Assembly (NCBI GenBank): GCA_021793235.1
Contig: JAJYTD010000018.1
Coordinates: forward strand, 1 to 64,000
Source of the DNA: Actinomycetes bacterium
Lineage (GTDB): Bacteria > Actinomycetota > Actinomycetes > Streptosporangiales > Streptosporangiaceae
Direction of reading: 5' to 3'
Length of the DNA: 64,000 bases
Part shown: one piece after another, positions 1-64,000 of the stretch
Layout: each line of letters opens with the position of its first letter
Numbering within the stretch: the stretch's first letter is position 1
Program-made: the position numbers and the translations under genes
Notes under the pieces: model-generated
Databases searched by the model: none
Told to the model about the DNA's origin: nothing
What the model saw: only the letters and a program-made list of their open reading frames with translations

Positions 1-121
1 CACCTCTCACGCGCGTTTTGGGGTGCACAACGTCAAGATCGGCGCGAACAAGTGGACAAGCGGTGTCTGGTGGGCGGTTCCACAGCGGGATAGCATGGTC
101 GTGGGACGCATCAGGTATGCA

Positions 122-162
122 CAGAAGGACCCCCGGCGATTTTCTCGCCGGGGGTCCTTCTG
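122..162. terminator. Hairpin terminator downstream of the DUF397 gene
   Basis: A perfect 18-bp inverted repeat (arms 122-139 and 145-162) encloses a 5-nt loop. The stem is GC-rich in its core. It lies just past the stop of the leftward DUF397 gene, so it most likely ends that transcript. It has no long T tract, which is common in high-GC genomes. Confidence 0.75.
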
Positions 163-170
163 ATGATCGG

Positions 171-365
171 TCAGAGCAGGGCGGTCTTCGCCTCTGCCAG
201 GAACGCGCGCCACTCGGCGGCTCCAAACGTGAGGTGTCCCAGATTCGGGTTCTGTGAGTCGCGGACTGCTACGGCACCGGACATCTCGGCGACCTCGACG
301 CAGTTCTGCGTCGTTGATCCGCTGTAGCTGGACTTGCGGAAAATCAGGTGGGATGGCTCAGGCAT
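171..365 (-). CDS. DUF397 (BldB-like) small protein
   Basis: This 64-residue protein has the DUF397 signature: an early F-R-K-S-S-Y-S run, then N-C-V-E-V-A, then V-A-V-R-D-S, ending with F-x-x-A-E-W-x-x-F. The DUF397 family includes BldB relatives and is typically encoded beside an XRE/DUF5753 regulator. That is the case here: the regulator ends 10 bp upstream on the same strand, so the two are very likely one operon. In Streptomyces, BldB/WhiJ-type pairs act in developmental control, and some pairs behave like toxin-antitoxin modules. Which role applies here is not visible in the sequence. A terminator hairpin follows at 122-162. Confidence 0.85.
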   Translation of the reverse strand: MPEPSHLIFRKSSYSGSTTQNCVEVAEMSGAVAVRDSQNPNLGHLTFGAAEWRAFLAEAKTALL

Positions 366-375
366 GGTGCCTCTT

Positions 376-1236
376 CTACAGGGATCTCAGTAGGTTTCGG
401 ATGTGTTCACGGGACTCGTCGGTGGATAGCGCCTCTGCCTGCACATAGTCGTAGATCTGCTGATAGCGGCGGATCTCCTCGGGTTTCTCAAGGTAGATCT
501 CTTCCGACATCACCTCTAGGTACACCACAGGCTGATCCGGCGGTGGGAAGTCCATGATGACGAACTGGCCGGTCATCGCCGCATGCGGCCCCCTGTTGAT
601 GGGAAGTACCTGGATACCGATGTTAGTCCGGTTACCGGCTTCCAGGAGGTACTCAAGCTGGCCAGACAGCTCAGGAGTGATGCGGAGCAGAGCAGCCTCA
701 TCGATGACGGCCCAGTAGGTGGGCGGATCGCTTCGCGTGAAGATCTGCTTCCGGAACATGCGCGCCTGCACTCGGCGATCGAGATCCGCACCATCGGCCA
801 CAAGGCCGTTGCCCCGAATCACCGCACGGGAGTAGTCCTCGGTCTGTAACAGGCCTGGGATGGTCAGCGACTCGAACGTGCGGATGCTCGATGCCTCGGC
901 TTCCAGGCCCACGAACTGGCCGGAACCGAGCGCATCACCGAAGGAAGCCCACCAGCCCTTCTGATTGGCCTCCTTGGCGAGGGTGACATAGGCGGCGCGA
1001 TCATCCGGAGCGTCAATGCCGTAGATGTCGAGCAAGGTGTCGACGTCATCTATGCGCAGCCGCTTCCACTCGCCGCTTTCGAGCCGGTTCAGCTTGGACT
1101 CTGACCAGCCCCGCGTTCGTCCCGAGCGATTCTTCGCTTCCTCCGCGACCCACTTGGCTGTGAAGCCCCGCTCTTCTCTCACCTCGCGCAGCAGGCGCGA
1201 GAGACGTCGGCGACGGAGAGTTGGACTGCTGGCCAC
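376..1236 (-). CDS. XRE-family regulator with DUF5753 (WhiJ-like)
   Basis: Read from the GTG at 1236 this is 286 residues. The N-terminus begins V-A-S-S-P-T-L-R-R-R-R-L, the usual start of this family, and an AAGGAG lies about 10 nt upstream. An in-frame ATG at 1308 has no good ribosome binding site. Residues about 10-70 form a helix-turn-helix with the S-K-L-N-R-L-E-S-G-E motif. The rest is the DUF5753 domain, with I-P-G-L-L-Q-T-E-D-Y and L-P-I-N-R-G-P-H. The protein is expected to bind DNA and to work with the DUF397 partner encoded directly downstream. Inverted repeats upstream at 1359-1394 are candidate operators. Confidence 0.9.
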   Translation of the reverse strand: MASSPTLRRRRLSRLLREVREERGFTAKWVAEEAKNRSGRTRGWSESKLNRLESGEWKRLRIDDVDTLLDIYGIDAPDDRAAYVTLAKEANQKGWWASFGDALGSGQFVGLEAEASSIRTFESLTIPGLLQTEDYSRAVIRGNGLVADGADLDRRVQARMFRKQIFTRSDPPTYWAVIDEAALLRITPELSGQLEYLLEAGNRTNIGIQVLPINRGPHAAMTGQFVIMDFPPPDQPVVYLEVMSEEIYLEKPEEIRRYQQIYDYVQAEALSTDESREHIRNLLRSL

Positions 1237-1358
1237 GTCCTGCGCACTCCTTGTATCGCGGCGGATTTGCTGCCCAGAGCCTACGTCGCTCCTCGGTGAA
1301 CCAGACATTCAGTGCACTACCCATCATTCCACTAGATCACCAAGATGGAATGGTTACA

Positions 1359-1394
1359 CATTTTGAAAATGAGGCTTGCAAATCTACATGCAAG
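1359..1394. promoter_or_regulatory. Two inverted repeats in the divergent spacer
   Basis: CATTTTGAAAATG at 1359-1371 is a 13-bp palindrome. CTTGCA (1375-1380) and TGCAAG (1389-1394) form a second inverted repeat with an 8-nt spacer. Both lie between the leftward XRE regulator and the rightward gene at 1465, in an AT-rich patch. This is the expected place for operators of the adjacent regulator. Binding itself is inferred. Confidence 0.5.
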
Positions 1395-1464
1395 GAGTGA
1401 TTATAGCTGTACCTGATGATCCCGCCGGACCTCCCATCCGGCCCTGCTCCTGAGGAGTTCGCCC

Positions 1465-1911
1465 ATGCGGCTCATCCGGACCCTCTATGTGTCCCTGTTC
1501 GCGGCGCGGCGGCGCCCCAACAAGCCGCCGCCGCGCCATGCCCGCACCCGGCTGCCCGCGGCCCCTCCGGCCCACCCGGTTCCCGCCCCGAGGCCGGCCC
1601 CGCGGCAGACGAAGCGCCCCCGCCCCTACGCCGCCGCGCCGGTGGCGGTGCCCTACCCCGACCGGTTCGGCGAGCTCGGCGCACGCCACCGGCACCGCTG
1701 GCGCCTGGCCTACGCCCCCGACCAGGCAGCGCCCTACCAGGCCCGCCACTGCGCCAAGGCCGACCTCGTGCTGGCTGCCAGCGACCTGGACGCGCTCGAC
1801 CTCGCACTGACCGAGTTCACGCCGCCCTCCCACGTCCGGCCCTACGTCGTCCGCAGCCACGGCTCCCCGGCCGCGACCGGAAGGCGGCGGATGGCGGCGG
1901 GGGTGGTCTGA
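1465..1911 (+). CDS. Hypothetical Arg/Pro-rich protein
   Basis: This 148-residue reading frame is not a family I can name. The first 55 or so residues are rich in Arg, Pro and Ala. The second half looks folded and contains H-R-W-R-L-A-Y-A-P-D and a cluster with H-C-A-K-A-D. Its stop (TGA 1909-1911) directly abuts the ATG of the next gene at 1912, so the two are co-transcribed. It is divergent from the XRE regulator. A longer overlapping frame covers much of the same DNA, but this frame has the better link to the downstream gene. The function is unknown. Confidence 0.55.
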   Translation: MRLIRTLYVSLFAARRRPNKPPPRHARTRLPAAPPAHPVPAPRPAPRQTKRPRPYAAAPVAVPYPDRFGELGARHRHRWRLAYAPDQAAPYQARHCAKADLVLAASDLDALDLALTEFTPPSHVRPYVVRSHGSPAATGRRRMAAGVV

Positions 1912-2208
1912 ATGCTCGACGACCTCAACACGGACGAGGTCCGGCGGCTGCGGCAACTGGCCGACGACATCGTCGCGGGAACCGAGGACCGCACCTTCTG
2001 GATCGGCGGCGCCCGCGACACCTCGCTGGCGATCCTGCGACAGGTCGCCGAATGGCTCGGCGACTCCTGCGGACAGCGCCGCTTTGACCGGGACCGGCCC
2101 GGCTCCCTGTACGCACACCTGCCATGTGTGCGGCCCGCCGGCCACCCGGGGCAGCACCTGGACGCGCTCGGCCAGAGCTGGGAACAGCCCGCGGAAGTAC
2201 CCCGATAA
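1912..2208 (+). CDS. Hypothetical small acidic protein
   Basis: This 98-residue protein starts at an ATG immediately after the stop of the preceding gene. It opens with M-L-D-D-L-N-T-D-E-V-R-R-L-R-Q-L-A-D-D-I, predicted as amphipathic helix. The C-terminal half contains C-V-R-P-A-G-H-P-G-Q-H, a Cys/His cluster of unknown meaning. No named family is recognised. A hairpin with 13-bp arms follows at 2252-2286. The gene belongs to the accessory block beside the XRE/DUF397 pair. Confidence 0.6.
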   Translation: MLDDLNTDEVRRLRQLADDIVAGTEDRTFWIGGARDTSLAILRQVAEWLGDSCGQRRFDRDRPGSLYAHLPCVRPAGHPGQHLDALGQSWEQPAEVPR

Positions 2209-2251
2209 CCGCCGCCCCTGGCGACCGCCTTCCCCAGCCGGGGCGCGGATC

Positions 2252-2286
2252 GCGGGGTACCCGGTGCCGGACGCCGGGTACCCCGC
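2252..2286. terminator. GC-rich hairpin after the two small genes
   Basis: Arms 2252-2264 and 2274-2286 are 13-bp perfect complements around a 9-nt loop. The hairpin lies 44 bp past the stop of the gene ending at 2208 and before the next ribosome binding site near 2400. It is read as a terminator, although there is no T tract. The rest of 2209-2409 shows no other feature. Confidence 0.5.
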
Positions 2287-2409
2287 CCCCGAACACGACG
2301 AACCCGACCCACGACAGATGCACGACAGGGGGGCTCTCGATGGTTACCGTCGACGGAAGCAGACGAATGTCCGACGATTCTTTCCGGGCCTCTCCGGTAA
2401 GGAGGTTGC

Positions 2410-2571
2410 ATGACCGCCGATGAGCACCCAGAACAGGACGGAAGCGAGCGAACATCACAGAACGTGCACGACGTACTGCTCGCAGCCGACGTGAAACGCC
2501 TGGTCCGCGCTTCACAGGAAGACGATGACGCGGCTGTCGCAAAGATCAGGAAGAATTACGCCATAGAATAG
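2410..2571 (+). CDS. Small hypothetical protein, 53 aa
   Basis: An ATG at 2410 lies 4 nt after a near-perfect AAGGAGG (2399-2405), and the frame stays open to TAG at 2569-2571. The product is 53 residues and acidic at the front (T-A-D-E-H-P-E-Q-D-G). A basic helical tail contains V-K-R-L-V-R-A and K-I-R-K-N-Y. The strong ribosome binding site is the main support. It precedes the small gene at 2659 and the DUF6879/STAND pair on the same strand, so it may be the first gene of that cassette. No family is recognised. Confidence 0.6.
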   Translation: MTADEHPEQDGSERTSQNVHDVLLAADVKRLVRASQEDDDAAVAKIRKNYAIE

Positions 2572-2658
2572 CCGGATCAGGCCATGGACAAGAGATCCAC
2601 GATATCCCATGTTACGGTGAGCTTCCTACTTCTCCATAGCGAGATGGACAGGAGAATC

Positions 2659-2880
2659 ATGAAGCTCACGTTACTGGCGAAAGACGGAAAGTCTCAATTG
2701 AAAGACTGCCCCTCTGTCTACCTGGCCGACACCGGCGAGCTCGTCGTACAGGGGCCTGAGCTGGACGCTGGAGACATGCAGGAGCTGCAGAATCCTCTCT
2801 CAGGTGAGACAGCCGTACGCATCGACCCGGAGATCATCCTCAGGGCGGTGGAGTTTTACAAGCAGGGCTCAAATCCTTGA
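2659..2880 (+). CDS. Small hypothetical protein coupled to a DUF6879 gene
   Basis: From the ATG at 2659, with AGGAG 4 nt upstream, this encodes 73 residues. An earlier in-frame ATG at 2584 has no such site. The sequence reads K-L-T-L-L-A-K-D-G-K early and G-E-L-V-V-Q-G-P-E-L in the middle, and looks like a small beta-rich fold. The stop TGA (2878-2880) overlaps the TTG start of the next gene (2877-2879), so translation of the two is coupled. Such small partners often sit in front of DUF6879 genes in actinobacteria. The role is unknown. Confidence 0.7.
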   Translation: MKLTLLAKDGKSQLKDCPSVYLADTGELVVQGPELDAGDMQELQNPLSGETAVRIDPEIILRAVEFYKQGSNP

Positions 2881-3446
2881 CCGAGTCGCGCGAAGGGAAA
2901 CCCATCAGCCGCGACGAGTTCGAGCGCTGCTTCACCGATTTTCGTTACACTGCCTTCAGGCTGGAGACACTCCAGAACTACTCCGTCGGCGGCGAGAAAG
3001 ATCCTTTCAAAAGGTTCATGTCCGACGGATTCCAGGGATTCTCCGCGGCAGTCTACGAGTGGGGAGACGAGATCCGTGCAGGAATCGCCGCAGGACGGCG
3101 GTACAGCCGGGTGCACGTGGTCACCGAGCCCCTGTCGGATTACCTCCGCTTCGAATGCGCGTGCGGATACCGGCTCAGTGTCACCGCCGGTGAGGACATC
3201 CGCATCCTCCCCGTACAAGAGGGTGACTGGCCCGATGGGATACCGCGCCTGGACTACTGGCTGTTCGACTCCCACCGATTGCTGAAGATGAACTACGGAC
3301 CCGACGGCGCACTACTCACCCCCGAATTGGTCGACGACCCGGAGCAGATCGTGGCGGCCAACCTCTGGCGCGACCGCGCGATGCACCTGTCGGTCCCGTT
3401 CACCGAGTACGAGACCCGGTTCGACATCGATATGCGCCCCCGCTGA
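2877..3446 (+). CDS. DUF6879 family protein
   Basis: This 189-residue protein matches the DUF6879 pattern. It has an early F-x-R-C-F segment, then T-A-F-R-L-E-T-L-Q-x-Y, then R-V-H-V-V-T-E-P-L-S-D-Y-L-R-F-E, then D-Y-W-L-F-D-S, ending with R-x-x-A-x-x-x-S-V-P-F-x-E-Y. The start is a TTG overlapping the previous stop. The STAND ATPase begins 6 bp downstream, so the two form an operon. The biochemical activity of DUF6879 is not established. Its association here with a STAND sensor suggests an effector or signalling partner, which is inference only. Confidence 0.8.
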   Translation: MTESREGKPISRDEFERCFTDFRYTAFRLETLQNYSVGGEKDPFKRFMSDGFQGFSAAVYEWGDEIRAGIAAGRRYSRVHVVTEPLSDYLRFECACGYRLSVTAGEDIRILPVQEGDWPDGIPRLDYWLFDSHRLLKMNYGPDGALLTPELVDDPEQIVAANLWRDRAMHLSVPFTEYETRFDIDMRPR

Positions 3447-3452
3447 AAGACG

Positions 3453-5660
3453 ATGACGATGAAAGACGCCCTCGACGGCGGCGGTCCGCCCGATCGCCCC
3501 GCCGACGGAACCGGTACGGTCGGCGCCCGCAACGAGGTTCGAGGAGATGCGGGCGCCGTCGTGCAGGCCGGTGCCGTCCACGGCGACGTGCACATCACGG
3601 CACCCGCCCCCACGGACGGCCCTGCCGCGCCCGTGCCCCGGCAACTGCCGATGGCCGTCACCGGATTCGTCAACCGCAGCGCCGAACTCGCCCGGCTCGA
3701 CGCCCTGCTGCCCCCGTCAGCGGGCGAAGCCACCGGCGAGAGCGGCACCGCGGTCGTCATCTCCGCGATCGGCGGCGCCCCTGGAATCGGCAAGACCGCG
3801 CTGGCGCTGCACTGGGCGCACCGCGTCCGCTCCCGCTATCCCGACGGCGACCTCTACGTCAACCTGCGCGGCCACGGCCCCGGTCCCCGCCTGGACGCCT
3901 CCGAAGCACTCGGCTCACTCCTGCAAGCGCTCGGCGTTCCGCCCGGAGGCATCCCCCTGGACCTCGACGGCAGGGCCGCTCTCTACCGGTCGCGGCTCAA
4001 CGACAGGCACATGCTCATCGTCATCGACGACGCCGTATCCGCCGAGCAGGTACGCCCCCTGCTGCCGGCCTCGCCCGGCTGCCTGGCGCTGGTGACCAGC
4101 CGCAGCACGCTTTCCGGACTCGTCGCACGGGAAGGAGCGCAACGAATGACCCTGGACACGCTCACCACAGAGGAAGCGCTCACGCTGCTCAGGAACACCG
4201 TCGGGGCGCGGCGCGTCGACGCCGAACCCGAGGCCGCGCGGGCCCTCGTCGCCCACTGCGCCCGCCTCCCCCTGGCACTGCGCATCCTGGCCGAACGCCT
4301 GACCGCCCGGCCCGAGGCGGCGCTGGGCGACGTGGTCGCCGACCTGGCTGCGGAGGATCGGCGGCTGGACGCGCTCGGCACGGCCGACGACGAACTCAGC
4401 GACGTCCGGGCGGTCTTCGCCGCCTCCTACACGGCGCTGCCCTCTGATGCGGCACGGCTGTTCCGCCGCCTCGGCCCGCATCCGGGTGCGGAGTTCAGCG
4501 CGGCGGCCTGCGCCGCCTCCGCGGGGCTTGCCGTGCGGGAGGCGCTGCCCCTCCTCGACCGGCTCACCGCGGCGAACCTGCTACAGCGAACCGGCCGCGA
4601 CCGCTACCGCCTCCACGACCTGCTGCGGGTGTACGCGGCCGAGCGCTTCCACGCAGAAGAGGCCCCCGGCGCGGGCCCCGAGGTGCTGCGCCTCCTCGTC
4701 CACTGGTACCTGGCCACCGCGCGCAACGCGGTACAGGTGACGACCCCCAACTTCCGCCTCGTCGACCTCCCCGACAACGGCGACGCCCCAACGGAGCCGA
4801 CCGTCTTCGACGGCACCGACACCGCCCTCACCTGGTTCGAGCAGGAGCGCGCCAACCTCGTCGGCTCGGTGCGGGCCGCGCTCGACCACCGGCTGCACGA
4901 CCTCGCCTGGCGGCTCCCCACCACCGCCGGCCCCCTCTTCGAACTGCACCGGCACTGGCACGAGTGGCGGCAACTCAACCAGTGGGGCCTGGAGGCCGCC
5001 CGCGCCCTGGGCCACCGCTACGGCCAGGCGCGCAACCTGCTCAGCCTCGCCGATGCCGAATGGCTGCTCGGCAACACCGACACCGCCCTGGAGCACTACG
5101 AGGCGGCGCTCGCGACCAACCAGGGGACCGGTGACGGCTGGGTCGAGGGGTTCGCGCTACGCCAGATCGGAGCCATCCGCTGGCAGCGCGGCGACGGCGA
5201 CGCGGCCCGCGCGCTCATCCGGCGCGGCATCGACGCGTTCCGCGGCGCCGGTGAGCGGCGCGGTGAGGGCATGGCCCTGCTCAGCCTCGCCGAGTGCGAG
5301 CGGACGGTCGGCCGCTTCGACGCCGCCTTGACGCACTGCCGCACCGCGATCGGCATCTTCACCGAGATCGAGGACACCTGGACCATCGCCTGGGGGCGGT
5401 GCTTCTCGGCCGCCGTCCTGAACTCGTCGGACAGCCGCGCCGAGGCGCTGGCGGAGTACCGGGCGGCGATCGCGGTCTTCCGCGACGTCGACGACCGCGA
5501 CAGCGAAGCCGTCGCGCTGACCGGAATGGGTGAGGCCTACACCGCCATGGGCGAGCCCGATCAGGCACGCGCCCACCTCGGCGCGGCCCTGGACATCTTC
5601 ACATCCGTGGACGACCCCAGGGCCGCCGAGGTCGAAGCGCTGCTCGCCCGCCTGCCCTGA
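3453..5660 (+). CDS. STAND ATPase: NB-ARC plus TPR repeats
   Basis: This 735-residue signalling ATPase has a Walker A G-G-A-P-G-I-G-K-T at 107-115, a Walker B L-I-V-I-D-D-A at 188-194 and a T-S-R-S sensor near 215. A winged-helix-like region at about 390-460 contains Y-R-L-H-D-L-L-R-V-Y-A. From about 510 to the end there are repeated A-L-x-x-Y-x-x-A-L TPR helices. No DNA-binding or enzymatic domain precedes the ATPase. Residues 27-48 instead carry N-E-V-R-G-x-x-G-x-V-V-Q-A-G-x-V-H-G-D-V-H-I, a short conserved peptide at the N-terminus of many actinobacterial STAND proteins. The gene lies 6 bp after the DUF6879 gene. A sensor role in stress or phage response is inferred from family and context. 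Confidence 0.9.
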   Translation: MTMKDALDGGGPPDRPADGTGTVGARNEVRGDAGAVVQAGAVHGDVHITAPAPTDGPAAPVPRQLPMAVTGFVNRSAELARLDALLPPSAGEATGESGTAVVISAIGGAPGIGKTALALHWAHRVRSRYPDGDLYVNLRGHGPGPRLDASEALGSLLQALGVPPGGIPLDLDGRAALYRSRLNDRHMLIVIDDAVSAEQVRPLLPASPGCLALVTSRSTLSGLVAREGAQRMTLDTLTTEEALTLLRNTVGARRVDAEPEAARALVAHCARLPLALRILAERLTARPEAALGDVVADLAAEDRRLDALGTADDELSDVRAVFAASYTALPSDAARLFRRLGPHPGAEFSAAACAASAGLAVREALPLLDRLTAANLLQRTGRDRYRLHDLLRVYAAERFHAEEAPGAGPEVLRLLVHWYLATARNAVQVTTPNFRLVDLPDNGDAPTEPTVFDGTDTALTWFEQERANLVGSVRAALDHRLHDLAWRLPTTAGPLFELHRHWHEWRQLNQWGLEAARALGHRYGQARNLLSLADAEWLLGNTDTALEHYEAALATNQGTGDGWVEGFALRQIGAIRWQRGDGDAARALIRRGIDAFRGAGERRGEGMALLSLAECERTVGRFDAALTHCRTAIGIFTEIEDTWTIAWGRCFSAAVLNSSDSRAEALAEYRAAIAVFRDVDDRDSEAVALTGMGEAYTAMGEPDQARAHLGAALDIFTSVDDPRAAEVEALLARLP

Positions 5661-5880
5661 CCGTGTCCGGGCACGCCCTGGTGGTTGCGGCAATGGGGGC
5701 CCTGCTCCTCGCGCTGATCTCGGGCAAGCGTCCCTCTCCGACGCCGTCGAGAGGGAAGGCGCCCCGAGATCAGCGCGGATTAAAGGCGCTGGTTTGCCCA
5801 GGCACGCCCTTCTGGCTGCGGCAATGGGGGCCCTGCGAGCGCAGCGAGCAGGGACCAGCCTGCCGCCGAGCAAACCAGCA
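5661..5880. repeat. Nested inverted and direct repeats after the STAND gene
   Basis: CGCGCTGATCTCGGG (5710-5724) and its exact complement (5763-5777) form an interrupted hairpin. GCTGGTTTGC (5788-5797) and GCAAACCAGC (5870-5879) form a second inverted repeat. Inside it, CCCTGC...GCAGGG (5831-5853) forms a third. A segment of about 35 bp ending in TGCGGCAATGGGGGCCCTG occurs twice, near 5670-5704 and 5801-5835, with a few differences. No gene fits here. The block could be a terminator for the STAND operon, a REP-like element, or debris from recombination. Confidence 0.7.
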
Positions 5881-5901
5881 GCCCGCGTGGGTACCGTTCC
5901 G

Positions 5902-6174
5902 TCACCCAGCCTCCCTTGGGGCATCACCGATACGGTCTTCGTCGCCGTAGAACTCGTCGGCCTCTGCGCGCATCCGATCAGAGTCGACCCGCGGCGCATG
6001 GCACCGCCTGCGCTGCAACTCTTCCACCGGCACGAAGCGGCGCCGACCGCTCAGCGGGCGCACCTCGGCTATCTCGGAACCATTACGAGTGATGTGGTAT
6101 ACCTCACCCGCTTCGACATCGTCGAGCACGGCCTTGGAGCGAGCGGCGAGTTCGCGCTGGGTAATGGTCTTCAT
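5902..6174 (-). CDS. Phd/YefM-type antitoxin without adjacent toxin
   Basis: From the ATG at 6174 the product is 90 residues. It begins M-K-T-I-T-Q-R-E-L-A-A-R-S and continues V-L-D-D-V-E-A-G-E-V-Y-H-I-T-R-N-G, the standard Phd/YefM DNA-binding fold. It ends with G-R-R-R-F-V-P-V-E-E-L and a charged tail that would wrap the toxin. In this family the toxin (Doc, RelE or PIN) usually follows directly. Downstream (below 5902) is only the repeat block, so the toxin is missing or elsewhere. Two tandem 11-bp repeats upstream at 6195-6216 may be the operator. It lies next to an integrase remnant. Confidence 0.85.
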   Translation of the reverse strand: MKTITQRELAARSKAVLDDVEAGEVYHITRNGSEIAEVRPLSGRRRFVPVEELQRRRCHAPRVDSDRMRAEADEFYGDEDRIGDAPREAG

Positions 6175-6194
6175 ACTATGCTTGTATAGCAATC

Positions 6195-6216
6195 CATTAC
6201 CGTGCCATTACCGTGC
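6195..6216. promoter_or_regulatory. Tandem 11-bp direct repeat upstream of the antitoxin
   Basis: CATTACCGTGC occurs twice head to tail, at 6195-6205 and 6206-6216, 21 bp upstream of the antitoxin ATG. Phd-type antitoxins repress their own promoters through paired sites, so this is a plausible operator. It also overlaps the first codons of the integrase remnant. Confidence 0.45.
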
Positions 6217-6371
6217 GATACGGGATACGGCATGCTCTCGCCACCTACGGCCACCTGTTCCCCGACCGGCTCGATGAGGTGGCCGACGCGATGGATGCGC
6301 ACCGGATCAAGGTGACCGCTCAGACAAGCCGGACAAGCAGAGAGCCGGTCGCCCCGAACCATGTGCACTGA
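6213..6371 (+). pseudogene. 3' remnant of a tyrosine integrase
   Basis: In frame from 6213 to the TGA at 6369-6371 the translation contains T-Y-G-H-L-F-P-D-R-L-D-E-V-A-D-A-M-D-A-H-R. This is the characteristic end of actinobacterial tyrosine integrases, with the catalytic Tyr in T-Y-G-H. Only about 52 codons remain. The Arg, Lys and His-x-x-Arg regions are gone, so the gene is dead. It reads toward the 3' end of tRNA-Ser, starting 78 bp away. That is the same geometry as the intact integrase beside tRNA-Ile at 57.7 kb. This is the footprint of an old integrated element. Confidence 0.8.
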
Positions 6372-6448
6372 ATGTGCATCGACCCGGTGCGACCGGCTCC
6401 GCTACTTCCTTCGGCCAACTGTCTACCTGCGTAAACTCTGGCCCCACG

Positions 6449-6533
6449 CGGTGGAGGTGGGATTTGAACCCACGAAGGGTTGCCCCTTACTCGCTTTCGA
6501 GGCGAGCGCCATCGGCCACTAGGCGACTCCACC
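6449..6533 (-). tRNA. tRNA-Ser, anticodon CGA
   Basis: Read on the minus strand, the acceptor stem GGTGGAG pairs with CTCCACC. The anticodon stem-loop CTCGC-CTCGAAA-GCGAG gives anticodon CGA (codon UCG). A variable arm follows, then a T-loop with GGTTCAAATCC. The long variable arm and about 85-nt length are typical of serine tRNAs. No CCA is encoded. Its 3' end faces the integrase remnant, so it has served as an attachment site. Confidence 0.95.
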
Positions 6534-6543
6534 GGGGGCTACT

Positions 6544-7047
6544 CTACCTGAAACGCCGCCGTGAGAAGAACTCGGTCAATACGGCACCGCACTGTTCCAC
6601 GACATCTGTGCTGACGAGGTCGGGCGGGATCACCTCGGGGCGGTGGTTGAGCCGCCGGTCGCGGACCACGTCCCATAACGACCCGACAGCGCCGGCCTTG
6701 GGATCACGCGCGCCATAGACCAGCCGGGCGACACGTGCCTGTACGATCGCGCCCGCGCACATCGTGCAGGGTTCGAGGGTGACCGCCAGGGTGCAGCCGC
6801 TGAGACGCCACGCACCCAGGTCGCGGGATGCGGCGCGCAGCGCGAGAATCTCAGCGTGGGCCGTAGGGTCGCCGGTGGCCTCCCGCTCGTTGTGCCCGGC
6901 ACCGATGACGACACCGCCGGCGTCCAACACCACCGCCCCTACGGGGACGTCCGCGGTGCTTGAGGTAAGCCCGCTCTCGGCGAGTGCGAGCCGCAGGGCG
7001 GCGTCGATCTGCGCGCGGTCCATCACCGGGCCGTCGGTTCCCGTCAT
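6544..7047 (-). CDS. tadA: tRNA adenosine(34) deaminase TadA
   Basis: This 167-residue enzyme converts A34 to inosine in the wobble position of tRNA-Arg(ACG). The zinc site is complete: H64-A-E66, with the catalytic Glu, and P-C94-T-M-C97. The ATG at 7047 overlaps the TGA of the upstream gene (ATGA), which supports this start. A second in-frame ATG at 7023 is possible. It follows two genes for tadA-associated proteins on the same strand and lies next to a tRNA gene. The length is usual for the family. Confidence 0.95.
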   Translation of the reverse strand: MTGTDGPVMDRAQIDAALRLALAESGLTSSTADVPVGAVVLDAGGVVIGAGHNEREATGDPTAHAEILALRAASRDLGAWRLSGCTLAVTLEPCTMCAGAIVQARVARLVYGARDPKAGAVGSLWDVVRDRRLNHRPEVIPPDLVSTDVVEQCGAVLTEFFSRRRFR

Positions 7048-7541
7048 AGCCGCAGCGCTTCCAGGGGAGCGGCGAACCCCGCGCGTTCAGCGATCTCGGC
7101 GAGCACGTCGCCGGGGAGCATGCCTTCGCTCAACGTCAGCGCCAGCAGGTCTGCGGCCGGTATCCCCAAATCGGCCAGGATCTCGCCGTCACCGCTGGGA
7201 TCGGGGTAGGGTTCGGGCCCCTTACCTTCGGCCTGCTCCGGTATGTGGATCTCGCCGCTGTCGAGCAGAAGTTCCGCGACGGGGTGCTGCATTACCACGC
7301 GCGCATCGGAGAGGAAGACCCGCGGATCGCCGTGGTCGTCCACGCGCACCAGAGCGAACCACTCGTCGTCTGCTTCTATGAGCAGGACCATGGTCCCTTC
7401 AACGGCATCCGGGGCATGGGCCGCCGCCGCGTCGCGCATAATGTCGGCGATGTCGTCGATACTGTCGGCCTCCGCCAGGTCGGCCTCGACTCCCCTCCAC
7501 GCTCCTGCGGAGCACGAGAAGGTCGCTGAGAAGATCGACAC
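7044..7541 (-). CDS. tRNA adenosine deaminase-associated protein (copy proximal to tadA)
   Basis: From the GTG at 7541, with GGGAG 8 nt upstream, the product is 165 residues. The order of segments matches the tadA-associated family: an N-terminal beta region (F-S-A-T-F-S, then G-T-M-V-L-L-I-E), then W-F-A-L-V-R-V-D, then P-R-V-F-L-S-D-A, then a C-terminal helical part with E-I-L-A-D-L-G-I and G-D-V-L-A-E-I-A-E-R-A-G-F. Its stop overlaps the tadA start. The family is named from its genomic link; the biochemical role is not established. The next gene upstream (7626-8129) is a diverged paralog with the same C-terminal motif. Confidence 0.85.
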   Translation of the reverse strand: MSIFSATFSCSAGAWRGVEADLAEADSIDDIADIMRDAAAAHAPDAVEGTMVLLIEADDEWFALVRVDDHGDPRVFLSDARVVMQHPVAELLLDSGEIHIPEQAEGKGPEPYPDPSGDGEILADLGIPAADLLALTLSEGMLPGDVLAEIAERAGFAAPLEALRL

Positions 7542-7625
7542 CGAGCGTCTCCCGTCCTTTCTCGCGGGGCACGGACCAGGCCGGACGCTGCCTTTCACTG
7601 CTCGATCGCCCAGCCGCGGGAGTCC

Positions 7626-8129
7626 CTACCCCATCCCTTCTACCGCACGCTGAAACGCCTGCTGGAATCCGATCCGGTCGGAAATACTCGCCAGCACTTC
7701 GTCGGGGTAGAGGTCGAGGTCTCCGGCGAGCGCACCCAACTCCATCTCGTCCAGCCCCAGGTCGGCGAGGATCGACAGGTCGCCCGCCGGCAGCACCTGG
7801 TCCAGATCGTCGTCGTCTGGAAGGTCGATGCCGAGGTAATCCATCACCTCGCGGGCCACCTGCCAGTCGACGGACGCGGTGACGTCGGAGAGGAACACGC
7901 TGACATCATCGCGGCCGTAGACACGGACGATCACGAAAAAGTCATCCCCCACGGCCATCAGGCCAATGGCGCCGCTGATACTGGGTTGCTGCCGCAGTGC
8001 GTGCAGTACTCCCTTGAAGTCCTGCGTCAGCGCTACTGGGAGCAGATAGACATCCCAGACGTCTTCTTCCCGATAAGCGACGGCGGCGAAATCGCCGGTT
8101 TCGCCATCGTGCTGTTCGAGCTCCGTCAT
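7626..8129 (-). CDS. Second tRNA adenosine deaminase-associated paralog
   Basis: From the ATG at 8129 the product is 167 residues. It shares with its neighbour the pattern [14 protein letters not shown], then S-I-L-A-D-L-G-L and [16 protein letters not shown]. The two are therefore tandem duplicates that have drifted far apart. An upstream GGGGTGA serves as ribosome binding site. A longer frame reaching 8297 is open but starts in sequence with no family match. The gap of about 85 bp to the next gene suggests one transcript ending in tadA. Confidence 0.8.
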
Positions 8130-8314
8130 CGTCACCCCACCAGCCCGGCCTTGATCCGGCCAGGATCGCAGATCGCCCGGTGCGGCGTCATCGTAACGGC
8201 CACTCTCGCCCATGCCCCGGTCTCCCCGAAGGGAGCTGTCATTGTGGTAGAAGTCCGCGCTCACAGTCCCTATTAGAACGGACATCCTGCCCCGCACAGA
8301 ACGCTATGGCCAAG

Positions 8315-8367
8315 TTGACGCCGAATCGTCAATTGCCCGGCCTCGTTAGTGGGCGATTAGTGGGCGG
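8315..8367. promoter_or_regulatory. Inverted repeat and 11-bp tandem repeat upstream of upp
   Basis: TTGACG (8315-8320) and CGTCAA (8327-8332) form a hyphenated palindrome. Just downstream TTAGTGGGCGA (8346-8356) is followed at once by TTAGTGGGCGG (8357-8367). Both lie in the 330-bp divergent spacer between the tadA-associated gene and upp. They are candidate regulator sites. The rest of the spacer shows no gene. Confidence 0.4.
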
Positions 8368-8461
8368 ACCGCCCGTGATCCGCTCCTCTGGCGTCGCGGC
8401 GCCCACCGTTAGACTCAGGCGCCGACTCCTCCTTATTTCCCCAGCTCACCCGGAGTACTCA

Positions 8462-9115
8462 ATGGAGATCCTGGTCGTCGACCACCCGCTCGTCGCTCAC
8501 AAGCTCACGACGCTGCGCGACGTCCGTACCGATTCGCCGACGTTTCGCCGCCTCACCGACGAACTGGTCACCCTGCTCGCCTATGAGGCCACCCGGGACG
8601 TCCGAGTAGCCGATGTGACCGTGGAGACCCCGCTGGTCTCCACGACCGGTTCGCAGCTCACCCGCCCCACCCCGTTGGTGGTCCCGATTCTGCGGGCCGG
8701 TCTGGGCATGCTGGACGGTATGACCCGGCTGCTTCCGACAGCCGAGGTCGGCTTCCTCGGCATGGCCCGCGACGAGCAGACGTTGCGGCCGGCGACCTAC
8801 GCCGACCGCCTCCCGCAGGATCTCTCCGGGCGCCAGTGCTATGTACTGGACCCGATGCTGGCAACCGGTGGGACACTCGCCGAGGCACTGAAGCTACTGG
8901 TGAGTCGAGGAGCCGACCACATCACCGCCATCTGCCTGCTCACTGCCCCCGAGGGACTGTCGGCGGTCGAAGCCAAACTCGCCGAGACCGTGGAGGGCTC
9001 CGCAGGAGCGGAGTTGCGCGTGGTGACGGCCGCCGTGGACGAGCGGTTGGACGACCACGGCCTCATCGTCCCCGGCCTGGGGGACGCCGGCGACCGGCTG
9101 TACGGCTGCGTTTGA
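8462..9115 (+). CDS. upp: Uracil phosphoribosyltransferase
   Basis: This 217-residue pyrimidine salvage enzyme makes UMP from uracil and PRPP. The PRPP loop is D130-P-M-L-A-T-G-G-T. Upstream it has P-I-L-R-A-G-L-G-M and near the end [10 protein letters not shown]. The ATG at 8462 matches the family start ([10 protein letters not shown]). A longer frame extends to 8180, but that part has no homology. It is monocistronic, with a hairpin terminator at 9130-9159. Confidence 0.97.
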
Positions 9116-9129
9116 TCCCCTCAGCACAC

Positions 9130-9159
9130 ATCCGGCCGGAATCCGGTCGGATCTTTTTT
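9130..9159 (+). terminator. upp terminator
   Basis: ATCCGGCCGG (9130-9139) pairs with CCGGTCGGAT (9143-9152) with one G-T pair. It is followed by a run of six T. It lies 15 bp past the upp stop, a standard intrinsic terminator. The following 335 bp, to 9494, hold no convincing gene. Confidence 0.85.
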
Positions 9160-9494
9160 GTATCTTTCCAAATCTTAATGAATGAATGTCCGAAATCGGG
9201 GAAACATCGCTCTGCGTGCATGTGCGGGCATGGACCTGCCGTGAACAACACCACAGATTTTCGATACCTGAATTCATACTGAGACGGAGACGTTACACAT
9301 CAGAGCCATCATGGATTGGTGTCACCCTTAAACGGGAGACACAATCAGCCGAAACCGGCCGCACCACACCCACCCTGACCACCTTCAGCAACAACCCGAT
9401 CACATTTCCGAACCGCCCCACCCCCTGATGGATACGGGGTGTTCATACTCGGGTACGCTTTGCCACCGTCCACCCTTATCCCCCAAGGAGTGAG

Positions 9495-9713
9495 ATGCCT
9501 GAGAAGACCGCGTCCCGCGAGTTCACTGCCGTCATCGATCGCTTGAGCTCCGAGTTCGCCAGCGTCCACGCCACCGAGACCGTGTCCAGGTGCGTGGAGG
9601 CGGCTCGGCAAGGGGCCTTGGACGTCACCGGGCGTATGACACCAGACCTGGTCGAACGTATCGCTCGACAGCACCTCCAGGTACTCGCCCTCGCCTTCGC
9701 CGAACGCGGCTGA
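9495..9713 (+). CDS. Three-helix bundle small protein
   Basis: This 72-residue all-helical protein matches the three-helix-bundle dimerisation family of actinobacteria. It has R-L-S-S-E-F-A, then V-S-R-C-V-E-A-A-R-Q-G-A, then V-E-R-I-A-R-Q-H-L-Q-V-L-A. The ATG at 9495 lies behind an AAGGAG. It stands alone, more than 100 bp from its neighbours. The function is unknown; the fold suggests dimerisation. Confidence 0.75.
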   Translation: MPEKTASREFTAVIDRLSSEFASVHATETVSRCVEAARQGALDVTGRMTPDLVERIARQHLQVLALAFAERG

Positions 9714-9848
9714 CCACAGAGCGGCCCATGGCACACCCTCCGTAGTCAGAACGCCACGCCGATAACGGTCATCTGGCTTTACGGGGTTGATTGTCGGTGT
9801 AACAATCAGCTTGGGTCAGTGGGTCAGCCGGATTCTTGGGAGTCGGTC

Positions 9849-10013
9849 ATGGCGAAGTTGAAGAAATGGCTGGGGTACGCCCTCATCGCCTTCGTCGCGT
9901 TTTATCTGCTCACTCAGCCCGAAAGCGCGGCAGGCGTCATCGAGACCGGGCTGGGCGGTCTGATGTCCGCCGCTGAGTCGCTGTCCCGCTTCGTTAACGC
10001 GCTGAGCGCTTAG
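9849..10013 (+). CDS. Small single-pass membrane protein
   Basis: This 54-residue protein starts at ATG 9849: M-A-K-L-K-K-W followed by the hydrophobic stretch L-G-Y-A-L-I-A-F-V-A-F-Y-L-L. The tail is amphipathic. It precedes the PH-domain membrane protein by 12 bp, so the two are co-transcribed. Pairs of this kind recur in related actinobacteria. The function is unknown. Confidence 0.75.
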   Translation: MAKLKKWLGYALIAFVAFYLLTQPESAAGVIETGLGGLMSAAESLSRFVNALSA

Positions 10014-10025
10014 GGGAGCACGGCC

Positions 10026-10544
10026 ATGAGGCTTGTAGCTCCGCCAAATCGCGCGCCGGCATCAGTCAACCGGTACCTGCTGCCCCATGAGCAGGACGTC
10101 GTCACCATCCGGCGACACCCTGCGGTACTCATCACGCCTGTCGCCGCTGTTCTCGGCGCACTGATCTTCGCGGGGATCCTGAGCAACACCCCGCTGGCCG
10201 CCACACCGGCGGCGCTCGCGGTCATCTGGTGGGTCTGGCTGCTGGTCCTGGTCTGGTTCGTCTGGCGCGTGGCGGAGTGGTCGGTGGACTACTTCGTCAT
10301 CACGTCGCAGCGCCTCCTGCTGACCACGGGGCTCATCACCCGCCAGGTCAACATGATGCCGCTGGGCAAAGTCACCGACATGCGCTTCGAGCGCACGCTC
10401 GTGGGCCGGTTCCTGGGCTACGGAACCTTCGTCATGGAGTCCGCGGGTCAGGACCAGGCGCTGAGCAGGATCCATTTCATCCCGTACCCTGAGCAGCTCT
10501 ATCTCGAAGTGGTCGGGCTGATCTTCAAGGATCCGGACGGCTGA
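10026..10544 (+). CDS. Membrane protein with bacterial PH domain
   Basis: This 172-residue protein has two membrane helices at about 35-75 (A-V-L-I-T-P-V-A-A-V-L and A-V-I-W-W-V-W-L-L-V-L). A bacterial PH domain follows with the typical Y-F-V-I-T-S-Q-R-L-L-L-T-T-G-L and P-L-G-K-V-T-D-M-R-F-E-R. It ends with F-I-P-Y-P-E-Q-L-Y. These resemble YdbS/YvbH-type envelope proteins of unknown specific role. It lies 12 bp behind a small membrane protein gene and is followed by a clear terminator. Confidence 0.9.
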   Translation: MRLVAPPNRAPASVNRYLLPHEQDVVTIRRHPAVLITPVAAVLGALIFAGILSNTPLAATPAALAVIWWVWLLVLVWFVWRVAEWSVDYFVITSQRLLLTTGLITRQVNMMPLGKVTDMRFERTLVGRFLGYGTFVMESAGQDQALSRIHFIPYPEQLYLEVVGLIFKDPDG

Positions 10545-10571
10545 CCGCACGTTCACCGCCCCACATGGCCC

Positions 10572-10603
10572 GAAGCGCTCGCCGATAGGCGGGCGCTTCT
10601 TTT
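10572..10603 (+). terminator. Terminator after the PH-domain gene
   Basis: GAAGCGCTCGCC (10572-10583) pairs with GGCGGGCGCTTC (10588-10599) around a 4-nt loop, with one G-T pair. TTTT follows. It lies 28 bp past the stop. Confidence 0.85.
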
Positions 10604-10671
10604 CGTTCACCTTCCGTTCACCTTCATCGCCCCACGTCCGGCCGCTCTAAACACACCCAGAGGAACATATA

Positions 10672-10700
10672 TTGACTCATGGGTGAACAGAGGGTTAACT
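10672..10700 (+). promoter_or_regulatory. Sigma-70-like promoter for the gene at 10736
   Basis: TTGACT (10672-10677) and TTAACT (10695-10700) are separated by exactly 17 bp in an AT-rich patch. This is close to the housekeeping sigma consensus. The downstream TCCTCATTACGAGGA may form a small hairpin in the leader. Confidence 0.5.
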
Positions 10701-10735
10701 AGAGTCCTCATTACGAGGAACCAGGGGGTGATGTC

Positions 10736-10975
10736 ATGGCTAGCAGAGTCAACTCGACGTCGCAGACCAACCGCCCCGCTCCGTCTCGCCGCCGGTCGCG
10801 CTCCACAGCAGTGCGCCGCACCACCGCACTCGCCCGCGGTCCGCTGACCAGCGCTCCACCACAGAGACAGCCGGCAGAGGCAGCGGAGGCACACACATTC
10901 GGCAAGCCCACATTGAGCTGGGCCCTGATCACCGACACGAACGGACGCGTCCGCCCTGAAGCACGCTGGGTTTAA
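10736..10975 (+). CDS. Hypothetical basic protein, 79 aa
   Basis: The ATG at 10736 lies behind a GGGGGTGA and a good promoter at 10672. The product is rich in Arg, Ser, Thr and Pro for 45 residues. It ends in a more ordered segment, F-G-K-P-T-L-S-W-A-L-I-T-D. The N-terminus looks disordered. I do not recognise the family. Support comes from the promoter and ribosome binding site rather than from homology. Confidence 0.5.
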   Translation: MASRVNSTSQTNRPAPSRRRSRSTAVRRTTALARGPLTSAPPQRQPAEAAEAHTFGKPTLSWALITDTNGRVRPEARWV

Positions 10976-11013
10976 AAGCGCACTGGAAGGTCCCCGGCCA
11001 CAGCCGTGACCTC

Positions 11014-11100
11014 CGGTGAGGGGCCGACCCATACGTCTTAGGTTCTAGTGGTCGTTGCAACACCCCTGGAACCCACCCGTAATGGGTCGGCCCCTCACCG
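11014..11100. repeat. 18-bp inverted repeat with a 51-nt spacer
   Basis: The arms 11014-11031 and 11083-11100 are perfect complements (CGGTGAGGGGCCGACCCA and its complement). The spacer contains GTTGCAAC, a small palindrome. It lies between the small gene ending at 10975 and the TetR gene. Such a long exact stem with a large loop is more than a simple terminator. It could be a structured leader or a short mobile-repeat relic. Confidence 0.6.
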
Positions 11101-11210
11101 TGTCAGCGGAAAAGGCCATGAGCGGACCCCCGGGCCCCACGCCACGACCTCCGGCATCCCCCGCCGCATACGATGTGAGAACGATGATTCTCCACGTAAG
11201 GGATGACCGC

Positions 11211-11780
11211 ATGGATCTCGACACGGCACGCGCACGGGTCCTCGACGCCGCCGAGGCCCTGTTCTACGAGCGGGGTGTACAGGCCGTGGGCATGGATCTC
11301 ATCCGGTCCGCCTCCGGTGTCTCCCTTAAGCGGATCTACCAGCTCTTTCCCGCCAAGGAACAGCTTGTCGAGGAGTTCCTGCGGGTGCGTGATGCCCGCT
11401 GGCGCCGGCGGCTCGCCGAGCACGTCACTAGCGCGGGCGACGCGCACGGCCCCCGAGAGGCGATCCTGGCCGTCTTCGACTGGCTGCACCTGTGGTTCGA
11501 CGAACCCGGGTACCGCGGCTGCGCCTTCATCAACGCGTTCGGGGAACTAGGAACGGTGTCGCCGAGTGTGGCCGGGATCGCCCGCGAGCACAAGGAGGAA
11601 TTCCGGCGCTACTTCGCCGGGCTCGTGGCCGCCGCCGACCGCCCGGCGCCGTTGGCCGACCAGCTCCTCCTGCTCGCCGAAGGCGCCATCACCACATCCG
11701 CCATCACCGGCTCCGCCGAACCCGCACGCCAGGCCCGCGACGCCGCCCGGACCCTACTGAACGCCACCGAGTCCGCCTGA
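11211..11780 (+). CDS. TetR/AcrR family transcriptional regulator
   Basis: From the ATG at 11211 the product is 189 residues. Residues 5-50 form the TetR helix-turn-helix: A-R-V-L-D-A-A-E-A-L-F-Y-E-R-G-V-Q, then G-V-S-L-K-R-I-Y-Q-L-F-P-A-K-E-Q-L. The C-terminal domain has R-G-C-A-F-I-N-A-F-G-E-L, typical of the subgroup with a conserved C-A-F-I-N-A segment. A longer frame from 11055 has no homology and poor start signals. The ligand and targets are unknown. No clear partner gene lies beside it. Confidence 0.9.
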   Translation: MDLDTARARVLDAAEALFYERGVQAVGMDLIRSASGVSLKRIYQLFPAKEQLVEEFLRVRDARWRRRLAEHVTSAGDAHGPREAILAVFDWLHLWFDEPGYRGCAFINAFGELGTVSPSVAGIAREHKEEFRRYFAGLVAAADRPAPLADQLLLLAEGAITTSAITGSAEPARQARDAARTLLNATESA

Positions 11781-11819
11781 ACGGTGATCCCGCGTCCAGT
11801 GATCCCGGACTCGACTCCC

Positions 11820-11845
11820 GTAGCGACATGTCGACATGTCGCTAC
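11820..11845. terminator. 26-bp perfect palindrome between convergent genes
   Basis: Positions 11820-11845 read the same on both strands (half-site GTAGCGACATGTC). The site lies between the stops of the TetR gene (+) and dnaB (-), so a two-way terminator is the simplest reading. There is no T tract on either side, so an operator function is an alternative. Confidence 0.55.
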
Positions 11846-11870
11846 GGCCCTATGCCGACCGATCGACTGA

Positions 11871-13223
11871 TCATCCCGGCGCCATGTCGACGAATCGGCT
11901 GTAGTGTCCCTGGAACGCCACGGTCACCGTGGCAGTGGGCCCGTTGCGGTGCTTGGCCACGATCAGATCGGCCTCGCCCGCCCGCGGCGATTCCTTTTCG
12001 TGCACATCCTCGCGGTACAGCAGGATGACCATGTCGGCGTCCTGCTCGATCGAGCCAGATTCCCGCAGATCGCTGATTTGGGGCTTTTTATCCGTTCTCT
12101 GTTCGGGACCGCGGTTGAGCTGGGACAGTGCGATGACCGGGACCTCGAGTTCCTTGGCGAGGAGCTTCAGCGACCTGGACATCTCCGAGACTTCCTGTTG
12201 GCGGCTCTCCACCCGGCCCGGTGAACTCATCAACTGCAGGTAATCGACGATGACGAGCTTGAGATCGTGCTGCTGCTTGAGGCGGCGGCACTTGGCCCGG
12301 ATCTCCATCATCGACAGATTCGGCGAGTCGTCGATGAACAGCGGAGCGCCGGCGACCTCGCCCATCCGCCGGGCCAGCCGGGTCCAGTCGTCATCGGTCA
12401 TCAGTCCCGACCGCATTGTGTGCAGCGGCACCCGTGCCTCAGCGGACAGCAGCCGCATGACGATCTCGTTGCGGCCCATCTCCAGGCTGAAGAAGACGGT
12501 CGTCAACTGGTGCTTGATCGACGCGGCGCGGGCGAAGTCCAAGGCGAGGGTGGACTTGCCCACGGCCGGCCGCGCCGCGATGATGACCATCTGGCCGGGG
12601 TGGAGACCGTTGGAGAGTTGGTCGAAGTCGGTGAAACCGGTCGGTACACCGGTCATGGAGCCGTCGTGGGCCGAAATCGCCTCGATCTCGTCGAGGGCCC
12701 CCGGCATGATGTCGCTCAGTGGGAGGTAGTCCTCGCCCGTGCGCTTCTCGGCGACCCGGTAGATCTCGGCCTGGGCATGGTCGACGAGATCGTCGACCTC
12801 GCCGTCGCCCGCATAGCCGATCTGCGCGATCCGGGTTCCCGCCTCGACGAGGCGCCGCAGGACCGCACGGTCGGCGACGATCCGCGCGTAGTAGCCTGCG
12901 TTGGCCGCGGTGGGGATGGCTTCGGTGAGGGTGTGCAGGTAGGGAGCTCCGCCGACACGGGTGATCTCACCGCGCTTGGTGAGTTCGGCATTGATGGAGA
13001 TCGCGTCGACGGGTTCACCGCGGGAGAACAGGTCGACAATGGCGTCGAAGATGATCTGGTGGGCAGGCCGGTAGAAGTCGGAGGACCGGACGATCTCCAC
13101 GACCTGGGTGATCGCCTCCTTGGAGAGGAGCATGCCGCCGAGCACACTCTGCTCGGCCATGATGTCGTGCGGGGGCGTGCGTTCGAACCCGCTCTCCTGT
13201 GACGGGTGGTCAACAACGCTCAC
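11871..13223 (-). CDS. dnaB: Replicative DNA helicase DnaB
   Basis: Starting at the GTG at 13223, behind GGGGGAG, the helicase is 450 residues. The N-terminal domain opens with R-T-P-P-H-D-I-M-A-E-Q-S-V-L-G-G. The RecA-type domain has Walker A A-R-P-A-V-G-K-S-T at about 217-225, Walker B L-V-I-V-D-Y-L-Q-L-M, and D-L-R-E-S-G-S-I-E-Q-D-A. No intein interrupts it, unlike some mycobacterial DnaB. An open extension to 13403 is upstream DNA with DnaA-box-like sites and no homology. It unwinds the fork and loads primase. It lies apart from rplI, with a MATE gene and an amidase between. Confidence 0.97.
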   Translation of the reverse strand: MSVVDHPSQESGFERTPPHDIMAEQSVLGGMLLSKEAITQVVEIVRSSDFYRPAHQIIFDAIVDLFSRGEPVDAISINAELTKRGEITRVGGAPYLHTLTEAIPTAANAGYYARIVADRAVLRRLVEAGTRIAQIGYAGDGEVDDLVDHAQAEIYRVAEKRTGEDYLPLSDIMPGALDEIEAISAHDGSMTGVPTGFTDFDQLSNGLHPGQMVIIAARPAVGKSTLALDFARAASIKHQLTTVFFSLEMGRNEIVMRLLSAEARVPLHTMRSGLMTDDDWTRLARRMGEVAGAPLFIDDSPNLSMMEIRAKCRRLKQQHDLKLVIVDYLQLMSSPGRVESRQQEVSEMSRSLKLLAKELEVPVIALSQLNRGPEQRTDKKPQISDLRESGSIEQDADMVILLYREDVHEKESPRAGEADLIVAKHRNGPTATVTVAFQGHYSRFVDMAPG

Positions 13224-13310
13224 GAGTTCTCCCCCTGCTGTGCGAACCGAACATCCAGCATGCCCGCCTTTGGATTGTCGCGACTCCACAGCCCCGGACG
13301 CAAAGCACCC

Positions 13311-13500
13311 TGTGGACGGAGCAGTGGAGATCCTGTGGACGAAAGCGGAGTTCCTGCGGATAGCTTGTGCACAACACCTGTGGATAACTTTCCAATCACC
13401 CACACGTATCCTGTATGAGCTGGGAAAACACTATTCACTGCCTGTGTGTGAAAGAAAATCCCCACCCTGCCTTCCACGTGGTTTCCACAAGTTATCCACA
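13311..13500. promoter_or_regulatory. Cluster of DnaA-box-like sites upstream of dnaB
   Basis: TGTGGACGG (13311), TGTGGACGA (13334), TTGTGCACA (13365), TGTGGATAA (13379-13387) and TTATCCACA (13492-13500) fall within 190 bp. The last two are perfect 9-mers. The cluster lies in the 350-bp divergent spacer between dnaB and the MATE gene, which otherwise holds no gene. Confidence 0.6.
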
Positions 13501-13573
13501 GAGGCGTCGCGGGGCGGTGGACATACTGCCCCCGACACCGCATCGAACATCTGTCCGCTAATGTTGCAAGGCC

Positions 13574-14926
13574 ATGCCCACACTGCTCTCCGCACCGCCG
13601 TTCCGGCACGCTCACGACCGCGAGATCTTCCGGCTCGCCATCCCCACGTTCTTCGCGCTCGTCTCCGAGCCGCTCTTCCTCCTTACCGACTCGGCCGTCG
13701 TCGGCACCCTGGGAACCGAGGCACTCGGCGGTCTGGGGATCGCCGGCCAGATCCTGCTGACACTGGCCAACCTGTGCATCTTCCTCGCCTACGGTACGAC
13801 CTCGGCCGTCGCCCGACGGTTCGGAGCAGGGGACGTTCCGACCGGGATCCGCAACGGTGTCGACGGGATGTGGCTGGCCGCTCTCATCGGCACCGCGGTG
13901 ATCCTCATCGGCTACCCGGCAGCGCCGTGGCTCGTTGACGCCCTCGGCGCATCGGACGCCGTCACCCCCTACGCGCTCACCTATTTGCGTATCAGCCTGC
14001 TCAGCACTCCGGCGCTGCTGGTCATCATGGCGGGAACAGGGGTGCTGCGCGGCCTGCAGAACGCCACGACCCCGTTGGCCGTCGCAGCCGGGACCAACCT
14101 CGCCAACATCGCGCTGGCCGTGGCGTTCGTCCTCGGCCTGGGATGGGGAATCGCCGGATCCGCCTGGGCCACTGTGATCGCGCAGACGGCAGGCGCCGCA
14201 GTGTATGTGTCCGTAGTCGTACGCGCGGCGCGACGGCACGGAGTCTCGCTGTCCCCCGACATTGGCGGCCTCAAGGCATCGGCCGCGGCCGGTACCGCAT
14301 TGTTCATCCGAACCGTGTCACTGCGCGTGGTGCTCGTGATCACCACGGCCGTCGCGGCCCGCCTCGGCGACCCCGAGGTCGCCGCACACCAGGTCGTCTC
14401 CCAGATGTGGTCGCTGCTGGTGTTCGCTATGGACGCCATCGCGATCGCCGGACAGTCGATCATCGGCCGCTACCTGGGCTCGGCGGACGTCCGCGGGGCA
14501 CGGGCCGCGACACGACGCATGGTCGAATGGGGAGTGCTGGCCGGTGTGGCGTTCGCCGTGCTCGTGCTGCTCCTGCGCCCGTGGGCTCCTGTGCTCTTCA
14601 CCTCCGAGCCCCACGTACACGACCTGATTCTGGGCGCGCTGATCGTGGTGGCCGTGATGCAGCCGCTCAGCGGCGTCGTGATGGTGCTCGACGGCATCCT
14701 CATGGGCGCCGGGGACCAGCGCTACCTGGCGTGGGCGAGTTTCTGGACGATGCTCGCCTTCCTCCCGTTCGCCGCGCTGGTGCTCTGGGGAACCCCGGAG
14801 GGGTCGGACCTCGGGCTGGTCGGCCTGTGGACCGCATTCGGGGTGTGGATGGTCGCCCGCGGATTGACCTTGGGGCTTCGCGCCCGAGGGGGCGCATGGC
14901 TTGTCGTCGGTGCCACACGCCCGTGA
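13574..14926 (+). CDS. MATE family efflux transporter (DinF-like)
   Basis: This 450-residue membrane protein has twelve hydrophobic segments. It opens with R-E-I-F-R-L-A-I-P-T-F-F-A-L-V-S-E-P-L, then D-S-A-V-V-G-T-L-G. The second half has R-L-G-D-P-E-V-A-A-H-Q-V and a D-A-I-A-I-A-G-Q-S motif. These mark the DinF branch of MATE antiporters, which export cationic compounds using an ion gradient. The substrate is unknown. It is convergent with the amidase gene, the stops being about 20 bp apart. Confidence 0.93.
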   Translation: MPTLLSAPPFRHAHDREIFRLAIPTFFALVSEPLFLLTDSAVVGTLGTEALGGLGIAGQILLTLANLCIFLAYGTTSAVARRFGAGDVPTGIRNGVDGMWLAALIGTAVILIGYPAAPWLVDALGASDAVTPYALTYLRISLLSTPALLVIMAGTGVLRGLQNATTPLAVAAGTNLANIALAVAFVLGLGWGIAGSAWATVIAQTAGAAVYVSVVVRAARRHGVSLSPDIGGLKASAAAGTALFIRTVSLRVVLVITTAVAARLGDPEVAAHQVVSQMWSLLVFAMDAIAIAGQSIIGRYLGSADVRGARAATRRMVEWGVLAGVAFAVLVLLLRPWAPVLFTSEPHVHDLILGALIVVAVMQPLSGVVMVLDGILMGAGDQRYLAWASFWTMLAFLPFAALVLWGTPEGSDLGLVGLWTAFGVWMVARGLTLGLRARGGAWLVVGATRP

Positions 14927-14946
14927 CTCCCCCGCTCGACATCGCT

Positions 14947-15768
14947 TCAGGCTGATGGATCCCGTTCGCCGAGGGTCGGCCCGTGGTAGAACTCCGCCAC
15001 GCGCTCGTTGCGCGGCACCTCGGGGAACGTGGGAGCGTGCGCACCCGGCACGTCGTCCTCCCCTGCCAGGTCCGCTCGCACCTTCAGGGACCGTAGCCGG
15101 GCCTTCACGTCCGTACGCAGCTGGGGCAGCATCGCGTAGAGCTTGTCGCCGGGGCACAGCGTGGCGTTGTAGTCGCGGTGTCCGACAATGGCCGTCGCAG
15201 GATCCAGGCCGTAGGTCGCACAGAGCCATAAGCACGTGTCGATGAGCGCGTCCATCAGGGCTTTCGGTGGCGCGTCCGAAGCGTAGGTGCCCTCGCTCTC
15301 GATACCGATGGCGTGCGAGTTGTGGTTGGCCGTGTGCGCACCGACCACATGTTTGCGGTTGCGGATGGACGACAGTGATCTGTTCCGGCCCTCCATAATG
15401 TGCCCGCCTCGGCTGATGGTGAGCTGCTGGCCCATGTCGCTCCAACCGTTGTTGTACATATGGTGATACTGAATGGTCCTGGACAGCGCTGCGGCGTGGC
15501 TCGCCGAGTAATCCGTGCTATTGGATGTGGCGGTGTGGTGTACGACGATGCGATCAGGCCCCGTGGACAGGACTTGGGCGGCTGTTCTCGGCGGCCTCGC
15601 TCCCCAGTCGGCCCGGGTGTACACGTGGGGCTCCCCGGCCGCGAGTGCGCCGCCCGCGGTAACAATGTCGATCGCGCCCCCGAGGAGCGCACCGCCCGCA
15701 GCAAAAGCGGCACCACGCAGAGCAGTCCTGCGGGTCACATGCGATTCACACGGGTTCGGAGTGGACAT
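14947..15768 (-). CDS. Tat-exported N-acetylmuramoyl-L-alanine amidase (PGRP type)
   Basis: The start is the ATG at 15768, giving 273 residues. Upstream open frame to 16149 overlaps rplI and is a shadow. Residues 13-40 are a twin-arginine signal: T-R-R-T-A-L-R-G-A followed by A-A-G-G-A-L-L-G-G. The amidase_2/PGRP domain has R-A-D-W-G-A-R-P-P, the zinc His in I-V-V-H-H-T-A, and the later zinc residues in G-H-R-D-Y-N-A-T-L-C-P-G. It would cleave the bond between muramic acid and the stem peptide outside the membrane. It is separated from rplI by a strong terminator. Confidence 0.93.
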   Translation of the reverse strand: MSTPNPCESHVTRRTALRGAAFAAGGALLGGAIDIVTAGGALAAGEPHVYTRADWGARPPRTAAQVLSTGPDRIVVHHTATSNSTDYSASHAAALSRTIQYHHMYNNGWSDMGQQLTISRGGHIMEGRNRSLSSIRNRKHVVGAHTANHNSHAIGIESEGTYASDAPPKALMDALIDTCLWLCATYGLDPATAIVGHRDYNATLCPGDKLYAMLPQLRTDVKARLRSLKVRADLAGEDDVPGAHAPTFPEVPRNERVAEFYHGPTLGERDPSA

Positions 15769-15890
15769 ACCGGCCTCATCCTTCCTGTGGAGCAACAGGC
15801 CTACGGGACACGATAAGTTACAAATAGTGATCAAATAGTCACCATTGGTGGCACGGCGTGTCCTGATCGGCATGCAAAGACCGGCATGAC

Positions 15891-15931
15891 AAGGAACGGC
15901 CCCGCCCTCACAGAGGGCGGGGCCGTTCCTT
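15891..15931. terminator. Strong terminator after rplI
   Basis: The 19-bp perfect arms 15891-15909 and 15913-15931 flank a 3-nt loop. The site lies 20 bp beyond the rplI stop on the minus strand. It ends the rpsF-ssb-rpsR-rplI operon before the amidase gene. Confidence 0.85.
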
Positions 15932-15952
15932 TCCGTTCGAAGCCGTACTTGC

Positions 15953-16399
15953 CTAGGCGCCGACGACCTCCAGCGAGATCGTGGCCGAAACCTCGGGGTG
16001 GAGGCGGATCTCGACCTTGTGGTCACCCACGGCCTTGATCGGGTTGCGGATCTGGATCCGGCGCTTGTCGACCTCGGGGCCGCCGGACGCCTTGACGGCC
16101 TCGGCGACGTCTGCCGCCGTGACGGAGCCGAACAGGCGGCCCCCTTCACCGGCGCGCTGCCGCAGCGTGACGCTCAGCGCACCAAGCTGGCCGGCGACCT
16201 GCTTGGCATCGTCCAAGCTGCGGATATCGCGAGCGGCACGGGCACGACGGATCGAATCGATCTGCTTCTGGCCGCCACGTGTCCACCGGATGGCGAACCC
16301 GCGCGGGAGCAGGTAGTTGCGGCCGTAGCCGTCCTTCACCTCGACGACATCGCCCGGGGCACCGAGACCATTGACCTCGTGGGTCAAAATCAGCTTCAC
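15953..16399 (-). CDS. rplI: Ribosomal protein bL9
   Basis: This is a 148-residue large-subunit protein. The N-terminal domain has the family start [13 protein letters not shown] and [17 protein letters not shown] long linker helix and a C-terminal domain with G-R-L-F-G-S-V-T follow. It is the last gene of the rpsF-ssb-rpsR-rplI operon, 26 bp after rpsR. Full length. Confidence 0.98.
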
Positions 16400-16425
16400 G
16401 ACTAAACCTCCCTCGGAATTCCCCG

Positions 16426-16662
16426 TTAGCGAGCGGTACTGGTGTAGGGCAGCAGCGCCATCTCGCGGGCGCTTTTGATCGCCGTCGCGACATCACGCTG
16501 GTGCTGCGTGCAGTTCCCCGTCACCCGACGCGCGCGGATCTTGCCGCGGTCGGAGATGAACTTACGCAGCAGGGTCGTGTCCTTGTAGTCGATGTAGGAC
16601 AGCTTCTCCTGACAGAACAGGCAAACCTTCTTCTTGGGCTTGCGTGCTGCCGGCTTCGCCAT
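16426..16662 (-). CDS. rpsR: Ribosomal protein bS18
   Basis: This 78-residue small-subunit protein has K-K-V-C-L-F-C near the start, then [11 protein letters not shown] and the S18 signature [11 protein letters not shown]. Keeping C-x-x-C and a later Cys makes this the cysteine-containing (potentially zinc-binding) form. It lies between ssb and rplI. A short GC-rich hairpin at about 16684-16700 sits in the ssb-rpsR gap. Confidence 0.97.
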
Positions 16663-16740
16663 CGTGGTGCTCCTTTACAAGAGCCCCGGATGATCCGGGG
16701 ATGGTCAATCGGACAGAATTGGACGTCGTTTCCAGTGGTG

Positions 16741-17304
16741 CTAGAAGGGCGGTTCGTCGGAGAATCCGCCGCCGAAGCCGCCACCGCCGTTGTTGGTCGC
16801 CCACGGGTCGTCGGCGGGAGGACCGGAACGGCCGCCTTGGGCGCCGCCGTATCCACCGCTGGCACCCCCCTGGTTGCCGTAGCCTCCGCCACCCTGGGTG
16901 CCGCCGAAGCCGCCACCGAAACCGCCCTGGCCTCCCTGGCGCTGCACCTTGGTCACCTTCGCGGTGGCGCTGCGCAGCGCGGGGCCGACCTCGTCGACAT
17001 CGATCTCGAAGACGGTGCGCTTCTCGCCTTCCTTGGTCTCATACGACCGCTGCTTGAGTCGGCCCTGCACGATCACGCGCATACCGCGCTGCAGACTTTC
17101 GGCCACGTTCTCCGCGTACTGCCGCCAGACAGAGCAGGTGAGGAACATGGACTCGCCATCTCTCCACTCGCCGCTCTGGCGATCGAATACCCGCGGGGTA
17201 GAGGCCACGCGGAAGTTCGCGACCGCGGCCCCGCTGGGAGTGAATCGCAGTTCAGGGTCGTCGACGAGGTTGCCGACGAGCGTGATCTGAGTTTCGCCTG
17301 CCAT
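16741..17304 (-). CDS. ssb: Single-stranded DNA-binding protein
   Basis: This 187-residue protein has an OB fold in residues 1-115 ([18 protein letters not shown]). A Gly/Gln-rich flexible region follows. The acidic tip S-D-E-P-P-F contacts replication and repair partners. The gene sits between rpsF and rpsR, the conserved location. It protects single-stranded DNA at the fork and in recombination. Confidence 0.97.
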
Positions 17305-17369
17305 GGGTTGGCTCCGGGGGTTGAAGTAGTCGGACCAAGCGTGGTTTCCAGACGTCGACGCTGGGCGCG

Positions 17370-17666
17370 TCAGCGCCCCTCGGGACGGAGAACCTTGGTG
17401 CGCAGGACGGCCTCGGTAAGGCTGAGCTGGCGGTCCAGCTCCTTGACCGTAGCGGGCTTCGCAGTGAGGTCGATCACCGCGTAGATGCCGTCGGAGTTCT
17501 TGGCGATGTCGTAGGAGAGGCGGCGCTTCCCCCAGACGTCGACCTTCTCGACCGAGCCGCCGTCGTTGCGGACGACCGCCAGGAACTGCTCCAGCGACGG
17601 GGAAACCGTACGCTCATCAAGGCTGGGGTCGAGGATGACCATGACTTCGTAACGACGCATAGACAT
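17370..17666 (-). CDS. rpsF: Ribosomal protein bS6
   Basis: The product is 98 residues from the ATG at 17666, which is placed 5 nt behind AGGAGG. A frame open to 17753 overlaps the upstream gene end and has no homology. The S6 features are [24 protein letters not shown] and A-V-L-R-T-K-V-L. It is the first ribosomal gene of the rpsF-ssb-rpsR-rplI operon. Confidence 0.97.
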
Positions 17667-17749
17667 TCGTACCTCCTCTGGACTGTCGCGGCCATGGTCT
17701 TTCCATGGCAGGAGGGATTGATCCAGACGAAGGCCAAGGCTACCAGCCG

Positions 17750-19111
17750 TCACCCCCCGGAATCAGCGTTTCTCAGGCAATCCGCGACCGTGAGGACGCA
17801 GACCCCGAGCACAGTGGCCGGCCGTCCCAGTGCGACCGCCGCATAGCCGCCGGGTCCAAGGCCACCGGAGACCCCCTCGGCCTGCAGAGTGATATACAGC
17901 AGGTGCTGCCAGATACCGAAGAAGTACCCGATCTCCGCGAGCTGCCACAGCCCGAAGGCCACGGCGGTGCCCCAGAACGGCACGGTACGCGGCCAGGCCA
18001 ACGCGGCCAGGGGAATCAGCCAGAGCACGAACTGCGGCGACCAGACCTTGTTCGTGACCACGAACGCCGCCACCACCAGGAAGACCAGCTGCTCCGGCCG
18101 GGGCGGACGGCGGGCGGCCACCCCCAGCACCGCGATACCGGCGCAGGCCACGGCCAACGCGACCATGCCGGTAAGGTTGACCAGGTCCCTGTTTCCCGCG
18201 TCGAACAGCCCGAAGCTGCCCAACACGTAGTACGCGGACCCCCAGTCGACCACCCGTTCCCGGCTGAACCGGAAGAAGGTCGCCCACCCTTCCGGGGCCG
18301 CGAGGTAGACGGGCAGATTCACTGCGGTCCACGCGATGGCCGCTCCGCCGAGCGGACGGAGAAAGTCTCCAGCGGTGAAACCACCCTCCTTGCGCAGGCA
18401 TTCCCGGATCGCCAGCACCAGTAGGGGGCCGAACACAAGGAAGGGATAGAACTTCGCGGCGGTTGCCAGGCCGATGAACGCGCCGCCCGCCCATTGCCGC
18501 CCGCGGGCCAGGCAGAGGAGCCCTCCCGCCAGCAGAGCGGCCGCGAGCAGGTCCCAGTTGATGTAGGCGGTCAGGAACGCGGCCGGGGCCACAGCGGTGA
18601 AGCCGCCCGCCAGCAGAGCGGCCTTCCGGTCGAAAGGTCGGCCCTCGGCGCTGATCCCGCCGTGCCCGGCCAGCAGACCCGTGTTCACCGCCACAACGAC
18701 CAGACAGGCACCCAGTACCAGGGCGGTGAGATCGAAGTAGCCGGACGCACGGGTCTGCTCATCCGGCAGCCAGGCGACCGCCCGTGCGATGACGTGCATC
18801 AAGCCGCCGATCAGAACGGGGTACTCGACCGGCCGTTCGAGATAGGGAAGCACACCCGTGTCCAGGCCATCGCGGAAGTACAGCGGGAAGATGTCGCTGT
18901 AGCAGCCGTATTCGTGCTGACGGCCTGCGGACAGCCAGCCGCCGCCGAACCGGCACGGGATCTTCACCAGGTAGCCGAGGACGGCACCGGCCAGTGCCAG
19001 AGCCACGAGCTCGATCCACGGCTGCCGGCGCGTGCCCGTGAAACGCCGCGTGCCGGCGACGCGGACGTCACCGGCACGCAGCAGTCCGGAATCACCGGAC
19101 GTGGAGTTCAC
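17750..19111 (-). CDS. GT87-family (DUF2029) membrane glycosyltransferase
   Basis: This 453-residue protein has about ten membrane helices. The acidic residues after helix 1 ([10 protein letters not shown]) and the E-Y-P-V-L motif match the GT-C fold of the DUF2029/GT87 family. Those enzymes use polyprenyl-phosphate mannose as donor in actinobacteria. The exact acceptor is unknown; a cell-envelope mannan or lipoglycan is likely. It lies 57 bp after the PBP gene and 83 bp before rpsF, all leftward, an order known from Streptomyces. Confidence 0.88.
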
Positions 19112-19168
19112 CGCACTCCTTCACACATCTCTTAGCTGCCAGGGATGGAGCGGGCGGCTTGACCGAGG

Positions 19169-21748
19169 TCAGTCGTCCCGCCCCGGAAAGAAATCGGGGC
19201 CTCCTGGACGATCTGGTCCCCCCGGGTCATCCGGCTCGCAGTCCTCGCCGAAGGCTCCGCAGTCATCGCCCGGATTCGGCGGCGACATTTCCGGCGGGCT
19301 CAACGACGGGTCCGGGGACTCCTCGGGCTCCTCGGGCTGCTCGATGCTGGGTTCGTCGCTCGACTCCGAGAACTCCTCTTCTTCGTCCTCCGGGCTGGCC
19401 GAGGGGGACGGAAGGTAGTTCAGCTCATCGCCCTTCCAGACCGGTTCGCGGAACGACTCGTGCTCCTGGCCCTCCATCGCCTTGGTCATGAAGGTACGCC
19501 AGACCTTGGCCGAGCTCGTACCACCGTAGACGTCCTGGACACCGGGGATCACCAGCTGCTCGCCGTCGGTGCGGCTCAGCCCCACCGCCGTGGACAATTG
19601 TGGAGTGAACCCGACGAACCAGGCCGACTTCGCACTGTTGGAGGTACCGGTCTTGCCGGCGACCGGGCGGCCATCGGGCAGGGCGGCCTCCTCGCCACCG
19701 CCGTCCTCGATCACCTGGGTCATGGCATAGGTCGCGTCGGCCGCGGTGTCAGCGCTGAACGCCCGTGTTCCGGACTCGAGTTTGTCGGCGTCGTTGGGGA
19801 CCAGTTCCTCACCGTTGGCGTCGACGACCTTGGTCACCATGTGCTGGGGCATGTGAACGCCGTCATTGGCGAATGTGGAGAATCCCGCCGCCTGGTCCAG
19901 CGCGGTGACGCGGTAGGTGCCCAGCGCGATGTTGGGCCCCATCTCCGCGCTCTCGAACCGGTTCTCCGGAATCCCCGACGCCTTTGCCGTGTCCACCACC
20001 GCCGCCGGCGTGGTCTCGATGGCGAGCTGCACGTAGCTGGTGTTGACCGAATGCGCGGTCGATTGGACGAGGTCGACGTCGCCCCAGTCCCTGTTGCTGT
20101 CGTTTTGGATCGGCTCCCCGACACCCTCGAACTCCTGGGGTGAGGAGCCGTCGAACACGCTCCGCAAACCGATGCCCTGCTCCAGGCCCGTCGCGAGCAC
20201 ATAGGGCTTGAACGCCGAACCCGCCTGCGCGTCGGTGTCGATGGAGTTGTTGGGATCGCTCGTGAAGTCGTCGCCGCCGTGGAACGCCTTGACCTCGCCG
20301 GTCTTCGGGTCCACCGCGGCCAGTCCGAAGACGGTCTCCTCCGGCATATCGTCACCCAGCGCCTCCTCGAAGGCGCTGTCGGCGGCGTCCATGAGCTTCT
20401 TGTCGAGCGAGGTCTCCACCTGGTAGCCGCCGGTCGAGATCTGGCCGGCGTCGAGGTCGTACCTCTTCTCCAGCTCCTTTCGGACCGCGGTCATGATGTA
20501 GCCCTTGTAGCCGTCGAGGTTCTCCCCGGGGGAGTACGCCTGGACCTCGGGGAACTCGAGCTTGTCGGCCTCCTCCTGGCTGATGCCGTGGTCCGGGTTC
20601 TCCTTGTGCATTTCGACCATGCCGTCGACGGCGTACTGCCAACGATCGTGAAGAATCTCCTCCATCTTGGAGCCTTCCTCCACGTTCTCGAAATTGCCCG
20701 GCTGCTGGATGATCGCGCCGATGAACGCGCCCTCGGCCGCTTCGAGGTCCTCGACGTCCTTGCCGAAGTAGGCCTGGGACGCGGCCTGCACACCGTAGGC
20801 GTTGCGGCCGAAGTAGATGGTGTTGAGGTACTTCTCCAGGATCTCGTCGGGCTCCATGAGCTGGCCCGCCTTGATCGAGATCAGGATCTCGTTGAACTTG
20901 CGGGTGTAGCTGCGTTCCTGGGAGAGACCTGCGTAGTAGTTCCGCGCCATCTGCTGGGTGATGGTGGAACCGCCGCCGGCCGACCCGCCCGAGAGCACCG
21001 CACGCATAGTGCCGGCGACCGAGATTCCGGGCTCCTCATAGAAGTTGCGCTGCTCGGAACCGAGTACGCCGTTGATCACGCTGTCGGGGATCTGCTCGCG
21101 ATCCACTATGACGCGGTTGATCTCGCCGGTCGTGACCGCCTCCTCGCCGTCGACATAGGAGATGCTGGTCGCCGACAACGTAGCGGCGTCCTGCTCGTCC
21201 AGTGTCCTGGGGTCGGGTGTCCTGGCGTAGGCGATGCCGATGACGGCCACTCCGGCCACGAACAGGAGCGCGCACACCACCAGGAACGGCTTCCATACCT
21301 TGGCGAAGAAGCGCTTGACCGGGCCGCGGTCGTCGAAATCATCGTCCCTGCCGCCTCTGCCGCGGGACGGTGGTCTGCGCCGCCCGTTCGCGGCCCTGCG
21401 TGTGCCGCCCTCGGCACGCGCGCTGTGTGTGCTGCCGCGGCGCCCGCCGTCGCGTTCTGGCGGTCGGCGCCGCCCGCCTTCGCGCGCCCTTTCAGAACGC
21501 GCCTCCTGTGGTCGGTCACCGCGCGATCGGTCACCGCGCGACCGCGCACCTTCGGGGCGTCGGCGCGGGGGGCGCTCATCGTCCCAGAAACCGCCGCTGT
21601 CGTCTTCTCTCGCCCTGCGGCGACCGGCAGCGCGTTCGTCCCCGGCTGGGCCACCGGCCCGGCGCCTGCCGCCGTTGCCGCGTGCGTCATCGGCCGGGCC
21701 ACCGGCCCGGCGACGTCCGCCTGCGCTCCGTCGTCTTTCGGTACTCAC
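19169..21748 (-). CDS. Bifunctional class A penicillin-binding protein
   Basis: This 859-residue protein has three parts. A cytoplasmic Arg-rich tail of about 145 residues precedes a membrane helix at about 153-173. The GT51 transglycosylase has E-Q-R-N-F-Y-E-E-P-G and G-G-S-T-I-T-Q-Q-M-A-R-N-Y. The transpeptidase has S-A-F-K (acyl Ser), S-V-N and G-K-T-G-T-S. The last 75 residues are an acidic Pro/Ser/Glu tail outside the cell. It polymerises and cross-links peptidoglycan. No PASTA repeats are present. It heads the leftward run into the GT87 gene and rpsF. Confidence 0.95.
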   Translation of the reverse strand: MSTERRRSAGGRRRAGGPADDARGNGGRRRAGGPAGDERAAGRRRAREDDSGGFWDDERPPRRRPEGARSRGDRSRGDRPQEARSERAREGGRRRPPERDGGRRGSTHSARAEGGTRRAANGRRRPPSRGRGGRDDDFDDRGPVKRFFAKVWKPFLVVCALLFVAGVAVIGIAYARTPDPRTLDEQDAATLSATSISYVDGEEAVTTGEINRVIVDREQIPDSVINGVLGSEQRNFYEEPGISVAGTMRAVLSGGSAGGGSTITQQMARNYYAGLSQERSYTRKFNEILISIKAGQLMEPDEILEKYLNTIYFGRNAYGVQAASQAYFGKDVEDLEAAEGAFIGAIIQQPGNFENVEEGSKMEEILHDRWQYAVDGMVEMHKENPDHGISQEEADKLEFPEVQAYSPGENLDGYKGYIMTAVRKELEKRYDLDAGQISTGGYQVETSLDKKLMDAADSAFEEALGDDMPEETVFGLAAVDPKTGEVKAFHGGDDFTSDPNNSIDTDAQAGSAFKPYVLATGLEQGIGLRSVFDGSSPQEFEGVGEPIQNDSNRDWGDVDLVQSTAHSVNTSYVQLAIETTPAAVVDTAKASGIPENRFESAEMGPNIALGTYRVTALDQAAGFSTFANDGVHMPQHMVTKVVDANGEELVPNDADKLESGTRAFSADTAADATYAMTQVIEDGGGEEAALPDGRPVAGKTGTSNSAKSAWFVGFTPQLSTAVGLSRTDGEQLVIPGVQDVYGGTSSAKVWRTFMTKAMEGQEHESFREPVWKGDELNYLPSPSASPEDEEEEFSESSDEPSIEQPEEPEESPDPSLSPPEMSPPNPGDDCGAFGEDCEPDDPGGPDRPGGPDFFPGRDD

Positions 21749-22691
21749 GCGTCCTCGTTTGCCTCTCAGCGGCCGATCGGCCTTGACTCGGGTAGGAGGT
21801 GGTACGGATCCCTTGGGGTACGGTTCCGGCTAAGGTCGACTGATTCGGATGTCGGGCACCGGGGATTTGGAGGTGCCTATCCGTCTCTTTCATAGGATGC
21901 CCCACGGGGTCGTGAGGTTTTCGACCATGCCGGAGACCTTCTCCGCTCCTTCCTCCCACCAGCGTCTGGCTGGACTTCCTGGACGAAAACTCTGAGGCCG
22001 ACCCGATCGATCGAACGGCCCGTCGGCCTGGGCTCCTGTGCCGCGCCGGGCCCTGGTACGCGAGACGGCACCGGAAGGCGGTCACGCGCGAAGCACTCGC
22101 CACGGTAGGACCGGGGGTCCTATAACACAACCCAATGCGTGAGCGTAGCGCCGAAACGCTTTGTAGATCACGTTCGGCTACCGCTTGGCCGTGAATGACA
22201 GGGTACGGCTTTCGCGGTACCCGTGGGGGGCCACCCGGAAGAAGTCCGAGCGGCTGTGGATGAGCGCAGGTCACCCGCTACGCGACTACGCAGATTCGAG
22301 TTGTTCCGCCCCTCACGGACTGTCATCCGGTGTTAGAAAGGCAACACGGCAGCTTTATACCACCGCGATATAGTCACAATCGGGCAAAGCACGCATTGTT
22401 TCATGTTCTTCTCTGTTCAGGAATGAGCGGGAACAGAACCGGCACGAGCGAAGCTGACGGGTACAGGACGACTGAGGCTTCGAGTCAGCTCGGAGACGGG
22501 AGTGGCGCTGCGCCCGGCACACGGACTCCTCCGATGCGCGCATCGGTAGGACCGCGCCGTTCCCGGCGGGGTGGTTCGCCTCCCGGCCATCAGTTGTGAA
22601 CGGCGGTCTCGGCACCGGGGCCGCCGCCGAACGGCGCCGATCCGGACGCGCCGTGGATTCCAAGTCAGCAGACCAGAAGGAGCAAGGGCCA
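21749..22691. other. Gene-poor divergent region between the PBP and ino1
   Basis: No frame in these 940 bp looks like a real protein; the open frames are Arg/Ser-rich with no family match. Several short hairpins are present, for example GGGTAC (22201-22206) with GTACCC (22217-22222). An AT-rich patch at about 22355-22375 could hold a promoter for ino1, with a leader of about 300 nt. A PadR-type regulator often found here in Streptomyces is absent. Confidence 0.6.
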
Positions 22692-23771
22692 ATGGGTTCG
22701 GTACGCGTAGCCGTGGTGGGCGTAGGAAACTGTGCGGCGTCGCTCGTCCAGGGCGTCCATTACTACTCGGACGCCGATCCCGAGAGCCGGGTTCCCGGGC
22801 TCATGCACGTGCAGTTCGGCCCGTATCACGTACGGGACGTGGAATTCGTCGCGGCGTTCGACGTGGACGCGAAGAAGGTCGGCCACGACCTCGCCGACGC
22901 GATCGGCGCCAGCGAGAACAACACGATCAAGATCTGCGACGTCCCCCCGACCGGCGTCACGGTGCAACGCGGCCCCACGTTCGACGGCCTGGGCACCTAC
23001 TACCAGCAGAGCATCGAAGAGTCCGCCGATGACGCCGTCGATGTCGTCGCTGCCCTGAAAGCGGCCAAAGCCGACGTCCTGGTGTCCTACCTCCCGGTGG
23101 GGTCCGAAGAGGCCGACCGCTTCTACGCGCAGTGCGCCATCGACGCCGGAGTCGGCTTCGTCAACGCGCTTCCCGTGTTCATCGCATCCGACCCCGAGTG
23201 GGCGGAGAAGTTCACCAGGGCCGGCGTACCGATCGTGGGCGACGACATCAAATCCCAGGTGGGCGCGACCATCACCCATCGGGTGCTGTCGAAGCTGTTC
23301 GAGGACCGCGGCGTCGTCGTGGATCGCACGTACCAGCTGAACTTCGGCGGGAACATGGATTTCATGAACATGCTGGAGCGTGAGCGGCTGGAATCCAAGA
23401 AGATCTCCAAGACCCAGTCGGTCACCTCGCAGATCCCGCACGAGCTCAACGCCGGCTCCGTGCACATCGGGCCCTCGGACCACGTGCCGTGGCTGGACGA
23501 CCGCAAATGGGCCTATATCCGCCTCGAAGGCCGTGCCTTCGGTGACGTACCGCTGAACCTTGAGTACAAACTCGAGGTGTGGGACTCCCCCAACTCCGCC
23601 GGGATCATCATCGACGCGATCCGCGCCACCAAGATCGCCAAGGACCGCGGCATCGGCGGCCCGATTCTGTCGGCCTCGTCCTACTTCATGAAGTCCCCGC
23701 CGGAGCAGTACAGCGACAGCGAAGCCCATGACCTGGTGGAGAAGTTCATCACCGGCGGAATCGAGCGGTAA
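22692..23771 (+). CDS. ino1: Inositol-3-phosphate synthase
   Basis: This 359-residue enzyme makes inositol-3-phosphate from glucose-6-phosphate using NAD, the first step to phosphatidylinositol and mycothiol. The NAD fold is [12 protein letters not shown]. Later motifs are [21 protein letters not shown], and N-F-G-G-N-M-D-F. The ATG at 22692 has AAGGAG 11 nt upstream. A longer frame from 22596 has no homology. A long palindrome at 23799 follows. Confidence 0.96.
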
Positions 23772-23798
23772 GCGCCCGGAGACGAAAAGCGCCGGCCT

Positions 23799-23850
23799 CG
23801 CCGCAAAGAGTGGAGGGGCCGCCCGGGCGGCCCCTCCACTCTTTGCGGCG
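23799..23850. terminator. 52-bp perfect palindrome after ino1
   Basis: Arms 23799-23824 and 23825-23850 are 26-bp exact complements with no spacer (centre CCCGGG). The palindrome begins 28 bp past the ino1 stop. RNA from either strand would fold to a very stable stem. A terminator role is likely from position, although no T tract follows. Confidence 0.75.
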
Positions 23851-24051
23851 GAACGCTTCCCCCGCTGGGGCGCGTCAGAGGTTGTCCGTCCAGTCCTGGA
23901 GGACAGGGCATTCTCGCTAAAGTGGTCAGTAGGCGTCACCGCCTACGGCGATACCGCTCGGATGCCCGTGGTGTGGGCGGGATGGATACCCCCATAAGAT
24001 GCCGATCCACAACAGCCGCCCGCCAACGGCAGAACAGGGCAAGAAGCTGCG

Positions 24052-24870
24052 ATGACCTACCCTCAGGACCCCAACCACCCCCCACAACCCGGGCCATATG
24101 GGCCCCAGGGCCCTCAGGGGCCGCCCCCGGGGACCGGCCCCCAATTCCCTCCGGGAACCGGTCCCCAGTACCCTCCGGGCTCCCAGCCCCCACACGAGCA
24201 CTGGCATCAGCAGGGGCCGCCTCTTGGTCCCCCCATGCAACCGCCGGCCCAGCCCCACGGAGGACCGCCCGGTTACGGGCCTCCGCCCGGAAACGGCGGC
24301 TATGGCCCACCACCGGGAGGAATGCCCCCGAACAAGCCGAAGGGCGGCGGCAGCTTCGGCATCGTCATGCTGTTCGTCATCGTGATCGTGGTGATCCTGC
24401 TGATCGCCGCCGTCGTCGGCGTCCTCATGTTCTCCTCTACCGAGGAGGGTGAGGGTGGCGCGTCCGCCCCCGGCCATGAGGAGGACTCCTCCGGGGAAGG
24501 TGTCGCCGCGGAAGGCCTGGAGGACTACGAGGGAGTCTGGGACGGCGAGCTCATCCAGTACGACGAGGACGACATCCCCTCCGGTACCTGGTCCGCTACG
24601 ATCACCGTGGAGGACGGCCAGATCCAGGCCATGGAGTACGGACTCGGCAACCTGGACGATGGCGAATGCACGTGGAGCCTGTTCGATGTGCAGGCCACCG
24701 ACACGGAGCTGTCCTTCTCCTACACCGTCGAAGACGACATCGACTGTGTTGACAATGGTGAAGTGACGATGGAGTACATCAGCAACGACAGTCTCGACAT
24801 CACGGTCACGAGCGTGATGGACTCCAGCGGGATCACGAACACCTCGGAGGGCACCCTGTCCCGCAAATAA
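24052..24870 (+). CDS. Pro/Gly-rich single-pass membrane protein
   Basis: This 272-residue protein has three parts. Residues 1-100 are a Pro/Gly/Gln-rich cytoplasmic region with repeated G-P-Q-x-P-P-G-T-G-P blocks. Residues about 103-128 form one membrane helix (I-V-M-L-F-V-I-V-I-V-V-I-L-L-I-A). An acidic linker leads to an external domain with Y-E-G-V-W-D-G-E-L-I-Q and two Cys, in G-E-C-T-W and I-D-C-V-D, that could form a disulfide. The architecture is common in actinobacterial surface proteins. No function is known. Confidence 0.8.
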   Translation: MTYPQDPNHPPQPGPYGPQGPQGPPPGTGPQFPPGTGPQYPPGSQPPHEHWHQQGPPLGPPMQPPAQPHGGPPGYGPPPGNGGYGPPPGGMPPNKPKGGGSFGIVMLFVIVIVVILLIAAVVGVLMFSSTEEGEGGASAPGHEEDSSGEGVAAEGLEDYEGVWDGELIQYDEDDIPSGTWSATITVEDGQIQAMEYGLGNLDDGECTWSLFDVQATDTELSFSYTVEDDIDCVDNGEVTMEYISNDSLDITVTSVMDSSGITNTSEGTLSRK

Positions 24871-24981
24871 CGGGGAGGGGTACCCACCGCACCCGAAAAT
24901 TCGACATGTCGGCAAAGCCGCTCGGCGATCCGGGGACATCTCAGCCAGGTCTGGACACGGCCCACGCGATCGGAGCGGACG

Positions 24982-25021
24982 CAGAGGATGGGAGCCGCGG
25001 TACCGCGGCTCCCATCCTCTG
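24982..25021. terminator. 40-bp perfect palindrome before the MFS gene
   Basis: Positions 24982-25021 are a spacer-free palindrome with centre GGTACC. It lies 112 bp past the stop of the gene ending at 24870 and 25 bp before the GTG of the MFS gene. A terminator for the upstream transcript is most likely. Its closeness to the next start means it could also affect expression of the transporter. Confidence 0.65.
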
Positions 25022-25045
25022 TCCGAAGGCCCATACGCTTACCCC

Positions 25046-26356
25046 GTGTCTTTCTTCGGCGATCTTCGCGAGGTGCTCCGCGGGCCGCGGTTCCGCCGCC
25101 TGTTCGGGACACGTGTGGTCTCCCAATTCGCCGACGGCCTCTACCAGGCCGGGCTGGCCGGCTACGTGTTCTTCAGCCCGGAGCAGCACACCACGGCAAG
25201 CGAGGTCGCGGCGGCGTTCGCGGTCCTGCTGCTGCCCTTCTCCGTCATCGGCCCCTTCGCGGGTGTCCTTATCGACAGATGGCCACGTCGACAGGTACTC
25301 CTCGTCTCCGCGGCGGTGAAGGCCGCCCTGGCCGTGCTCACCGGGGCCCTCGTCGGCTCGGGTTTTGCCGGGGCGCTCTTCTTCACCGCGGCCCTGTGCC
25401 TGCTCAGCGTTAACCGGTTCTTCCTCGCCGCCCTCTCGGCGGCTCTGCCGCACGTGGTTCCGCGGGAGAAACTGATGATGGCCAACGCCGTGACCCCCAC
25501 GTGCGGAACCTTCGCGAGTTTCCTCGGAGCGGGCGCCGGCGCGGCTCTGCGGCTCATCAGCGGTGAGGGGATCATGGGGACGGCGGTGATCCTGATCGGC
25601 GCGGGCGCCGCGTTCATGCTGTCGGCGCTGCTCTCCCTCACGCTGGGGCGCGGCGAACTCGGGCCGGACCTCGACGGGCAGCCGCCCGCGGTGCGCGCGG
25701 CCGTACACAACGTCGCCGTGGGCCTGCTGCACGGGGCCCGGCACATCTGGGAGCGCCGTCCCGCCCGCTACGGACTGGCGACGATCGCCGGGCACCGCTT
25801 CCTGTTCGGCATCTCCACATTGGTGACCCTGCTGCTGTACAACAACACGTTCAGCTCCGGCGGAGTCGCCGGACTGGCGGGGTTCTCAATCGCGCTGGGC
25901 GCCTCCGGCGCGGGCTTCTTCCTCGGGGCGGTCGCCACCCCATGGGCCACGGCCCGGATCAGCACGGACGCCTGGATCGCGATTCTTCTCTGCCTCGGGT
26001 GCGCGGCGCTCCTGGTCTTCGGGATCCCGTTCTCTCCCGTCCTCTTCCCTGTCGCCGCGTTCGCGCTGGGAGTCGTCTCCCAGGGCGTGAAGGTCTCGGT
26101 CGACACACTGGTTCAGCGGCATGTCGACGACGCCTACCGAGGACGCGTCTTCTCCGTCTACGACATGCTGTTCAACGCCGTGTTCGTGGCGGCCGCCGGA
26201 GCGGCCGCGGCCGTGGTTCCCCCTTCAGGAGTCAGCGTCGGCGTCGTGACCGCCATGGCGGCGGCTTACGCGCTGATGAGCGCCTGCTGGACGGCGCGTT
26301 CGCGACTGCCCGGCGAGAACAGGCCCCGAGAGAAAGGCCCTCTCAGCTCGACGTGA
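25046..26356 (+). CDS. MFS transporter
   Basis: The gene starts at GTG 25046 and encodes 436 residues with about twelve membrane helices. The loop between helices 2 and 3 has G-V-L-I-D-R-W-P-R-R-Q, the A-motif of the major facilitator superfamily. The second half has Q-R-H-V-D-D-A-Y-R-G-R-V-F-S-V-Y-D, characteristic of the MFS_3/EntS-like group. The substrate is unknown. It is convergent with cca; the stops are about 43 bp apart. Confidence 0.9.
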   Translation: MSFFGDLREVLRGPRFRRLFGTRVVSQFADGLYQAGLAGYVFFSPEQHTTASEVAAAFAVLLLPFSVIGPFAGVLIDRWPRRQVLLVSAAVKAALAVLTGALVGSGFAGALFFTAALCLLSVNRFFLAALSAALPHVVPREKLMMANAVTPTCGTFASFLGAGAGAALRLISGEGIMGTAVILIGAGAAFMLSALLSLTLGRGELGPDLDGQPPAVRAAVHNVAVGLLHGARHIWERRPARYGLATIAGHRFLFGISTLVTLLLYNNTFSSGGVAGLAGFSIALGASGAGFFLGAVATPWATARISTDAWIAILLCLGCAALLVFGIPFSPVLFPVAAFALGVVSQGVKVSVDTLVQRHVDDAYRGRVFSVYDMLFNAVFVAAAGAAAAVVPPSGVSVGVVTAMAAAYALMSACWTARSRLPGENRPREKGPLSST

Positions 26357-26399
26357 GAGGACACTCCTCCCCGACCGGTACGGATTTCGGCTATTCCGG

Positions 26400-27869
26400 C
26401 TACCCGGCGTGTTCGCGTGCCCAGGCACGGAGTTCGGCGGCCGCGTCCTCTTTGCTCATGGGACCGTTCTCCAGCCGCAGTTCGAGGAGGAACCGCCATG
26501 CCTTGCCGACCACCGGCCCCGGGCCGATACCCAGGATCTCCTGGATCTCGTTGCCGTCGAGGTCCGGGCGGATCCGGCTGAGCTCCTCCTCTTCGGCGAG
26601 GCGTTTGATACGGCGCTCGATGTCGTCGTAGGCACGGGCCAGCGCCGCGGCCTTGCGCCGATTGCGCGTCGTGCAGTCGGCACGCGTCAGGATGTGCAGC
26701 CGGTCCAGCAGGTGCCCTGCGTCGCGAGCGTAGCGGCGTACAGCGGAGTCGGTCCACTCCCCTTTTCCGTACCCGTGGAAGCGCAGGTGCAAAAAGACGA
26801 GTTTGCCGATATCGGCAACGGTGTCCTTGGGGAAGCGCAGGGCGCTGAGGCGGCTCTTGGCCATGGAGGCGCCCACCACCTCATGGTGGTGGAAGGTGAC
26901 CCGCCCCCCCGGCTCGAAAGCACGGGTCTTGGGCTTGCCTATGTCATGCAGCAGCGCGGCGAGGCGCAGCACGAGGTCGGGCTCCATCCCCCGCTTCTTC
27001 TCCAGGTCGATCGCCTGGTCCAGCACCACCAGGGAATGCTGGTAGACGTCCTTGTGCCGGTGGTGTTCGTCGATCTCCAACTGCATCTTGGGGACCTCCG
27101 GAAGCACGTGCGCAGCGATCCCGAGGTCGACCAGCAGCTCGATACCCGACCGCGGATGAGGGCTGAGCATGAGCTTGGTGAGCTCATCGCGGATGCGCTC
27201 CGCTGAGACGATCGTGAGGCGATCGGCCATGGCGGAGGCCGCCTCGGCGACCTCCGGTGCGAGTGTGAAGCCGAGCTGGGCGGCGAACCGGACCGCCCGC
27301 ATGATGCGCAAGGGGTCGTCGGTGAAGGAGTCCTCCGGCCGCCCGGGGGTGCGCAGCCGGCGCTCCTTGAGGTCGGTCAGGCCGCCGAAGGGGTCGACGA
27401 ACTCGTGGCCCGGGAGGCGGACGGCCATGGCGTTGACCGTGAAGTCCCGGCGGAGGAGGTCCTCGGAAAGGGAAGTGCCGTAATTGACCTCGGGCTTGCG
27501 CGACTTCGGCTGGTATGACTCGCTCCGGTAGGTGGTGATCTCCAATTGGAGGCCGCCCTTGCGCAACCCGACCGTGCCGAAGTCGATTCCGACGGTCCAC
27601 ACGGCGTCGGCCCAGTCTTCCACCAGCCGCATAACCGTCTGCGGTACGGCATCGGTGGTGAGGTCGAAGTCGTGTACCTCACGGCCGAGCAGAGCGTCGC
27701 GTACGGGGCCGCCCACGAGCGCGAGTTCATGGCCGGCCGCGGCGAAGCGCTCCCCGAGTTCCCCTGTGATCGTGTCGATCGAGCGGAACAACTCGGCGAT
27801 CGCGGCCCGCTGTTCATCCGTCAGCTCGCGGCGACGGGGAGTTCCACCTGGAAGCGCAGTGTTCGGCAC
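26400..27869 (-). CDS. cca: CCA tRNA nucleotidyltransferase
   Basis: This 489-residue enzyme adds or repairs the 3'-CCA of tRNAs. The head domain has G-G-P-V-R-D at 53-58 and the catalytic acidic pair in D-F-D-L-T-T-D at 67-73. It continues with R-R-D-F-T-V-N-A-M-A and D-P-L-R-I-M-R-A-V-R-F. A C-terminal HD domain has L-L-H-D-I-G-K-P. The need fits this genome: neither tRNA gene seen here encodes CCA. It is divergent from the DUF6049 gene, with 265 bp between. Confidence 0.96.
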   Translation of the reverse strand: MPNTALPGGTPRRRELTDEQRAAIAELFRSIDTITGELGERFAAAGHELALVGGPVRDALLGREVHDFDLTTDAVPQTVMRLVEDWADAVWTVGIDFGTVGLRKGGLQLEITTYRSESYQPKSRKPEVNYGTSLSEDLLRRDFTVNAMAVRLPGHEFVDPFGGLTDLKERRLRTPGRPEDSFTDDPLRIMRAVRFAAQLGFTLAPEVAEAASAMADRLTIVSAERIRDELTKLMLSPHPRSGIELLVDLGIAAHVLPEVPKMQLEIDEHHRHKDVYQHSLVVLDQAIDLEKKRGMEPDLVLRLAALLHDIGKPKTRAFEPGGRVTFHHHEVVGASMAKSRLSALRFPKDTVADIGKLVFLHLRFHGYGKGEWTDSAVRRYARDAGHLLDRLHILTRADCTTRNRRKAAALARAYDDIERRIKRLAEEEELSRIRPDLDGNEIQEILGIGPGPVVGKAWRFLLELRLENGPMSKEDAAAELRAWAREHAG

Positions 27870-28134
27870 ATCACCAGAGAGTAGGTGCCCTTTTCCTCTC
27901 GTGCGAATCGAAAACCGTCGTGGGAAACCTCATTCGGCGGCCACTGGGCGGCCACTGGGTGTCCGCGATCGGGCCGTGGAAACTTCGGACCGCATGCGCG
28001 AGAGGGTATCGTGCAGAGCAGACCGGTGCGGCGCTTACTCCCCTTCGTGATCGCCGCACCCTGAGCCGCGGCGACCAATGTTTCGTTCGCATTCCCGCGG
28101 GCCACCGTCAACCTGACTCGGAAAACGTTCTGGC

Positions 28135-30447
28135 GTGCGTCGATTTGCTCATCTAGGCGCGGTCGTGGCCACCACCGCAGCCGTCATTCCAGCACTGGCC
28201 GCGTTCGACCATGCGCAAGCACCCGCCATCCCGCCCGCGGACGCAAAGACCAGCGATGCGCCGATCACCGTCGAGGAGATCACTCCGGCAGCGGCCGATG
28301 AAAAGAGCACGGTCCGGGTCTCCGGTCAGATCACCAACACGACAGACAAAGCACTCACCGACGTCACGGTGCGCCTGCGCTATTCCAGCACCCCGTTCAG
28401 CAGCCGCTCCGCACTCGATGACTACGCGTCGGGCGACGGCGGACAGGCATCGGCGTACGGACCGGAGACCACCCTTGACGAGACGCTTCAACCGGGTGCC
28501 TCCGCCGAGTACACGGTCAAGGCCGAAGCCAAGGACCTCGGCTTGGGCGCCTATGGTGTCTATCCCCTGGCTGTCGAGGCGCTGAACGAGTCCGGAAGCA
28601 GTCTGGGAGACGAATACACGTTCCTGCCCTATACGGGCGGATCAGACCCCGACCCGATCGAAATCGCCTGGGTCTGGCCGCTGATGGAGATGCCGCAGCG
28701 CGCCGGGGATGACACCTATCTGAGCAATGGCCTGGCAGAGAGTGTAGGCGCCAATGGCCGGCTTGGCCGACTGCTGGCTGTCGGCGCGCAGATTACGGAC
28801 TTCTCCCTGGAACCGCCCGCACCCGACGAGGACGCCGACTCCGAAGACGGGGACGGGGACGGAGCGGACAACGATGGGGGCGGCGCGGCAGAATCCGCAG
28901 CCGACACGGATCGCATTCCGATCACCTGGGCCGTCGACCCCGCCCTGCTCGACGACATCGACCGTATGGCGTCCGCGGATTACCAGACGGTGGACGACCT
29001 CTCGGCCGTATCCGGCGATGAGTCGCCGTCGACCGCGGACCATGAGCTCAGCTCCGACGCGCAGGTCTGGCTCGACCAGGCCAGAGAGGTCCTGCAAGAC
29101 GAGCCGCTGATCGCCACCCCGTATGCGAACCCCGACGTGGCGGCACTGCTGAGAAACGATCTGGAAGCCGACGCCCAGGCCGCGGTATCGCTCGGCGCGG
29201 AAACGGTCGAGCGCATCCTGCAGCGCCCCGCTGACCCGTCCATCGCCTGGCCGCCGGGAAGTGTGATGAACAGTGCCACGCGCGATTTCTACGCGGAGAA
29301 CGGCGCCTCCACCTTCTTGCTGAGCGACACCGCGATGCCGGCCCAATCATGGGTCGGCCACACCCCCACGGCACAGGCTCCTCTGTCTCTTGAAGGCGAC
29401 ACGGACGGCACCGCGCTGATCGCTGACAACGGGCTGACGAAAGTGCTCTCGCAGAAGAGCTCCGATCCCGGTGACTCCGCGTTGGCCCAGCAGCGATTCG
29501 CGGCAGAGACGGCGATGATCGCCGCGGAGCAGCCGGGCACCGACCGTACGATCGTGGCGGCGCCGCCCTCGACGTGGAACCCCGGCTCGGACTTTGCCGC
29601 GGGGGTGCTGGCGGCCAGCGAGGACCTGCCGTGGCTGGCCCCCGTCGCGCTGGAGGACATCGAGGTCGATTCCTCGGCCGACCCCATGCGCCAGGAGCTT
29701 TCCTACCCGAAGAAGGGTGGCTCGCGGGAGGAGCTCGACGGCGACCACCTGGACGGGGTCAAGGCCATCCGCAAGGATGTCCGGCTGTTCAACAGCCTCC
29801 TGGAGGAGGACAGCGACCCGTTCCGGCCGGCCGTCCTCCGGCTGGAATCCGCTGCGTGGCGCGCGGAAGAGGAGACCGCCGACCAGGTCAGCGCACTGGT
29901 GGCGCGCGCTGTCGAAGAGGACATGGACAAGGTCCACATCATCCCCGGCGAACCGGTGACCCTGGCCAGCAAGACAGGGACCATCGGCGTCCTGGTCGCC
30001 AACGACCTGGACGACCACACGGTACGGGTCAACCTCTCGATGCTCTCGAGCAACCCTGAGCGTCTGAGCATCGACGACCCCACGGAGACGATGGAGATCG
30101 GCCCCGGCCGCAGGACTACCGTGTACGTACCGCTGTCGGCCCGGATCAACGGGCGCACCGTGCTCCACCTCAATCTGCACAATGTCGAGGGCGAACCGGT
30201 ATCCGAGGAGCAGGCCCTGCCGGTCAACGCCACAGGACTGGGCACCCAGGCGCTGCTCATCAGCGGGATCGGCGCGTTGGTGCTCGTCATCGCGCTCACC
30301 CCGCGGGCGCTGCGCAAATGGGCGCGCAAACGCGCCGGGGGCGACGGATCCCGCGGCGTGCAGCACAATGGCAGCGCCTCTGCTGAGGCCGACGCTGAGA
30401 CCAGCGCCGACGGCGCCGAGAGCAGTGAGACCACGGACGGGTCCTGA
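28135..30447 (+). CDS. DUF6049 family secreted or membrane-anchored protein
   Basis: The start is GTG 28135; the product is 770 residues. A signal sequence (about 1-28) is followed by a beta-rich N-terminal domain (S-T-V-R-V-S-G-Q-I-T-N-T-T). An acidic insert lies at about 235-262 (long D/E/G run). One C-terminal membrane helix (L-L-I-S-G-I-G-A-L-V-L-V-I-A-L) precedes a basic cytoplasmic tail. The family sits just upstream of murJ in many actinobacteria, so a role beside lipid II export is inferred. No enzyme motif is recognised. Confidence 0.9.
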   Translation: MRRFAHLGAVVATTAAVIPALAAFDHAQAPAIPPADAKTSDAPITVEEITPAAADEKSTVRVSGQITNTTDKALTDVTVRLRYSSTPFSSRSALDDYASGDGGQASAYGPETTLDETLQPGASAEYTVKAEAKDLGLGAYGVYPLAVEALNESGSSLGDEYTFLPYTGGSDPDPIEIAWVWPLMEMPQRAGDDTYLSNGLAESVGANGRLGRLLAVGAQITDFSLEPPAPDEDADSEDGDGDGADNDGGGAAESAADTDRIPITWAVDPALLDDIDRMASADYQTVDDLSAVSGDESPSTADHELSSDAQVWLDQAREVLQDEPLIATPYANPDVAALLRNDLEADAQAAVSLGAETVERILQRPADPSIAWPPGSVMNSATRDFYAENGASTFLLSDTAMPAQSWVGHTPTAQAPLSLEGDTDGTALIADNGLTKVLSQKSSDPGDSALAQQRFAAETAMIAAEQPGTDRTIVAAPPSTWNPGSDFAAGVLAASEDLPWLAPVALEDIEVDSSADPMRQELSYPKKGGSREELDGDHLDGVKAIRKDVRLFNSLLEEDSDPFRPAVLRLESAAWRAEEETADQVSALVARAVEEDMDKVHIIPGEPVTLASKTGTIGVLVANDLDDHTVRVNLSMLSSNPERLSIDDPTETMEIGPGRRTTVYVPLSARINGRTVLHLNLHNVEGEPVSEEQALPVNATGLGTQALLISGIGALVLVIALTPRALRKWARKRAGGDGSRGVQHNGSASAEADAETSADGAESSETTDGS

Positions 30448-30450
30448 CCC

Positions 30451-30487
30451 CAGGGCGAGGCCGTCCCTTCTCCTCTGTCTCGCCCTG
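30451..30487 (+). terminator. Weak hairpin between the DUF6049 gene and murJ
   Basis: CAGGGCGAG (30451-30459) pairs with CTCGCCCTG (30479-30487) across a 19-nt loop. It begins 3 bp past the stop and precedes the murJ ribosome binding site (AAAGGAG). It may attenuate read-through rather than stop it. Confidence 0.4.
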
Positions 30488-30515
30488 CGCACATGTTTCG
30501 AAAGGAGCCGATCCG

Positions 30516-32195
30516 GTGTCCACCAACACCGCGACCGCGGACGGCAGCGACGAGCCCTCCGCTTCTGGCGAGGGAACAGGCACGATGATGCGCTCCAGCG
30601 TGGTCATGGCCGTCGGCACCATGGTGTCGCGGCTGACCGGGTTCGTGAAGGCGATCGTGATCGCCGCTGCGCTGGGCACCCAACTGCTCGGCGACGCCTA
30701 CAACACCGCGCAGACCATTCCGTTCATCATCAATGACCTGCTCATCGGCGGGCTGATCGCGAGCGTCATCGTGCCGCTGCTGGTCAAGCGGCGCAAGCGC
30801 GATTCCGATGGCGGTGTGCAGACCGAGGACCGGCTGTTCACCAGCGCGGTGGTGCTGCTGTTCGCGATCACGGCACTGGCGATCCTCGCCGCCGAACCGA
30901 TCACCCGGCTCTACCTCGGCGACACCCATTCGACGCAGGCCGAAGTATCGGTCTACCTGGCGCGCTTCCTGCTCGCGCAGATCTTCTTCGTCGGGTTGAG
31001 CGGCCTCATCAGCGGGATGCTCAACACGCGCGGCAAGTTCGGCGCTCCCGTGTGGGCACCGGTGCTGAACAACCTGGTGATCATCGCCGTTGGCCTGCTG
31101 TTCCTCTGGGTGGCCGGGGCCGGACGCACCGTCGAGACCGTGACCGAGAGCGAACTCGTCCTGCTCGGCGCGGGCACCAGTGCGGGGATGGCGCTGCAGA
31201 CGGTCGTGCTGCTCGTATCGCTGTGGCGCACCGGATTCCGCTGGCGGCCGCGGTTGGACCTGCGCGGATCCGGGTTGGGCGAAGCGCTGCGCACCGCAGG
31301 CTGGATGTTCCTCTACACCTGTATGACTCAGATCGGCTTCCTCATCACCGCCAACATCGTCAACCGCGCTGGTGCCGAGAGCATCCGCCAGGGCCATGAC
31401 GTCGGCGCCGGTCTCACCGCCTACAACTACGCCTACCTGCTGTTCCAGCTTCCCTACGCCATCATCGCGGTCTCGCTGATCACGGTGCTGCTGCCGCAGA
31501 TGAGCGGGCACGCCGCCGACGAGCGCTGGGATGAGGTCCGCGCCGGATTCTCCCGCACGCTGCGTGTCTCCGCACTGGTCCTGGTCCCCTTGGGGTTGGC
31601 TCTCGCGCTGTACTCGGTACCGGTGTCGACCCTGGTGTTCGCCCGGGGCAACACCTCGGCCTCCGATGCCGCGAGTATCGGCATCATCCTCGCCGTGATG
31701 GCGCTGGGGCTCGTTCCGTTCACCGTCTTCCAATTGATGCTCCGGGTGTTCTACGCCCTGGGCGACACCCGCACCCCGGCGCTGATCGGCGTCGCGAACG
31801 TCGCCGTGCACGGGGCGCTCGCGGCCACCTCCTTCGCGCTGCTGCCGCCGAACCAGGTCGTCGTAGGGGTGGCCGCGGGATTCATGCTGTCGTTCGTGTC
31901 CGGCCTGGCCATCGCCGGTACCATCCTCAGCCGCCGGCTGGGCGGGCTTGACGGGCGCCAGGTGATGGGGACATTGTTGCGGCTGCACGCGGCCGCGGTC
32001 CCGAGCGTCGCGGCCGGCATCGGTGTTCTCTGGTTCTTCACGGACCGGGTCGGGGAAGGGCTGGTCACCAATATCGGTGCTCCTGTTGCCGGTTGCCTGC
32101 TCGGCGGGCTGCTGTTCCTTCTCTTCGCCCGGTTGCTGCGCGTACGCGAACTGGATGCGGCATTGGGCCTGGTGCGTGCCCGCCTCCGACGCTAA
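30516..32195 (+). CDS. murJ: Lipid II flippase MurJ, first copy
   Basis: This 559-residue protein has about 14 membrane helices. The GTG at 30516 follows AAAGGAG. MurJ signatures are R-L-T-G-F-V-K-A-I-V-I-A-A, the loop D-L-L-I-G-G-L-I-A-S-V-I-V-P-L, G-A-P-V-W-A-P-V-L-N-N-L-V and Q-L-P-Y-A-I-I-A-V-S-L-I-T. It would move lipid II to the outer face of the membrane. The short N-terminal cytoplasmic tail is acidic. It is followed 92 bp later by a second full-length MurJ. Confidence 0.93.
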   Translation: MSTNTATADGSDEPSASGEGTGTMMRSSVVMAVGTMVSRLTGFVKAIVIAAALGTQLLGDAYNTAQTIPFIINDLLIGGLIASVIVPLLVKRRKRDSDGGVQTEDRLFTSAVVLLFAITALAILAAEPITRLYLGDTHSTQAEVSVYLARFLLAQIFFVGLSGLISGMLNTRGKFGAPVWAPVLNNLVIIAVGLLFLWVAGAGRTVETVTESELVLLGAGTSAGMALQTVVLLVSLWRTGFRWRPRLDLRGSGLGEALRTAGWMFLYTCMTQIGFLITANIVNRAGAESIRQGHDVGAGLTAYNYAYLLFQLPYAIIAVSLITVLLPQMSGHAADERWDEVRAGFSRTLRVSALVLVPLGLALALYSVPVSTLVFARGNTSASDAASIGIILAVMALGLVPFTVFQLMLRVFYALGDTRTPALIGVANVAVHGALAATSFALLPPNQVVVGVAAGFMLSFVSGLAIAGTILSRRLGGLDGRQVMGTLLRLHAAAVPSVAAGIGVLWFFTDRVGEGLVTNIGAPVAGCLLGGLLFLLFARLLRVRELDAALGLVRARLRR

Positions 32196-32287
32196 CCCGT
32201 AGATACCGAACACAACTCCACGGACGCCGTCGTTCGCCCTGCTCCCGGGACGCGGCTCCTTCGCCCCCAGAGGAAGATTGCAGAACG

Positions 32288-34123
32288 GTGCCGAACGACC
32301 AGCCTCAGAGTCCGGAACGACCGCGCCGCCAACTGCTCATGCCCGAAGAGGTGCTCGACGCCGTCGAGCGCTCCGAGCCCGAGACACAGCCGGAGACCGG
32401 TCTCGTCCCCGTCCGCGACCCATCGGACTTCGGCGACCTCGGTACCGCCGACCGGCCCGGTGAGGAAGGCAACGAGATCGGCGGTGCCGCGCACTCGGCT
32501 CCACCGAACCTGATGCGCTCCAGCGCGATCATGGCGATCGGTACCGTGGCGTCCCGCGCCACCGGATTCATCCGGACGATCGTGCTGGCCGCGGCGCTGG
32601 GGACACAGCTTCTGGGCGATGCCTACCAGACGGCGAACATGGTCCCGTTCGCCGTGTACGACCTGCTCATCGGCGGTCTGCTGGCCAGCGTCTTCGTCCC
32701 CTTCCTGGTCAAGCGCAAGAAGCAGGACGCTGACGGTGGTGTGGCCACTGAGCAGCGCCTGTTCACCGTCATACTGCTGGTGCTGGCCGCACTCACCATC
32801 GTGGCGATCCTCGCCGCGGAGTGGCTGATCCGCCTCTACGCCGGCGAGTTCACCTCCTCCCAGCACGAGGTCGCGACTCTGCTCGCGCGGTTCCTGCTGG
32901 GGCAGATCTTCTTCATCGGCGCGAGCGGGATCGCCAGCGCGATGCTGAACAGCCGCAACCGGTTCGGTGCGCCGATGTGGGCGCCCGTGCTGAACAACCT
33001 GGTGATCATCACCGTTGGCCTGCTGTTCCTGACCATCGCCGGGCCGAACAATACGCCCGGATCGGTCACTGAAGGGCAGCTGACGCTGCTCGGACTGGGC
33101 ACCACGGGCGGGCAGCTGCTGCAGTGCGCGGTGCTCGTCTGGGCACTGTTCGCGGCCGGATTCCGGTGGCGGCCGCGGCTGGACCTGCGCGGTTCCGGAC
33201 TGAGCGAGGCGCTGCGCACTGCGGCGTGGATGATGCTCTACATCGGGGTGGCCCAAGCCGGCCTGCTGGTGACCACCAACGTCGCCACCCGAGCCGGAGT
33301 GCGGGCCGCGGAATCGGGCGAGGCGGCGGCTGGTGTCGGTATCACCGCCTACCAGTACGCGTCGATGCTGTTCCAGCTTCCCTACGCCATCATCGCTGTC
33401 TCGGTGATCACGGCACTGCTGCCCCGGATGAGCGCGCACGTCGCCGACGGCCGCAAGGACCTGGTGCGCTCGGACTTCTCCCGCGGATTCCGACTGTCAT
33501 CGGTGCTCATCGTGCCCATTTCGGTCGCGATGGTCGTCTTCGCCATCCCGTTCTGCGTACTGATCTACGCGCGCGGCAGCACATCCGTCGAAGACGCCCA
33601 GAGCATCGGGCTCATCCTGATGGTGTTCTCGCTGATGCTCATCCCCTTCACCCTCTTCCAACTGCTGATGCGGGTCTACTACGCGCTCGGCGACACCAAG
33701 ACACCGTCGATGATCGCGCTCCCGGCGGAAATCGCGCACGCCTCGCTGGCGTTCTCGCTGCTCTTCTTCGCCCCGGCACAGCTCATCGTCGTGCTGCTGC
33801 CCATCGCCTATGGCTCGTACTACATCCTCGGCTCGGTGTTGGCCTGGCGCGGACTGCGCGCCCGGATGGGCGGGCTCGACGGGCGCCGGGTACTGCGGAC
33901 CCTTGTCCTGCTGCACGTCTCCGCGATCCCCAGCGCCGTTTTCGGGGTCGCGATGATCCTGACCTTCGGCCTTCTCCCCGGTACGGTGATCTCATCGTTG
34001 CTGTCCATCATCATGGGCGGCCTTATCGGCGGGGTACTCTTCATCCTTGTCGCGCAACGCCTAGGAGTGACAGAAGTCACAACTTTCCTGGAGATGGTCC
34101 GGAGTCGGCTGCTACGTCGCTGA
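32288..34123 (+). CDS. murJ: Lipid II flippase MurJ, second copy
   Basis: The start is GTG 32288 (V-P-N-D-Q-P); the product is 611 residues. Its cytoplasmic tail of about 77 residues is longer than in the first copy and contains L-M-P-E-E-V-L-D-A-V-E-R. The membrane part is collinear with the first copy: R-A-T-G-F-I-R-T-I-V-L-A-A, D-L-L-I-G-G-L-L-A-S-V-F-V-P, M-W-A-P-V-L-N-N-L-V-I-I, Q-L-P-Y-A-I-I-A-V-S-V-I-T. Both copies look intact, so this is a real tandem duplication. The pseudokinase gene follows, as expected for murJ in actinobacteria. Confidence 0.93.
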   Translation: MPNDQPQSPERPRRQLLMPEEVLDAVERSEPETQPETGLVPVRDPSDFGDLGTADRPGEEGNEIGGAAHSAPPNLMRSSAIMAIGTVASRATGFIRTIVLAAALGTQLLGDAYQTANMVPFAVYDLLIGGLLASVFVPFLVKRKKQDADGGVATEQRLFTVILLVLAALTIVAILAAEWLIRLYAGEFTSSQHEVATLLARFLLGQIFFIGASGIASAMLNSRNRFGAPMWAPVLNNLVIITVGLLFLTIAGPNNTPGSVTEGQLTLLGLGTTGGQLLQCAVLVWALFAAGFRWRPRLDLRGSGLSEALRTAAWMMLYIGVAQAGLLVTTNVATRAGVRAAESGEAAAGVGITAYQYASMLFQLPYAIIAVSVITALLPRMSAHVADGRKDLVRSDFSRGFRLSSVLIVPISVAMVVFAIPFCVLIYARGSTSVEDAQSIGLILMVFSLMLIPFTLFQLLMRVYYALGDTKTPSMIALPAEIAHASLAFSLLFFAPAQLIVVLLPIAYGSYYILGSVLAWRGLRARMGGLDGRRVLRTLVLLHVSAIPSAVFGVAMILTFGLLPGTVISSLLSIIMGGLIGGVLFILVAQRLGVTEVTTFLEMVRSRLLRR

Positions 34124-34379
34124 TCACCAGGACGACATAACCATACGTAATCGACCTAAGGACCCCCATGCGCGTCGAGTCCGGTGCACGTGTCCTCCGA
34201 AAGCCCCGCTCAAGCGTCCTAGCATGGAACAGCGGTTCTCTCTCATCCACGCGTTTTTCCGAGCTGCCCGAGGGGAGGTTGGGGACAGACGACATGGCCG
34301 ACCGCATCCCGAGAAAGCCACGGCAGGCGCATAATCCCGCATGCATCGTCGGCCCTCCGTCGTGTCCGTCACTCCCGGC

Positions 34380-35915
34380 ATGAGCACCTTCATGATCGAA
34401 CCAGGTGCGCGGCTTGCAGGCCGCTATCGCCTCGACGAACTCGTCAACGAGGCCGGCGGCGCCACCTTTTGGAAGGCGACCGACGAAACGCTGGCCCGGC
34501 TGGTCGCGGTATGGACGTTCACGGACGGGTTTCCCCGTACCGGCGAAGTCGTGCGGGCAGCCCGCGCCACAAGTCGCGTGGCCGACTCCCGCCTGACCCA
34601 GGTTTTCGATGCCGACGATAGCGGTCCCACCCCCTACGTGGTCGAGGAGTGGGTCGTCGGCAAGTCGCTGACCGACCTGCTCGCCCAAGGACCACTCGAT
34701 CCCCAGAGGGCCGCCGGGCTGATCGCCGAAGCAGCCGAGGCCCTGGCCACAGCCCATGCCGCCGGCCTCGCCCACCTGCGCCTCACTCCCGGCAAGCTCA
34801 TCTGGAGCGCCGGAGGCGCGGTCAAGGTGACCGGAATCGGTGTCGACGCCGCCCTGCACGGCATCACCGCCGCACAGCCGGCCACCGCCGATGCCCAGGG
34901 GCTCGGCCGCCTCCTCTACGCGGCGCTCACTGCCCATTGGCCCGACGGTGATCTGTACGGACTGCGCGCCGCACCCCTGGTCTCCGGCCTCCCATACCAG
35001 CCGAACCAGATCCGTTCGGACGTCCCCGAACGGCTGAACGAGATCGTCTGCAGGTCGGCGTTTCAGGCGCCCCTGCGGGGCGACCCCATGGGCAGCGCCC
35101 GCGAGATCGCCGAGGCCCTGGCCGACGTCCCGCGCCTAGTACCGCTGCCGGTGGCTCCGGCCACCTCCGCCCCGCCGGAACCCGCGCGCGGAACCTCCCG
35201 ACACAGCGGGGAGTTCGGCGTCGCCGCTCCCGAACCAGCGGCTCCGCCGCGCCCTTCCCGTTCCCGGCGCGCGAACAGACCGCCGAACGACTCCGCAAAA
35301 CTGATCCGGATCCTCGTGGGCGCCATCGCGGTGCTGGTGTTCGTCGGCGTCGTCATCGCCGCTTGGAACATCGGCAGCAGCATGAACGGGGCCGAGGACC
35401 CGGACACCACCGACAACCGGGCCGGAGTCGACGACGGCGCCAAAGACGAGGAGACGGAACAGACCATCCTCGAACCGGAGAGCGCTGACGGGTTCGACCC
35501 GGAGGGCGATGACGGCTCCGAACACAACGACAAGGCCGGCCTGGCCATCGACGGCGACCCCTCCACCGCCTGGAACACCCAGGGATACAATGGCGCGGAT
35601 CTGGGCAATCTGAAGTCCGGTGTCGGCCTCATCATCGATCTGGGCGCGACCTCCGAGGTGCACGAAGTCAGCCTGGTGCTGGGCACGGCAGGTCCGGCCA
35701 ATGTCGAGATCCTGGTCGGGGACGAGCGTGACATGGCCACGTTGAAACCAGGAGGGGAGCCGGCGGGCAAGGCCGACGCCGTCAGCGGCGAGACCGATAT
35801 TGAGCTCACCGATCCGGTTGAGGGACGATATGTGGTCGTATGGTTCACTGAACTCCCCAAGGATGGAAAGTATCGAGGGACGATCAACGAGGTCGAACTG
35901 CGCGGGAAAACGTGA
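34380..35915 (+). CDS. Membrane pseudokinase with external discoidin-like domain
   Basis: From the ATG at 34380 this is 511 residues; in-frame ATGs at 34341 and 34392 are alternatives. Residues about 10-250 have a kinase fold start (R-Y-R-L-D-E-L). The catalytic Lys is replaced (V-A-V-W-T-F), the H-R-D loop reads H-L-R-L-T-P-G-K-L, and there is no D-F-G, so it should be inactive. A membrane helix (L-V-G-A-I-A-V-L-V-F-V-G-V-V-I-A) leads to an external domain with A-I-D-G-D-P-S-T-A-W and L-I-I-D-L-G, like F5/8C folds. In Mycobacterium the equivalent region is fused to MviN and recruits the FHA protein FhaA. Here it is separate. Confidence 0.88.
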   Translation: MSTFMIEPGARLAGRYRLDELVNEAGGATFWKATDETLARLVAVWTFTDGFPRTGEVVRAARATSRVADSRLTQVFDADDSGPTPYVVEEWVVGKSLTDLLAQGPLDPQRAAGLIAEAAEALATAHAAGLAHLRLTPGKLIWSAGGAVKVTGIGVDAALHGITAAQPATADAQGLGRLLYAALTAHWPDGDLYGLRAAPLVSGLPYQPNQIRSDVPERLNEIVCRSAFQAPLRGDPMGSAREIAEALADVPRLVPLPVAPATSAPPEPARGTSRHSGEFGVAAPEPAAPPRPSRSRRANRPPNDSAKLIRILVGAIAVLVFVGVVIAAWNIGSSMNGAEDPDTTDNRAGVDDGAKDEETEQTILEPESADGFDPEGDDGSEHNDKAGLAIDGDPSTAWNTQGYNGADLGNLKSGVGLIIDLGATSEVHEVSLVLGTAGPANVEILVGDERDMATLKPGGEPAGKADAVSGETDIELTDPVEGRYVVVWFTELPKDGKYRGTINEVELRGKT

Positions 35916-36544
35916 CTACGGTGATGGACGCGGTTCAAGAGCTCCCCGACAAGGAGCTGTTGTCCAGACACGCTCAAGGTGATGACCAGGCTTTCGGTGA
36001 GCTCGTACGGCGCCATCGAGAGCGTATGTGGGCTGTCGCCATTCGTGTGCTGGGCGATTCCGAGGAGGCCGCTGACGCCCTTCAGGATGCCTTCCTCTCC
36101 GCCTTCCGCGGTGCCCACCGTTTCCGCGGCGAGGCACAGGTGAGCACCTGGCTGCACCGCATCGTCATCAACGCCTGCCACGACCGTATGCGGCGCAAGA
36201 TGGTGCGCCCTGCCGTACCCACCGACGACGCGACACTGGATGTGCTCTCGAACGAGCGCACCAAAGGCACCACCCCCGATCCCACAGGCCGCAGCGATTC
36301 CGCCATGGACGTGCACGCGGCTCTGGCCCGGTTACCCGCCGAACAGCGCTTCGTCCTGGTCCTCGTAGACATGATGGGCTACCGCGTCGACGAGGCCGCC
36401 GAAATCCTGGAAATCGCCCCCGGCACGGTCAAGAGCCGTTGCGCGCGCGGCCGCGCTCGGCTTCTTCCATATCTTGTTCATCTCCGGAACCCTGAGCGGT
36501 CCCAAGACGTCACATCTCCGAGAGGAGGTGACAGGAGATCGTGA
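35912..36544 (+). CDS. sigM: ECF sigma factor SigM
   Basis: This 210-residue ECF sigma factor starts at GTG 35912, overlapping the previous stop (GTGA). Region 2 has D-D-Q-A-F-G-E-L-V-R-R-H and A-A-D-A-L-Q-D-A-F-L-S-A-F. Region 4 has L-P-A-E-Q-R-F-V-L-V-L-V-D-M-M-G and G-T-V-K-S-R-C-A-R-G-R. Between pseudokinase and anti-sigma genes, upstream of trxB-trxA, it matches the SigM locus of actinobacteria. Control of envelope or redox stress genes is inferred from family members. Confidence 0.9.
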   Translation: MTTVMDAVQELPDKELLSRHAQGDDQAFGELVRRHRERMWAVAIRVLGDSEEAADALQDAFLSAFRGAHRFRGEAQVSTWLHRIVINACHDRMRRKMVRPAVPTDDATLDVLSNERTKGTTPDPTGRSDSAMDVHAALARLPAEQRFVLVLVDMMGYRVDEAAEILEIAPGTVKSRCARGRARLLPYLVHLRNPERSQDVTSPRGGDRRS

Positions 36545-37434
36545 CGTCTCATGTGGACGCAGACACTCTCGCTTTGTCGGCCGAAGGACTCCTGGAGGAC
36601 GAACAGGAGAGTTCCGTCCGGCAACATGTGGCCGAATGCGCGGACTGCGCCGAACAACTGACGGAGTTGACCGGTGTTTCGCGGATTCTGGCGGAGGTGT
36701 CGGCGCCTCCACTTCCTGGCGCCGTGATCGATCGCCTCGATACCGCCCTGCGCGCCGAAGCCGAGGAACGCCGAAATCACCTCCCCGGATCCGGACCGGT
36801 CGGACCTCCCGCAGGCGGAGGCGGGGACGTCGTCCCCCTAAAGCGCAGATTCGGCGCCAAGCCGTGGATGCCTTTCCTCGTGGCAGCGGCGGCCGCGGGC
36901 TTCCTCCTCGGCGGCGGCGCCGCTGTCGTCAACGGTCTGGTGTCCGGGGATACCGCTTCGGAACCGTCCCAGGCGGCTCCGGAGCAGGCCTCTTCCGGCC
37001 CCGATGCCGCTCTCGCTTACCGCCCCGTCCTGGTGGAGAGCGGCACCACCTACACCGAGAAGGACCTTCCGGACCAGGCGGGCGATGTGCTGGGCGGCAC
37101 CGACCTGGCAGGGCCTCCAGAAGCGCCTGAGAACGACGCAGACGGTTCGGAATCTCCCGCCCTCCCGACACCCTCGGACGTACCTTCTGCGGTCTCCTCG
37201 TGCGTCCACAAGCTCAGCCTGGAGAGTGGTGAGCGACCGGCCATGATCGACCTCGCTGTGTTCCGGCCCGAGAAGGGGGCGGACGCCGAGGACGTCTGGG
37301 TGATGTACTACGGCACCGACCCGGGCAATAAGCCGCAGGAGTCCTACAAGGTGCTCGTCGTCTCGCCCGAATGCGTCGATGGCAAGGACCCCCGGGACGC
37401 GGTCGTGGCCGAGGCCACCGTCCCCGCCCCGTAG
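36541..37434 (+). CDS. Zinc-type anti-sigma factor for SigM
   Basis: This 297-residue protein starts at GTG 36541, overlapping the sigM stop. The ZAS motif is H29-V-A-E-C33-A-D-C36. A membrane helix at about 110-133 (F-L-V-A-A-A-A-A-G-F-L-L-G-G-G) follows, and then an external Pro/Ser-rich domain with two Cys (S-S-C-V-H and S-P-E-C-V). The N-terminus would hold SigM at the membrane until a signal releases it. Translational coupling supports a cognate pair. Confidence 0.9.
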   Translation: MTSHVDADTLALSAEGLLEDEQESSVRQHVAECADCAEQLTELTGVSRILAEVSAPPLPGAVIDRLDTALRAEAEERRNHLPGSGPVGPPAGGGGDVVPLKRRFGAKPWMPFLVAAAAAGFLLGGGAAVVNGLVSGDTASEPSQAAPEQASSGPDAALAYRPVLVESGTTYTEKDLPDQAGDVLGGTDLAGPPEAPENDADGSESPALPTPSDVPSAVSSCVHKLSLESGERPAMIDLAVFRPEKGADAEDVWVMYYGTDPGNKPQESYKVLVVSPECVDGKDPRDAVVAEATVPAP

Positions 37435-37581
37435 CGCTCCTTCAAAGGGCCGTTTCGGATCAGCGGCGCTCCGGAGGCCCTCTATAGCAGGCAGTGGAGC
37501 CGAGTCGGCCCACCGGGAATGAGGCGCGCCTACCATCTGTTGGTAGAGACGACTTCCCGAACGAATCGAAGGGCCGACCAG

Positions 37582-38514
37582 GTGAGTGACGTCCGCAAGG
37601 TAATCATCATCGGATCAGGGCCCGCGGGCTACACCGCGGCCGTCTACGCTGCGCGTGCCGAACTGCACCCGCTCGTGTTCGAGGGCTCGATCACGGCCGG
37701 CGGCGCGCTCATGAACACCACCGATGTGGAGAACTACCCTGGTTTTCCGGACGGCATCATGGGCCCCGACCTCATGGACCAGATGCGCAAGCAGGCCGAG
37801 CGCTTCGGCGCCGAACTGGTCGCCGACGACGTCACCGAGGTCGACCTGCAGGCCACGCCGAAGGTCGTCAAGGTGGGTGACGACGCCTACTATGCGCAGA
37901 CCGTCATCGTGGCCACCGGATCGGGGTACCGCAAGCTCGGCGTCCCGGGCGAGGAAGAGTTCTCCGGACGCGGCACCTCATGGTGTGCCACATGCGACGG
38001 CTTCTTCTTCCGCGACAAGGACATCGCGGTGGTCGGCGGTGGTGACACCGCGATGGAGGAGGCCACGTTCCTGACTCGATTCGCCCGCTCGGTGACCGTT
38101 ATCCACCGCCGTGACGAACTGCGCGCCAGCAAGATCATGCAGGAGCGCGCGTTCGCGAGCGAGAAGATCCGGTTCCAGTGGGACACCGAGGTCGTCGAGG
38201 TCTTGGGCGACGATCGGGTCAACGGTGTCCGGCTGCGCAACACCGTGACCGGCGAGGAGAGCAAGCTCGACATCGCCGGCCTGTTCATCGCCATCGGCCA
38301 CGACCCGCGCGTGGAACTGTTCGAGGGCCAGCTCGACCTCGACTCCGAGGGGTACATCGCGGTTGACGCCCCCACGACCAAGACCAGCATCCCCGGTGTG
38401 TTCGCGAGCGGCGACGTCGTGGACCACAGGTACCGCCAGGCCGTCACGGCCGCCGGCACCGGGTGCGCCGCCGCTCTCGACGCCGAGCACTACCTCGCTG
38501 ATCTCGGCTCCTGA
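37582..38514 (+). CDS. trxB: Thioredoxin reductase
   Basis: This 310-residue flavoenzyme reduces TrxA with NADPH. FAD site G-S-G-P-A-G at 11-16, redox pair C135-A-T-C138, NADPH site G-G-G-D-T-A-M, and the closing A-S-G-D-V. The start is GTG 37582 (M-S-D-V-R-K-V), with the upstream open frame to 37519 dismissed for lack of homology. It is followed 62 bp later by trxA. Position downstream of sigM suggests shared stress control. Confidence 0.97.
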
Positions 38515-38576
38515 TAAGGACCGAACGCAAACCAGACATTATCCGGTCCGCTACTCATCCTTGGAGGAGTACCACT

Positions 38577-38900
38577 ATGGCCAACTTGACGAAGGTGACC
38601 GACGACAGCTTCGAAACCGAGGTACTGAAGAGCGACAAGCCGGTCCTCGTCGACTTCTGGGCCGAATGGTGCGGCCCCTGCCGCCAGATCGCCCCGATCC
38701 TGGAGGAGATCGCCGCCGAGCACGGTGAGAAGCTCAAGATCGTCAAGCTCAACACCGACGAGAACCCGAACGTGACACGCGAGTACGGCGTCATGCAGAT
38801 CCCGACCATGAACGTCTACAAGGACGGTGAGGTCGTGAAGCAGATCATGGGCGCCAAGCCCAAGCGCCGCCTGCTCCAGGACCTGGAGGAGTTCCTCTAA
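38577..38900 (+). CDS. trxA: Thioredoxin
   Basis: This 107-residue thioredoxin has the active site W31-C32-G-P-C35 and the cis-Pro segment M-Q-I-P-T-M. The start lies behind GGAGGAG. It pairs with trxB immediately upstream. A long palindromic terminator follows at 38919. Confidence 0.98.
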   Translation: MANLTKVTDDSFETEVLKSDKPVLVDFWAEWCGPCRQIAPILEEIAAEHGEKLKIVKLNTDENPNVTREYGVMQIPTMNVYKDGEVVKQIMGAKPKRRLLQDLEEFL

Positions 38901-38918
38901 ACCGCACTCCGCTCCACA

Positions 38919-38962
38919 CAACGGCCCCCCGGAAGAAGCCGGCTTCTTCCGGGGGGCCGTTG
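38919..38962. terminator. 44-bp perfect palindrome between trxA and parB
   Basis: Positions 38919-38962 are self-complementary without spacer (centre GCCGGC). The site lies between the convergent stops of trxA (+) and parB (-). A two-way terminator is the natural reading. Confidence 0.8.
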
Positions 38963-39044
38963 CCATGGCGTGCTCCGGCTTGGCGACCGTGCTGTGCCGC
39001 TGTTCACGGGCGGCGGAGTCGGCGAATTCGACGTGGAGTCGGCC

Positions 39045-40001
39045 TCAACTTCGTCCCTCGGGGGCGGCCGCTTCCGGAGCCATCGCCGCGATGATCCGCT
39101 CCAGATCCTCCATTGTCGCGAACTCCACGACGATCTTCCCCTTGTTGCGGCCCTGGTTGATCTTCACCCGGGTGTCGAAGGCGTCAGAGAGGCGGGTCGC
39201 CCATTCCTCCATCTCCGGCCGCTGCTGCGTACGGACGGGGGCGCGACGCTGCTTGGGGCGCTTGTCGTCGGTTTCCCCCAGGGTGATGATCTCCTCAAGC
39301 GCCCGGACGGAGAGCCCTTCCTCAACGATCCTGCGGGCGAGTCGGTCCTGTGCCTCGGAGTCCTCCACCGAAAGCAGAGCACGAGCGTGTCCCGCGCTGA
39401 GCACACCGGCAGCGACCCTGCGCTGTACTGCGGGCGACAGGTTAAGCAGCCGCAGCGTATTCGTGATGTGCGGACGGGAGCGTCCGATGCGTTTGGCGAG
39501 TTCTTCGTGGGTGGCCCCAAAGTCGTCCAGGAGCTGCTGGTAGGCCGCTGCCTCTTCCAGCGGATTGAGCTGCTGCCGGTGCAGGTTCTCCAGCAGCGCA
39601 TCGCGGAGTAGTTCGTCGTCGCCGGTTTCTCGGACGATCGCCGGGATTCGGTCGAGCCCGGCCTCCTTGCTGGCCCGCCAACGGCGCTCGCCCATGATGA
39701 GCTCGTAGCGGCCCGGCTCCAACCTGCGGACCACGATGGGCTGCAGCAGCCCGACCTCGGCGATGGACGCCCTGAGTTCGTCCAGCGCCTCCTCATCGAA
39801 GTGCTGGCGGGGTTGCCGCGGGTTCGGAGTGACCGCACCGACCTCGATCTCCTCCAGGTACGCACCTCCCACCGGCTCCGGTACCCGTTCGCGCGTAAAC
39901 GCGCTCTCCGCACCGCTTCCCCCCGGAGCCTGTGTGGGTCCCGGGCCCTGCGGGATGAGCGCACCCAGGCCCTTGCCCAGACCGCGCCGCTGCTGGCTCA
40001 A
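39045..40001 (-). CDS. parB: Chromosome partitioning protein ParB
   Basis: Taken from the TTG at 40001 ([16 protein letters not shown]) with AAGGGAG upstream, the protein is 318 residues. Frame open to 40094 overlaps parA and has no homology. The CTPase/clamp domain has G-E-R-R-W-R-A-S and [13 protein letters not shown]. The helix-turn-helix for parS includes [11 protein letters not shown]. It loads at parS and spreads to organise the origin. It lies 25 bp after parA in one operon. Confidence 0.94.
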
Positions 40002-40026
40002 CGACGTCTCCCTTCGCGTCCCATGG

Positions 40027-41037
40027 TCAGTTTCCGGCGCCCGCATTCGCCCGATAAGCCATTTCCCGTGCCGCTTCCATGTACGACACCGCACCGGTGG
40101 ACCCCGGATCGTAGGTCATCACCGATTGCCCGTAGCTCGGCGCTTCCGAAACACGAACACTCCGGGGTACCAGTGTCTTGAGTACCAGATCTCCGAAGTG
40201 ACTGCGCACCTCGTCCGCGACCTGTGAAGCCAGTCGGGTGCGCCCGTCGTACATCGTGAGCAGGATCGTGGAAATATCCAATTCCGGATTGAGGTGGGAC
40301 TTCACAAGCTCGACGTTACGCAGGAGTTGACCAAGCCCCTCCAGCGCGTAGTACTCGCACTGGATCGGGATCAGCACCTCCTTGCAGGCGACCATCGCAT
40401 TGACAGTGAGCAGGCCGAGCGACGGCGGGCAGTCGATGAAGATGTAGTCCAGTTCGCTGGTGTCGTACGCCTCGAACGCCCGCTTCAGCCGCGCTTCCCT
40501 GGCCACCAATGAGACCAGTTCGATCTCCGCGCCCGCGAGGTCGATCGTGGCCGGGACGCACCAGAGGTTGGGGATGTCCGGTACCGACTGGGTGAGGTTG
40601 CGGATCTCCTCGTCCTCTACCAGGCAGTGGTAGATCGAGCGCGAGCTGACCCCCCGCTCCATCCCTAGGGCCGTGGACGCGTTGCCCTGCGGGTCGAGGT
40701 CCACAACCATGACCCGACTACCGTGCATCGCGAGCGAGGCCGCGATGTTGACGGTCGTCGTCGTCTTACCGACTCCACCCTTCTGGTTCGCGACACTGAT
40801 GATGCGGCACTCACTGGGGCGCGGCCAGGAGTCATCGCCGTGACCCCGCACCGACATCGCCGCGCGTGCGGCGCGTGCGATCGGCGTGTCGAGTTCGACT
40901 GCGAGCTCCGTTGTCGGCGCAATCACATCTCTGTCGGTTTCACGTGAAACATCCACCCGCGGATGCTCCTCCCAAGGAGCCGTTTCACGTGAAACATGGG
41001 TGCCGTCGGACTGGTTCTGGGGCACGAATGAGTTCAC
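40027..41037 (-). CDS. parA: Chromosome partitioning ATPase ParA
   Basis: This 336-residue ATPase has a deviant Walker A K-G-G-V-G-K-T-T at 86-93, then [10 protein letters not shown] and [11 protein letters not shown]. The first 80 residues are a poorly conserved leader. Within it H-V-S-R-E-T (14-19) and D-V-S-R-E-T (30-35) are the translation of two parS sites. The ATG overlaps the rsmG stop (ATGA). It drives origin segregation with ParB. Confidence 0.95.
40937..40950. promoter_or_regulatory. parS site inside parA (1)
   Basis: Exact 14-bp parS GTTTCACGTGAAAC. It lies within the parA coding sequence and encodes V-S-R-E of the leader. ParB binds here. Confidence 0.95.
40982..40995. promoter_or_regulatory. 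parS site inside parA (2)
   Basis: A second exact parS, 45 bp from the first and in the same reading frame of parA. The spacing is close to four helical turns. Confidence 0.95.
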
Positions 41038-41750
41038 CTCTTCCGTCCGCGCTTCTTCCTTCCGCCCGGTGCGCGGCGCGACCTGGGCGGAGTGACATCG
41101 CCGCTCTCGGATGTAACCGTGACGCGAACGACCGTGGTAGCCGGTTCGACTTTACCGCCCCCCACCCGAATCACATCAGCAACGCAGGGGCGTTGTGCCG
41201 ACAACTCCCTTCGGGATTCTTCCAACTCAAGCTCTGCCTGTTCCCCTTTCAGGGCAAGAAGGCTGCCCCCCTTACGCAGGAGAGGGAGAGCCCACCCAGC
41301 AAGCCTCGACAGGGGAGCCACCGCCCGGGCTGTGACAATGTCGGCTCGCAACTGCTTTTTCACTTCCTCGGCCCGCCCACGGTGCACCACGACGTTCTCC
41401 AGACTGAGGAGATCGACGCACTCACGGAGGAACACGGTCCGCCGCAGCAGCGGCTCTAGCAGGGTCACCGACAGGTCCGGACGCAGCAGACCGAGAACCA
41501 CACCTGGCAGGCCGGCCCCCGACCCGATATCGATGACGTCGGAATTCGGTGGGATCAGCTCCTCAACCACCGCACAGTTCATGAGGTGGCGCTCCCACAA
41601 GCGGGGCACTTCACGCGGGCCGATAAGCCCACGTTCCACTCCAGCGCCCGCGAGCAGTTCCGCGTAGCGCTCGATTCCGGGAAGCGCTTCGCCGAACAGT
41701 ACCTCTGCCCGATCGGGCGGTGCCACACGCCGGTCAGCACCCGAGGTCAT
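41034..41750 (-). CDS. rsmG: 16S rRNA (guanine-N7) methyltransferase RsmG
   Basis: This 238-residue enzyme methylates G527 of 16S rRNA. The SAM loop is D-I-G-S-G-A-G-L-P-G, preceded by L-W-E-R-H-L-M-N-C. A basic tail (R-K-K-R-G-R-K-R) ends it. Its stop overlaps the parA start, so the two are coupled. It is separated from jag by a terminator and a parS site. Confidence 0.95.
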   Translation of the reverse strand: MTSGADRRVAPPDRAEVLFGEALPGIERYAELLAGAGVERGLIGPREVPRLWERHLMNCAVVEELIPPNSDVIDIGSGAGLPGVVLGLLRPDLSVTLLEPLLRRTVFLRECVDLLSLENVVVHRGRAEEVKKQLRADIVTARAVAPLSRLAGWALPLLRKGGSLLALKGEQAELELEESRRELSAQRPCVADVIRVGGGKVEPATTVVRVTVTSESGDVTPPRSRRAPGGRKKRGRKR

Positions 41751-41831
41751 CAGTCACCACCTACTCAGAGGTCGATATCTCGACGAGTCCATACGTCGAC
41801 TCGGCGACGGAATCAGGGAGGGAAGATAAAA

Positions 41832-41863
41832 GCGCCCCTCACGATCTTATGCGTGAGAGGCGC
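41832..41863 (-). terminator. Terminator of the rpmH-jag operon
   Basis: GCGCCCCTCACG (41832-41843) pairs with CGTGAGAGGCGC (41852-41863), with one mismatch. On the minus strand it is followed by TTTTATC. It separates the rpmH-rnpA-yidD-yidC-jag operon from rsmG-parA-parB. Confidence 0.75.
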
Positions 41864-41880
41864 CCGCGCTTCACCCTCAA

Positions 41881-41894
41881 GTTTCACGTGAAAC
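41881..41894. promoter_or_regulatory. parS site between rsmG and jag
   Basis: Exact GTTTCACGTGAAAC in the 319-bp intergenic region between rsmG and jag. Confidence 0.95.
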
Positions 41895-42069
41895 ATCCGG
41901 GAGCGGCTAGGGAGTGTTTGACGAAGGCTTTCGGATGAGCGAGCGGCCGTCCAGGCAATCTCTCGCAAGACGATTCGCGCAGATCATCCTGGTTGGCTGG
42001 GCAAGCGACATCGGCGCAGCGAGAGGCAGCATGGCGGCCGCGAGCCCGAAATGATTCGGCAAACACGAC

Positions 42070-42627
42070 CTAGTCCATGGGGTGGACCACAACGTAGCGG
42101 TTCGGCTCCTCGCCCTCCGACTCGCTGCGCAGTCCCGCTGCTGCAACAGCGTCGTGCACCACCTTGCGTTCGAACGGGGTCATCGGAGCAAGCGGTTTCA
42201 CTTCGCCGCTCTTCTTCGCCTCCGCGGCCGCTTCGGCGCCGATCCGGCTCAACGTCTTACGGCGGGACTCCCGGTACCCTCCGACGTCCAGCATCAGGCG
42301 GCTGCGGTTGCCGGTGCTGCGGTGCACCGCCAGACGCGTCAGTTCCTGAAGCGCCTCCAGCACCTCGCCCTTTTCCCCGATGAGTTCATCCAAGGTCGCT
42401 CCGACGACCGAGACCATGGCCCGGTCTCCCTCGACATCCATGTCGATGTCCCCGTCGAAGTCCGCGATATCGAGCAGGCCCTCAATGTAGTCGGCCGCGA
42501 TGTCACCCTCGCGCTCCAAAGCCTCGATATCGAGCCCGGACTCATCGGCGCCGGCCTGCTCCGGAACCTCTGCCACCGCGACACTGCCTGCGGTGTCCTC
42601 TGCCTTCTCGGTGTTGCTGTTGCTCAC
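42070..42627 (-). CDS. jag: Jag/KhpB-type RNA-binding protein
   Basis: This is 185 residues from the GTG at 42627, behind GGAGA. Residues 1-50 are acidic and flexible. The KH domain has V-V-G-A-T-L-D-E-L-I-G-E-K-G-E-V-L-E-A-L. The R3H domain has R-K-T-L-S-R-I-G-A-E-A-A and P-M-T-P-F-E-R-K-V-V-H-D. It binds RNA. It lies directly after yidC, as in most bacteria. Confidence 0.94.
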   Translation of the reverse strand: MSNSNTEKAEDTAGSVAVAEVPEQAGADESGLDIEALEREGDIAADYIEGLLDIADFDGDIDMDVEGDRAMVSVVGATLDELIGEKGEVLEALQELTRLAVHRSTGNRSRLMLDVGGYRESRRKTLSRIGAEAAAEAKKSGEVKPLAPMTPFERKVVHDAVAAAGLRSESEGEEPNRYVVVHPMD

Positions 42628-42714
42628 AGCGAGCTGTCTCCTAACGTCTGGATCGCGCCGGTCGTGCGCTTCCGGGGCTGCTGGCCTGCGCACGTACCTC
42701 GTACCCCGATGGCC

Positions 42715-43659
42715 CTACTGTCGCGGGTTGCCGCCGGAGCGCTTCGCCCGCGACTGCTTCTTCGGCTGCCTACGCTCGATCTTAGGCTCTTCGACCGGTT
42801 CGGGCGCGGTCTCCTTGCGCTTGCCGAGCAGTCCTTTCGCGGACCCGTTCGGTGAGGCGCTCCTGACCCCGGCGGCCGCCGCCCCTCCGTTCCCGGAAAC
42901 GGGCTGCTTCTTGTAGAGGAAGTGCTGCTGACCCATGGTCCAGACGTTGGAGGTGACCCAGTAGATCAGCACACCGATGGGCATACCGAGGCCGAAAAGA
43001 CCGAACGCCGGTGCGAGGTACATCATGATCTTCTGCGACTGCATCATCGGGTTGTCCGGCATTTGGGCCGTACTCCGCTTGATGCTCTGCCGCATGGTCA
43101 GAAACGTCGTCCCACCCATGACGACACAGGCGATCGCGATGACGACCTTGGCCATGATCGGATCCGCGCCGTACTTGGCGAGCTCATCCGAGGTACTGGT
43201 GAACTGCGCGGCCAGCGGCGCGTAGAAGATCTGCGCGCCTTGCGCGCTTTCCACCAAGTCCTTGGTGAAGCCGAACTCCTCCTGCCCCTGGGCCACACCG
43301 CGCAGCACCCTGAAGAGAGCGAAGAAGACGGGCATCTGCAGGAGCAGCGGGAGGCACCCCATCACAGGATTGGTTCCGCTCTCCTGGTAGAGCTTCATCA
43401 TCTCCTGCTGCTGGCGCTGCTTGTCGTGCTTGTAGCGCTCACGCACCTTCATCATCTGCGGCTGCATTTCCTGCATTTTCCGCTGCGTGTGCATCTGCTT
43501 CACGAACAGCGGAACCATGATCAGCCGCATGAGGACCGTCAGTAGGACGATGGCCCCGCCCCATGCCCAGCCGCTGTCATGATCCAGTCCCAGGGATGTC
43601 AGACCCGTGTGGATCTGGATCAGCACCCAGCCGACGATGTTGTAAAGCCAGTCCAGCAC
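42715..43659 (-). CDS. yidC: Membrane protein insertase YidC
   Basis: This 314-residue protein is the short Gram-positive form. Helix 1 is at the start (L-Y-N-I-V-G-W-V-L-I-Q-I-H). The Arg of the hydrophilic groove lies in V-L-L-T-V-L-M-R-L-I-M-V-P-L. A cytoplasmic coiled loop (K-M-Q-E-M-Q-P-Q) and P-V-M-G-C-L-P-L-L-L-Q-M-P-V-F follow. A basic tail with K-K-Q-S-R-A-K-R ends it. It inserts membrane proteins with or without SecYEG. Confidence 0.96.
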   Translation of the reverse strand: MLDWLYNIVGWVLIQIHTGLTSLGLDHDSGWAWGGAIVLLTVLMRLIMVPLFVKQMHTQRKMQEMQPQMMKVRERYKHDKQRQQQEMMKLYQESGTNPVMGCLPLLLQMPVFFALFRVLRGVAQGQEEFGFTKDLVESAQGAQIFYAPLAAQFTSTSDELAKYGADPIMAKVVIAIACVVMGGTTFLTMRQSIKRSTAQMPDNPMMQSQKIMMYLAPAFGLFGLGMPIGVLIYWVTSNVWTMGQQHFLYKKQPVSGNGGAAAAGVRSASPNGSAKGLLGKRKETAPEPVEEPKIERRQPKKQSRAKRSGGNPRQ

Positions 43660-43686
43660 CGGCCAACTCCTCTTACTTCAGTTCAG

Positions 43687-43998
43687 CTATGTTGGGCCGG
43701 GCGCGACGTCGCCATCGGTCCCGTGACCCGAGTTCTTCGCCGTATCGGCGCATTCGCCCTTGCGCGGTGGAACCGGGTCGAGCCCTCCTGGATGGAATGG
43801 ATGACACCGCGCGATCCTGCGGACCGCCAGCCATACTCCTCTCAGCGCACCGTGCTCTTGGAGCGCCTGCACCGCATACGCACTACAGGAGGGGTAGAAG
43901 CGACAGACCGGCGGGAACAATGGGCTGATGAACCGTTGGTAGCCCCTGATGGGCACGGTCAGCAGCCTCGCCGCCGGGGTAGGTCTATCGTCGCTCAT
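43687..43998 (-). CDS. yidD: Membrane protein insertion efficiency factor YidD
   Basis: This 103-residue protein has the YidD core [21 protein letters not shown] and [13 protein letters not shown]. The ATG shares a base with the rnpA stop (TGATG). It lies between rnpA and yidC, the conserved order. Confidence 0.95.
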
Positions 43999-44429
43999 CA
44001 GTCCGCCCGATCTCCGCGCGCCCGCACAGCGGCCGGTGTGTCCGCCCCCTTGCGGCGGCGTGCCGCGTTCTTCCGGGGACGCATCGCCGAAGCGAGGGCA
44101 CCATCGAGCTGCGCGGCCAGCGTGTCGTATCCCAAGGACGCGGCCAAAGGTCTGGCCCGCACTACCAGTAGGCTACCCGCCGGCAGGCCCCGGACCCGCT
44201 CCCGCATCAGGTGCCGGAGACGGCGCTGCACACGCTTGCGCACCACGGCGTTTCCAACGGCCTTGCTTACGATGAACCCCACCCTTGGCGGGTCGGGATC
44301 CGCCTCGTTCCCTGTGGCAGATGGCGCGACGTAGACGACACCGAGCGCGTCTCTGTTCGCACGCTTTCCCGTGCGCATCACCAGACCGAACTCGGCGCTG
44401 CGCCGCATGCGATTCCGTGGCGACAACAT
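43998..44429 (-). CDS. rnpA: Ribonuclease P protein component
   Basis: This 143-residue basic protein starts at the ATG at 44429 ([10 protein letters not shown]). It contains the RNase P signature ([19 protein letters not shown]). It assists the RNA subunit in maturing tRNA 5' ends. It follows rpmH with a hairpin between and overlaps yidD. Confidence 0.95.
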
Positions 44430-44453
44430 CGTCGGTCCCCGAACACAAGAAGA

Positions 44454-44483
44454 GGGCCGGCTGCCGATGAGGGCAGCCGGCCC
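44454..44483 (-). terminator. Hairpin between rpmH and rnpA
   Basis: GGGCCGGCTGCC (44454-44465) pairs with GGCAGCCGGCCC (44472-44483) around a 6-nt loop. It lies between rpmH and rnpA and probably lowers rnpA expression relative to L34. Confidence 0.65.
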
Positions 44484-44505
44484 GGAGGTCAATGAGTCGT
44501 GGCGG

Positions 44506-44649
44506 CTACTCGCTCACGGTCAGCCGCACGCGCCCCTTTTTGCGGCGCGCGGCAACGATCGCGCGTCCAGCACGGGTCCGCATGCGCAGCCGGAAACCGT
44601 GGACCTTCGCGCGACGCCGGTTGTTCGGCTGGTACGTACGCTTGCTCAC
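44506..44649 (-). CDS. rpmH: Ribosomal protein bL34
   Basis: This gene encodes 47 residues from the GTG at 44649: [21 protein letters not shown], then [17 protein letters not shown]. This is a full-length L34. It is divergent from dnaA, as in most bacteria, and leads the leftward rnpA operon. Confidence 0.96.
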
Positions 44650-45347
44650 TGCTGGGCTCCAGGGGCATGTCAGAAAGTACTACGGCACGACCCCTTCGCC
44701 GTGGGGCCATGGTCTCTCGCGCTCATCGACGTCACGGGAACAATCGGCGGTTCCAGGACCTCGCCTGTTCACACAGACGGATAGCGACTCAAGCACAAAA
44801 ACGATATGGGCTGTCCGGGCACCGGTCAAATCAACCACGCCCCGGCCAGGGAGGCCGCAGCGTTGCTGTCCACAGAAACCCCAGCTTGTGGACAGCATGA
44901 TCTCCACAGGCTGTGTATCTTCCCCACCCACCCCTAAGCTGTGGATAACCTCAGAGGCGGGAATCACTTCCCCAGAGGGTCGCCGATACGCCGAAGTGCT
45001 TCCTCCGCACTCTTCATACACCTGCATGAACTGGGGATTGTGGATAACTCAGCCATCGCTGCGAACATCTGAGAGGCTGTGTACAAACCAGTGCACAACA
45101 TGTGGACGACCTTCCGGAGCTGTGGAAGATCGTCCGCAGCCGAAGCCCCCGTGGTCTCTCGACAGCACGACGTTGTACACACAGAGTCCACAGGAACACC
45201 CCAGGTTGCCCACAGGCTGTCACAGGCGGATCAACTGCGGTCACCGCCTTCGGGCCAACCGGGACAATGGTCATCCGGCCCGGTCGGCCAGATGACCGCT
45301 GCAAGAGCAGGAAACCGTGAGAAGGGGACGAACCATGGCAGGTCACC
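44650..45347. promoter_or_regulatory. rpmH/dnaA divergent region with DnaA boxes
   Basis: No gene is supported in these 698 bp. DnaA-box-like 9-mers are scattered through it: CTGTCCACA (44866), TGTGGACAG (44887), TGTGGATAA (44940 and 45039) and TGTGGACGA (45101). This fits autoregulation of dnaA by its product and the promoters of rpmH and dnaA. Confidence 0.7.
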
Positions 45348-47099
45348 GTGTCTGAGGCACAGGTCAACCTCGCAATGGTGTGGTCCAGCGTGCTGGACAG
45401 CCTCGACAACAGCACGCTCCCTCCCCAGCAACGAGCGTGGCTGCCACAGACGCGACCGCTGGGACTGATCGAGGACACCGCGCTGCTCGCCGCCCCGAAC
45501 GAATTCGCCAAGGAGATCCTCGAAACGCGGCTCCGTCCCGCCATCAGTCAGGCGCTCTCCTCCGCGCTGGGTCGGGAGATCCGCGTGGCCGTCACCGTCG
45601 ACCCCGGTGCTGTGCAGCCCGCACCCCCCAAGGCCACGTCCGCTCCTGCCCCGACCGAGTACCGGCCCGGGCAGCCCGAACCCCCGGAACCGGCCGATGC
45701 GCCGAGATGGTCGGGGCGATCGTGGCAGCAGCCGTCCTTCATGCCCGAGGACGTTCCTGCTCCCCCCGCGGCCACGGAGGCCGTACCTGATGGCCATTTC
45801 GGGCACCCCGAGGCCGCGGCCGGTGACGACCTGCTCGCGCCCCGGCCGGACCAGGATGCCAATGCCCGGTACCAGGGGGGCCAGGAGCAGCAATGGGGCG
45901 CGCCCAACCGCTGGGAGGCCCCATCATGGAAAAGCCCGGACGCCTCCCAGTTCCCCCCCGCTCCCCCGGCCGCCGAAGAGACGCCCGACCAGGTGCCTCC
46001 CCTGCCGAGCCCCAGCGCGCCCGACACCTCCGGCGGCAACCAACCGCACACGTCCACCGAGCCTGCGCGGCTGAACCCGAAGTACACCTTCGAGACCTTC
46101 GTCATCGGAGCGAGCAACCGCTTCGCTCACGCGGCCGCGGTCGCCGTCGCCGAGGCGCCGGCGAAGGCGTACAACCCCCTGTTCATCTACGGCGGGTCCG
46201 GACTGGGCAAGACCCACTTGCTGCATGCCATCGGCCACTACGCCCAGCGCCTCTACGACGGCGCCCGGGTGCGCTATGTCAGCTCCGAGGAGTTCACCAA
46301 CGAGTTCATCAACTCGATCCGCGACGGCAAGGCCGACGGTTTCCGTCGCCGCTACCGGGACATCGACGTCCTCCTCGTCGACGACATCCAGTTCCTGGAG
46401 AACAAGGAGCAGACGCAGGAGGAGTTCTTCCACACGTTCAACACGCTGCACAACTCCAACAAGCAGATCGTGATCTCCAGTGACCGGCCGCCCAAGCAGT
46501 TGGTCACCCTGGAAGACCGGCTGCGCAACCGCTTCGAGTGGGGCCTGATCACCGACGTCCAACCTCCGGAGCTGGAGACCCGGATCGCGATCCTGCGCAA
46601 GAAGGCGGCGCAGGAAGGGCTGGCCGCACCGCCGGAGGTTCTGGAGTTCATCGCCAGCAAGATCTCCACCAACATCCGTGAGCTAGAGGGCGCGCTCATC
46701 CGGGTGACGGCCTTCGCCAGCCTCAACCGGCAATCGGTGGACCTGCATCTGACCGGGATCGTATTGAAGGACCTGATCCCCGACGATGCGGGCCCGGAGA
46801 TCACAGCGTCGGCGATCATGGCGCAGACAGCCTCGTACTTCGGGCTCAGCACCGAGGATCTGTGTGGAACCTCGCGTTCTCGGGTCCTGGTCACCGCACG
46901 GCAGATCGCGATGTATCTGTGCCGGGAACTCACCGACCTGTCATTGCCCAAGATCGGCCAGCAGTTCGGCGGCAGGGACCACACCACGGTGATGCACGCG
47001 GACCGCAAGATCCGATCCCTCATGGCCGAGCGGCGGTCCATCTACAACCAGGTCACCGAACTCACCAATCGGATCAAGCAGCAGTCGCGGAACATCTGA
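45348..47099 (+). CDS. dnaA: Chromosomal replication initiator DnaA
   Basis: This 583-residue initiator starts at GTG 45348. Domain I is residues 1-90. A Pro/Ala/Gln-rich domain II of about 150 residues makes it longer than enteric DnaA, as is usual in actinomycetes. Domain III has Walker A G-G-S-G-L-G-K-T at about 282-289 and Walker [10 protein letters not shown]. Domain IV has the box-reading motif [11 protein letters not shown]. It binds oriC directly downstream and sites upstream of its own gene. Confidence 0.98.
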
Positions 47100-47460
47100 A
47101 TCTTTTTTTGGCGATGCTCAGCGAAGTTATCCCCAGGCACCCCCCTTATTCTGTGGATAACCCGTGGATAACCCTGAGGACAACCCGGCTGTTCCCGTGG
47201 AAAAGTTGGGGACGGCTTGTGGGCGGACGGGCGCCCGTCTCCCACGGCTCGCCACGGCCCTGTGGGTATCCCGTGGATAACCCGTGGACGAGCGGTGGAT
47301 ATCCGGTGGACAGACTGTGGGGACAGATCCGGCGTCCACAGCCCTGTGGTTTTTCCCCAGCCTTTGCCCACAAGCCCGGTGGATAAAAATATCCGGCCCC
47401 ACCTGCGTAAATAGAGGTTATCCACACTGTCCACAGCCCCTACTACTACTACGCCTCTTT
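47100..47460. other. Chromosomal origin of replication oriC
   Basis: The dnaA-dnaN spacer is packed with DnaA boxes. Perfect TGTGGATAA lies at 47152 and TTATCCACA at 47418-47426. Close variants lie at 47127 (TTATCCCCA), 47163, 47272, 47283, 47378 and 47427 (CTGTCCACA). An AT-richer stretch occurs at 47379-47415. The tract CTACTACTACTAC (47440-47452) follows the last box and a short GC run. This is the standard place and make-up of an actinobacterial origin. The remaining 206 bp to dnaN show nothing else. Confidence 0.93.
47440..47452. other. TAC-repeat tract resembling a DnaA-trio element
   Basis: The plus strand reads CTACTACTACTAC, so the opposite strand carries four 3'-GAT-5' units. DnaA-trio elements are such 3'-GAT-5' repeats placed next to a DnaA box, and they guide DnaA onto single strands during opening. 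Here boxes end at 47435 and GCCC precedes the repeats. Function is inferred from the pattern. Confidence 0.6.
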
Positions 47461-47666
47461 TCCTCACTCAGTGGCTTGGTAAATCGGCTCTGGCCCCAAT
47501 CTGTGGACGGGCGACGGCCCGAGTGCCTTCGGGTGTGGTGGGGCAGCGTCGAGGGCTGAATCCGGGTACCGTGTGAACCCGTCCCCGTGATGCATCCGGT
47601 GACACGGCAGCGTGCTGCCGCCCCACCGGTCACAGGGCCCAGGTTTCGAGGAAAGTGAGTCGGATA

Positions 47667-48806
47667 GTGAAGTTCCGGGTTGAACGCGACGTACTGGCCG
47701 ACGCCGTCGCCTGGACCGCCCGCAGCCTGCCGGTGCGTCCGTCGGTTCCCGTCCTTGCGGGAATGCTGCTGGACGCAAGCGAGGACGACGGGCGGCAGCG
47801 GCTGAAGCTGTCCAGCTTCGACTACGAGGTCTCTGCCCAGGTATCGGTGGAGATCGAGATCGAGGAGCCGGGAACCACCTTGGTCTCGGGGCGACTTCTC
47901 GCCGAGATCACCCGCAACCTTCCTCCCCAGACTGTGGAGGTCAGCACCGACGGCGCAAAGGTCGTCGTCTCCTGCGGCAGCGCGAAATTCACGCTCATCA
48001 CGCTGCCTGTGGAGGATTACCCGGCCCTTCCCGAGATGCCTCAGCTCACCGGTGCCGTCGGCAGCGACGCGTTCGCCGCGGCCGTTGGCCAGGTCGCCGT
48101 CGCGGCCGGCCGCGACGACACCCTGCCGATGCTCACCGGCATCCGGGTGGAAATCGAAGGCGACACCGTTACGCTCGCCTCCACTGACCGCTACCGGCTC
48201 GCCGTGCGGGAGCTGGCGTGGAAACCGGAGAACCCCGACCTGTCCGCGGTCGCCCTGGTCCCGGCCAAGACCCTTGCTGACACCGCGAAGTCACTGACCA
48301 ACGGTGCTGAGGTGGCGATCGCCCTGTCCGGTACCGAGAGCGGCGAGGGCATGATCGGCTTCGAGGGCGGCGGTCGGCGCACCACCACCCGGCTCCTCGA
48401 CGGAGAGTTCCCCAAGTACCGCGCCCTGCTGCCCGATTCGTTCAACTCCGTGGCCGAAGTGCAGAAGGCGGAGTTCATCGAGGCGGTGAAGCGTGTATCG
48501 CTGGTCGCCGAACGCAACACCCCCCTGCGTCTGGCCTTCAGCGAGGGCCAACTGGTATTGGAGGCGGGGACCGGCGACGAAGCGCAAGCCGTCGAGGTCC
48601 TGGACGCCACGCTGGAGGGCGACGAAATCCAGATCGCGTTCAACTCCGCCTTCCTGATCGACGGCCTCAACGCGATCGACTCCGACATCGCCCGGTTGCA
48701 GTTCACGACTTCCACGAAGCCCGCGATCATCACAGGCAAACCCGCTGAGGAGGAGGCCTCCTCCGACTACCGGTACCTGATCATGCCGGTCCGGCTCTCC
48801 AGTTGA
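47667..48806 (+). CDS. dnaN: DNA polymerase III beta sliding clamp
   Basis: This 379-residue clamp starts at GTG 47667 (M-K-F-R-V-E-R-D-V-L-A), matching relatives. An in-frame GTG at 47655 is an alternative but sits too close to the GAGGAAA site. Three clamp domains are seen, with T-L-P-V-E-D-Y-P-A-L-P, L-A-S-T-D-R-Y-R-L-A-V-R-E and the C-terminal Y-R-Y-L-I-M-P-V-R. It tethers the polymerase to DNA. Confidence 0.97.
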   Translation: MKFRVERDVLADAVAWTARSLPVRPSVPVLAGMLLDASEDDGRQRLKLSSFDYEVSAQVSVEIEIEEPGTTLVSGRLLAEITRNLPPQTVEVSTDGAKVVVSCGSAKFTLITLPVEDYPALPEMPQLTGAVGSDAFAAAVGQVAVAAGRDDTLPMLTGIRVEIEGDTVTLASTDRYRLAVRELAWKPENPDLSAVALVPAKTLADTAKSLTNGAEVAIALSGTESGEGMIGFEGGGRRTTTRLLDGEFPKYRALLPDSFNSVAEVQKAEFIEAVKRVSLVAERNTPLRLAFSEGQLVLEAGTGDEAQAVEVLDATLEGDEIQIAFNSAFLIDGLNAIDSDIARLQFTTSTKPAIITGKPAEEEASSDYRYLIMPVRLSS

Positions 48807-48859
48807 CCGACGATCGGCCCGTCCACGTATCCACAGGCGGCAGAGGGGGATGTCACGCC

Positions 48860-49765
48860 ATGCAACTCGGTATGGTCGGTTTGGGCAAGATGGGCGGCAA
48901 CATGGCCCAGCGGCTTCGCGACAAAGGGCATGACGTCGTCGGTTTCGACTTCGATCCCGCGGTACGCGATGTCGACAGCCTTTCCGGACTCGTCGAGCGG
49001 CTGAGCGCACCCCGCGTCATCTGGCTGATGGTGCCCGCCGGCGAGCCCACCGCCGCGACCATCACGGAGCTGGCCGGGCTCCTGGAGCCGGGTGACCTCA
49101 TCATCGAAGGCGGCAACTCCCACTACGTGGACGACCGCCACCGTGCCGAGCAGCTCGGGCAGCGCGGTATCGGCTACGTTGACGCCGGGGTCAGCGGTGG
49201 CGTGTGGGGGCGCCAGAACGGCTACGGAATCATGGTCGGGGGTACGGCGGAGAACGTCGCCCGCGCTGAGTCCATCTTCGAAGCGCTCACCCCGGACGGC
49301 GGCGGAGGATACGTGCACGCCGGCGGCGTGGGCGCCGGGCATTTCGTGAAGATGGTGCACAACGGTATCGAGTACGGCATGATGCAGGCGTTCGCCGAAG
49401 GCTATGAGCTGATGGCCGCATCCGACGTGGTCGATGATGTTCCGGGAACCTTCGCCAGCTGGCGCGAGGGCACGGTCGTCCGCTCCTGGCTCCTGGACCT
49501 GCTTGTCCGCGCACTGGAGGAGGATCCCGACCTCGACAGGATCCGCGGGTACGCACAGGACTCCGGTGAGGGCCGGTGGACCGTCCAGGCCGCCGTCGAC
49601 CACGCGGTCCCAGCCCCGGTCATCACCTCAGCACTGTTCGCCCGATTCGCCTCACGGCAGGAGGACAGTCCTGCCATGAAGGTGATCGCGGCGCTGCGCA
49701 ACCAGTTCGGCGGACATGCCGTCACCGAGGCTGCCGACGGCTCCGTGCAGGATTCGCAGAGCTGA
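48860..49765 (+). CDS. gnd: 6-phosphogluconate dehydrogenase (decarboxylating)
   Basis: This 302-residue enzyme of the short Gnd type starts at ATG 48860 ([15 protein letters not shown]). The catalytic region has [10 protein letters not shown] and [13 protein letters not shown]. It makes ribulose-5-phosphate and reduced cofactor in the pentose phosphate pathway. Its place between dnaN and recF is conserved in actinobacteria. A frame extension to 48803 lacks homology. Confidence 0.96.
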
Positions 49766-49787
49766 GGACGGCTCTGAAGAGTCGGTG

Positions 49788-49801
49788 GTTTCACGTGAAA
49801 C
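49788..49801. promoter_or_regulatory. parS site between gnd and recF
   Basis: Exact GTTTCACGTGAAAC within a 24-bp palindrome (49783-49806), 23 bp past the gnd stop and 30 bp before recF. Confidence 0.95.
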
Positions 49802-49830
49802 CACCGGCCGGTGACAATAGGGAAGGTCAG

Positions 49831-50961
49831 ATGTACGTATCGCACCTGCAACTGGCCGACTACCGGTCCTATGAGTCGGTGAACCTGGAGCTGGAGCCCG
49901 GGATCAGTACGTTCGTCGGCCCCAACGGCCAAGGAAAGACCAATCTCGTTGAGGCCATCGGATACGTCGCTTCCCTGGGCAGCCACCGGGTAGCGACCGA
50001 CACCCCCCTGGTGCGCAAAGGTGCCGAGCGCGCGGTCGTGCGGGCGGCGATCACAAAGGACGGCCAGCGGGCCGTCATCGAACTGGAGATCAATCCGGGA
50101 AAGGCCAACCGTGCCCGCCTCAACCGCGCACCGGTCACCCGGCCGCGCGAGGTTCTCGGCTTCCTGCGCACCGTGCTGTTCGCTCCCGAGGACCTCGCGC
50201 TGGTCAAGGGAGATCCCGGGGAACGCCGCAGGTTCCTCGACGAACTCCTCGTCGCCCGCGCGCCCCGGTTCTCCGGTGTCCGTTCCGACTACGACCGCGT
50301 ACTGAAGCAGCGCAACGCCCTGCTGAAGTCGGCCTCGGCTCAGTTCTTCAAACGCCGTGAACCGGACCTGGCCACCCTTGATGTCTGGAACGACCACCTC
50401 GCCACCGCGGGAGCCGAACTCCTGTCAGCCCGGTTGGAATTGGTGGCCGAACTGCAGCCGCTGGCCGCCAAGTCCTACAGCGAGCTCACCACGTCGGGTG
50501 GTCCGCCGGTGCTGCAGTACCGAAGCTCTGCCGCGCCTGATGAGTCCGACCTCCCGGCTGACCGTGCGCGGCTTGCCGACCTTCTGCGCGAAGCGCTGGC
50601 CGAAGTCCGCGCGCAGGAGCTGCAGCGCGGGGTGAGCCTGGTGGGGCCGCACCGCGATGATCTCGTGCTGAGCTTGGACGATCTTCCCGCGAAGGGGTAC
50701 GCCAGTCAGGGCGAGTCATGGTCATGCGCTCTGGCGCTGCGGCTCGCCGGATTCGAACTGCTGCGGTCCGACGGTGACGATCCGGTACTGATCCTCGACG
50801 ATGTCTTCGCCGAGCTCGACGCCGAGCGCCGCCGCCGGCTGGCCGAGCACGTTCGGCACGCCGAGCAGGTCCTGGTCAGTGCGGCGGTGGCTGAGGACAT
50901 CCCCGGTGAGCTGCGGGGGGCCCGGTTCCGTGTCCAGGAAGGGGCGGTCGAGCGTGAATGA
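49831..50961 (+). CDS. recF: DNA repair ATPase RecF
   Basis: This 376-residue SMC-like ATPase starts at ATG 49831 ([14 protein letters not shown]). Walker A is G-P-N-G-Q-G-K-T at about 30-37. The ABC signature region is [15 protein letters not shown], and Walker B is [11 protein letters not shown]. It loads RecA at gaps with RecO and RecR. Confidence 0.97.
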
Positions 50962-51442
50962 CAACGGCCGTCCGCAGGATGGGGGCGAGCAGGCCGGACA
51001 AAGCGGCGTGGAACTGGCGCGCCAGGCGCTCGCCCAGGCGAGGGCTGCGGCCAAGGAGAGAGGTGCCGTTCCGCAGGGGCACACCCGGCGGGTGCGTCGC
51101 GGCCCGGTCCGCTCGCGAAACGAGCCGCAGTTGTTCGGCGACGCCGTCCGTGCGTGGCTGGTGGAGCACGGTTGGCAGGAACAGGTCGCCATCGGCGGTG
51201 TCTTCGGGCGCTGGTCCGAGATCGTCGGTGAGTTCAACGCCCAGCACCTGAAGCCCGTCTCCTACGAAGGCGGTGAACTGGTGATCGCTGCCGATTCGGC
51301 GACCATGGCGGCACACGCTCGCGCCATGTTGCGCGACCTTGTCCGGCGGATCAATGAGGAATTGGGGCACGGCACCGTGCACAGCATCAAGATCCAGGGG
51401 CCGGGGCGCAGGCGTGGACTCGGGCCGCTACGGGCCGGTTGA
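50954..51442 (+). CDS. DciA-like DUF721 protein
   Basis: This 162-residue protein starts at GTG 50954, overlapping the recF end by 8 bp. The first 60 residues are a basic, flexible arm ([13 protein letters not shown]). The DUF721 domain follows with [24 protein letters not shown] and T-M-A-A-H-A-R. DUF721/DciA proteins load or assist the replicative helicase in bacteria without DnaC. Its location beside recF and gyrB is conserved. Confidence 0.9.
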
Positions 51443-53771
<2,329 letters not shown>

Positions 53772-53826
53772 GTCCGTGCACTCCCCGACGGCACCGAATG
53801 ACCCACCAGAAAAGGATCGACATCCA

Positions 53827-56397
53827 GTGACGGATGCGAACACCCCAGACACCACCGAGGAAACCGACCCCCGCCGCCAGCGGGTAGAACCCATCGACAT
53901 CCAGGTCGAGATGCAGCGCAGCTATCTCGACTACGCGATGTCGGTCATCGTCGGCCGCGCTCTGCCCGATGTCCGCGACGGCCTCAAGCCCGTGCACCAG
54001 CGGGTGCTGTACGCCATGTACGACGGCGGGTACCGGCCCGACCGCGGCTACTTCAAATGCGCCCGTGTCGTCGGCGACGTCATGGGGAACTACCACCCGC
54101 ACGGCGACAGCGCGATCTACGACACCCTCGTACGGCTCGCCCAACGGTGGTCCATGCGGATGCCGCTGGTCGACGGCAACGGCAACTTCGGCTCGCCCGG
54201 AAACGATCCCGCAGCGGCCATGCGCTACACCGAGTGCAAACTCGCCCCGCTGGCCATGGAGATGCTCCGGGACATCGACAAGGAGACCGTCGACTTCCGG
54301 CCCAACTACGACGGGCGCTCCCAGGAACCTGTGGTGCTGCCGGCGCGGTTCCCCAACCTGCTGGTGAACGGGTCCGCCGGTATCGCGGTCGGTATGGCGA
54401 CCAACATTCCGCCGCACAACCTGCGCGAGGTCGCCGACGGCGTCAACTGGTACCTCGCCAACCCCGACGTCTCGGATGACGAACTGCTCGATGCGCTGAT
54501 CGAACGGATCAAAGGCCCGGACTTCCCCACCAGCGGGCTCATCGTCGGTCGGCGCGGCATCGAGGAGGCTTACCGCACGGGCCGCGGCTCCATCACGATG
54601 CGCGCCGTTGTCGAGGTCGAAGAGGACTCACGCGGCCGCCAGACCCTCGTCGTCACCGAACTCCCCTACCAGGTCAACCCGGACAACCTCGCACTCAAGA
54701 TCGCCGAACTGGTCAAGGACGGCAAGGTCACCGGCATCGCCGACGTGAAGGACGAGAGCAGCGGCCGCACCGGCCAGCGGCTCGTCATCGTCCTCAAGCG
54801 CGACGCCGTGGCCAAAGTCGTGCTGAACAACCTGTACAAGCACACCCAGCTCCAGGAGACGTTCGGCGCCAACATGCTGGCCCTGGTCGACGGCGTGCCC
54901 CGCACCCTCCGACTCGACCAGTTCATCCGGCACTGGGTCGACCACCAGATCGATGTCATCATTCGGCGTACGCGTTACCTGCTGCGCAAGGCCGAGGAAC
55001 GCGCCCACATCCTGCGCGCGCTGCTCAAGGCCATCGACCGGATCGACGAGGTCATCGCGCTGATCCGGGCCAGCGCATCGGCGGACGACGCCAAGACCGG
55101 CCTCATGGGGCTGCTGGAGATCGACGATGTCCAGGCCCGCGCCATCCTGGACATGCAGCTCCGCAAGCTCGCCGCCCTGGAGCGCCAGGCTCTCACCGAC
55201 GAGTTCGATGAGCTGATGGCCCAGATCCGGGACTACAACGACATCCTCACTTCTCCCCAGCGCCAGCGTGCCATCGTCCGCGACGAGCTCACCGAGATCG
55301 TCGAGAAGTACGGCGACGACCGCCGCACGCACATCATCCCGTTCGAGGGTGATATGCGCATGGAGGACTTCATCGCCGAAGAGGACGTCGTCGTCACGAT
55401 CACCCGTGGCGGCTACGCCAAACGCACCCGGTTGGACAACTACCGGGCGCAGAAGCGCGGCGGCAAGGGGGTACGCGGCGCCCAGCTCAAGCAGGACGAC
55501 ATCGTCCAGCACTTCTTCGTGAGCACCACCCACAACTGGATCCTGTTCTTCACGAACAAGGGGCGGGTGTACCGCACGAAGGCCTACGAACTGCCTGAAG
55601 CCGCGCGCGACGCCCGCGGACAGCACGTGGCCAACCTGCTGGAGTTCCAACCGGACGAAGAGATCGCGCAAGTCATGGCGCTGCGCGGGTACGACGACGC
55701 GCCGTACCTGGTGTTGGCCACACGCGAAGGCCTGGTGAAGAAGTCGCGGCTGGAGGACTTCGACTCCTCCCGTTCGGCCGGCATCATCGCGATCAACCTG
55801 CGCGAAGACGACGAGCTGATCGCCGCCCGCCTGGTCTTTCCCACCGACGACCTGCTGTTGATCAGTAGCGACGCACAGGCCATCCGGTTCCCGGCCTCCG
55901 ATGAATCGCTGCGTCCCATGGGGCGCGCCACCAGTGGTGTCATCGGTATGCGGTTCCTGGAGGGCGACTACCTGCTGAGCATGGACGTCATCCGCGAGTC
56001 CGACGGGCCCGCGGACGTGCTCGTGGCCACCGAAGGCGGCTACGCCAAACGCACCCCCGCCGACCAGTATCCGGTGCAGAACCGGGGAGGCAAGGGCGTT
56101 TTGACGGCGAAGGTCGTGGAGGCCCGCGGCAAACTCGTCGGCGCCCTCATGGTCTCCCCCGAAGAGGACGAAGTCTTCGCGATCACATCTACCGGCGGGG
56201 TGATCCGTACCCGGAGTTCGGAGATCAAGCAGTCGGGGCGGGCGACGATGGGGGTCCGGCTGATGAACCTCACTAACGGCAACCACGTGGTCGCGATCGC
56301 CCGCAACGCCGAAGCCGATGACGATGACGAGGACGGCGCGATCATCGCCGAGGAGGACGGCACCGCGGCGGACGGCGCGGAGGGTTCCGAGCCCTAG
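53827..56397 (+). CDS. gyrA: DNA gyrase subunit A
   Basis: This 856-residue subunit starts at GTG 53827. The breakage-reunion domain has the catalytic Tyr in A-A-M-R-Y-T-E-C. The quinolone region is [12 protein letters not shown], with Ser and Asp at the two main resistance positions, the susceptible form. The C-terminal pinwheel carries the GyrA-box-like Q-K-R-G-G-K-G-V and four further blades. An acidic tail (D-D-D-D-E-D-G) ends it. It lies 55 bp after gyrB. Confidence 0.98.
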
Positions 56398-56424
56398 ACT
56401 CCTCGGTAAGCCATGACAAAGGTT

Positions 56425-56452
56425 GCGGAGGGCATAGAATCGCCCTCCGCAC
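56425..56452 (+). terminator. Hairpin after gyrA
   Basis: TGCGGAGGGC (56425-56434) pairs with GCCCTCCGCA (56443-56452) around an 8-nt loop, 28 bp past the gyrA stop. It precedes the DUF3566 gene by about 140 bp and may reduce read-through. Confidence 0.7.
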
Positions 56453-56590
56453 GCCCCATCGGCCGGTTCTCGGGACCCCCATCGGAGCCCGCCTGGTACA
56501 CAGCCCGGCATGTGCCCTCAGCGTCCACGGGGAGCGGTCGCCTATCCCCACAATCCGGTTCACCCATCACATGGAAAGTCCAGCGGTAAC

Positions 56591-57385
56591 GTGGCTATGT
56601 CTGACAACACGCAACGGGAATCCGCTGCTCTTGAGGCGTCCGAGGCATCCGAGAACCCCGACGTGCCAGCTGAGGGCGGCGATACGAGCAAGGAAGAAGC
56701 GGCCGAGGGTACTGCCGCGGCGGTCGACGAGCCCGGCGAGGAATCCGCGGAGGAGCCCGGCGACGAGCCTGCGGAGGGGGCCGCGAGGGAGCCGGCAACG
56801 GACTCGGTGGCCGAGTCCGTCGGGGAGTCGGCGGATCAGCCCGGGACCGAGTCGGCTCCCGAACCGGACAACCGGTCACTGAGCGAGCCGCTCACCGACT
56901 CGACGACGGGCTCCGCGGAGGAAGCAACCGCTGAGCAGGGGGGTGTGCCGATGGCGGCGCAGCAGGGGCAGAGCCAGGAGCAAGAGACTGCTGTCCAGGC
57001 CACGAAATCCGCACGCAAGGCCCACTTGACGGTGAGCAGGGTAGAGCCGTGGTCGGTGATGAAGTTCAGTTTCGTCATCGCCCTGGTGTGCTTCATCATC
57101 CTGTTCGTCGCCGTGGCGGTGATCTATGCGATCCTGTCGACCCTCGGTGTCTTCGATGCGGTGACGGATCTGATCACCTCCCTCACCGAGGGCGGCGAAG
57201 AAGAGGATGTCATCCTCAACCCGGAGAGCTGGTTCTCCCCGGCTCGCGTGCTCGGTTACACGGGCCTCATCGGTGCGCTGAACATCATCCTGATCACCGC
57301 CCTGTCCACCGTTAGCGCGATGCTCTACAACCTCGCTGCCGACCTGGTCGGCGGCGTCGACGTAACCCTCACCGAGTCGGAGTGA
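56591..57385 (+). CDS. DUF3566 membrane protein
   Basis: This is about 264 residues from GTG 56591; an ATG at 56597 is equally possible. Residues 1-145 are highly acidic and disordered (runs of E-E-P-G-D-E-P). The DUF3566 domain follows, with V-S-R-V-E-P-W-S-V-M-K-F-S-F, a first helix (I-A-L-V-C-F-I-I-L-F-V-A-V-A-V-I), and a second helix (L-I-G-A-L-N-I-I-L-I-T-A). The gene follows gyrA in nearly all actinobacteria. Its function is unknown. Confidence 0.92.
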   Translation: MAMSDNTQRESAALEASEASENPDVPAEGGDTSKEEAAEGTAAAVDEPGEESAEEPGDEPAEGAAREPATDSVAESVGESADQPGTESAPEPDNRSLSEPLTDSTTGSAEEATAEQGGVPMAAQQGQSQEQETAVQATKSARKAHLTVSRVEPWSVMKFSFVIALVCFIILFVAVAVIYAILSTLGVFDAVTDLITSLTEGGEEEDVILNPESWFSPARVLGYTGLIGALNIILITALSTVSAMLYNLAADLVGGVDVTLTESE

Positions 57386-57392
57386 TCCACAC

Positions 57393-57423
57393 GGGCCTCG
57401 CTCCCCTCGACCGAGCGAGGCCC
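57393..57423 (+). terminator. Terminator after the DUF3566 gene
   Basis: GGGCCTCGCTC (57393-57403) pairs with GAGCGAGGCCC (57413-57423) around a 9-nt loop, 8 bp past the stop. Confidence 0.8.
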
Positions 57424-57549
57424 GAACACTCGGGAGAGGCGCTAAACTAGGAGGTGAAGAGGGGCACGGCCATGGTTCTCCTCGGCCTTCCACCCGGAAG
57501 AACCGGTTCGCCCCGCACTGCCGCATACGGTAGAGTTTTCCTGGAACAA

Positions 57550-57623
57550 GGGCGTATAGCTCAGTCGGTTAGAGCGCATCCCTGATAAGGATGAGGCCCG
57601 TGGTTCAAGTCCACGTACGCCCA
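57550..57623 (+). tRNA. tRNA-Ile, anticodon GAT
   Basis: GGGCGTA at 57550-57556 pairs with TACGCCC at 57616-57622. The anticodon stem-loop CATCC-CTGATAA-GGATG gives GAT. The T-loop GGTTCAAGTCC is standard, and the gene is 74 nt. No CCA is encoded. Its 3' end faces the integrase of the inserted element, so the 3' part of the gene is the likely attachment core. Confidence 0.97.
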
Positions 57624-57639
57624 CCCCCATAAGCAGCGC

Positions 57640-57673
57640 AAAGGCCTCCATCGGATTTCCGGTGGAGGCCTTT
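57640..57673. terminator. Hairpin between tRNA-Ile and int
   Basis: AAAGGCCTCCA (57640-57650) pairs with TGGAGGCCTTT (57663-57673) around a 12-nt loop that is itself partly paired. It sits between the tRNA and the int stop and can end transcripts from either side. Confidence 0.7.
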
Positions 57674-57702
57674 GACAGCAGTAGTGACAGCAACACGGCT
57701 GC

Positions 57703-58914
57703 TTACTCGTCCTCGTCGGGGTCGCCGTCGCCTTCACTGAAGAGCGTCCCGCCCAGTCGGCCGAGCCCTTCCCGCTGTGTCGCTTCGTCGCTATGGGTGT
57801 AAATCTCCATGGTCACCGAGATCCGGCTATGCCCGAGGATTTCCATTGCGTCGCGCGGCGCGACCCCGGACCGCTTGAGCATCGAGGCCACCGAGTGCCG
57901 AAGGTCGTGCAGCCGGAGAGGCCGCATGCCCGCCGACGCCGATAGCCGCTCGAAGCTGCGGGACAGGCTGCGCGGCTGGATCGCCCGACCGGTCCGCGTG
58001 GTGAACACGAGGTTCGTACCGCCCCACGCCTTCCCAGCGGCGCGACGCCTCTCCGCCTGCCAGTCCGCTTGCTCGATCAGAGCATCCCGAGCCCATCGCA
58101 GCAGCGGCAGCGACCGCCGACCGGCGTGCGTCTTCACCTCCACCAGCTCAAGCGAGCCGTCTACCCGCTGGATTTGCCGACGAATCGACATGACGTCCTG
58201 TTCCAGGTCGACGTCATCCCACGAGAGCCCGAGCACCTCACCGCGCCGGAGGCCGTAGAGGAGCATCAGCACGAAGGCCGGATACAGGTGGTGGTTCCGC
58301 GCGTGGTCGAGGAACCGCTTCGCCTCGTCGGCGTTCCAGGGCTTGAGCCGCTCGGGCGACTCTGCCGGAAGAGTGACGAGCCGAGCGGGATTGACCGTGA
58401 TCAGCTCTTCCCGCATGGCGCGCGTTAGCGCTGAACTGAGGGTCGTCCGCATGGCATGCACCTTGGCCACCGAGTCGCCGGCCTTCAGCCGCCCGTTGAG
58501 GAACGTCTGAATCTTGGCGACCCGCAGCCGGTCGAGGCGCTGACTGCCGAGATTCGGCTTCAGGTACAGGCGAACCGTCTGCTCGTACTTGGCGTAGGTC
58601 GTCGCGCGGACCGAGGGCTTGGCGACGTGCTCCAACCAGTAGTCGAGGTACTCCCCCAGCTTCCACGGACGGTCCGGAACGGCGACGTTGCGGTTGCTGT
58701 TCTCCTGGATCTTGGTGAGCTTGTCGTACGCCTCCTTGCGGGTACGGGCGTAGCGCTGGACGCGCTTCAAGGAGCCGTCCGAGGCGAGTACGTAGGCTTC
58801 CGCGACCCATCGGCCGTCCTTGCGCTGGAAGACCGTGCCCTCTCCGTTGGCACGTCCGCGCTTGCCCTTGCGCCCTTCCGGCTCGTCGGGGGATGCGGAG
58901 TTGCGCGCGGCCAT
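57703..58914 (-). CDS. int: Tyrosine-type site-specific integrase
   Basis: This 403-residue recombinase has an N-terminal arm-binding part (G-S-L-K-R-V-Q-R-Y-A-R-T-R-K-E-A) and a SAM-like core (W-L-E-H-V-A-K-P-S-V-R-A-T-T-Y). The catalytic domain is complete: R223 in G-L-R-R-G-E, H336-D-L-R339, H362 in L-G-H-S, and Tyr372 in M-E-I-Y-T-H. It reads toward the tRNA-Ile 3' end, 79 bp away. It shares a base with the xis stop (TGATG). It should integrate and, with Xis, excise the element. Confidence 0.96.
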   Translation of the reverse strand: MAARNSASPDEPEGRKGKRGRANGEGTVFQRKDGRWVAEAYVLASDGSLKRVQRYARTRKEAYDKLTKIQENSNRNVAVPDRPWKLGEYLDYWLEHVAKPSVRATTYAKYEQTVRLYLKPNLGSQRLDRLRVAKIQTFLNGRLKAGDSVAKVHAMRTTLSSALTRAMREELITVNPARLVTLPAESPERLKPWNADEAKRFLDHARNHHLYPAFVLMLLYGLRRGEVLGLSWDDVDLEQDVMSIRRQIQRVDGSLELVEVKTHAGRRSLPLLRWARDALIEQADWQAERRRAAGKAWGGTNLVFTTRTGRAIQPRSLSRSFERLSASAGMRPLRLHDLRHSVASMLKRSGVAPRDAMEILGHSRISVTMEIYTHSDEATQREGLGRLGGTLFSEGDGDPDEDE

Positions 58915-59108
58915 CAGGCGGCTTCCTCTCGTAGCTCGGAGATGAAGGAGTCGAGGGCTTCTGTCGGTATGCGGCGGTCGCGCCCGATCTTGACCGACTC
59001 CAGACGGCCGGAGCGGATCAGCTCATAGACCTTCCAGCGCCCGAGGCGCAGCACGTCCATGACCTCGGGGACAGTCAGCAGGCGTCGCGTGGTCGGAAGG
59101 GGGGTCAT
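58914..59108 (-). CDS. xis: Excisionase (MerR-like helix-turn-helix)
   Basis: This 64-residue protein has the AlpA/excisionase fold: L-T-V-P-E-V-M-D-V-L-R-L-G-R-W-K-V-Y-E-L-I-R-S-G-R-L-E-S-V-K-I-G, with R-I-P at the end of the wing. It lies directly before int, and its ATG overlaps the stop of the initiator gene. It is the expected directionality factor. Confidence 0.92.
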   Translation of the reverse strand: MTPLPTTRRLLTVPEVMDVLRLGRWKVYELIRSGRLESVKIGRDRRIPTEALDSFISELREEAA

Positions 59109-60796
59109 GCGGCAGCCTCTCTAGTTGCCGAAAGATCGTCGGATCGCTGTTGCCGAGCGGCGTCGAGCTGGGCGCGGCGTTTGAGTGCTTCGCCGACCGC
59201 GCGGAGTAGACGGTGTTCGCGCGGCGGGACGTCGGGGTCGGTCGGCCGGGCGAGTTCCCAGGCGTGATCGCCGGAGGAGACCGAAGGGAGCGCGGGAGCG
59301 GCACCGTCGCCGTGCGCCTCGTCGGGGTCGGCGTCGGGATCCACGCCCAAGGCGTCGAGGACCCAGCGCAGCCGGTCCGCTTTGTGGTCGGCGACGGTCT
59401 TGCCGGACCACTTGCGCGAGACGAGGACGCGGCGCCCGGCGTAGCCGAGGTGTTCCCGCCGGTGTGCTTTGGAGCGGCAGAAGCCGGGGGTCATGCCCGC
59501 TTTGGCGCCGTCCGGCTGGATGCCGTACCGGAGCCAGTTCGCGCACTTCGGGGAGCACGGTTCGTACCGCAGGGCTTCCACGAGCCGTTCGACGTGGCGG
59601 GCTTGGGCGTCGGTGTCGACGGCGTGGCATTCGGCGATGTCCTTGGTGAGGTACTTCGCCAGGTAGCGCACGCACCGGTCGGCATCCTCGGTGCCGGCCA
59701 CCACCCCTTTGGCATCGACCTGCGGCCCGAAGCGGACCACGTGCATCGGTTCCGCGTCCGGATCGGCGTCGAGGGCATCGAGCGCCTGTTCCCAGGTGGG
59801 CAGCACTTCCCCGGTGGCCATGTCGACATAGCTCCCGATCGACTCATCCCAGACCGGCAGGTTCTCGCCCGCATAGACCGCCTCGTCGGCCTGCGGCCAC
59901 CACACCTGGTGATAGGTCGCGGCCGCGATCTGGCGCAGCTCGGCACGCGGGATGGTGCCCCGCGTGGCCATGTGCAGGTGCGGCGCCAGGCGGCGTTGCG
60001 GTTCGACGGTGGCGAAGTACTGCACGTCGAACCCGGCCACGCGGCGCAGGTTCTGCACGAACCGGTCGATGAGCTTGGAGAAGTGCAGCGCGTCCCGAGC
60101 CGCCCGCCGGTAGTCGTACGTGGACGGATCCACCGGCGTGCCGTCGGGCTTCACCCGCCCGTAGGTGTCGCAGGTCAGCGTGAGGAACAACGACGGCCGG
60201 AAGACGCGGCCCGTGGCCGGGTCCTCGTAGGAGCGCCCGACCGTGGTCTTGGCCATCTGCCGCTTGGGCAGGTCCGGCGCGTCCTGGCGCCGCTTGGTCG
60301 AGCGCACCCGACGCGACGAGCCCGACGAGGAGGAGCCACGGGAGACGGACCCGCGCATGCCGGATGCGGTGATCTCGGCGTCGAGGTCGGCGATGGCCTG
60401 ATCGAGCGCGGCCACCTCGTCGGGATCGGCCCCGCCGGACTCCACCAGGGCGTCACGTTGCGCGGTGACCACGGCGCGGCGCTCCACCCACGCCCGCTGA
60501 ACGTCGGACGGGCGATCCGGCGTGACGGTCGGATCCTCGGCGAGGTGCCAGCCCTCTTCACACTGACTCCGGCGGATGGACCGCTTGCGCCCTGCGCAGG
60601 ACGGGCACCGGGACTCCAGCGTCGAGCCGCATGGAACGTCCACAATCTCGGTTTGGCCTGTGCTGATGTCGGTACGCCGTAGGGAGACGGGCCGGATGCA
60701 CACGCCCTTGTCGGCGGCGATCTGCTCGGCCACCTCACGCGCCAGCGGTTGCGCCTGCCGCTCGGCCCGCGTGGACTTGCCGGTCGGGGTCGGCAT
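59105..60796 (-). CDS. RepSA-type rolling-circle replication initiator
   Basis: This 563-residue protein has an N-terminal Cys motif (R-C64-P-S-C67-A-G-R-K). The HUH pair is H273-L-H275 in A-P-H-L-H-M, followed by the candidate nicking tyrosines Y378 and Y382 in R-Y-L-A-K-Y-L-T-K. Between them is a Ser/Arg-rich insert at 148-168. The RepSA family starts rolling-circle replication of AICEs such as pSAM2 after excision. It overlaps the translocase gene upstream and xis downstream. Confidence 0.93.
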   Translation of the reverse strand: MPTPTGKSTRAERQAQPLAREVAEQIAADKGVCIRPVSLRRTDISTGQTEIVDVPCGSTLESRCPSCAGRKRSIRRSQCEEGWHLAEDPTVTPDRPSDVQRAWVERRAVVTAQRDALVESGGADPDEVAALDQAIADLDAEITASGMRGSVSRGSSSSGSSRRVRSTKRRQDAPDLPKRQMAKTTVGRSYEDPATGRVFRPSLFLTLTCDTYGRVKPDGTPVDPSTYDYRRAARDALHFSKLIDRFVQNLRRVAGFDVQYFATVEPQRRLAPHLHMATRGTIPRAELRQIAAATYHQVWWPQADEAVYAGENLPVWDESIGSYVDMATGEVLPTWEQALDALDADPDAEPMHVVRFGPQVDAKGVVAGTEDADRCVRYLAKYLTKDIAECHAVDTDAQARHVERLVEALRYEPCSPKCANWLRYGIQPDGAKAGMTPGFCRSKAHRREHLGYAGRRVLVSRKWSGKTVADHKADRLRWVLDALGVDPDADPDEAHGDGAAPALPSVSSGDHAWELARPTDPDVPPREHRLLRAVGEALKRRAQLDAARQQRSDDLSATREAAA

Positions 60797-62220
60797 CAGT
60801 CCCCCACCCCCGCAACGGCAGGTTCACCGGCCATAGCGTCGATGTCGTCATCGGAGACGAACGCGGCCCGCACCCGCACCGGAACCGGCGAGCCCTCCAG
60901 CTTCACGAACGCCACACCGGGAAGATCCGGGTCGATCAGGTGGGCGTTGGCACCGCGATCCCGCGCGCCCTCCCCGAGGACCATGTCCACCTGCGACGCC
61001 TCGTCCAGCCGCAGTGCGATCTTGTCGGGGAACAGGTTGCGCAGGTTCAGCACCTCTTTGCGCGGGTCTTGCAGCGCGGCCAGGACGCAGAACCCGACGG
61101 ACCGGCCCTGACTGGTCAGTGTCGCGATGGCGTTCTCCGCCCGCCGGCGGATGTCCCGATCAGGGTGGTAGGCGGTCAGGAACGCCACCTCGTCCAGCAC
61201 CACCACCACGAACGGATCCCGCGTACTGGGGACGTGCACCCGCTGGCGGCCCGCGTAGCGTTCGGCGCGTTCCTGCATCGCCGCAACCGCCGCCTCCAGC
61301 AGCTCAACCGCCTCGTCGGCCGCATCGGCATACCGGGCGAACAGAGCCCGCCCGAAGGACAGTTCCATCCGCTTGGGGTCGATCGCCCACACCTGCACCG
61401 TGCCCGCGTGGATGGCCGCAGTCATGGCGCGGATGGCCGACCACAGCACCGAACCTTTGCCCGCGCCGGTGACCCCGACCGTGAGCACGTGGGTTCCGTG
61501 CAGCCGCAGGTACCACGGTTCGCCGTCCTCGCACCGGCCCACCGGCAGCCCCGACAGGTCCGGCTCGTCGGGCACCGGTAGCGCCTCGATCGGATCGGCG
61601 AGGGTGTCACGGCGCGGGAACTCCAGCACCACATCCCGTGGTCCGCGCACTTCGACCCGGCAAGAGGGAGCCCCGAAGCCGTGCGCCAGCTCGGCCACCC
61701 GGTTCTCGAAGTCGGCCGGAGCGGTGCCGGCCACGAGGCGCACCCGCACCCGATCCGCCCAGGCCGAGCAGCTCACGCCGCGAATCTGCGGAAGGTACTG
61801 CCGTTCAAGGTAGGACTCGGCCAGCCCGGAGACGACCAGGACGGGTTGCCAGTGCCGCCGGTAGACCCACAGCCACCGCCAGGCGGCCAGCGCCCGCAGT
61901 GCCACACGGGCCTTGAACGAGTCCGGCCAGCGCCGCCACCACACCAGTAGCCCGAGGTCGACCACCGTCCACATCACCGCCAGCCCGAGCCAGCCGGTCA
62001 GCACGTAGGCCGCAATCGAGACCGCCACGACGGCGACGGAGACGGGGAACTGGACGGGCAGCAGGACGAGCAGGCGCAGGAAGCGCCAGAGCCACCCGGT
62101 GAGGATGAAGATCCCCGGCGTCTCCACCACGGGCGTGGTGAAGCGCACCGCCTGTGCAGGCACGGGCGCGGTCGGCCGCTGGACTTGGGAAGCGCCCGCT
62201 TTAGAGTTGCCCAGCATCAC
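60796..62220 (-). CDS. FtsK/SpoIIIE-type DNA translocase of the AICE
   Basis: This 474-residue protein has two or three membrane helices at about 42-95. The motor domain has Walker A G-V-T-G-A-G-K-G-S at 249-257, then W-A-I-D-P-K-R-M-E-L, and Walker B V-V-V-V-L-D-E-V-A-F-L near 325. Such Tra proteins move double-stranded DNA between mycelia in actinomycete conjugation. The start is GTG 62220 or the ATG at 62217; both overlap the previous stop. Confidence 0.92.
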   Translation of the reverse strand: MMLGNSKAGASQVQRPTAPVPAQAVRFTTPVVETPGIFILTGWLWRFLRLLVLLPVQFPVSVAVVAVSIAAYVLTGWLGLAVMWTVVDLGLLVWWRRWPDSFKARVALRALAAWRWLWVYRRHWQPVLVVSGLAESYLERQYLPQIRGVSCSAWADRVRVRLVAGTAPADFENRVAELAHGFGAPSCRVEVRGPRDVVLEFPRRDTLADPIEALPVPDEPDLSGLPVGRCEDGEPWYLRLHGTHVLTVGVTGAGKGSVLWSAIRAMTAAIHAGTVQVWAIDPKRMELSFGRALFARYADAADEAVELLEAAVAAMQERAERYAGRQRVHVPSTRDPFVVVVLDEVAFLTAYHPDRDIRRRAENAIATLTSQGRSVGFCVLAALQDPRKEVLNLRNLFPDKIALRLDEASQVDMVLGEGARDRGANAHLIDPDLPGVAFVKLEGSPVPVRVRAAFVSDDDIDAMAGEPAVAGVGD

Positions 62221-62468
62221 CGACCACCCCCGCTCGCGTCGTCGGCGCGGAGTGCGGCCAGTTCGGCGCTAGCCTCGTCGGCCACGACACGGGTTTCGGC
62301 ATCGTCGGTCTGGTCGGCGATGCGCCCGAGGATGGAGGACTTCCAGGCCAGCAGCGCCGCGTCCGGACCGGTACGAGAGTCGTTGAAGACGGTGTTGCGG
62401 TGGGCGCGCAGGGCGTCCATGAACTCGGCGATCTCGCGCGGGCTGACCCGCGTTGACAGCTCGGACAT
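62217..62468 (-). CDS. Small AICE protein of unknown function
   Basis: This 83-residue soluble, helical protein begins M-S-E-L-S-T-R-V-S-P-R-E-I-A-E-F-M-D-A-L. An AGAGGTG lies upstream, and its stop overlaps the translocase start. It has no membrane helix, so it is not an SpdB-type protein. No named family is recognised. The coupling suggests a role with transfer. Confidence 0.75.
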   Translation of the reverse strand: MSELSTRVSPREIAEFMDALRAHRNTVFNDSRTGPDAALLAWKSSILGRIADQTDDAETRVVADEASAELAALRADDASGGGR

Positions 62469-62576
62469 ACTGAACAGACACCTCTTCTGTGGTCTTTGGC
62501 GAGTTCACGAGGGGTTGAAGGGGCGGCCGAAGGTGTTGGCGCACCAGGCCGCTCCGCTTTGTGTTCAGCGGACGAT

Positions 62577-63014
62577 TTAGCCCGCATCCTTGGATCCCGA
62601 GGCACCCGCACCGGCAACGGCCGGAGCCTTGCGGGAGGCGGCGCCGTTGCCGCCCGGCGTCTTCACCCCGCGTGCCCGAAGCGAGTACGCGACGCGGGGA
62701 CGCCTCCCGGAGTCGTCCACGTAGGGCATGACCGACATCTGCTCGAACTCGACGGGCCGGAAGGGCAGGCCGGGAACCTCGTCGGGCAGGGTCGGGCAGT
62801 GCTCGGCGGCCACCTTGACCTTCACGCTCTTTGCCTTGCCGCGGGCTTCGGGGTCAGCGTCGATCACGTCCACCGCCCACAGCGGCAGTCCCGACACCTT
62901 GTCCATCTGCGGACGCTTGGTCTCGAAGTCGGTAATGGGCTCCACCCCCAGCGCGTAGGCGCCGTGCGGGAACACCGTCCCGAACTCCACCGGCAGCGCA
63001 CCCTGAATCGCCAT
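62577..63014 (-). CDS. Pra-like replication/integration/excision activator
   Basis: This 145-residue protein matches the AICE activator family. It starts M-A-I-Q-G-A-L-P-V-E-F, then V-F-P-H-G-A-Y-A-L-G-V-E-P-I-T-D-F, L-P-L-W-A-V-D-V-I-D-A-D-P-E-A and P-F-R-P-V-E-F-E-Q-M. The C-terminal 30 residues are Gly/Ala/Lys-rich. In pSAM2, Pra activates the replication, integration and excision genes. It lies upstream of those genes here, behind a structured leader (63059-63117). Confidence 0.85.
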   Translation of the reverse strand: MAIQGALPVEFGTVFPHGAYALGVEPITDFETKRPQMDKVSGLPLWAVDVIDADPEARGKAKSVKVKVAAEHCPTLPDEVPGLPFRPVEFEQMSVMPYVDDSGRRPRVAYSLRARGVKTPGGNGAASRKAPAVAGAGASGSKDAG

Positions 63015-63058
63015 GCTTCTACCTCTCTACGGCCCGGTGATCAGGCCGGGCATACGAA

Positions 63059-63117
63059 AGCGTGTGGCCTGTCGCCCCTTCCAATGCTGGAAGGCGAGCG
63101 GCGACAACCCACACGCT
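63059..63117 (-). promoter_or_regulatory. Three-step hairpin in the leader of the Pra-like gene
   Basis: AGCGTGTGG (63059-63067) pairs with CCACACGCT (63109-63117). Inside, TGTCGCC (63070-63076) pairs with GGCGACA (63100-63106), and innermost CCTTCC (63077-63082) pairs with GGAAGG (63089-63094). All three stems are exact and nested. The structure lies 45 bp upstream of the start codon and would form in the mRNA leader. Confidence 0.65.
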
Positions 63118-63138
63118 AACCCGTACTTTTAGTTGTGT

Positions 63139-63174
63139 CTAGTAGTTTGAATACTAGTTCGTACTCACAGTACG
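63139..63174. promoter_or_regulatory. Operator-like inverted repeats upstream of the Pra-like gene
   Basis: CTAGTA (63139-63144) and TACTAG (63152-63157) form an AT-rich palindrome with a 7-nt spacer. CGTACT (63160-63165) and AGTACG (63169-63174) form another with a 3-nt spacer. They lie at the end of the regulator gene, where the promoter of the Pra-like gene should be. Confidence 0.55.
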
Positions 63175-64000
63175 CCCATACGTCTGGCCAGCCCTTGCAG
63201 CGCCGGTCCCGGAGGGTCCTGAATGGTCAGCAGATCCCCGATGGCTTGGCGCACCAGCGGATGACTGCGCACCTGCTCAGGCGTGATCTGCTCAGCCCGC
63301 TCCAGCGCGGAGACGGCCGTATCGGCGTTGCGCCGCTGGAGGTGAGCGCGCGCCACGTCGATGAGGAACCGCCCTTGGCGCTCGGTCGACAGGCCCGAGG
63401 TGTCGATACCGTCAGCCGCCCGCAGAGCGACCCCGGCGTCTCCCAGTTCCACCGCAACCGCCACCTCGTGCAGGGACACGTTGGTCGGCCCGAACTCGGT
63501 GTTGTAGTCGTTGCGATCGCCCCCCAGCCGCTCAGCGACCGACCGCGCCTGTGCGATGTTGCGATAGGCGGTGGTGGCCTCGTTGCGCCGAGCCGCAGCG
63601 ACGGCGCGTTGCAGGGTCAGCGCACCGAACAGCGACATCGCCTCCAACTCGCCCCGATCGGCCAGGGGAGACAGCGCCTCACACGAGGTGCCGGCGGTCG
63701 CCTCCACCTGGTCGAAGTAGCCCGCACCCTGGAAGGTCAGGCACAGCCGGAACTCACCGGCCGCCATGAGCAGGGGCTCATCGGCGCGTTCGGCCGCCGT
63801 GATCGCCCGATCGGCCGCGATCCAGGCCGCTTCGAACTCACCGAGCTTGCTCAGCGCCGACGAGCACGCCTGATACGTGGTGTTCAGCAGCCGGAACAGC
63901 GGCACCCGCTCACCGTTGGGCACCGACCGCGCGGCCGCCTCCAGCTCCGGCACGAGCACTTCGAGAAGTTCGGTCAGCTCCACATAGCGGCTGGCATGCG
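63165..64000 (-). CDS. TPR-type transcriptional regulator, N-terminus beyond the window
   Basis: The visible 278 residues are helical repeats: L-L-E-V-L-V-P-E-L-E-A-A-A, S-A-L-S-K-L-G-E-F-E-A-A-W-I-A-A-D-R-A-I, and R-Q-G-R-F-L-I-D-V-A-R-A-H-L-Q-R-R. This matches the C-terminal part of XRE/TPR regulators of actinomycetes. The frame is still open at position 64000 (A-S-R-Y-V-E-L-T), so the helix-turn-helix is outside. It sits where pSAM2-like elements keep their control genes. Confidence 0.8.
   Translation of the reverse strand, partial: HASRYVELTELLEVLVPELEAAARSVPNGERVPLFRLLNTTYQACSSALSKLGEFEAAWIAADRAITAAERADEPLLMAAGEFRLCLTFQGAGYFDQVEATAGTSCEALSPLADRGELEAMSLFGALTLQRAVAAARRNEATTAYRNIAQARSVAERLGGDRNDYNTEFGPTNVSLHEVAVAVELGDAGVALRAADGIDTSGLSTERQGRFLIDVARAHLQRRNADTAVSALERAEQITPEQVRSHPLVRQAIGDLLTIQDPPGPALQGLARRMGVL

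Follow-up and report, generated by a model that had tools for sequence, protein, structure and literature searches.

Background

AICEs of the pSAM2/RepSA type carry the genes int, xis and repSA in that order, together with a gene for an FtsK-like transfer protein, and integrate by means of a tyrosine integrase at the 3' end of a tRNA gene, which for pSAM2 itself is a tRNA-Pro gene. A further relative in gene organization is pMR2 of Micromonospora rosaria (NC_006910), which has an int-xis-rep block and an FtsK protein. One tRNA gene may accommodate more than one such element. Passages of a study of a Streptomyces population describe several AICEs and a traB-less remnant lying between direct repeats at a single tRNA-Arg gene (PMC9513070), and parts of a second report describe tandem AICEs at one tRNA gene, namely Fean5518/Fean5534 and Sav3708/Sav3728, the Frankia pair of which excises both singly and together (PMC3218068).

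Here we describe an AICE that follows the tRNA-Ile(GAT) gene beside gyrA in an actinomycete draft genome of 4.8 Mb in 119 contigs. The stretch analysed (hereafter the window) comprises positions 1-64,000 of contig C81, whose total length is 65,866 bases. The host gyrA is 92% identical to that of Streptomonospora mangrovi and is also close to those of Nocardiopsis and Thermobifida. We regard it as probable that the AICE occupies an accretion site for stacked elements at tRNA-Ile, that in part of the sequenced DNA this tRNA is joined instead to an older element (element B, on contig C80), and that the AICE did not itself separate tRNA-Ile from tRNA-Ala.

The AICE and its insertion site

The features on which the description rests are listed below by window position, with the strand where it was assigned.

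45348-47099, dnaA, by Pfam match
47655-48806, dnaN, by Pfam match
56510-57385, DUF3566 gene, upstream of tRNA-Ile(GAT)
57499-57625, 127-base k-mer common to the window and the end of contig C80, where the assembly forks
57550-57625, plus strand, tRNA-Ile(GAT), its 3' part the attachment site (ARAGORN)
57581-57625, plus strand, 45-bp att core, a direct repeat that reaches from the anticodon region to slightly beyond the 3' end of the tRNA; second copy at C80 8658-8702, minus strand (exact comparison)
57581-57700, 120-bp block made up of the core and the adjoining 75 bp of the att region on the element side, with full identity to the C80 copy of the att site
57639-57674, terminator-like hairpin between tRNA-Ile and int, with 17-nt arms that are 94% complementary
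57703-58914, minus strand, int, tyrosine recombinase of 403 aa (PF00589, PF14659, motif check)
58914-59108, minus strand, xis, excisionase-type HTH protein of 64 aa (PF12728, TIGR01764)
59105-60796, minus strand, repSA-type rolling-circle initiator of 563 aa (PF20199, E 3e-100; HLH and YLAKY motifs)
60796-62220, minus strand, FtsK/SpoIIIE-like DNA transfer protein of 474 aa (PF01580 over cut-off; weak, sub-cut-off match to a TraB model)
62217-62468, minus strand, small ORF with no family match
62577-63014, minus strand, small ORF with no family match
63165-64000, continuing to C81 64379, minus strand, XRE-family regulator of 404 aa (HTH_31)

The element that begins directly after tRNA-Ile is an ordinary AICE of the RepSA/pSAM2 type, seen in part. 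A site-specific integrase with the PF00589 domain and its motifs, an excisionase gene beside int (TIGR01764), a replication initiator of the kinds found in such elements (RepSA, RepAM or Prim-Pol; here PF20199) and an FtsK/TraB-like translocase (PF01580, over cut-off) are all present. Only 77 bp lie between tRNA-Ile and the near end of the int ORF. Insertion at the tRNA 3' end is visible on the tRNA side, the far end being unassembled and the core recurring on C80 behind element B. The int, xis, repSA and FtsK-like tra genes, the two small genes and the regulator were all identified, and the placement of the site about 10 kb from oriC in the preliminary description agrees with the roughly 10.2 kb measured from tRNA-Ile to the dnaA-dnaN gap; in this neighbourhood gyrB was assigned from its sequence only and gyrA by way of relatives. 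With this AICE, the integration sites compared here come to include an accretion site at tRNA-Ile/gyrA, next to oriC.

At the residues that we take to be catalytic, the integrase has its HxxR, H and Y motifs, Rep its HxH and YxxKY motifs, and Tra its Walker B motif. Walker A in Tra reads GKG rather than GKS/T; since the pMR2 protein and a Nonomuraea homologue carry GKG too, this was not scored as damage. The Rep matches the Pfam RepSA family at E 3e-100, whereas its match to the stricter NCBIfam RepSA model is weak (27.6 bits against a cut-off of 700), and it is 52% identical over 94% to the Rep of pMR2. Unlike this AICE, pMR2 has an integrase that is only about 24% identical and a larger number of small genes separating rep from tra; unlike pSAM2, the AICE targets tRNA-Ile. 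Among plasmid records only distant relatives were retrieved, and all 16 integrase matches in IMG/VR are likewise distant. A search for transfer-origin repeats returned just two-copy families of the kind expected by chance.

The right side of the AICE

Past the window the AICE carries an antibiotic-biosynthesis-monooxygenase-like gene, a gene for a histidine-kinase-like ATPase and then a DUF6414-like gene, whose Pfam match falls just below cut-off. This last cargo gene is interrupted at about position 65742 by a multicopy IS, within which C81 ends at 65866, 1.9 kb past the window. The view that all genes are intact is not confirmed at this side: the regulator runs on to 64379, the contig stops in the IS that cuts the cargo gene, and the right att site is unassembled. 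The truncated DUF6414-like protein found no match among plasmid records, and its C-terminal half, for which the family match is weak, was not found elsewhere in the genome.

The IS end at C81 65742-65866 occurs at 12 places in the genome and is flanked by TAA or TTA. All 11 of the other contigs with the IS start carry 123-127 bases of it, in each case at a contig end, which implies that the IS was collapsed in an assembly with a k-mer of 127. All 12 matches to the contig terminus represent this same end, so that extension of C81 through the IS did not reach its far side, and the IS proper is absent from the contigs found. Because the IS itself is unassembled, short contigs are probably missing from the assembly, and the right end of the AICE may be among them. 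A search of the whole assembly for attR and attP with a 28-bp piece of the core, allowing up to 3 mismatches, returned three known places only.

Contig C80: element B, another core and a remnant of element C

Contig C80 (16,100 bases) meets the window at tRNA-Ile. Its minus-strand end matches window positions 57499-57625 exactly, the shared 127 bases consisting of 51 bases upstream of tRNA-Ile and the entire tRNA, and the two contigs part at the first base thereafter. From the tRNA onward C80 carries element B, which starts with an integrase fragment spread over two frames by a frameshift; the match is to residues 262-378 of an N. salina ORF of 393 residues, which likewise lies downstream of tRNA-Ile. 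The further genes of B encode a NUDIX protein, a thymidylate-kinase-like protein, a B12-binding radical-SAM protein, an HhH-GPD-like protein (below cut-off) and an XRE regulator. No replication or transfer gene was seen among the B proteins scanned. The radical-SAM and thymidylate-kinase-like genes (C80 11942-14046 and 14059-14505) match, at modest score, both parts of PDC-M51A/B, a candidate defence pair in PADLOC, and the adjoining NUDIX gene matches PDC-S07 in the same resource, again at modest score.

The second 45-bp core lies 7.3 kb into C80, behind element B, and it is here, not on C81, that the core recurs beyond the AICE's own end. It sits inside a 120-bp block that is 100% identical to window positions 57581-57700, and past this block the next 200 bases align with 160 identities. 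This DNA forms the left end of a sister element, C, with a truncated integrase of which only about 61 residues match. The complete identity of the att block beside an adjoining integrase 3' end that is about 80% identical between the AICE and C could reflect conserved arm sites or gene conversion. Beyond C the contig holds ordinary genes, e.g. for a short-chain dehydrogenase, an HxlR regulator and a carbamoyltransferase. Comparison of C80 with the loci of 80 relatives gave integrase-like or isolated weak matches only, which did not tie its far end to a conserved flank, and the downstream region of Streptomonospora mangrovi compared with the host's own genome gave short matches of 69-92% identity and no shared segment.

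Together, the AICE, element B and element C, with copies of the 45-bp core both at tRNA-Ile and between B and C, have the layout of an accretion array, of which the AICE-B junction is unseen. Of the 65 relatives whose flank after tRNA-Ile extends to 3 kb or more, 7 have an integrase-like ORF that begins within 3 kb of the tRNA, showing that the site is used repeatedly. Judged from these comparisons, tRNA-Ile is an accretion site for stacked elements, of which the AICE is the tRNA-proximal and probably the newest member; the order of arrival would have been C, then B, then the AICE. Such an array matches the AICE accretion and the tandem AICEs described in parts of PMC9513070 and PMC3218068. 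It differs from the tRNA-Arg case in passages of the former in its tRNA and host and in being split over contigs, and from the tandem AICEs in passages of the latter in that excision was experimental there and is inferred here.

An assembly fork and the state of the AICE

At tRNA-Ile the assembly has a single way in and two ways out, which for a de Bruijn graph means that molecules joining tRNA-Ile to the AICE and molecules joining it to C80 were both present in the DNA. A second way in would require duplicated upstream DNA; a search of the host's own genome with window positions 40000-57400 yielded no such copy, just paralogues and a dispersed repeat some 167 bp long, to which all the near-identical short matches belong. 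This repeat, at 41907-42075 in the window, accounts for 40 of the 49 rows of the search, and ten of these are 160 bp or longer, with 96-99% identity.

By this argument the sequenced DNA included AICE-free tRNA-Ile junctions, which is indirect evidence for excision or a mixed population. In the scheme we favour, the AICE integrase would insert into the 3' half of tRNA-Ile(GAT), with the 45-bp core keeping the tRNA whole; the decayed older element B would lie behind the AICE, followed by the second copy of the core and then by the left end of element C, whose integrase resembles that of the AICE at its 3' end; and in part of the DNA tRNA-Ile would be joined straight to B, as fits Int/Xis excision in some cells, biologically the simplest explanation of the fork. 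Transfer would fall to the FtsK-like protein. The earlier judgement that the AICE is probably active gains indirect backing from the fork and is weakened by the missing right end and the IS-cut cargo gene.

Two strains or subclones sequenced together, one carrying the AICE and the other lacking it, could have been assembled with no excision in culture at all, and two near-identical clones would give a fork equal to that of excision. The absence of attR and attP from the assembly suits such a mixture. For an AICE that simply moves in and out, attR and attL would be expected at equal frequency; the absence of attR and attP weighs against a simple in-and-out equilibrium unless a short right end was lost with the small contigs. 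Estimated contamination is only 0.31%, however, and no second version was seen in the 17.4 kb before tRNA-Ile, so that only an almost identical second strain would fit; we consider a mixture unlikely. The AICE might instead be stranded, with an IS insertion or IS-mediated deletion having removed its right end and attR, and with the tRNA-B junction contributed by cells that never carried it. This would accord with a contig ending in an IS that cuts the weakly matching DUF6414-like gene, the C-terminal part of which was not recovered, and with the lack of attR, but small contigs such as that of the IS seem to be missing and a short right end could have gone unreported with them, and we hold stranding to be equally doubtful.

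Returning to excision as the favoured cause, we propose, tentatively and with little confidence, that the AICE was leaving at the time of sequencing, so that a site about 10 kb from oriC alternates between the tRNA-AICE and tRNA-B states, and that the AICE may carry B out in cis, because the second att site has the same 120-bp block of core and arm as the AICE end. If so, B moving with the AICE would take along a candidate phage-defence pair, the PDC-M51A/B-like genes. The remaining interest of the locus lies in this possibility and in the indirect sign of mobility. More generally, the fork argument offers a cheap means of detecting AICE-free junctions in draft genomes and could help to sort live AICEs from those that are merely annotated.

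The tRNA-Ile and tRNA-Ala genes

The preliminary description proposed that the AICE had inserted between adjacent tRNA-Ile and tRNA-Ala genes, a pair said to be usual in actinobacteria within a few dozen bp, and had split them. This was assessed across the class with 57 loci fetched from 60 genomes (the host's own genome, one without a match and one with a tRNA-Ala match only were left out). L252 was dropped, having been fetched without its tRNA-Ile, and 56 loci have gyrA before tRNA-Ile. Distances were measured on the fetched DNA; the initial class-level search had listed tRNA-Ala poorly. A tRNA-Ala(TGC) gene lies within 100 bp of tRNA-Ile at 5 of the 56 gyrA-linked loci, at 100-500 bp in 26 and, in 8 cases, 1-5 kb away (once on the opposite strand), and was not seen in the available flank, which is under 2 kb in two cases, at the other 17. 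The pair is therefore common beside gyrA (31/56 within 500 bp), which speaks for a split, although a spacing as short as a few dozen bp occurs at a minority of the loci.

In the host's own lineage the evidence points the other way. tRNA-Ile follows gyrA in 75 of the 80 gyrA relatives, none of which has tRNA-Ala within 1 kb (the nearest, a Streptomyces, has it at 1.05 kb), and no tRNA-Ala lies downstream of tRNA-Ile at any of the 15 host-group loci with 10 kb of flank (L015, L017-L019, L021-L029, L031 and L078). The gene is about 57 kb past tRNA-Ile in N. eucommiae, on the assumption of a circular record, and about 117 kb past it in N. metallicus, both Nocardiopsis. ARAGORN found no tRNA-Ala in the window; the host gene, tRNA-Ala(TGC), is at C41:4449, about 4.4 kb downstream of an apparent 5S rRNA end recognized by eye; five relatives have the same genes upstream of their tRNA-Ala. 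Since the genes are separate in relatives and the host tRNA-Ala keeps its neighbourhood, the pair was most likely already apart before the AICE arrived, and a split by the AICE is very improbable. The idea of an element splitting a tRNA pair is corrected accordingly: tRNA-Ala lies elsewhere in the relatives examined, the outcome named beforehand as speaking against it. Judged by title, no report was found that joins gyrA, tRNA-Ile, tRNA-Ala, Actinobacteria and an integrase.

Across the class, no clear link emerged between an integrase in the gap and a split pair. Among loci with at least 3 kb, an integrase is present at 1 of 23 with a short gap, 1 of 8 with a long gap and 1 of 15 with no tRNA-Ala seen, and two of these three integrases lie past tRNA-Ala; long gaps at the class loci are thus not explained by extant integrases. 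At loci L225-L281 the gap is either below 500 bp or above 1 kb, with none between. Within the host group, L024 comes from a record titled Glycomyces fuscus, yet its gyrA is 89% identical to the host's Nocardiopsis-group gene, and the label may be wrong.
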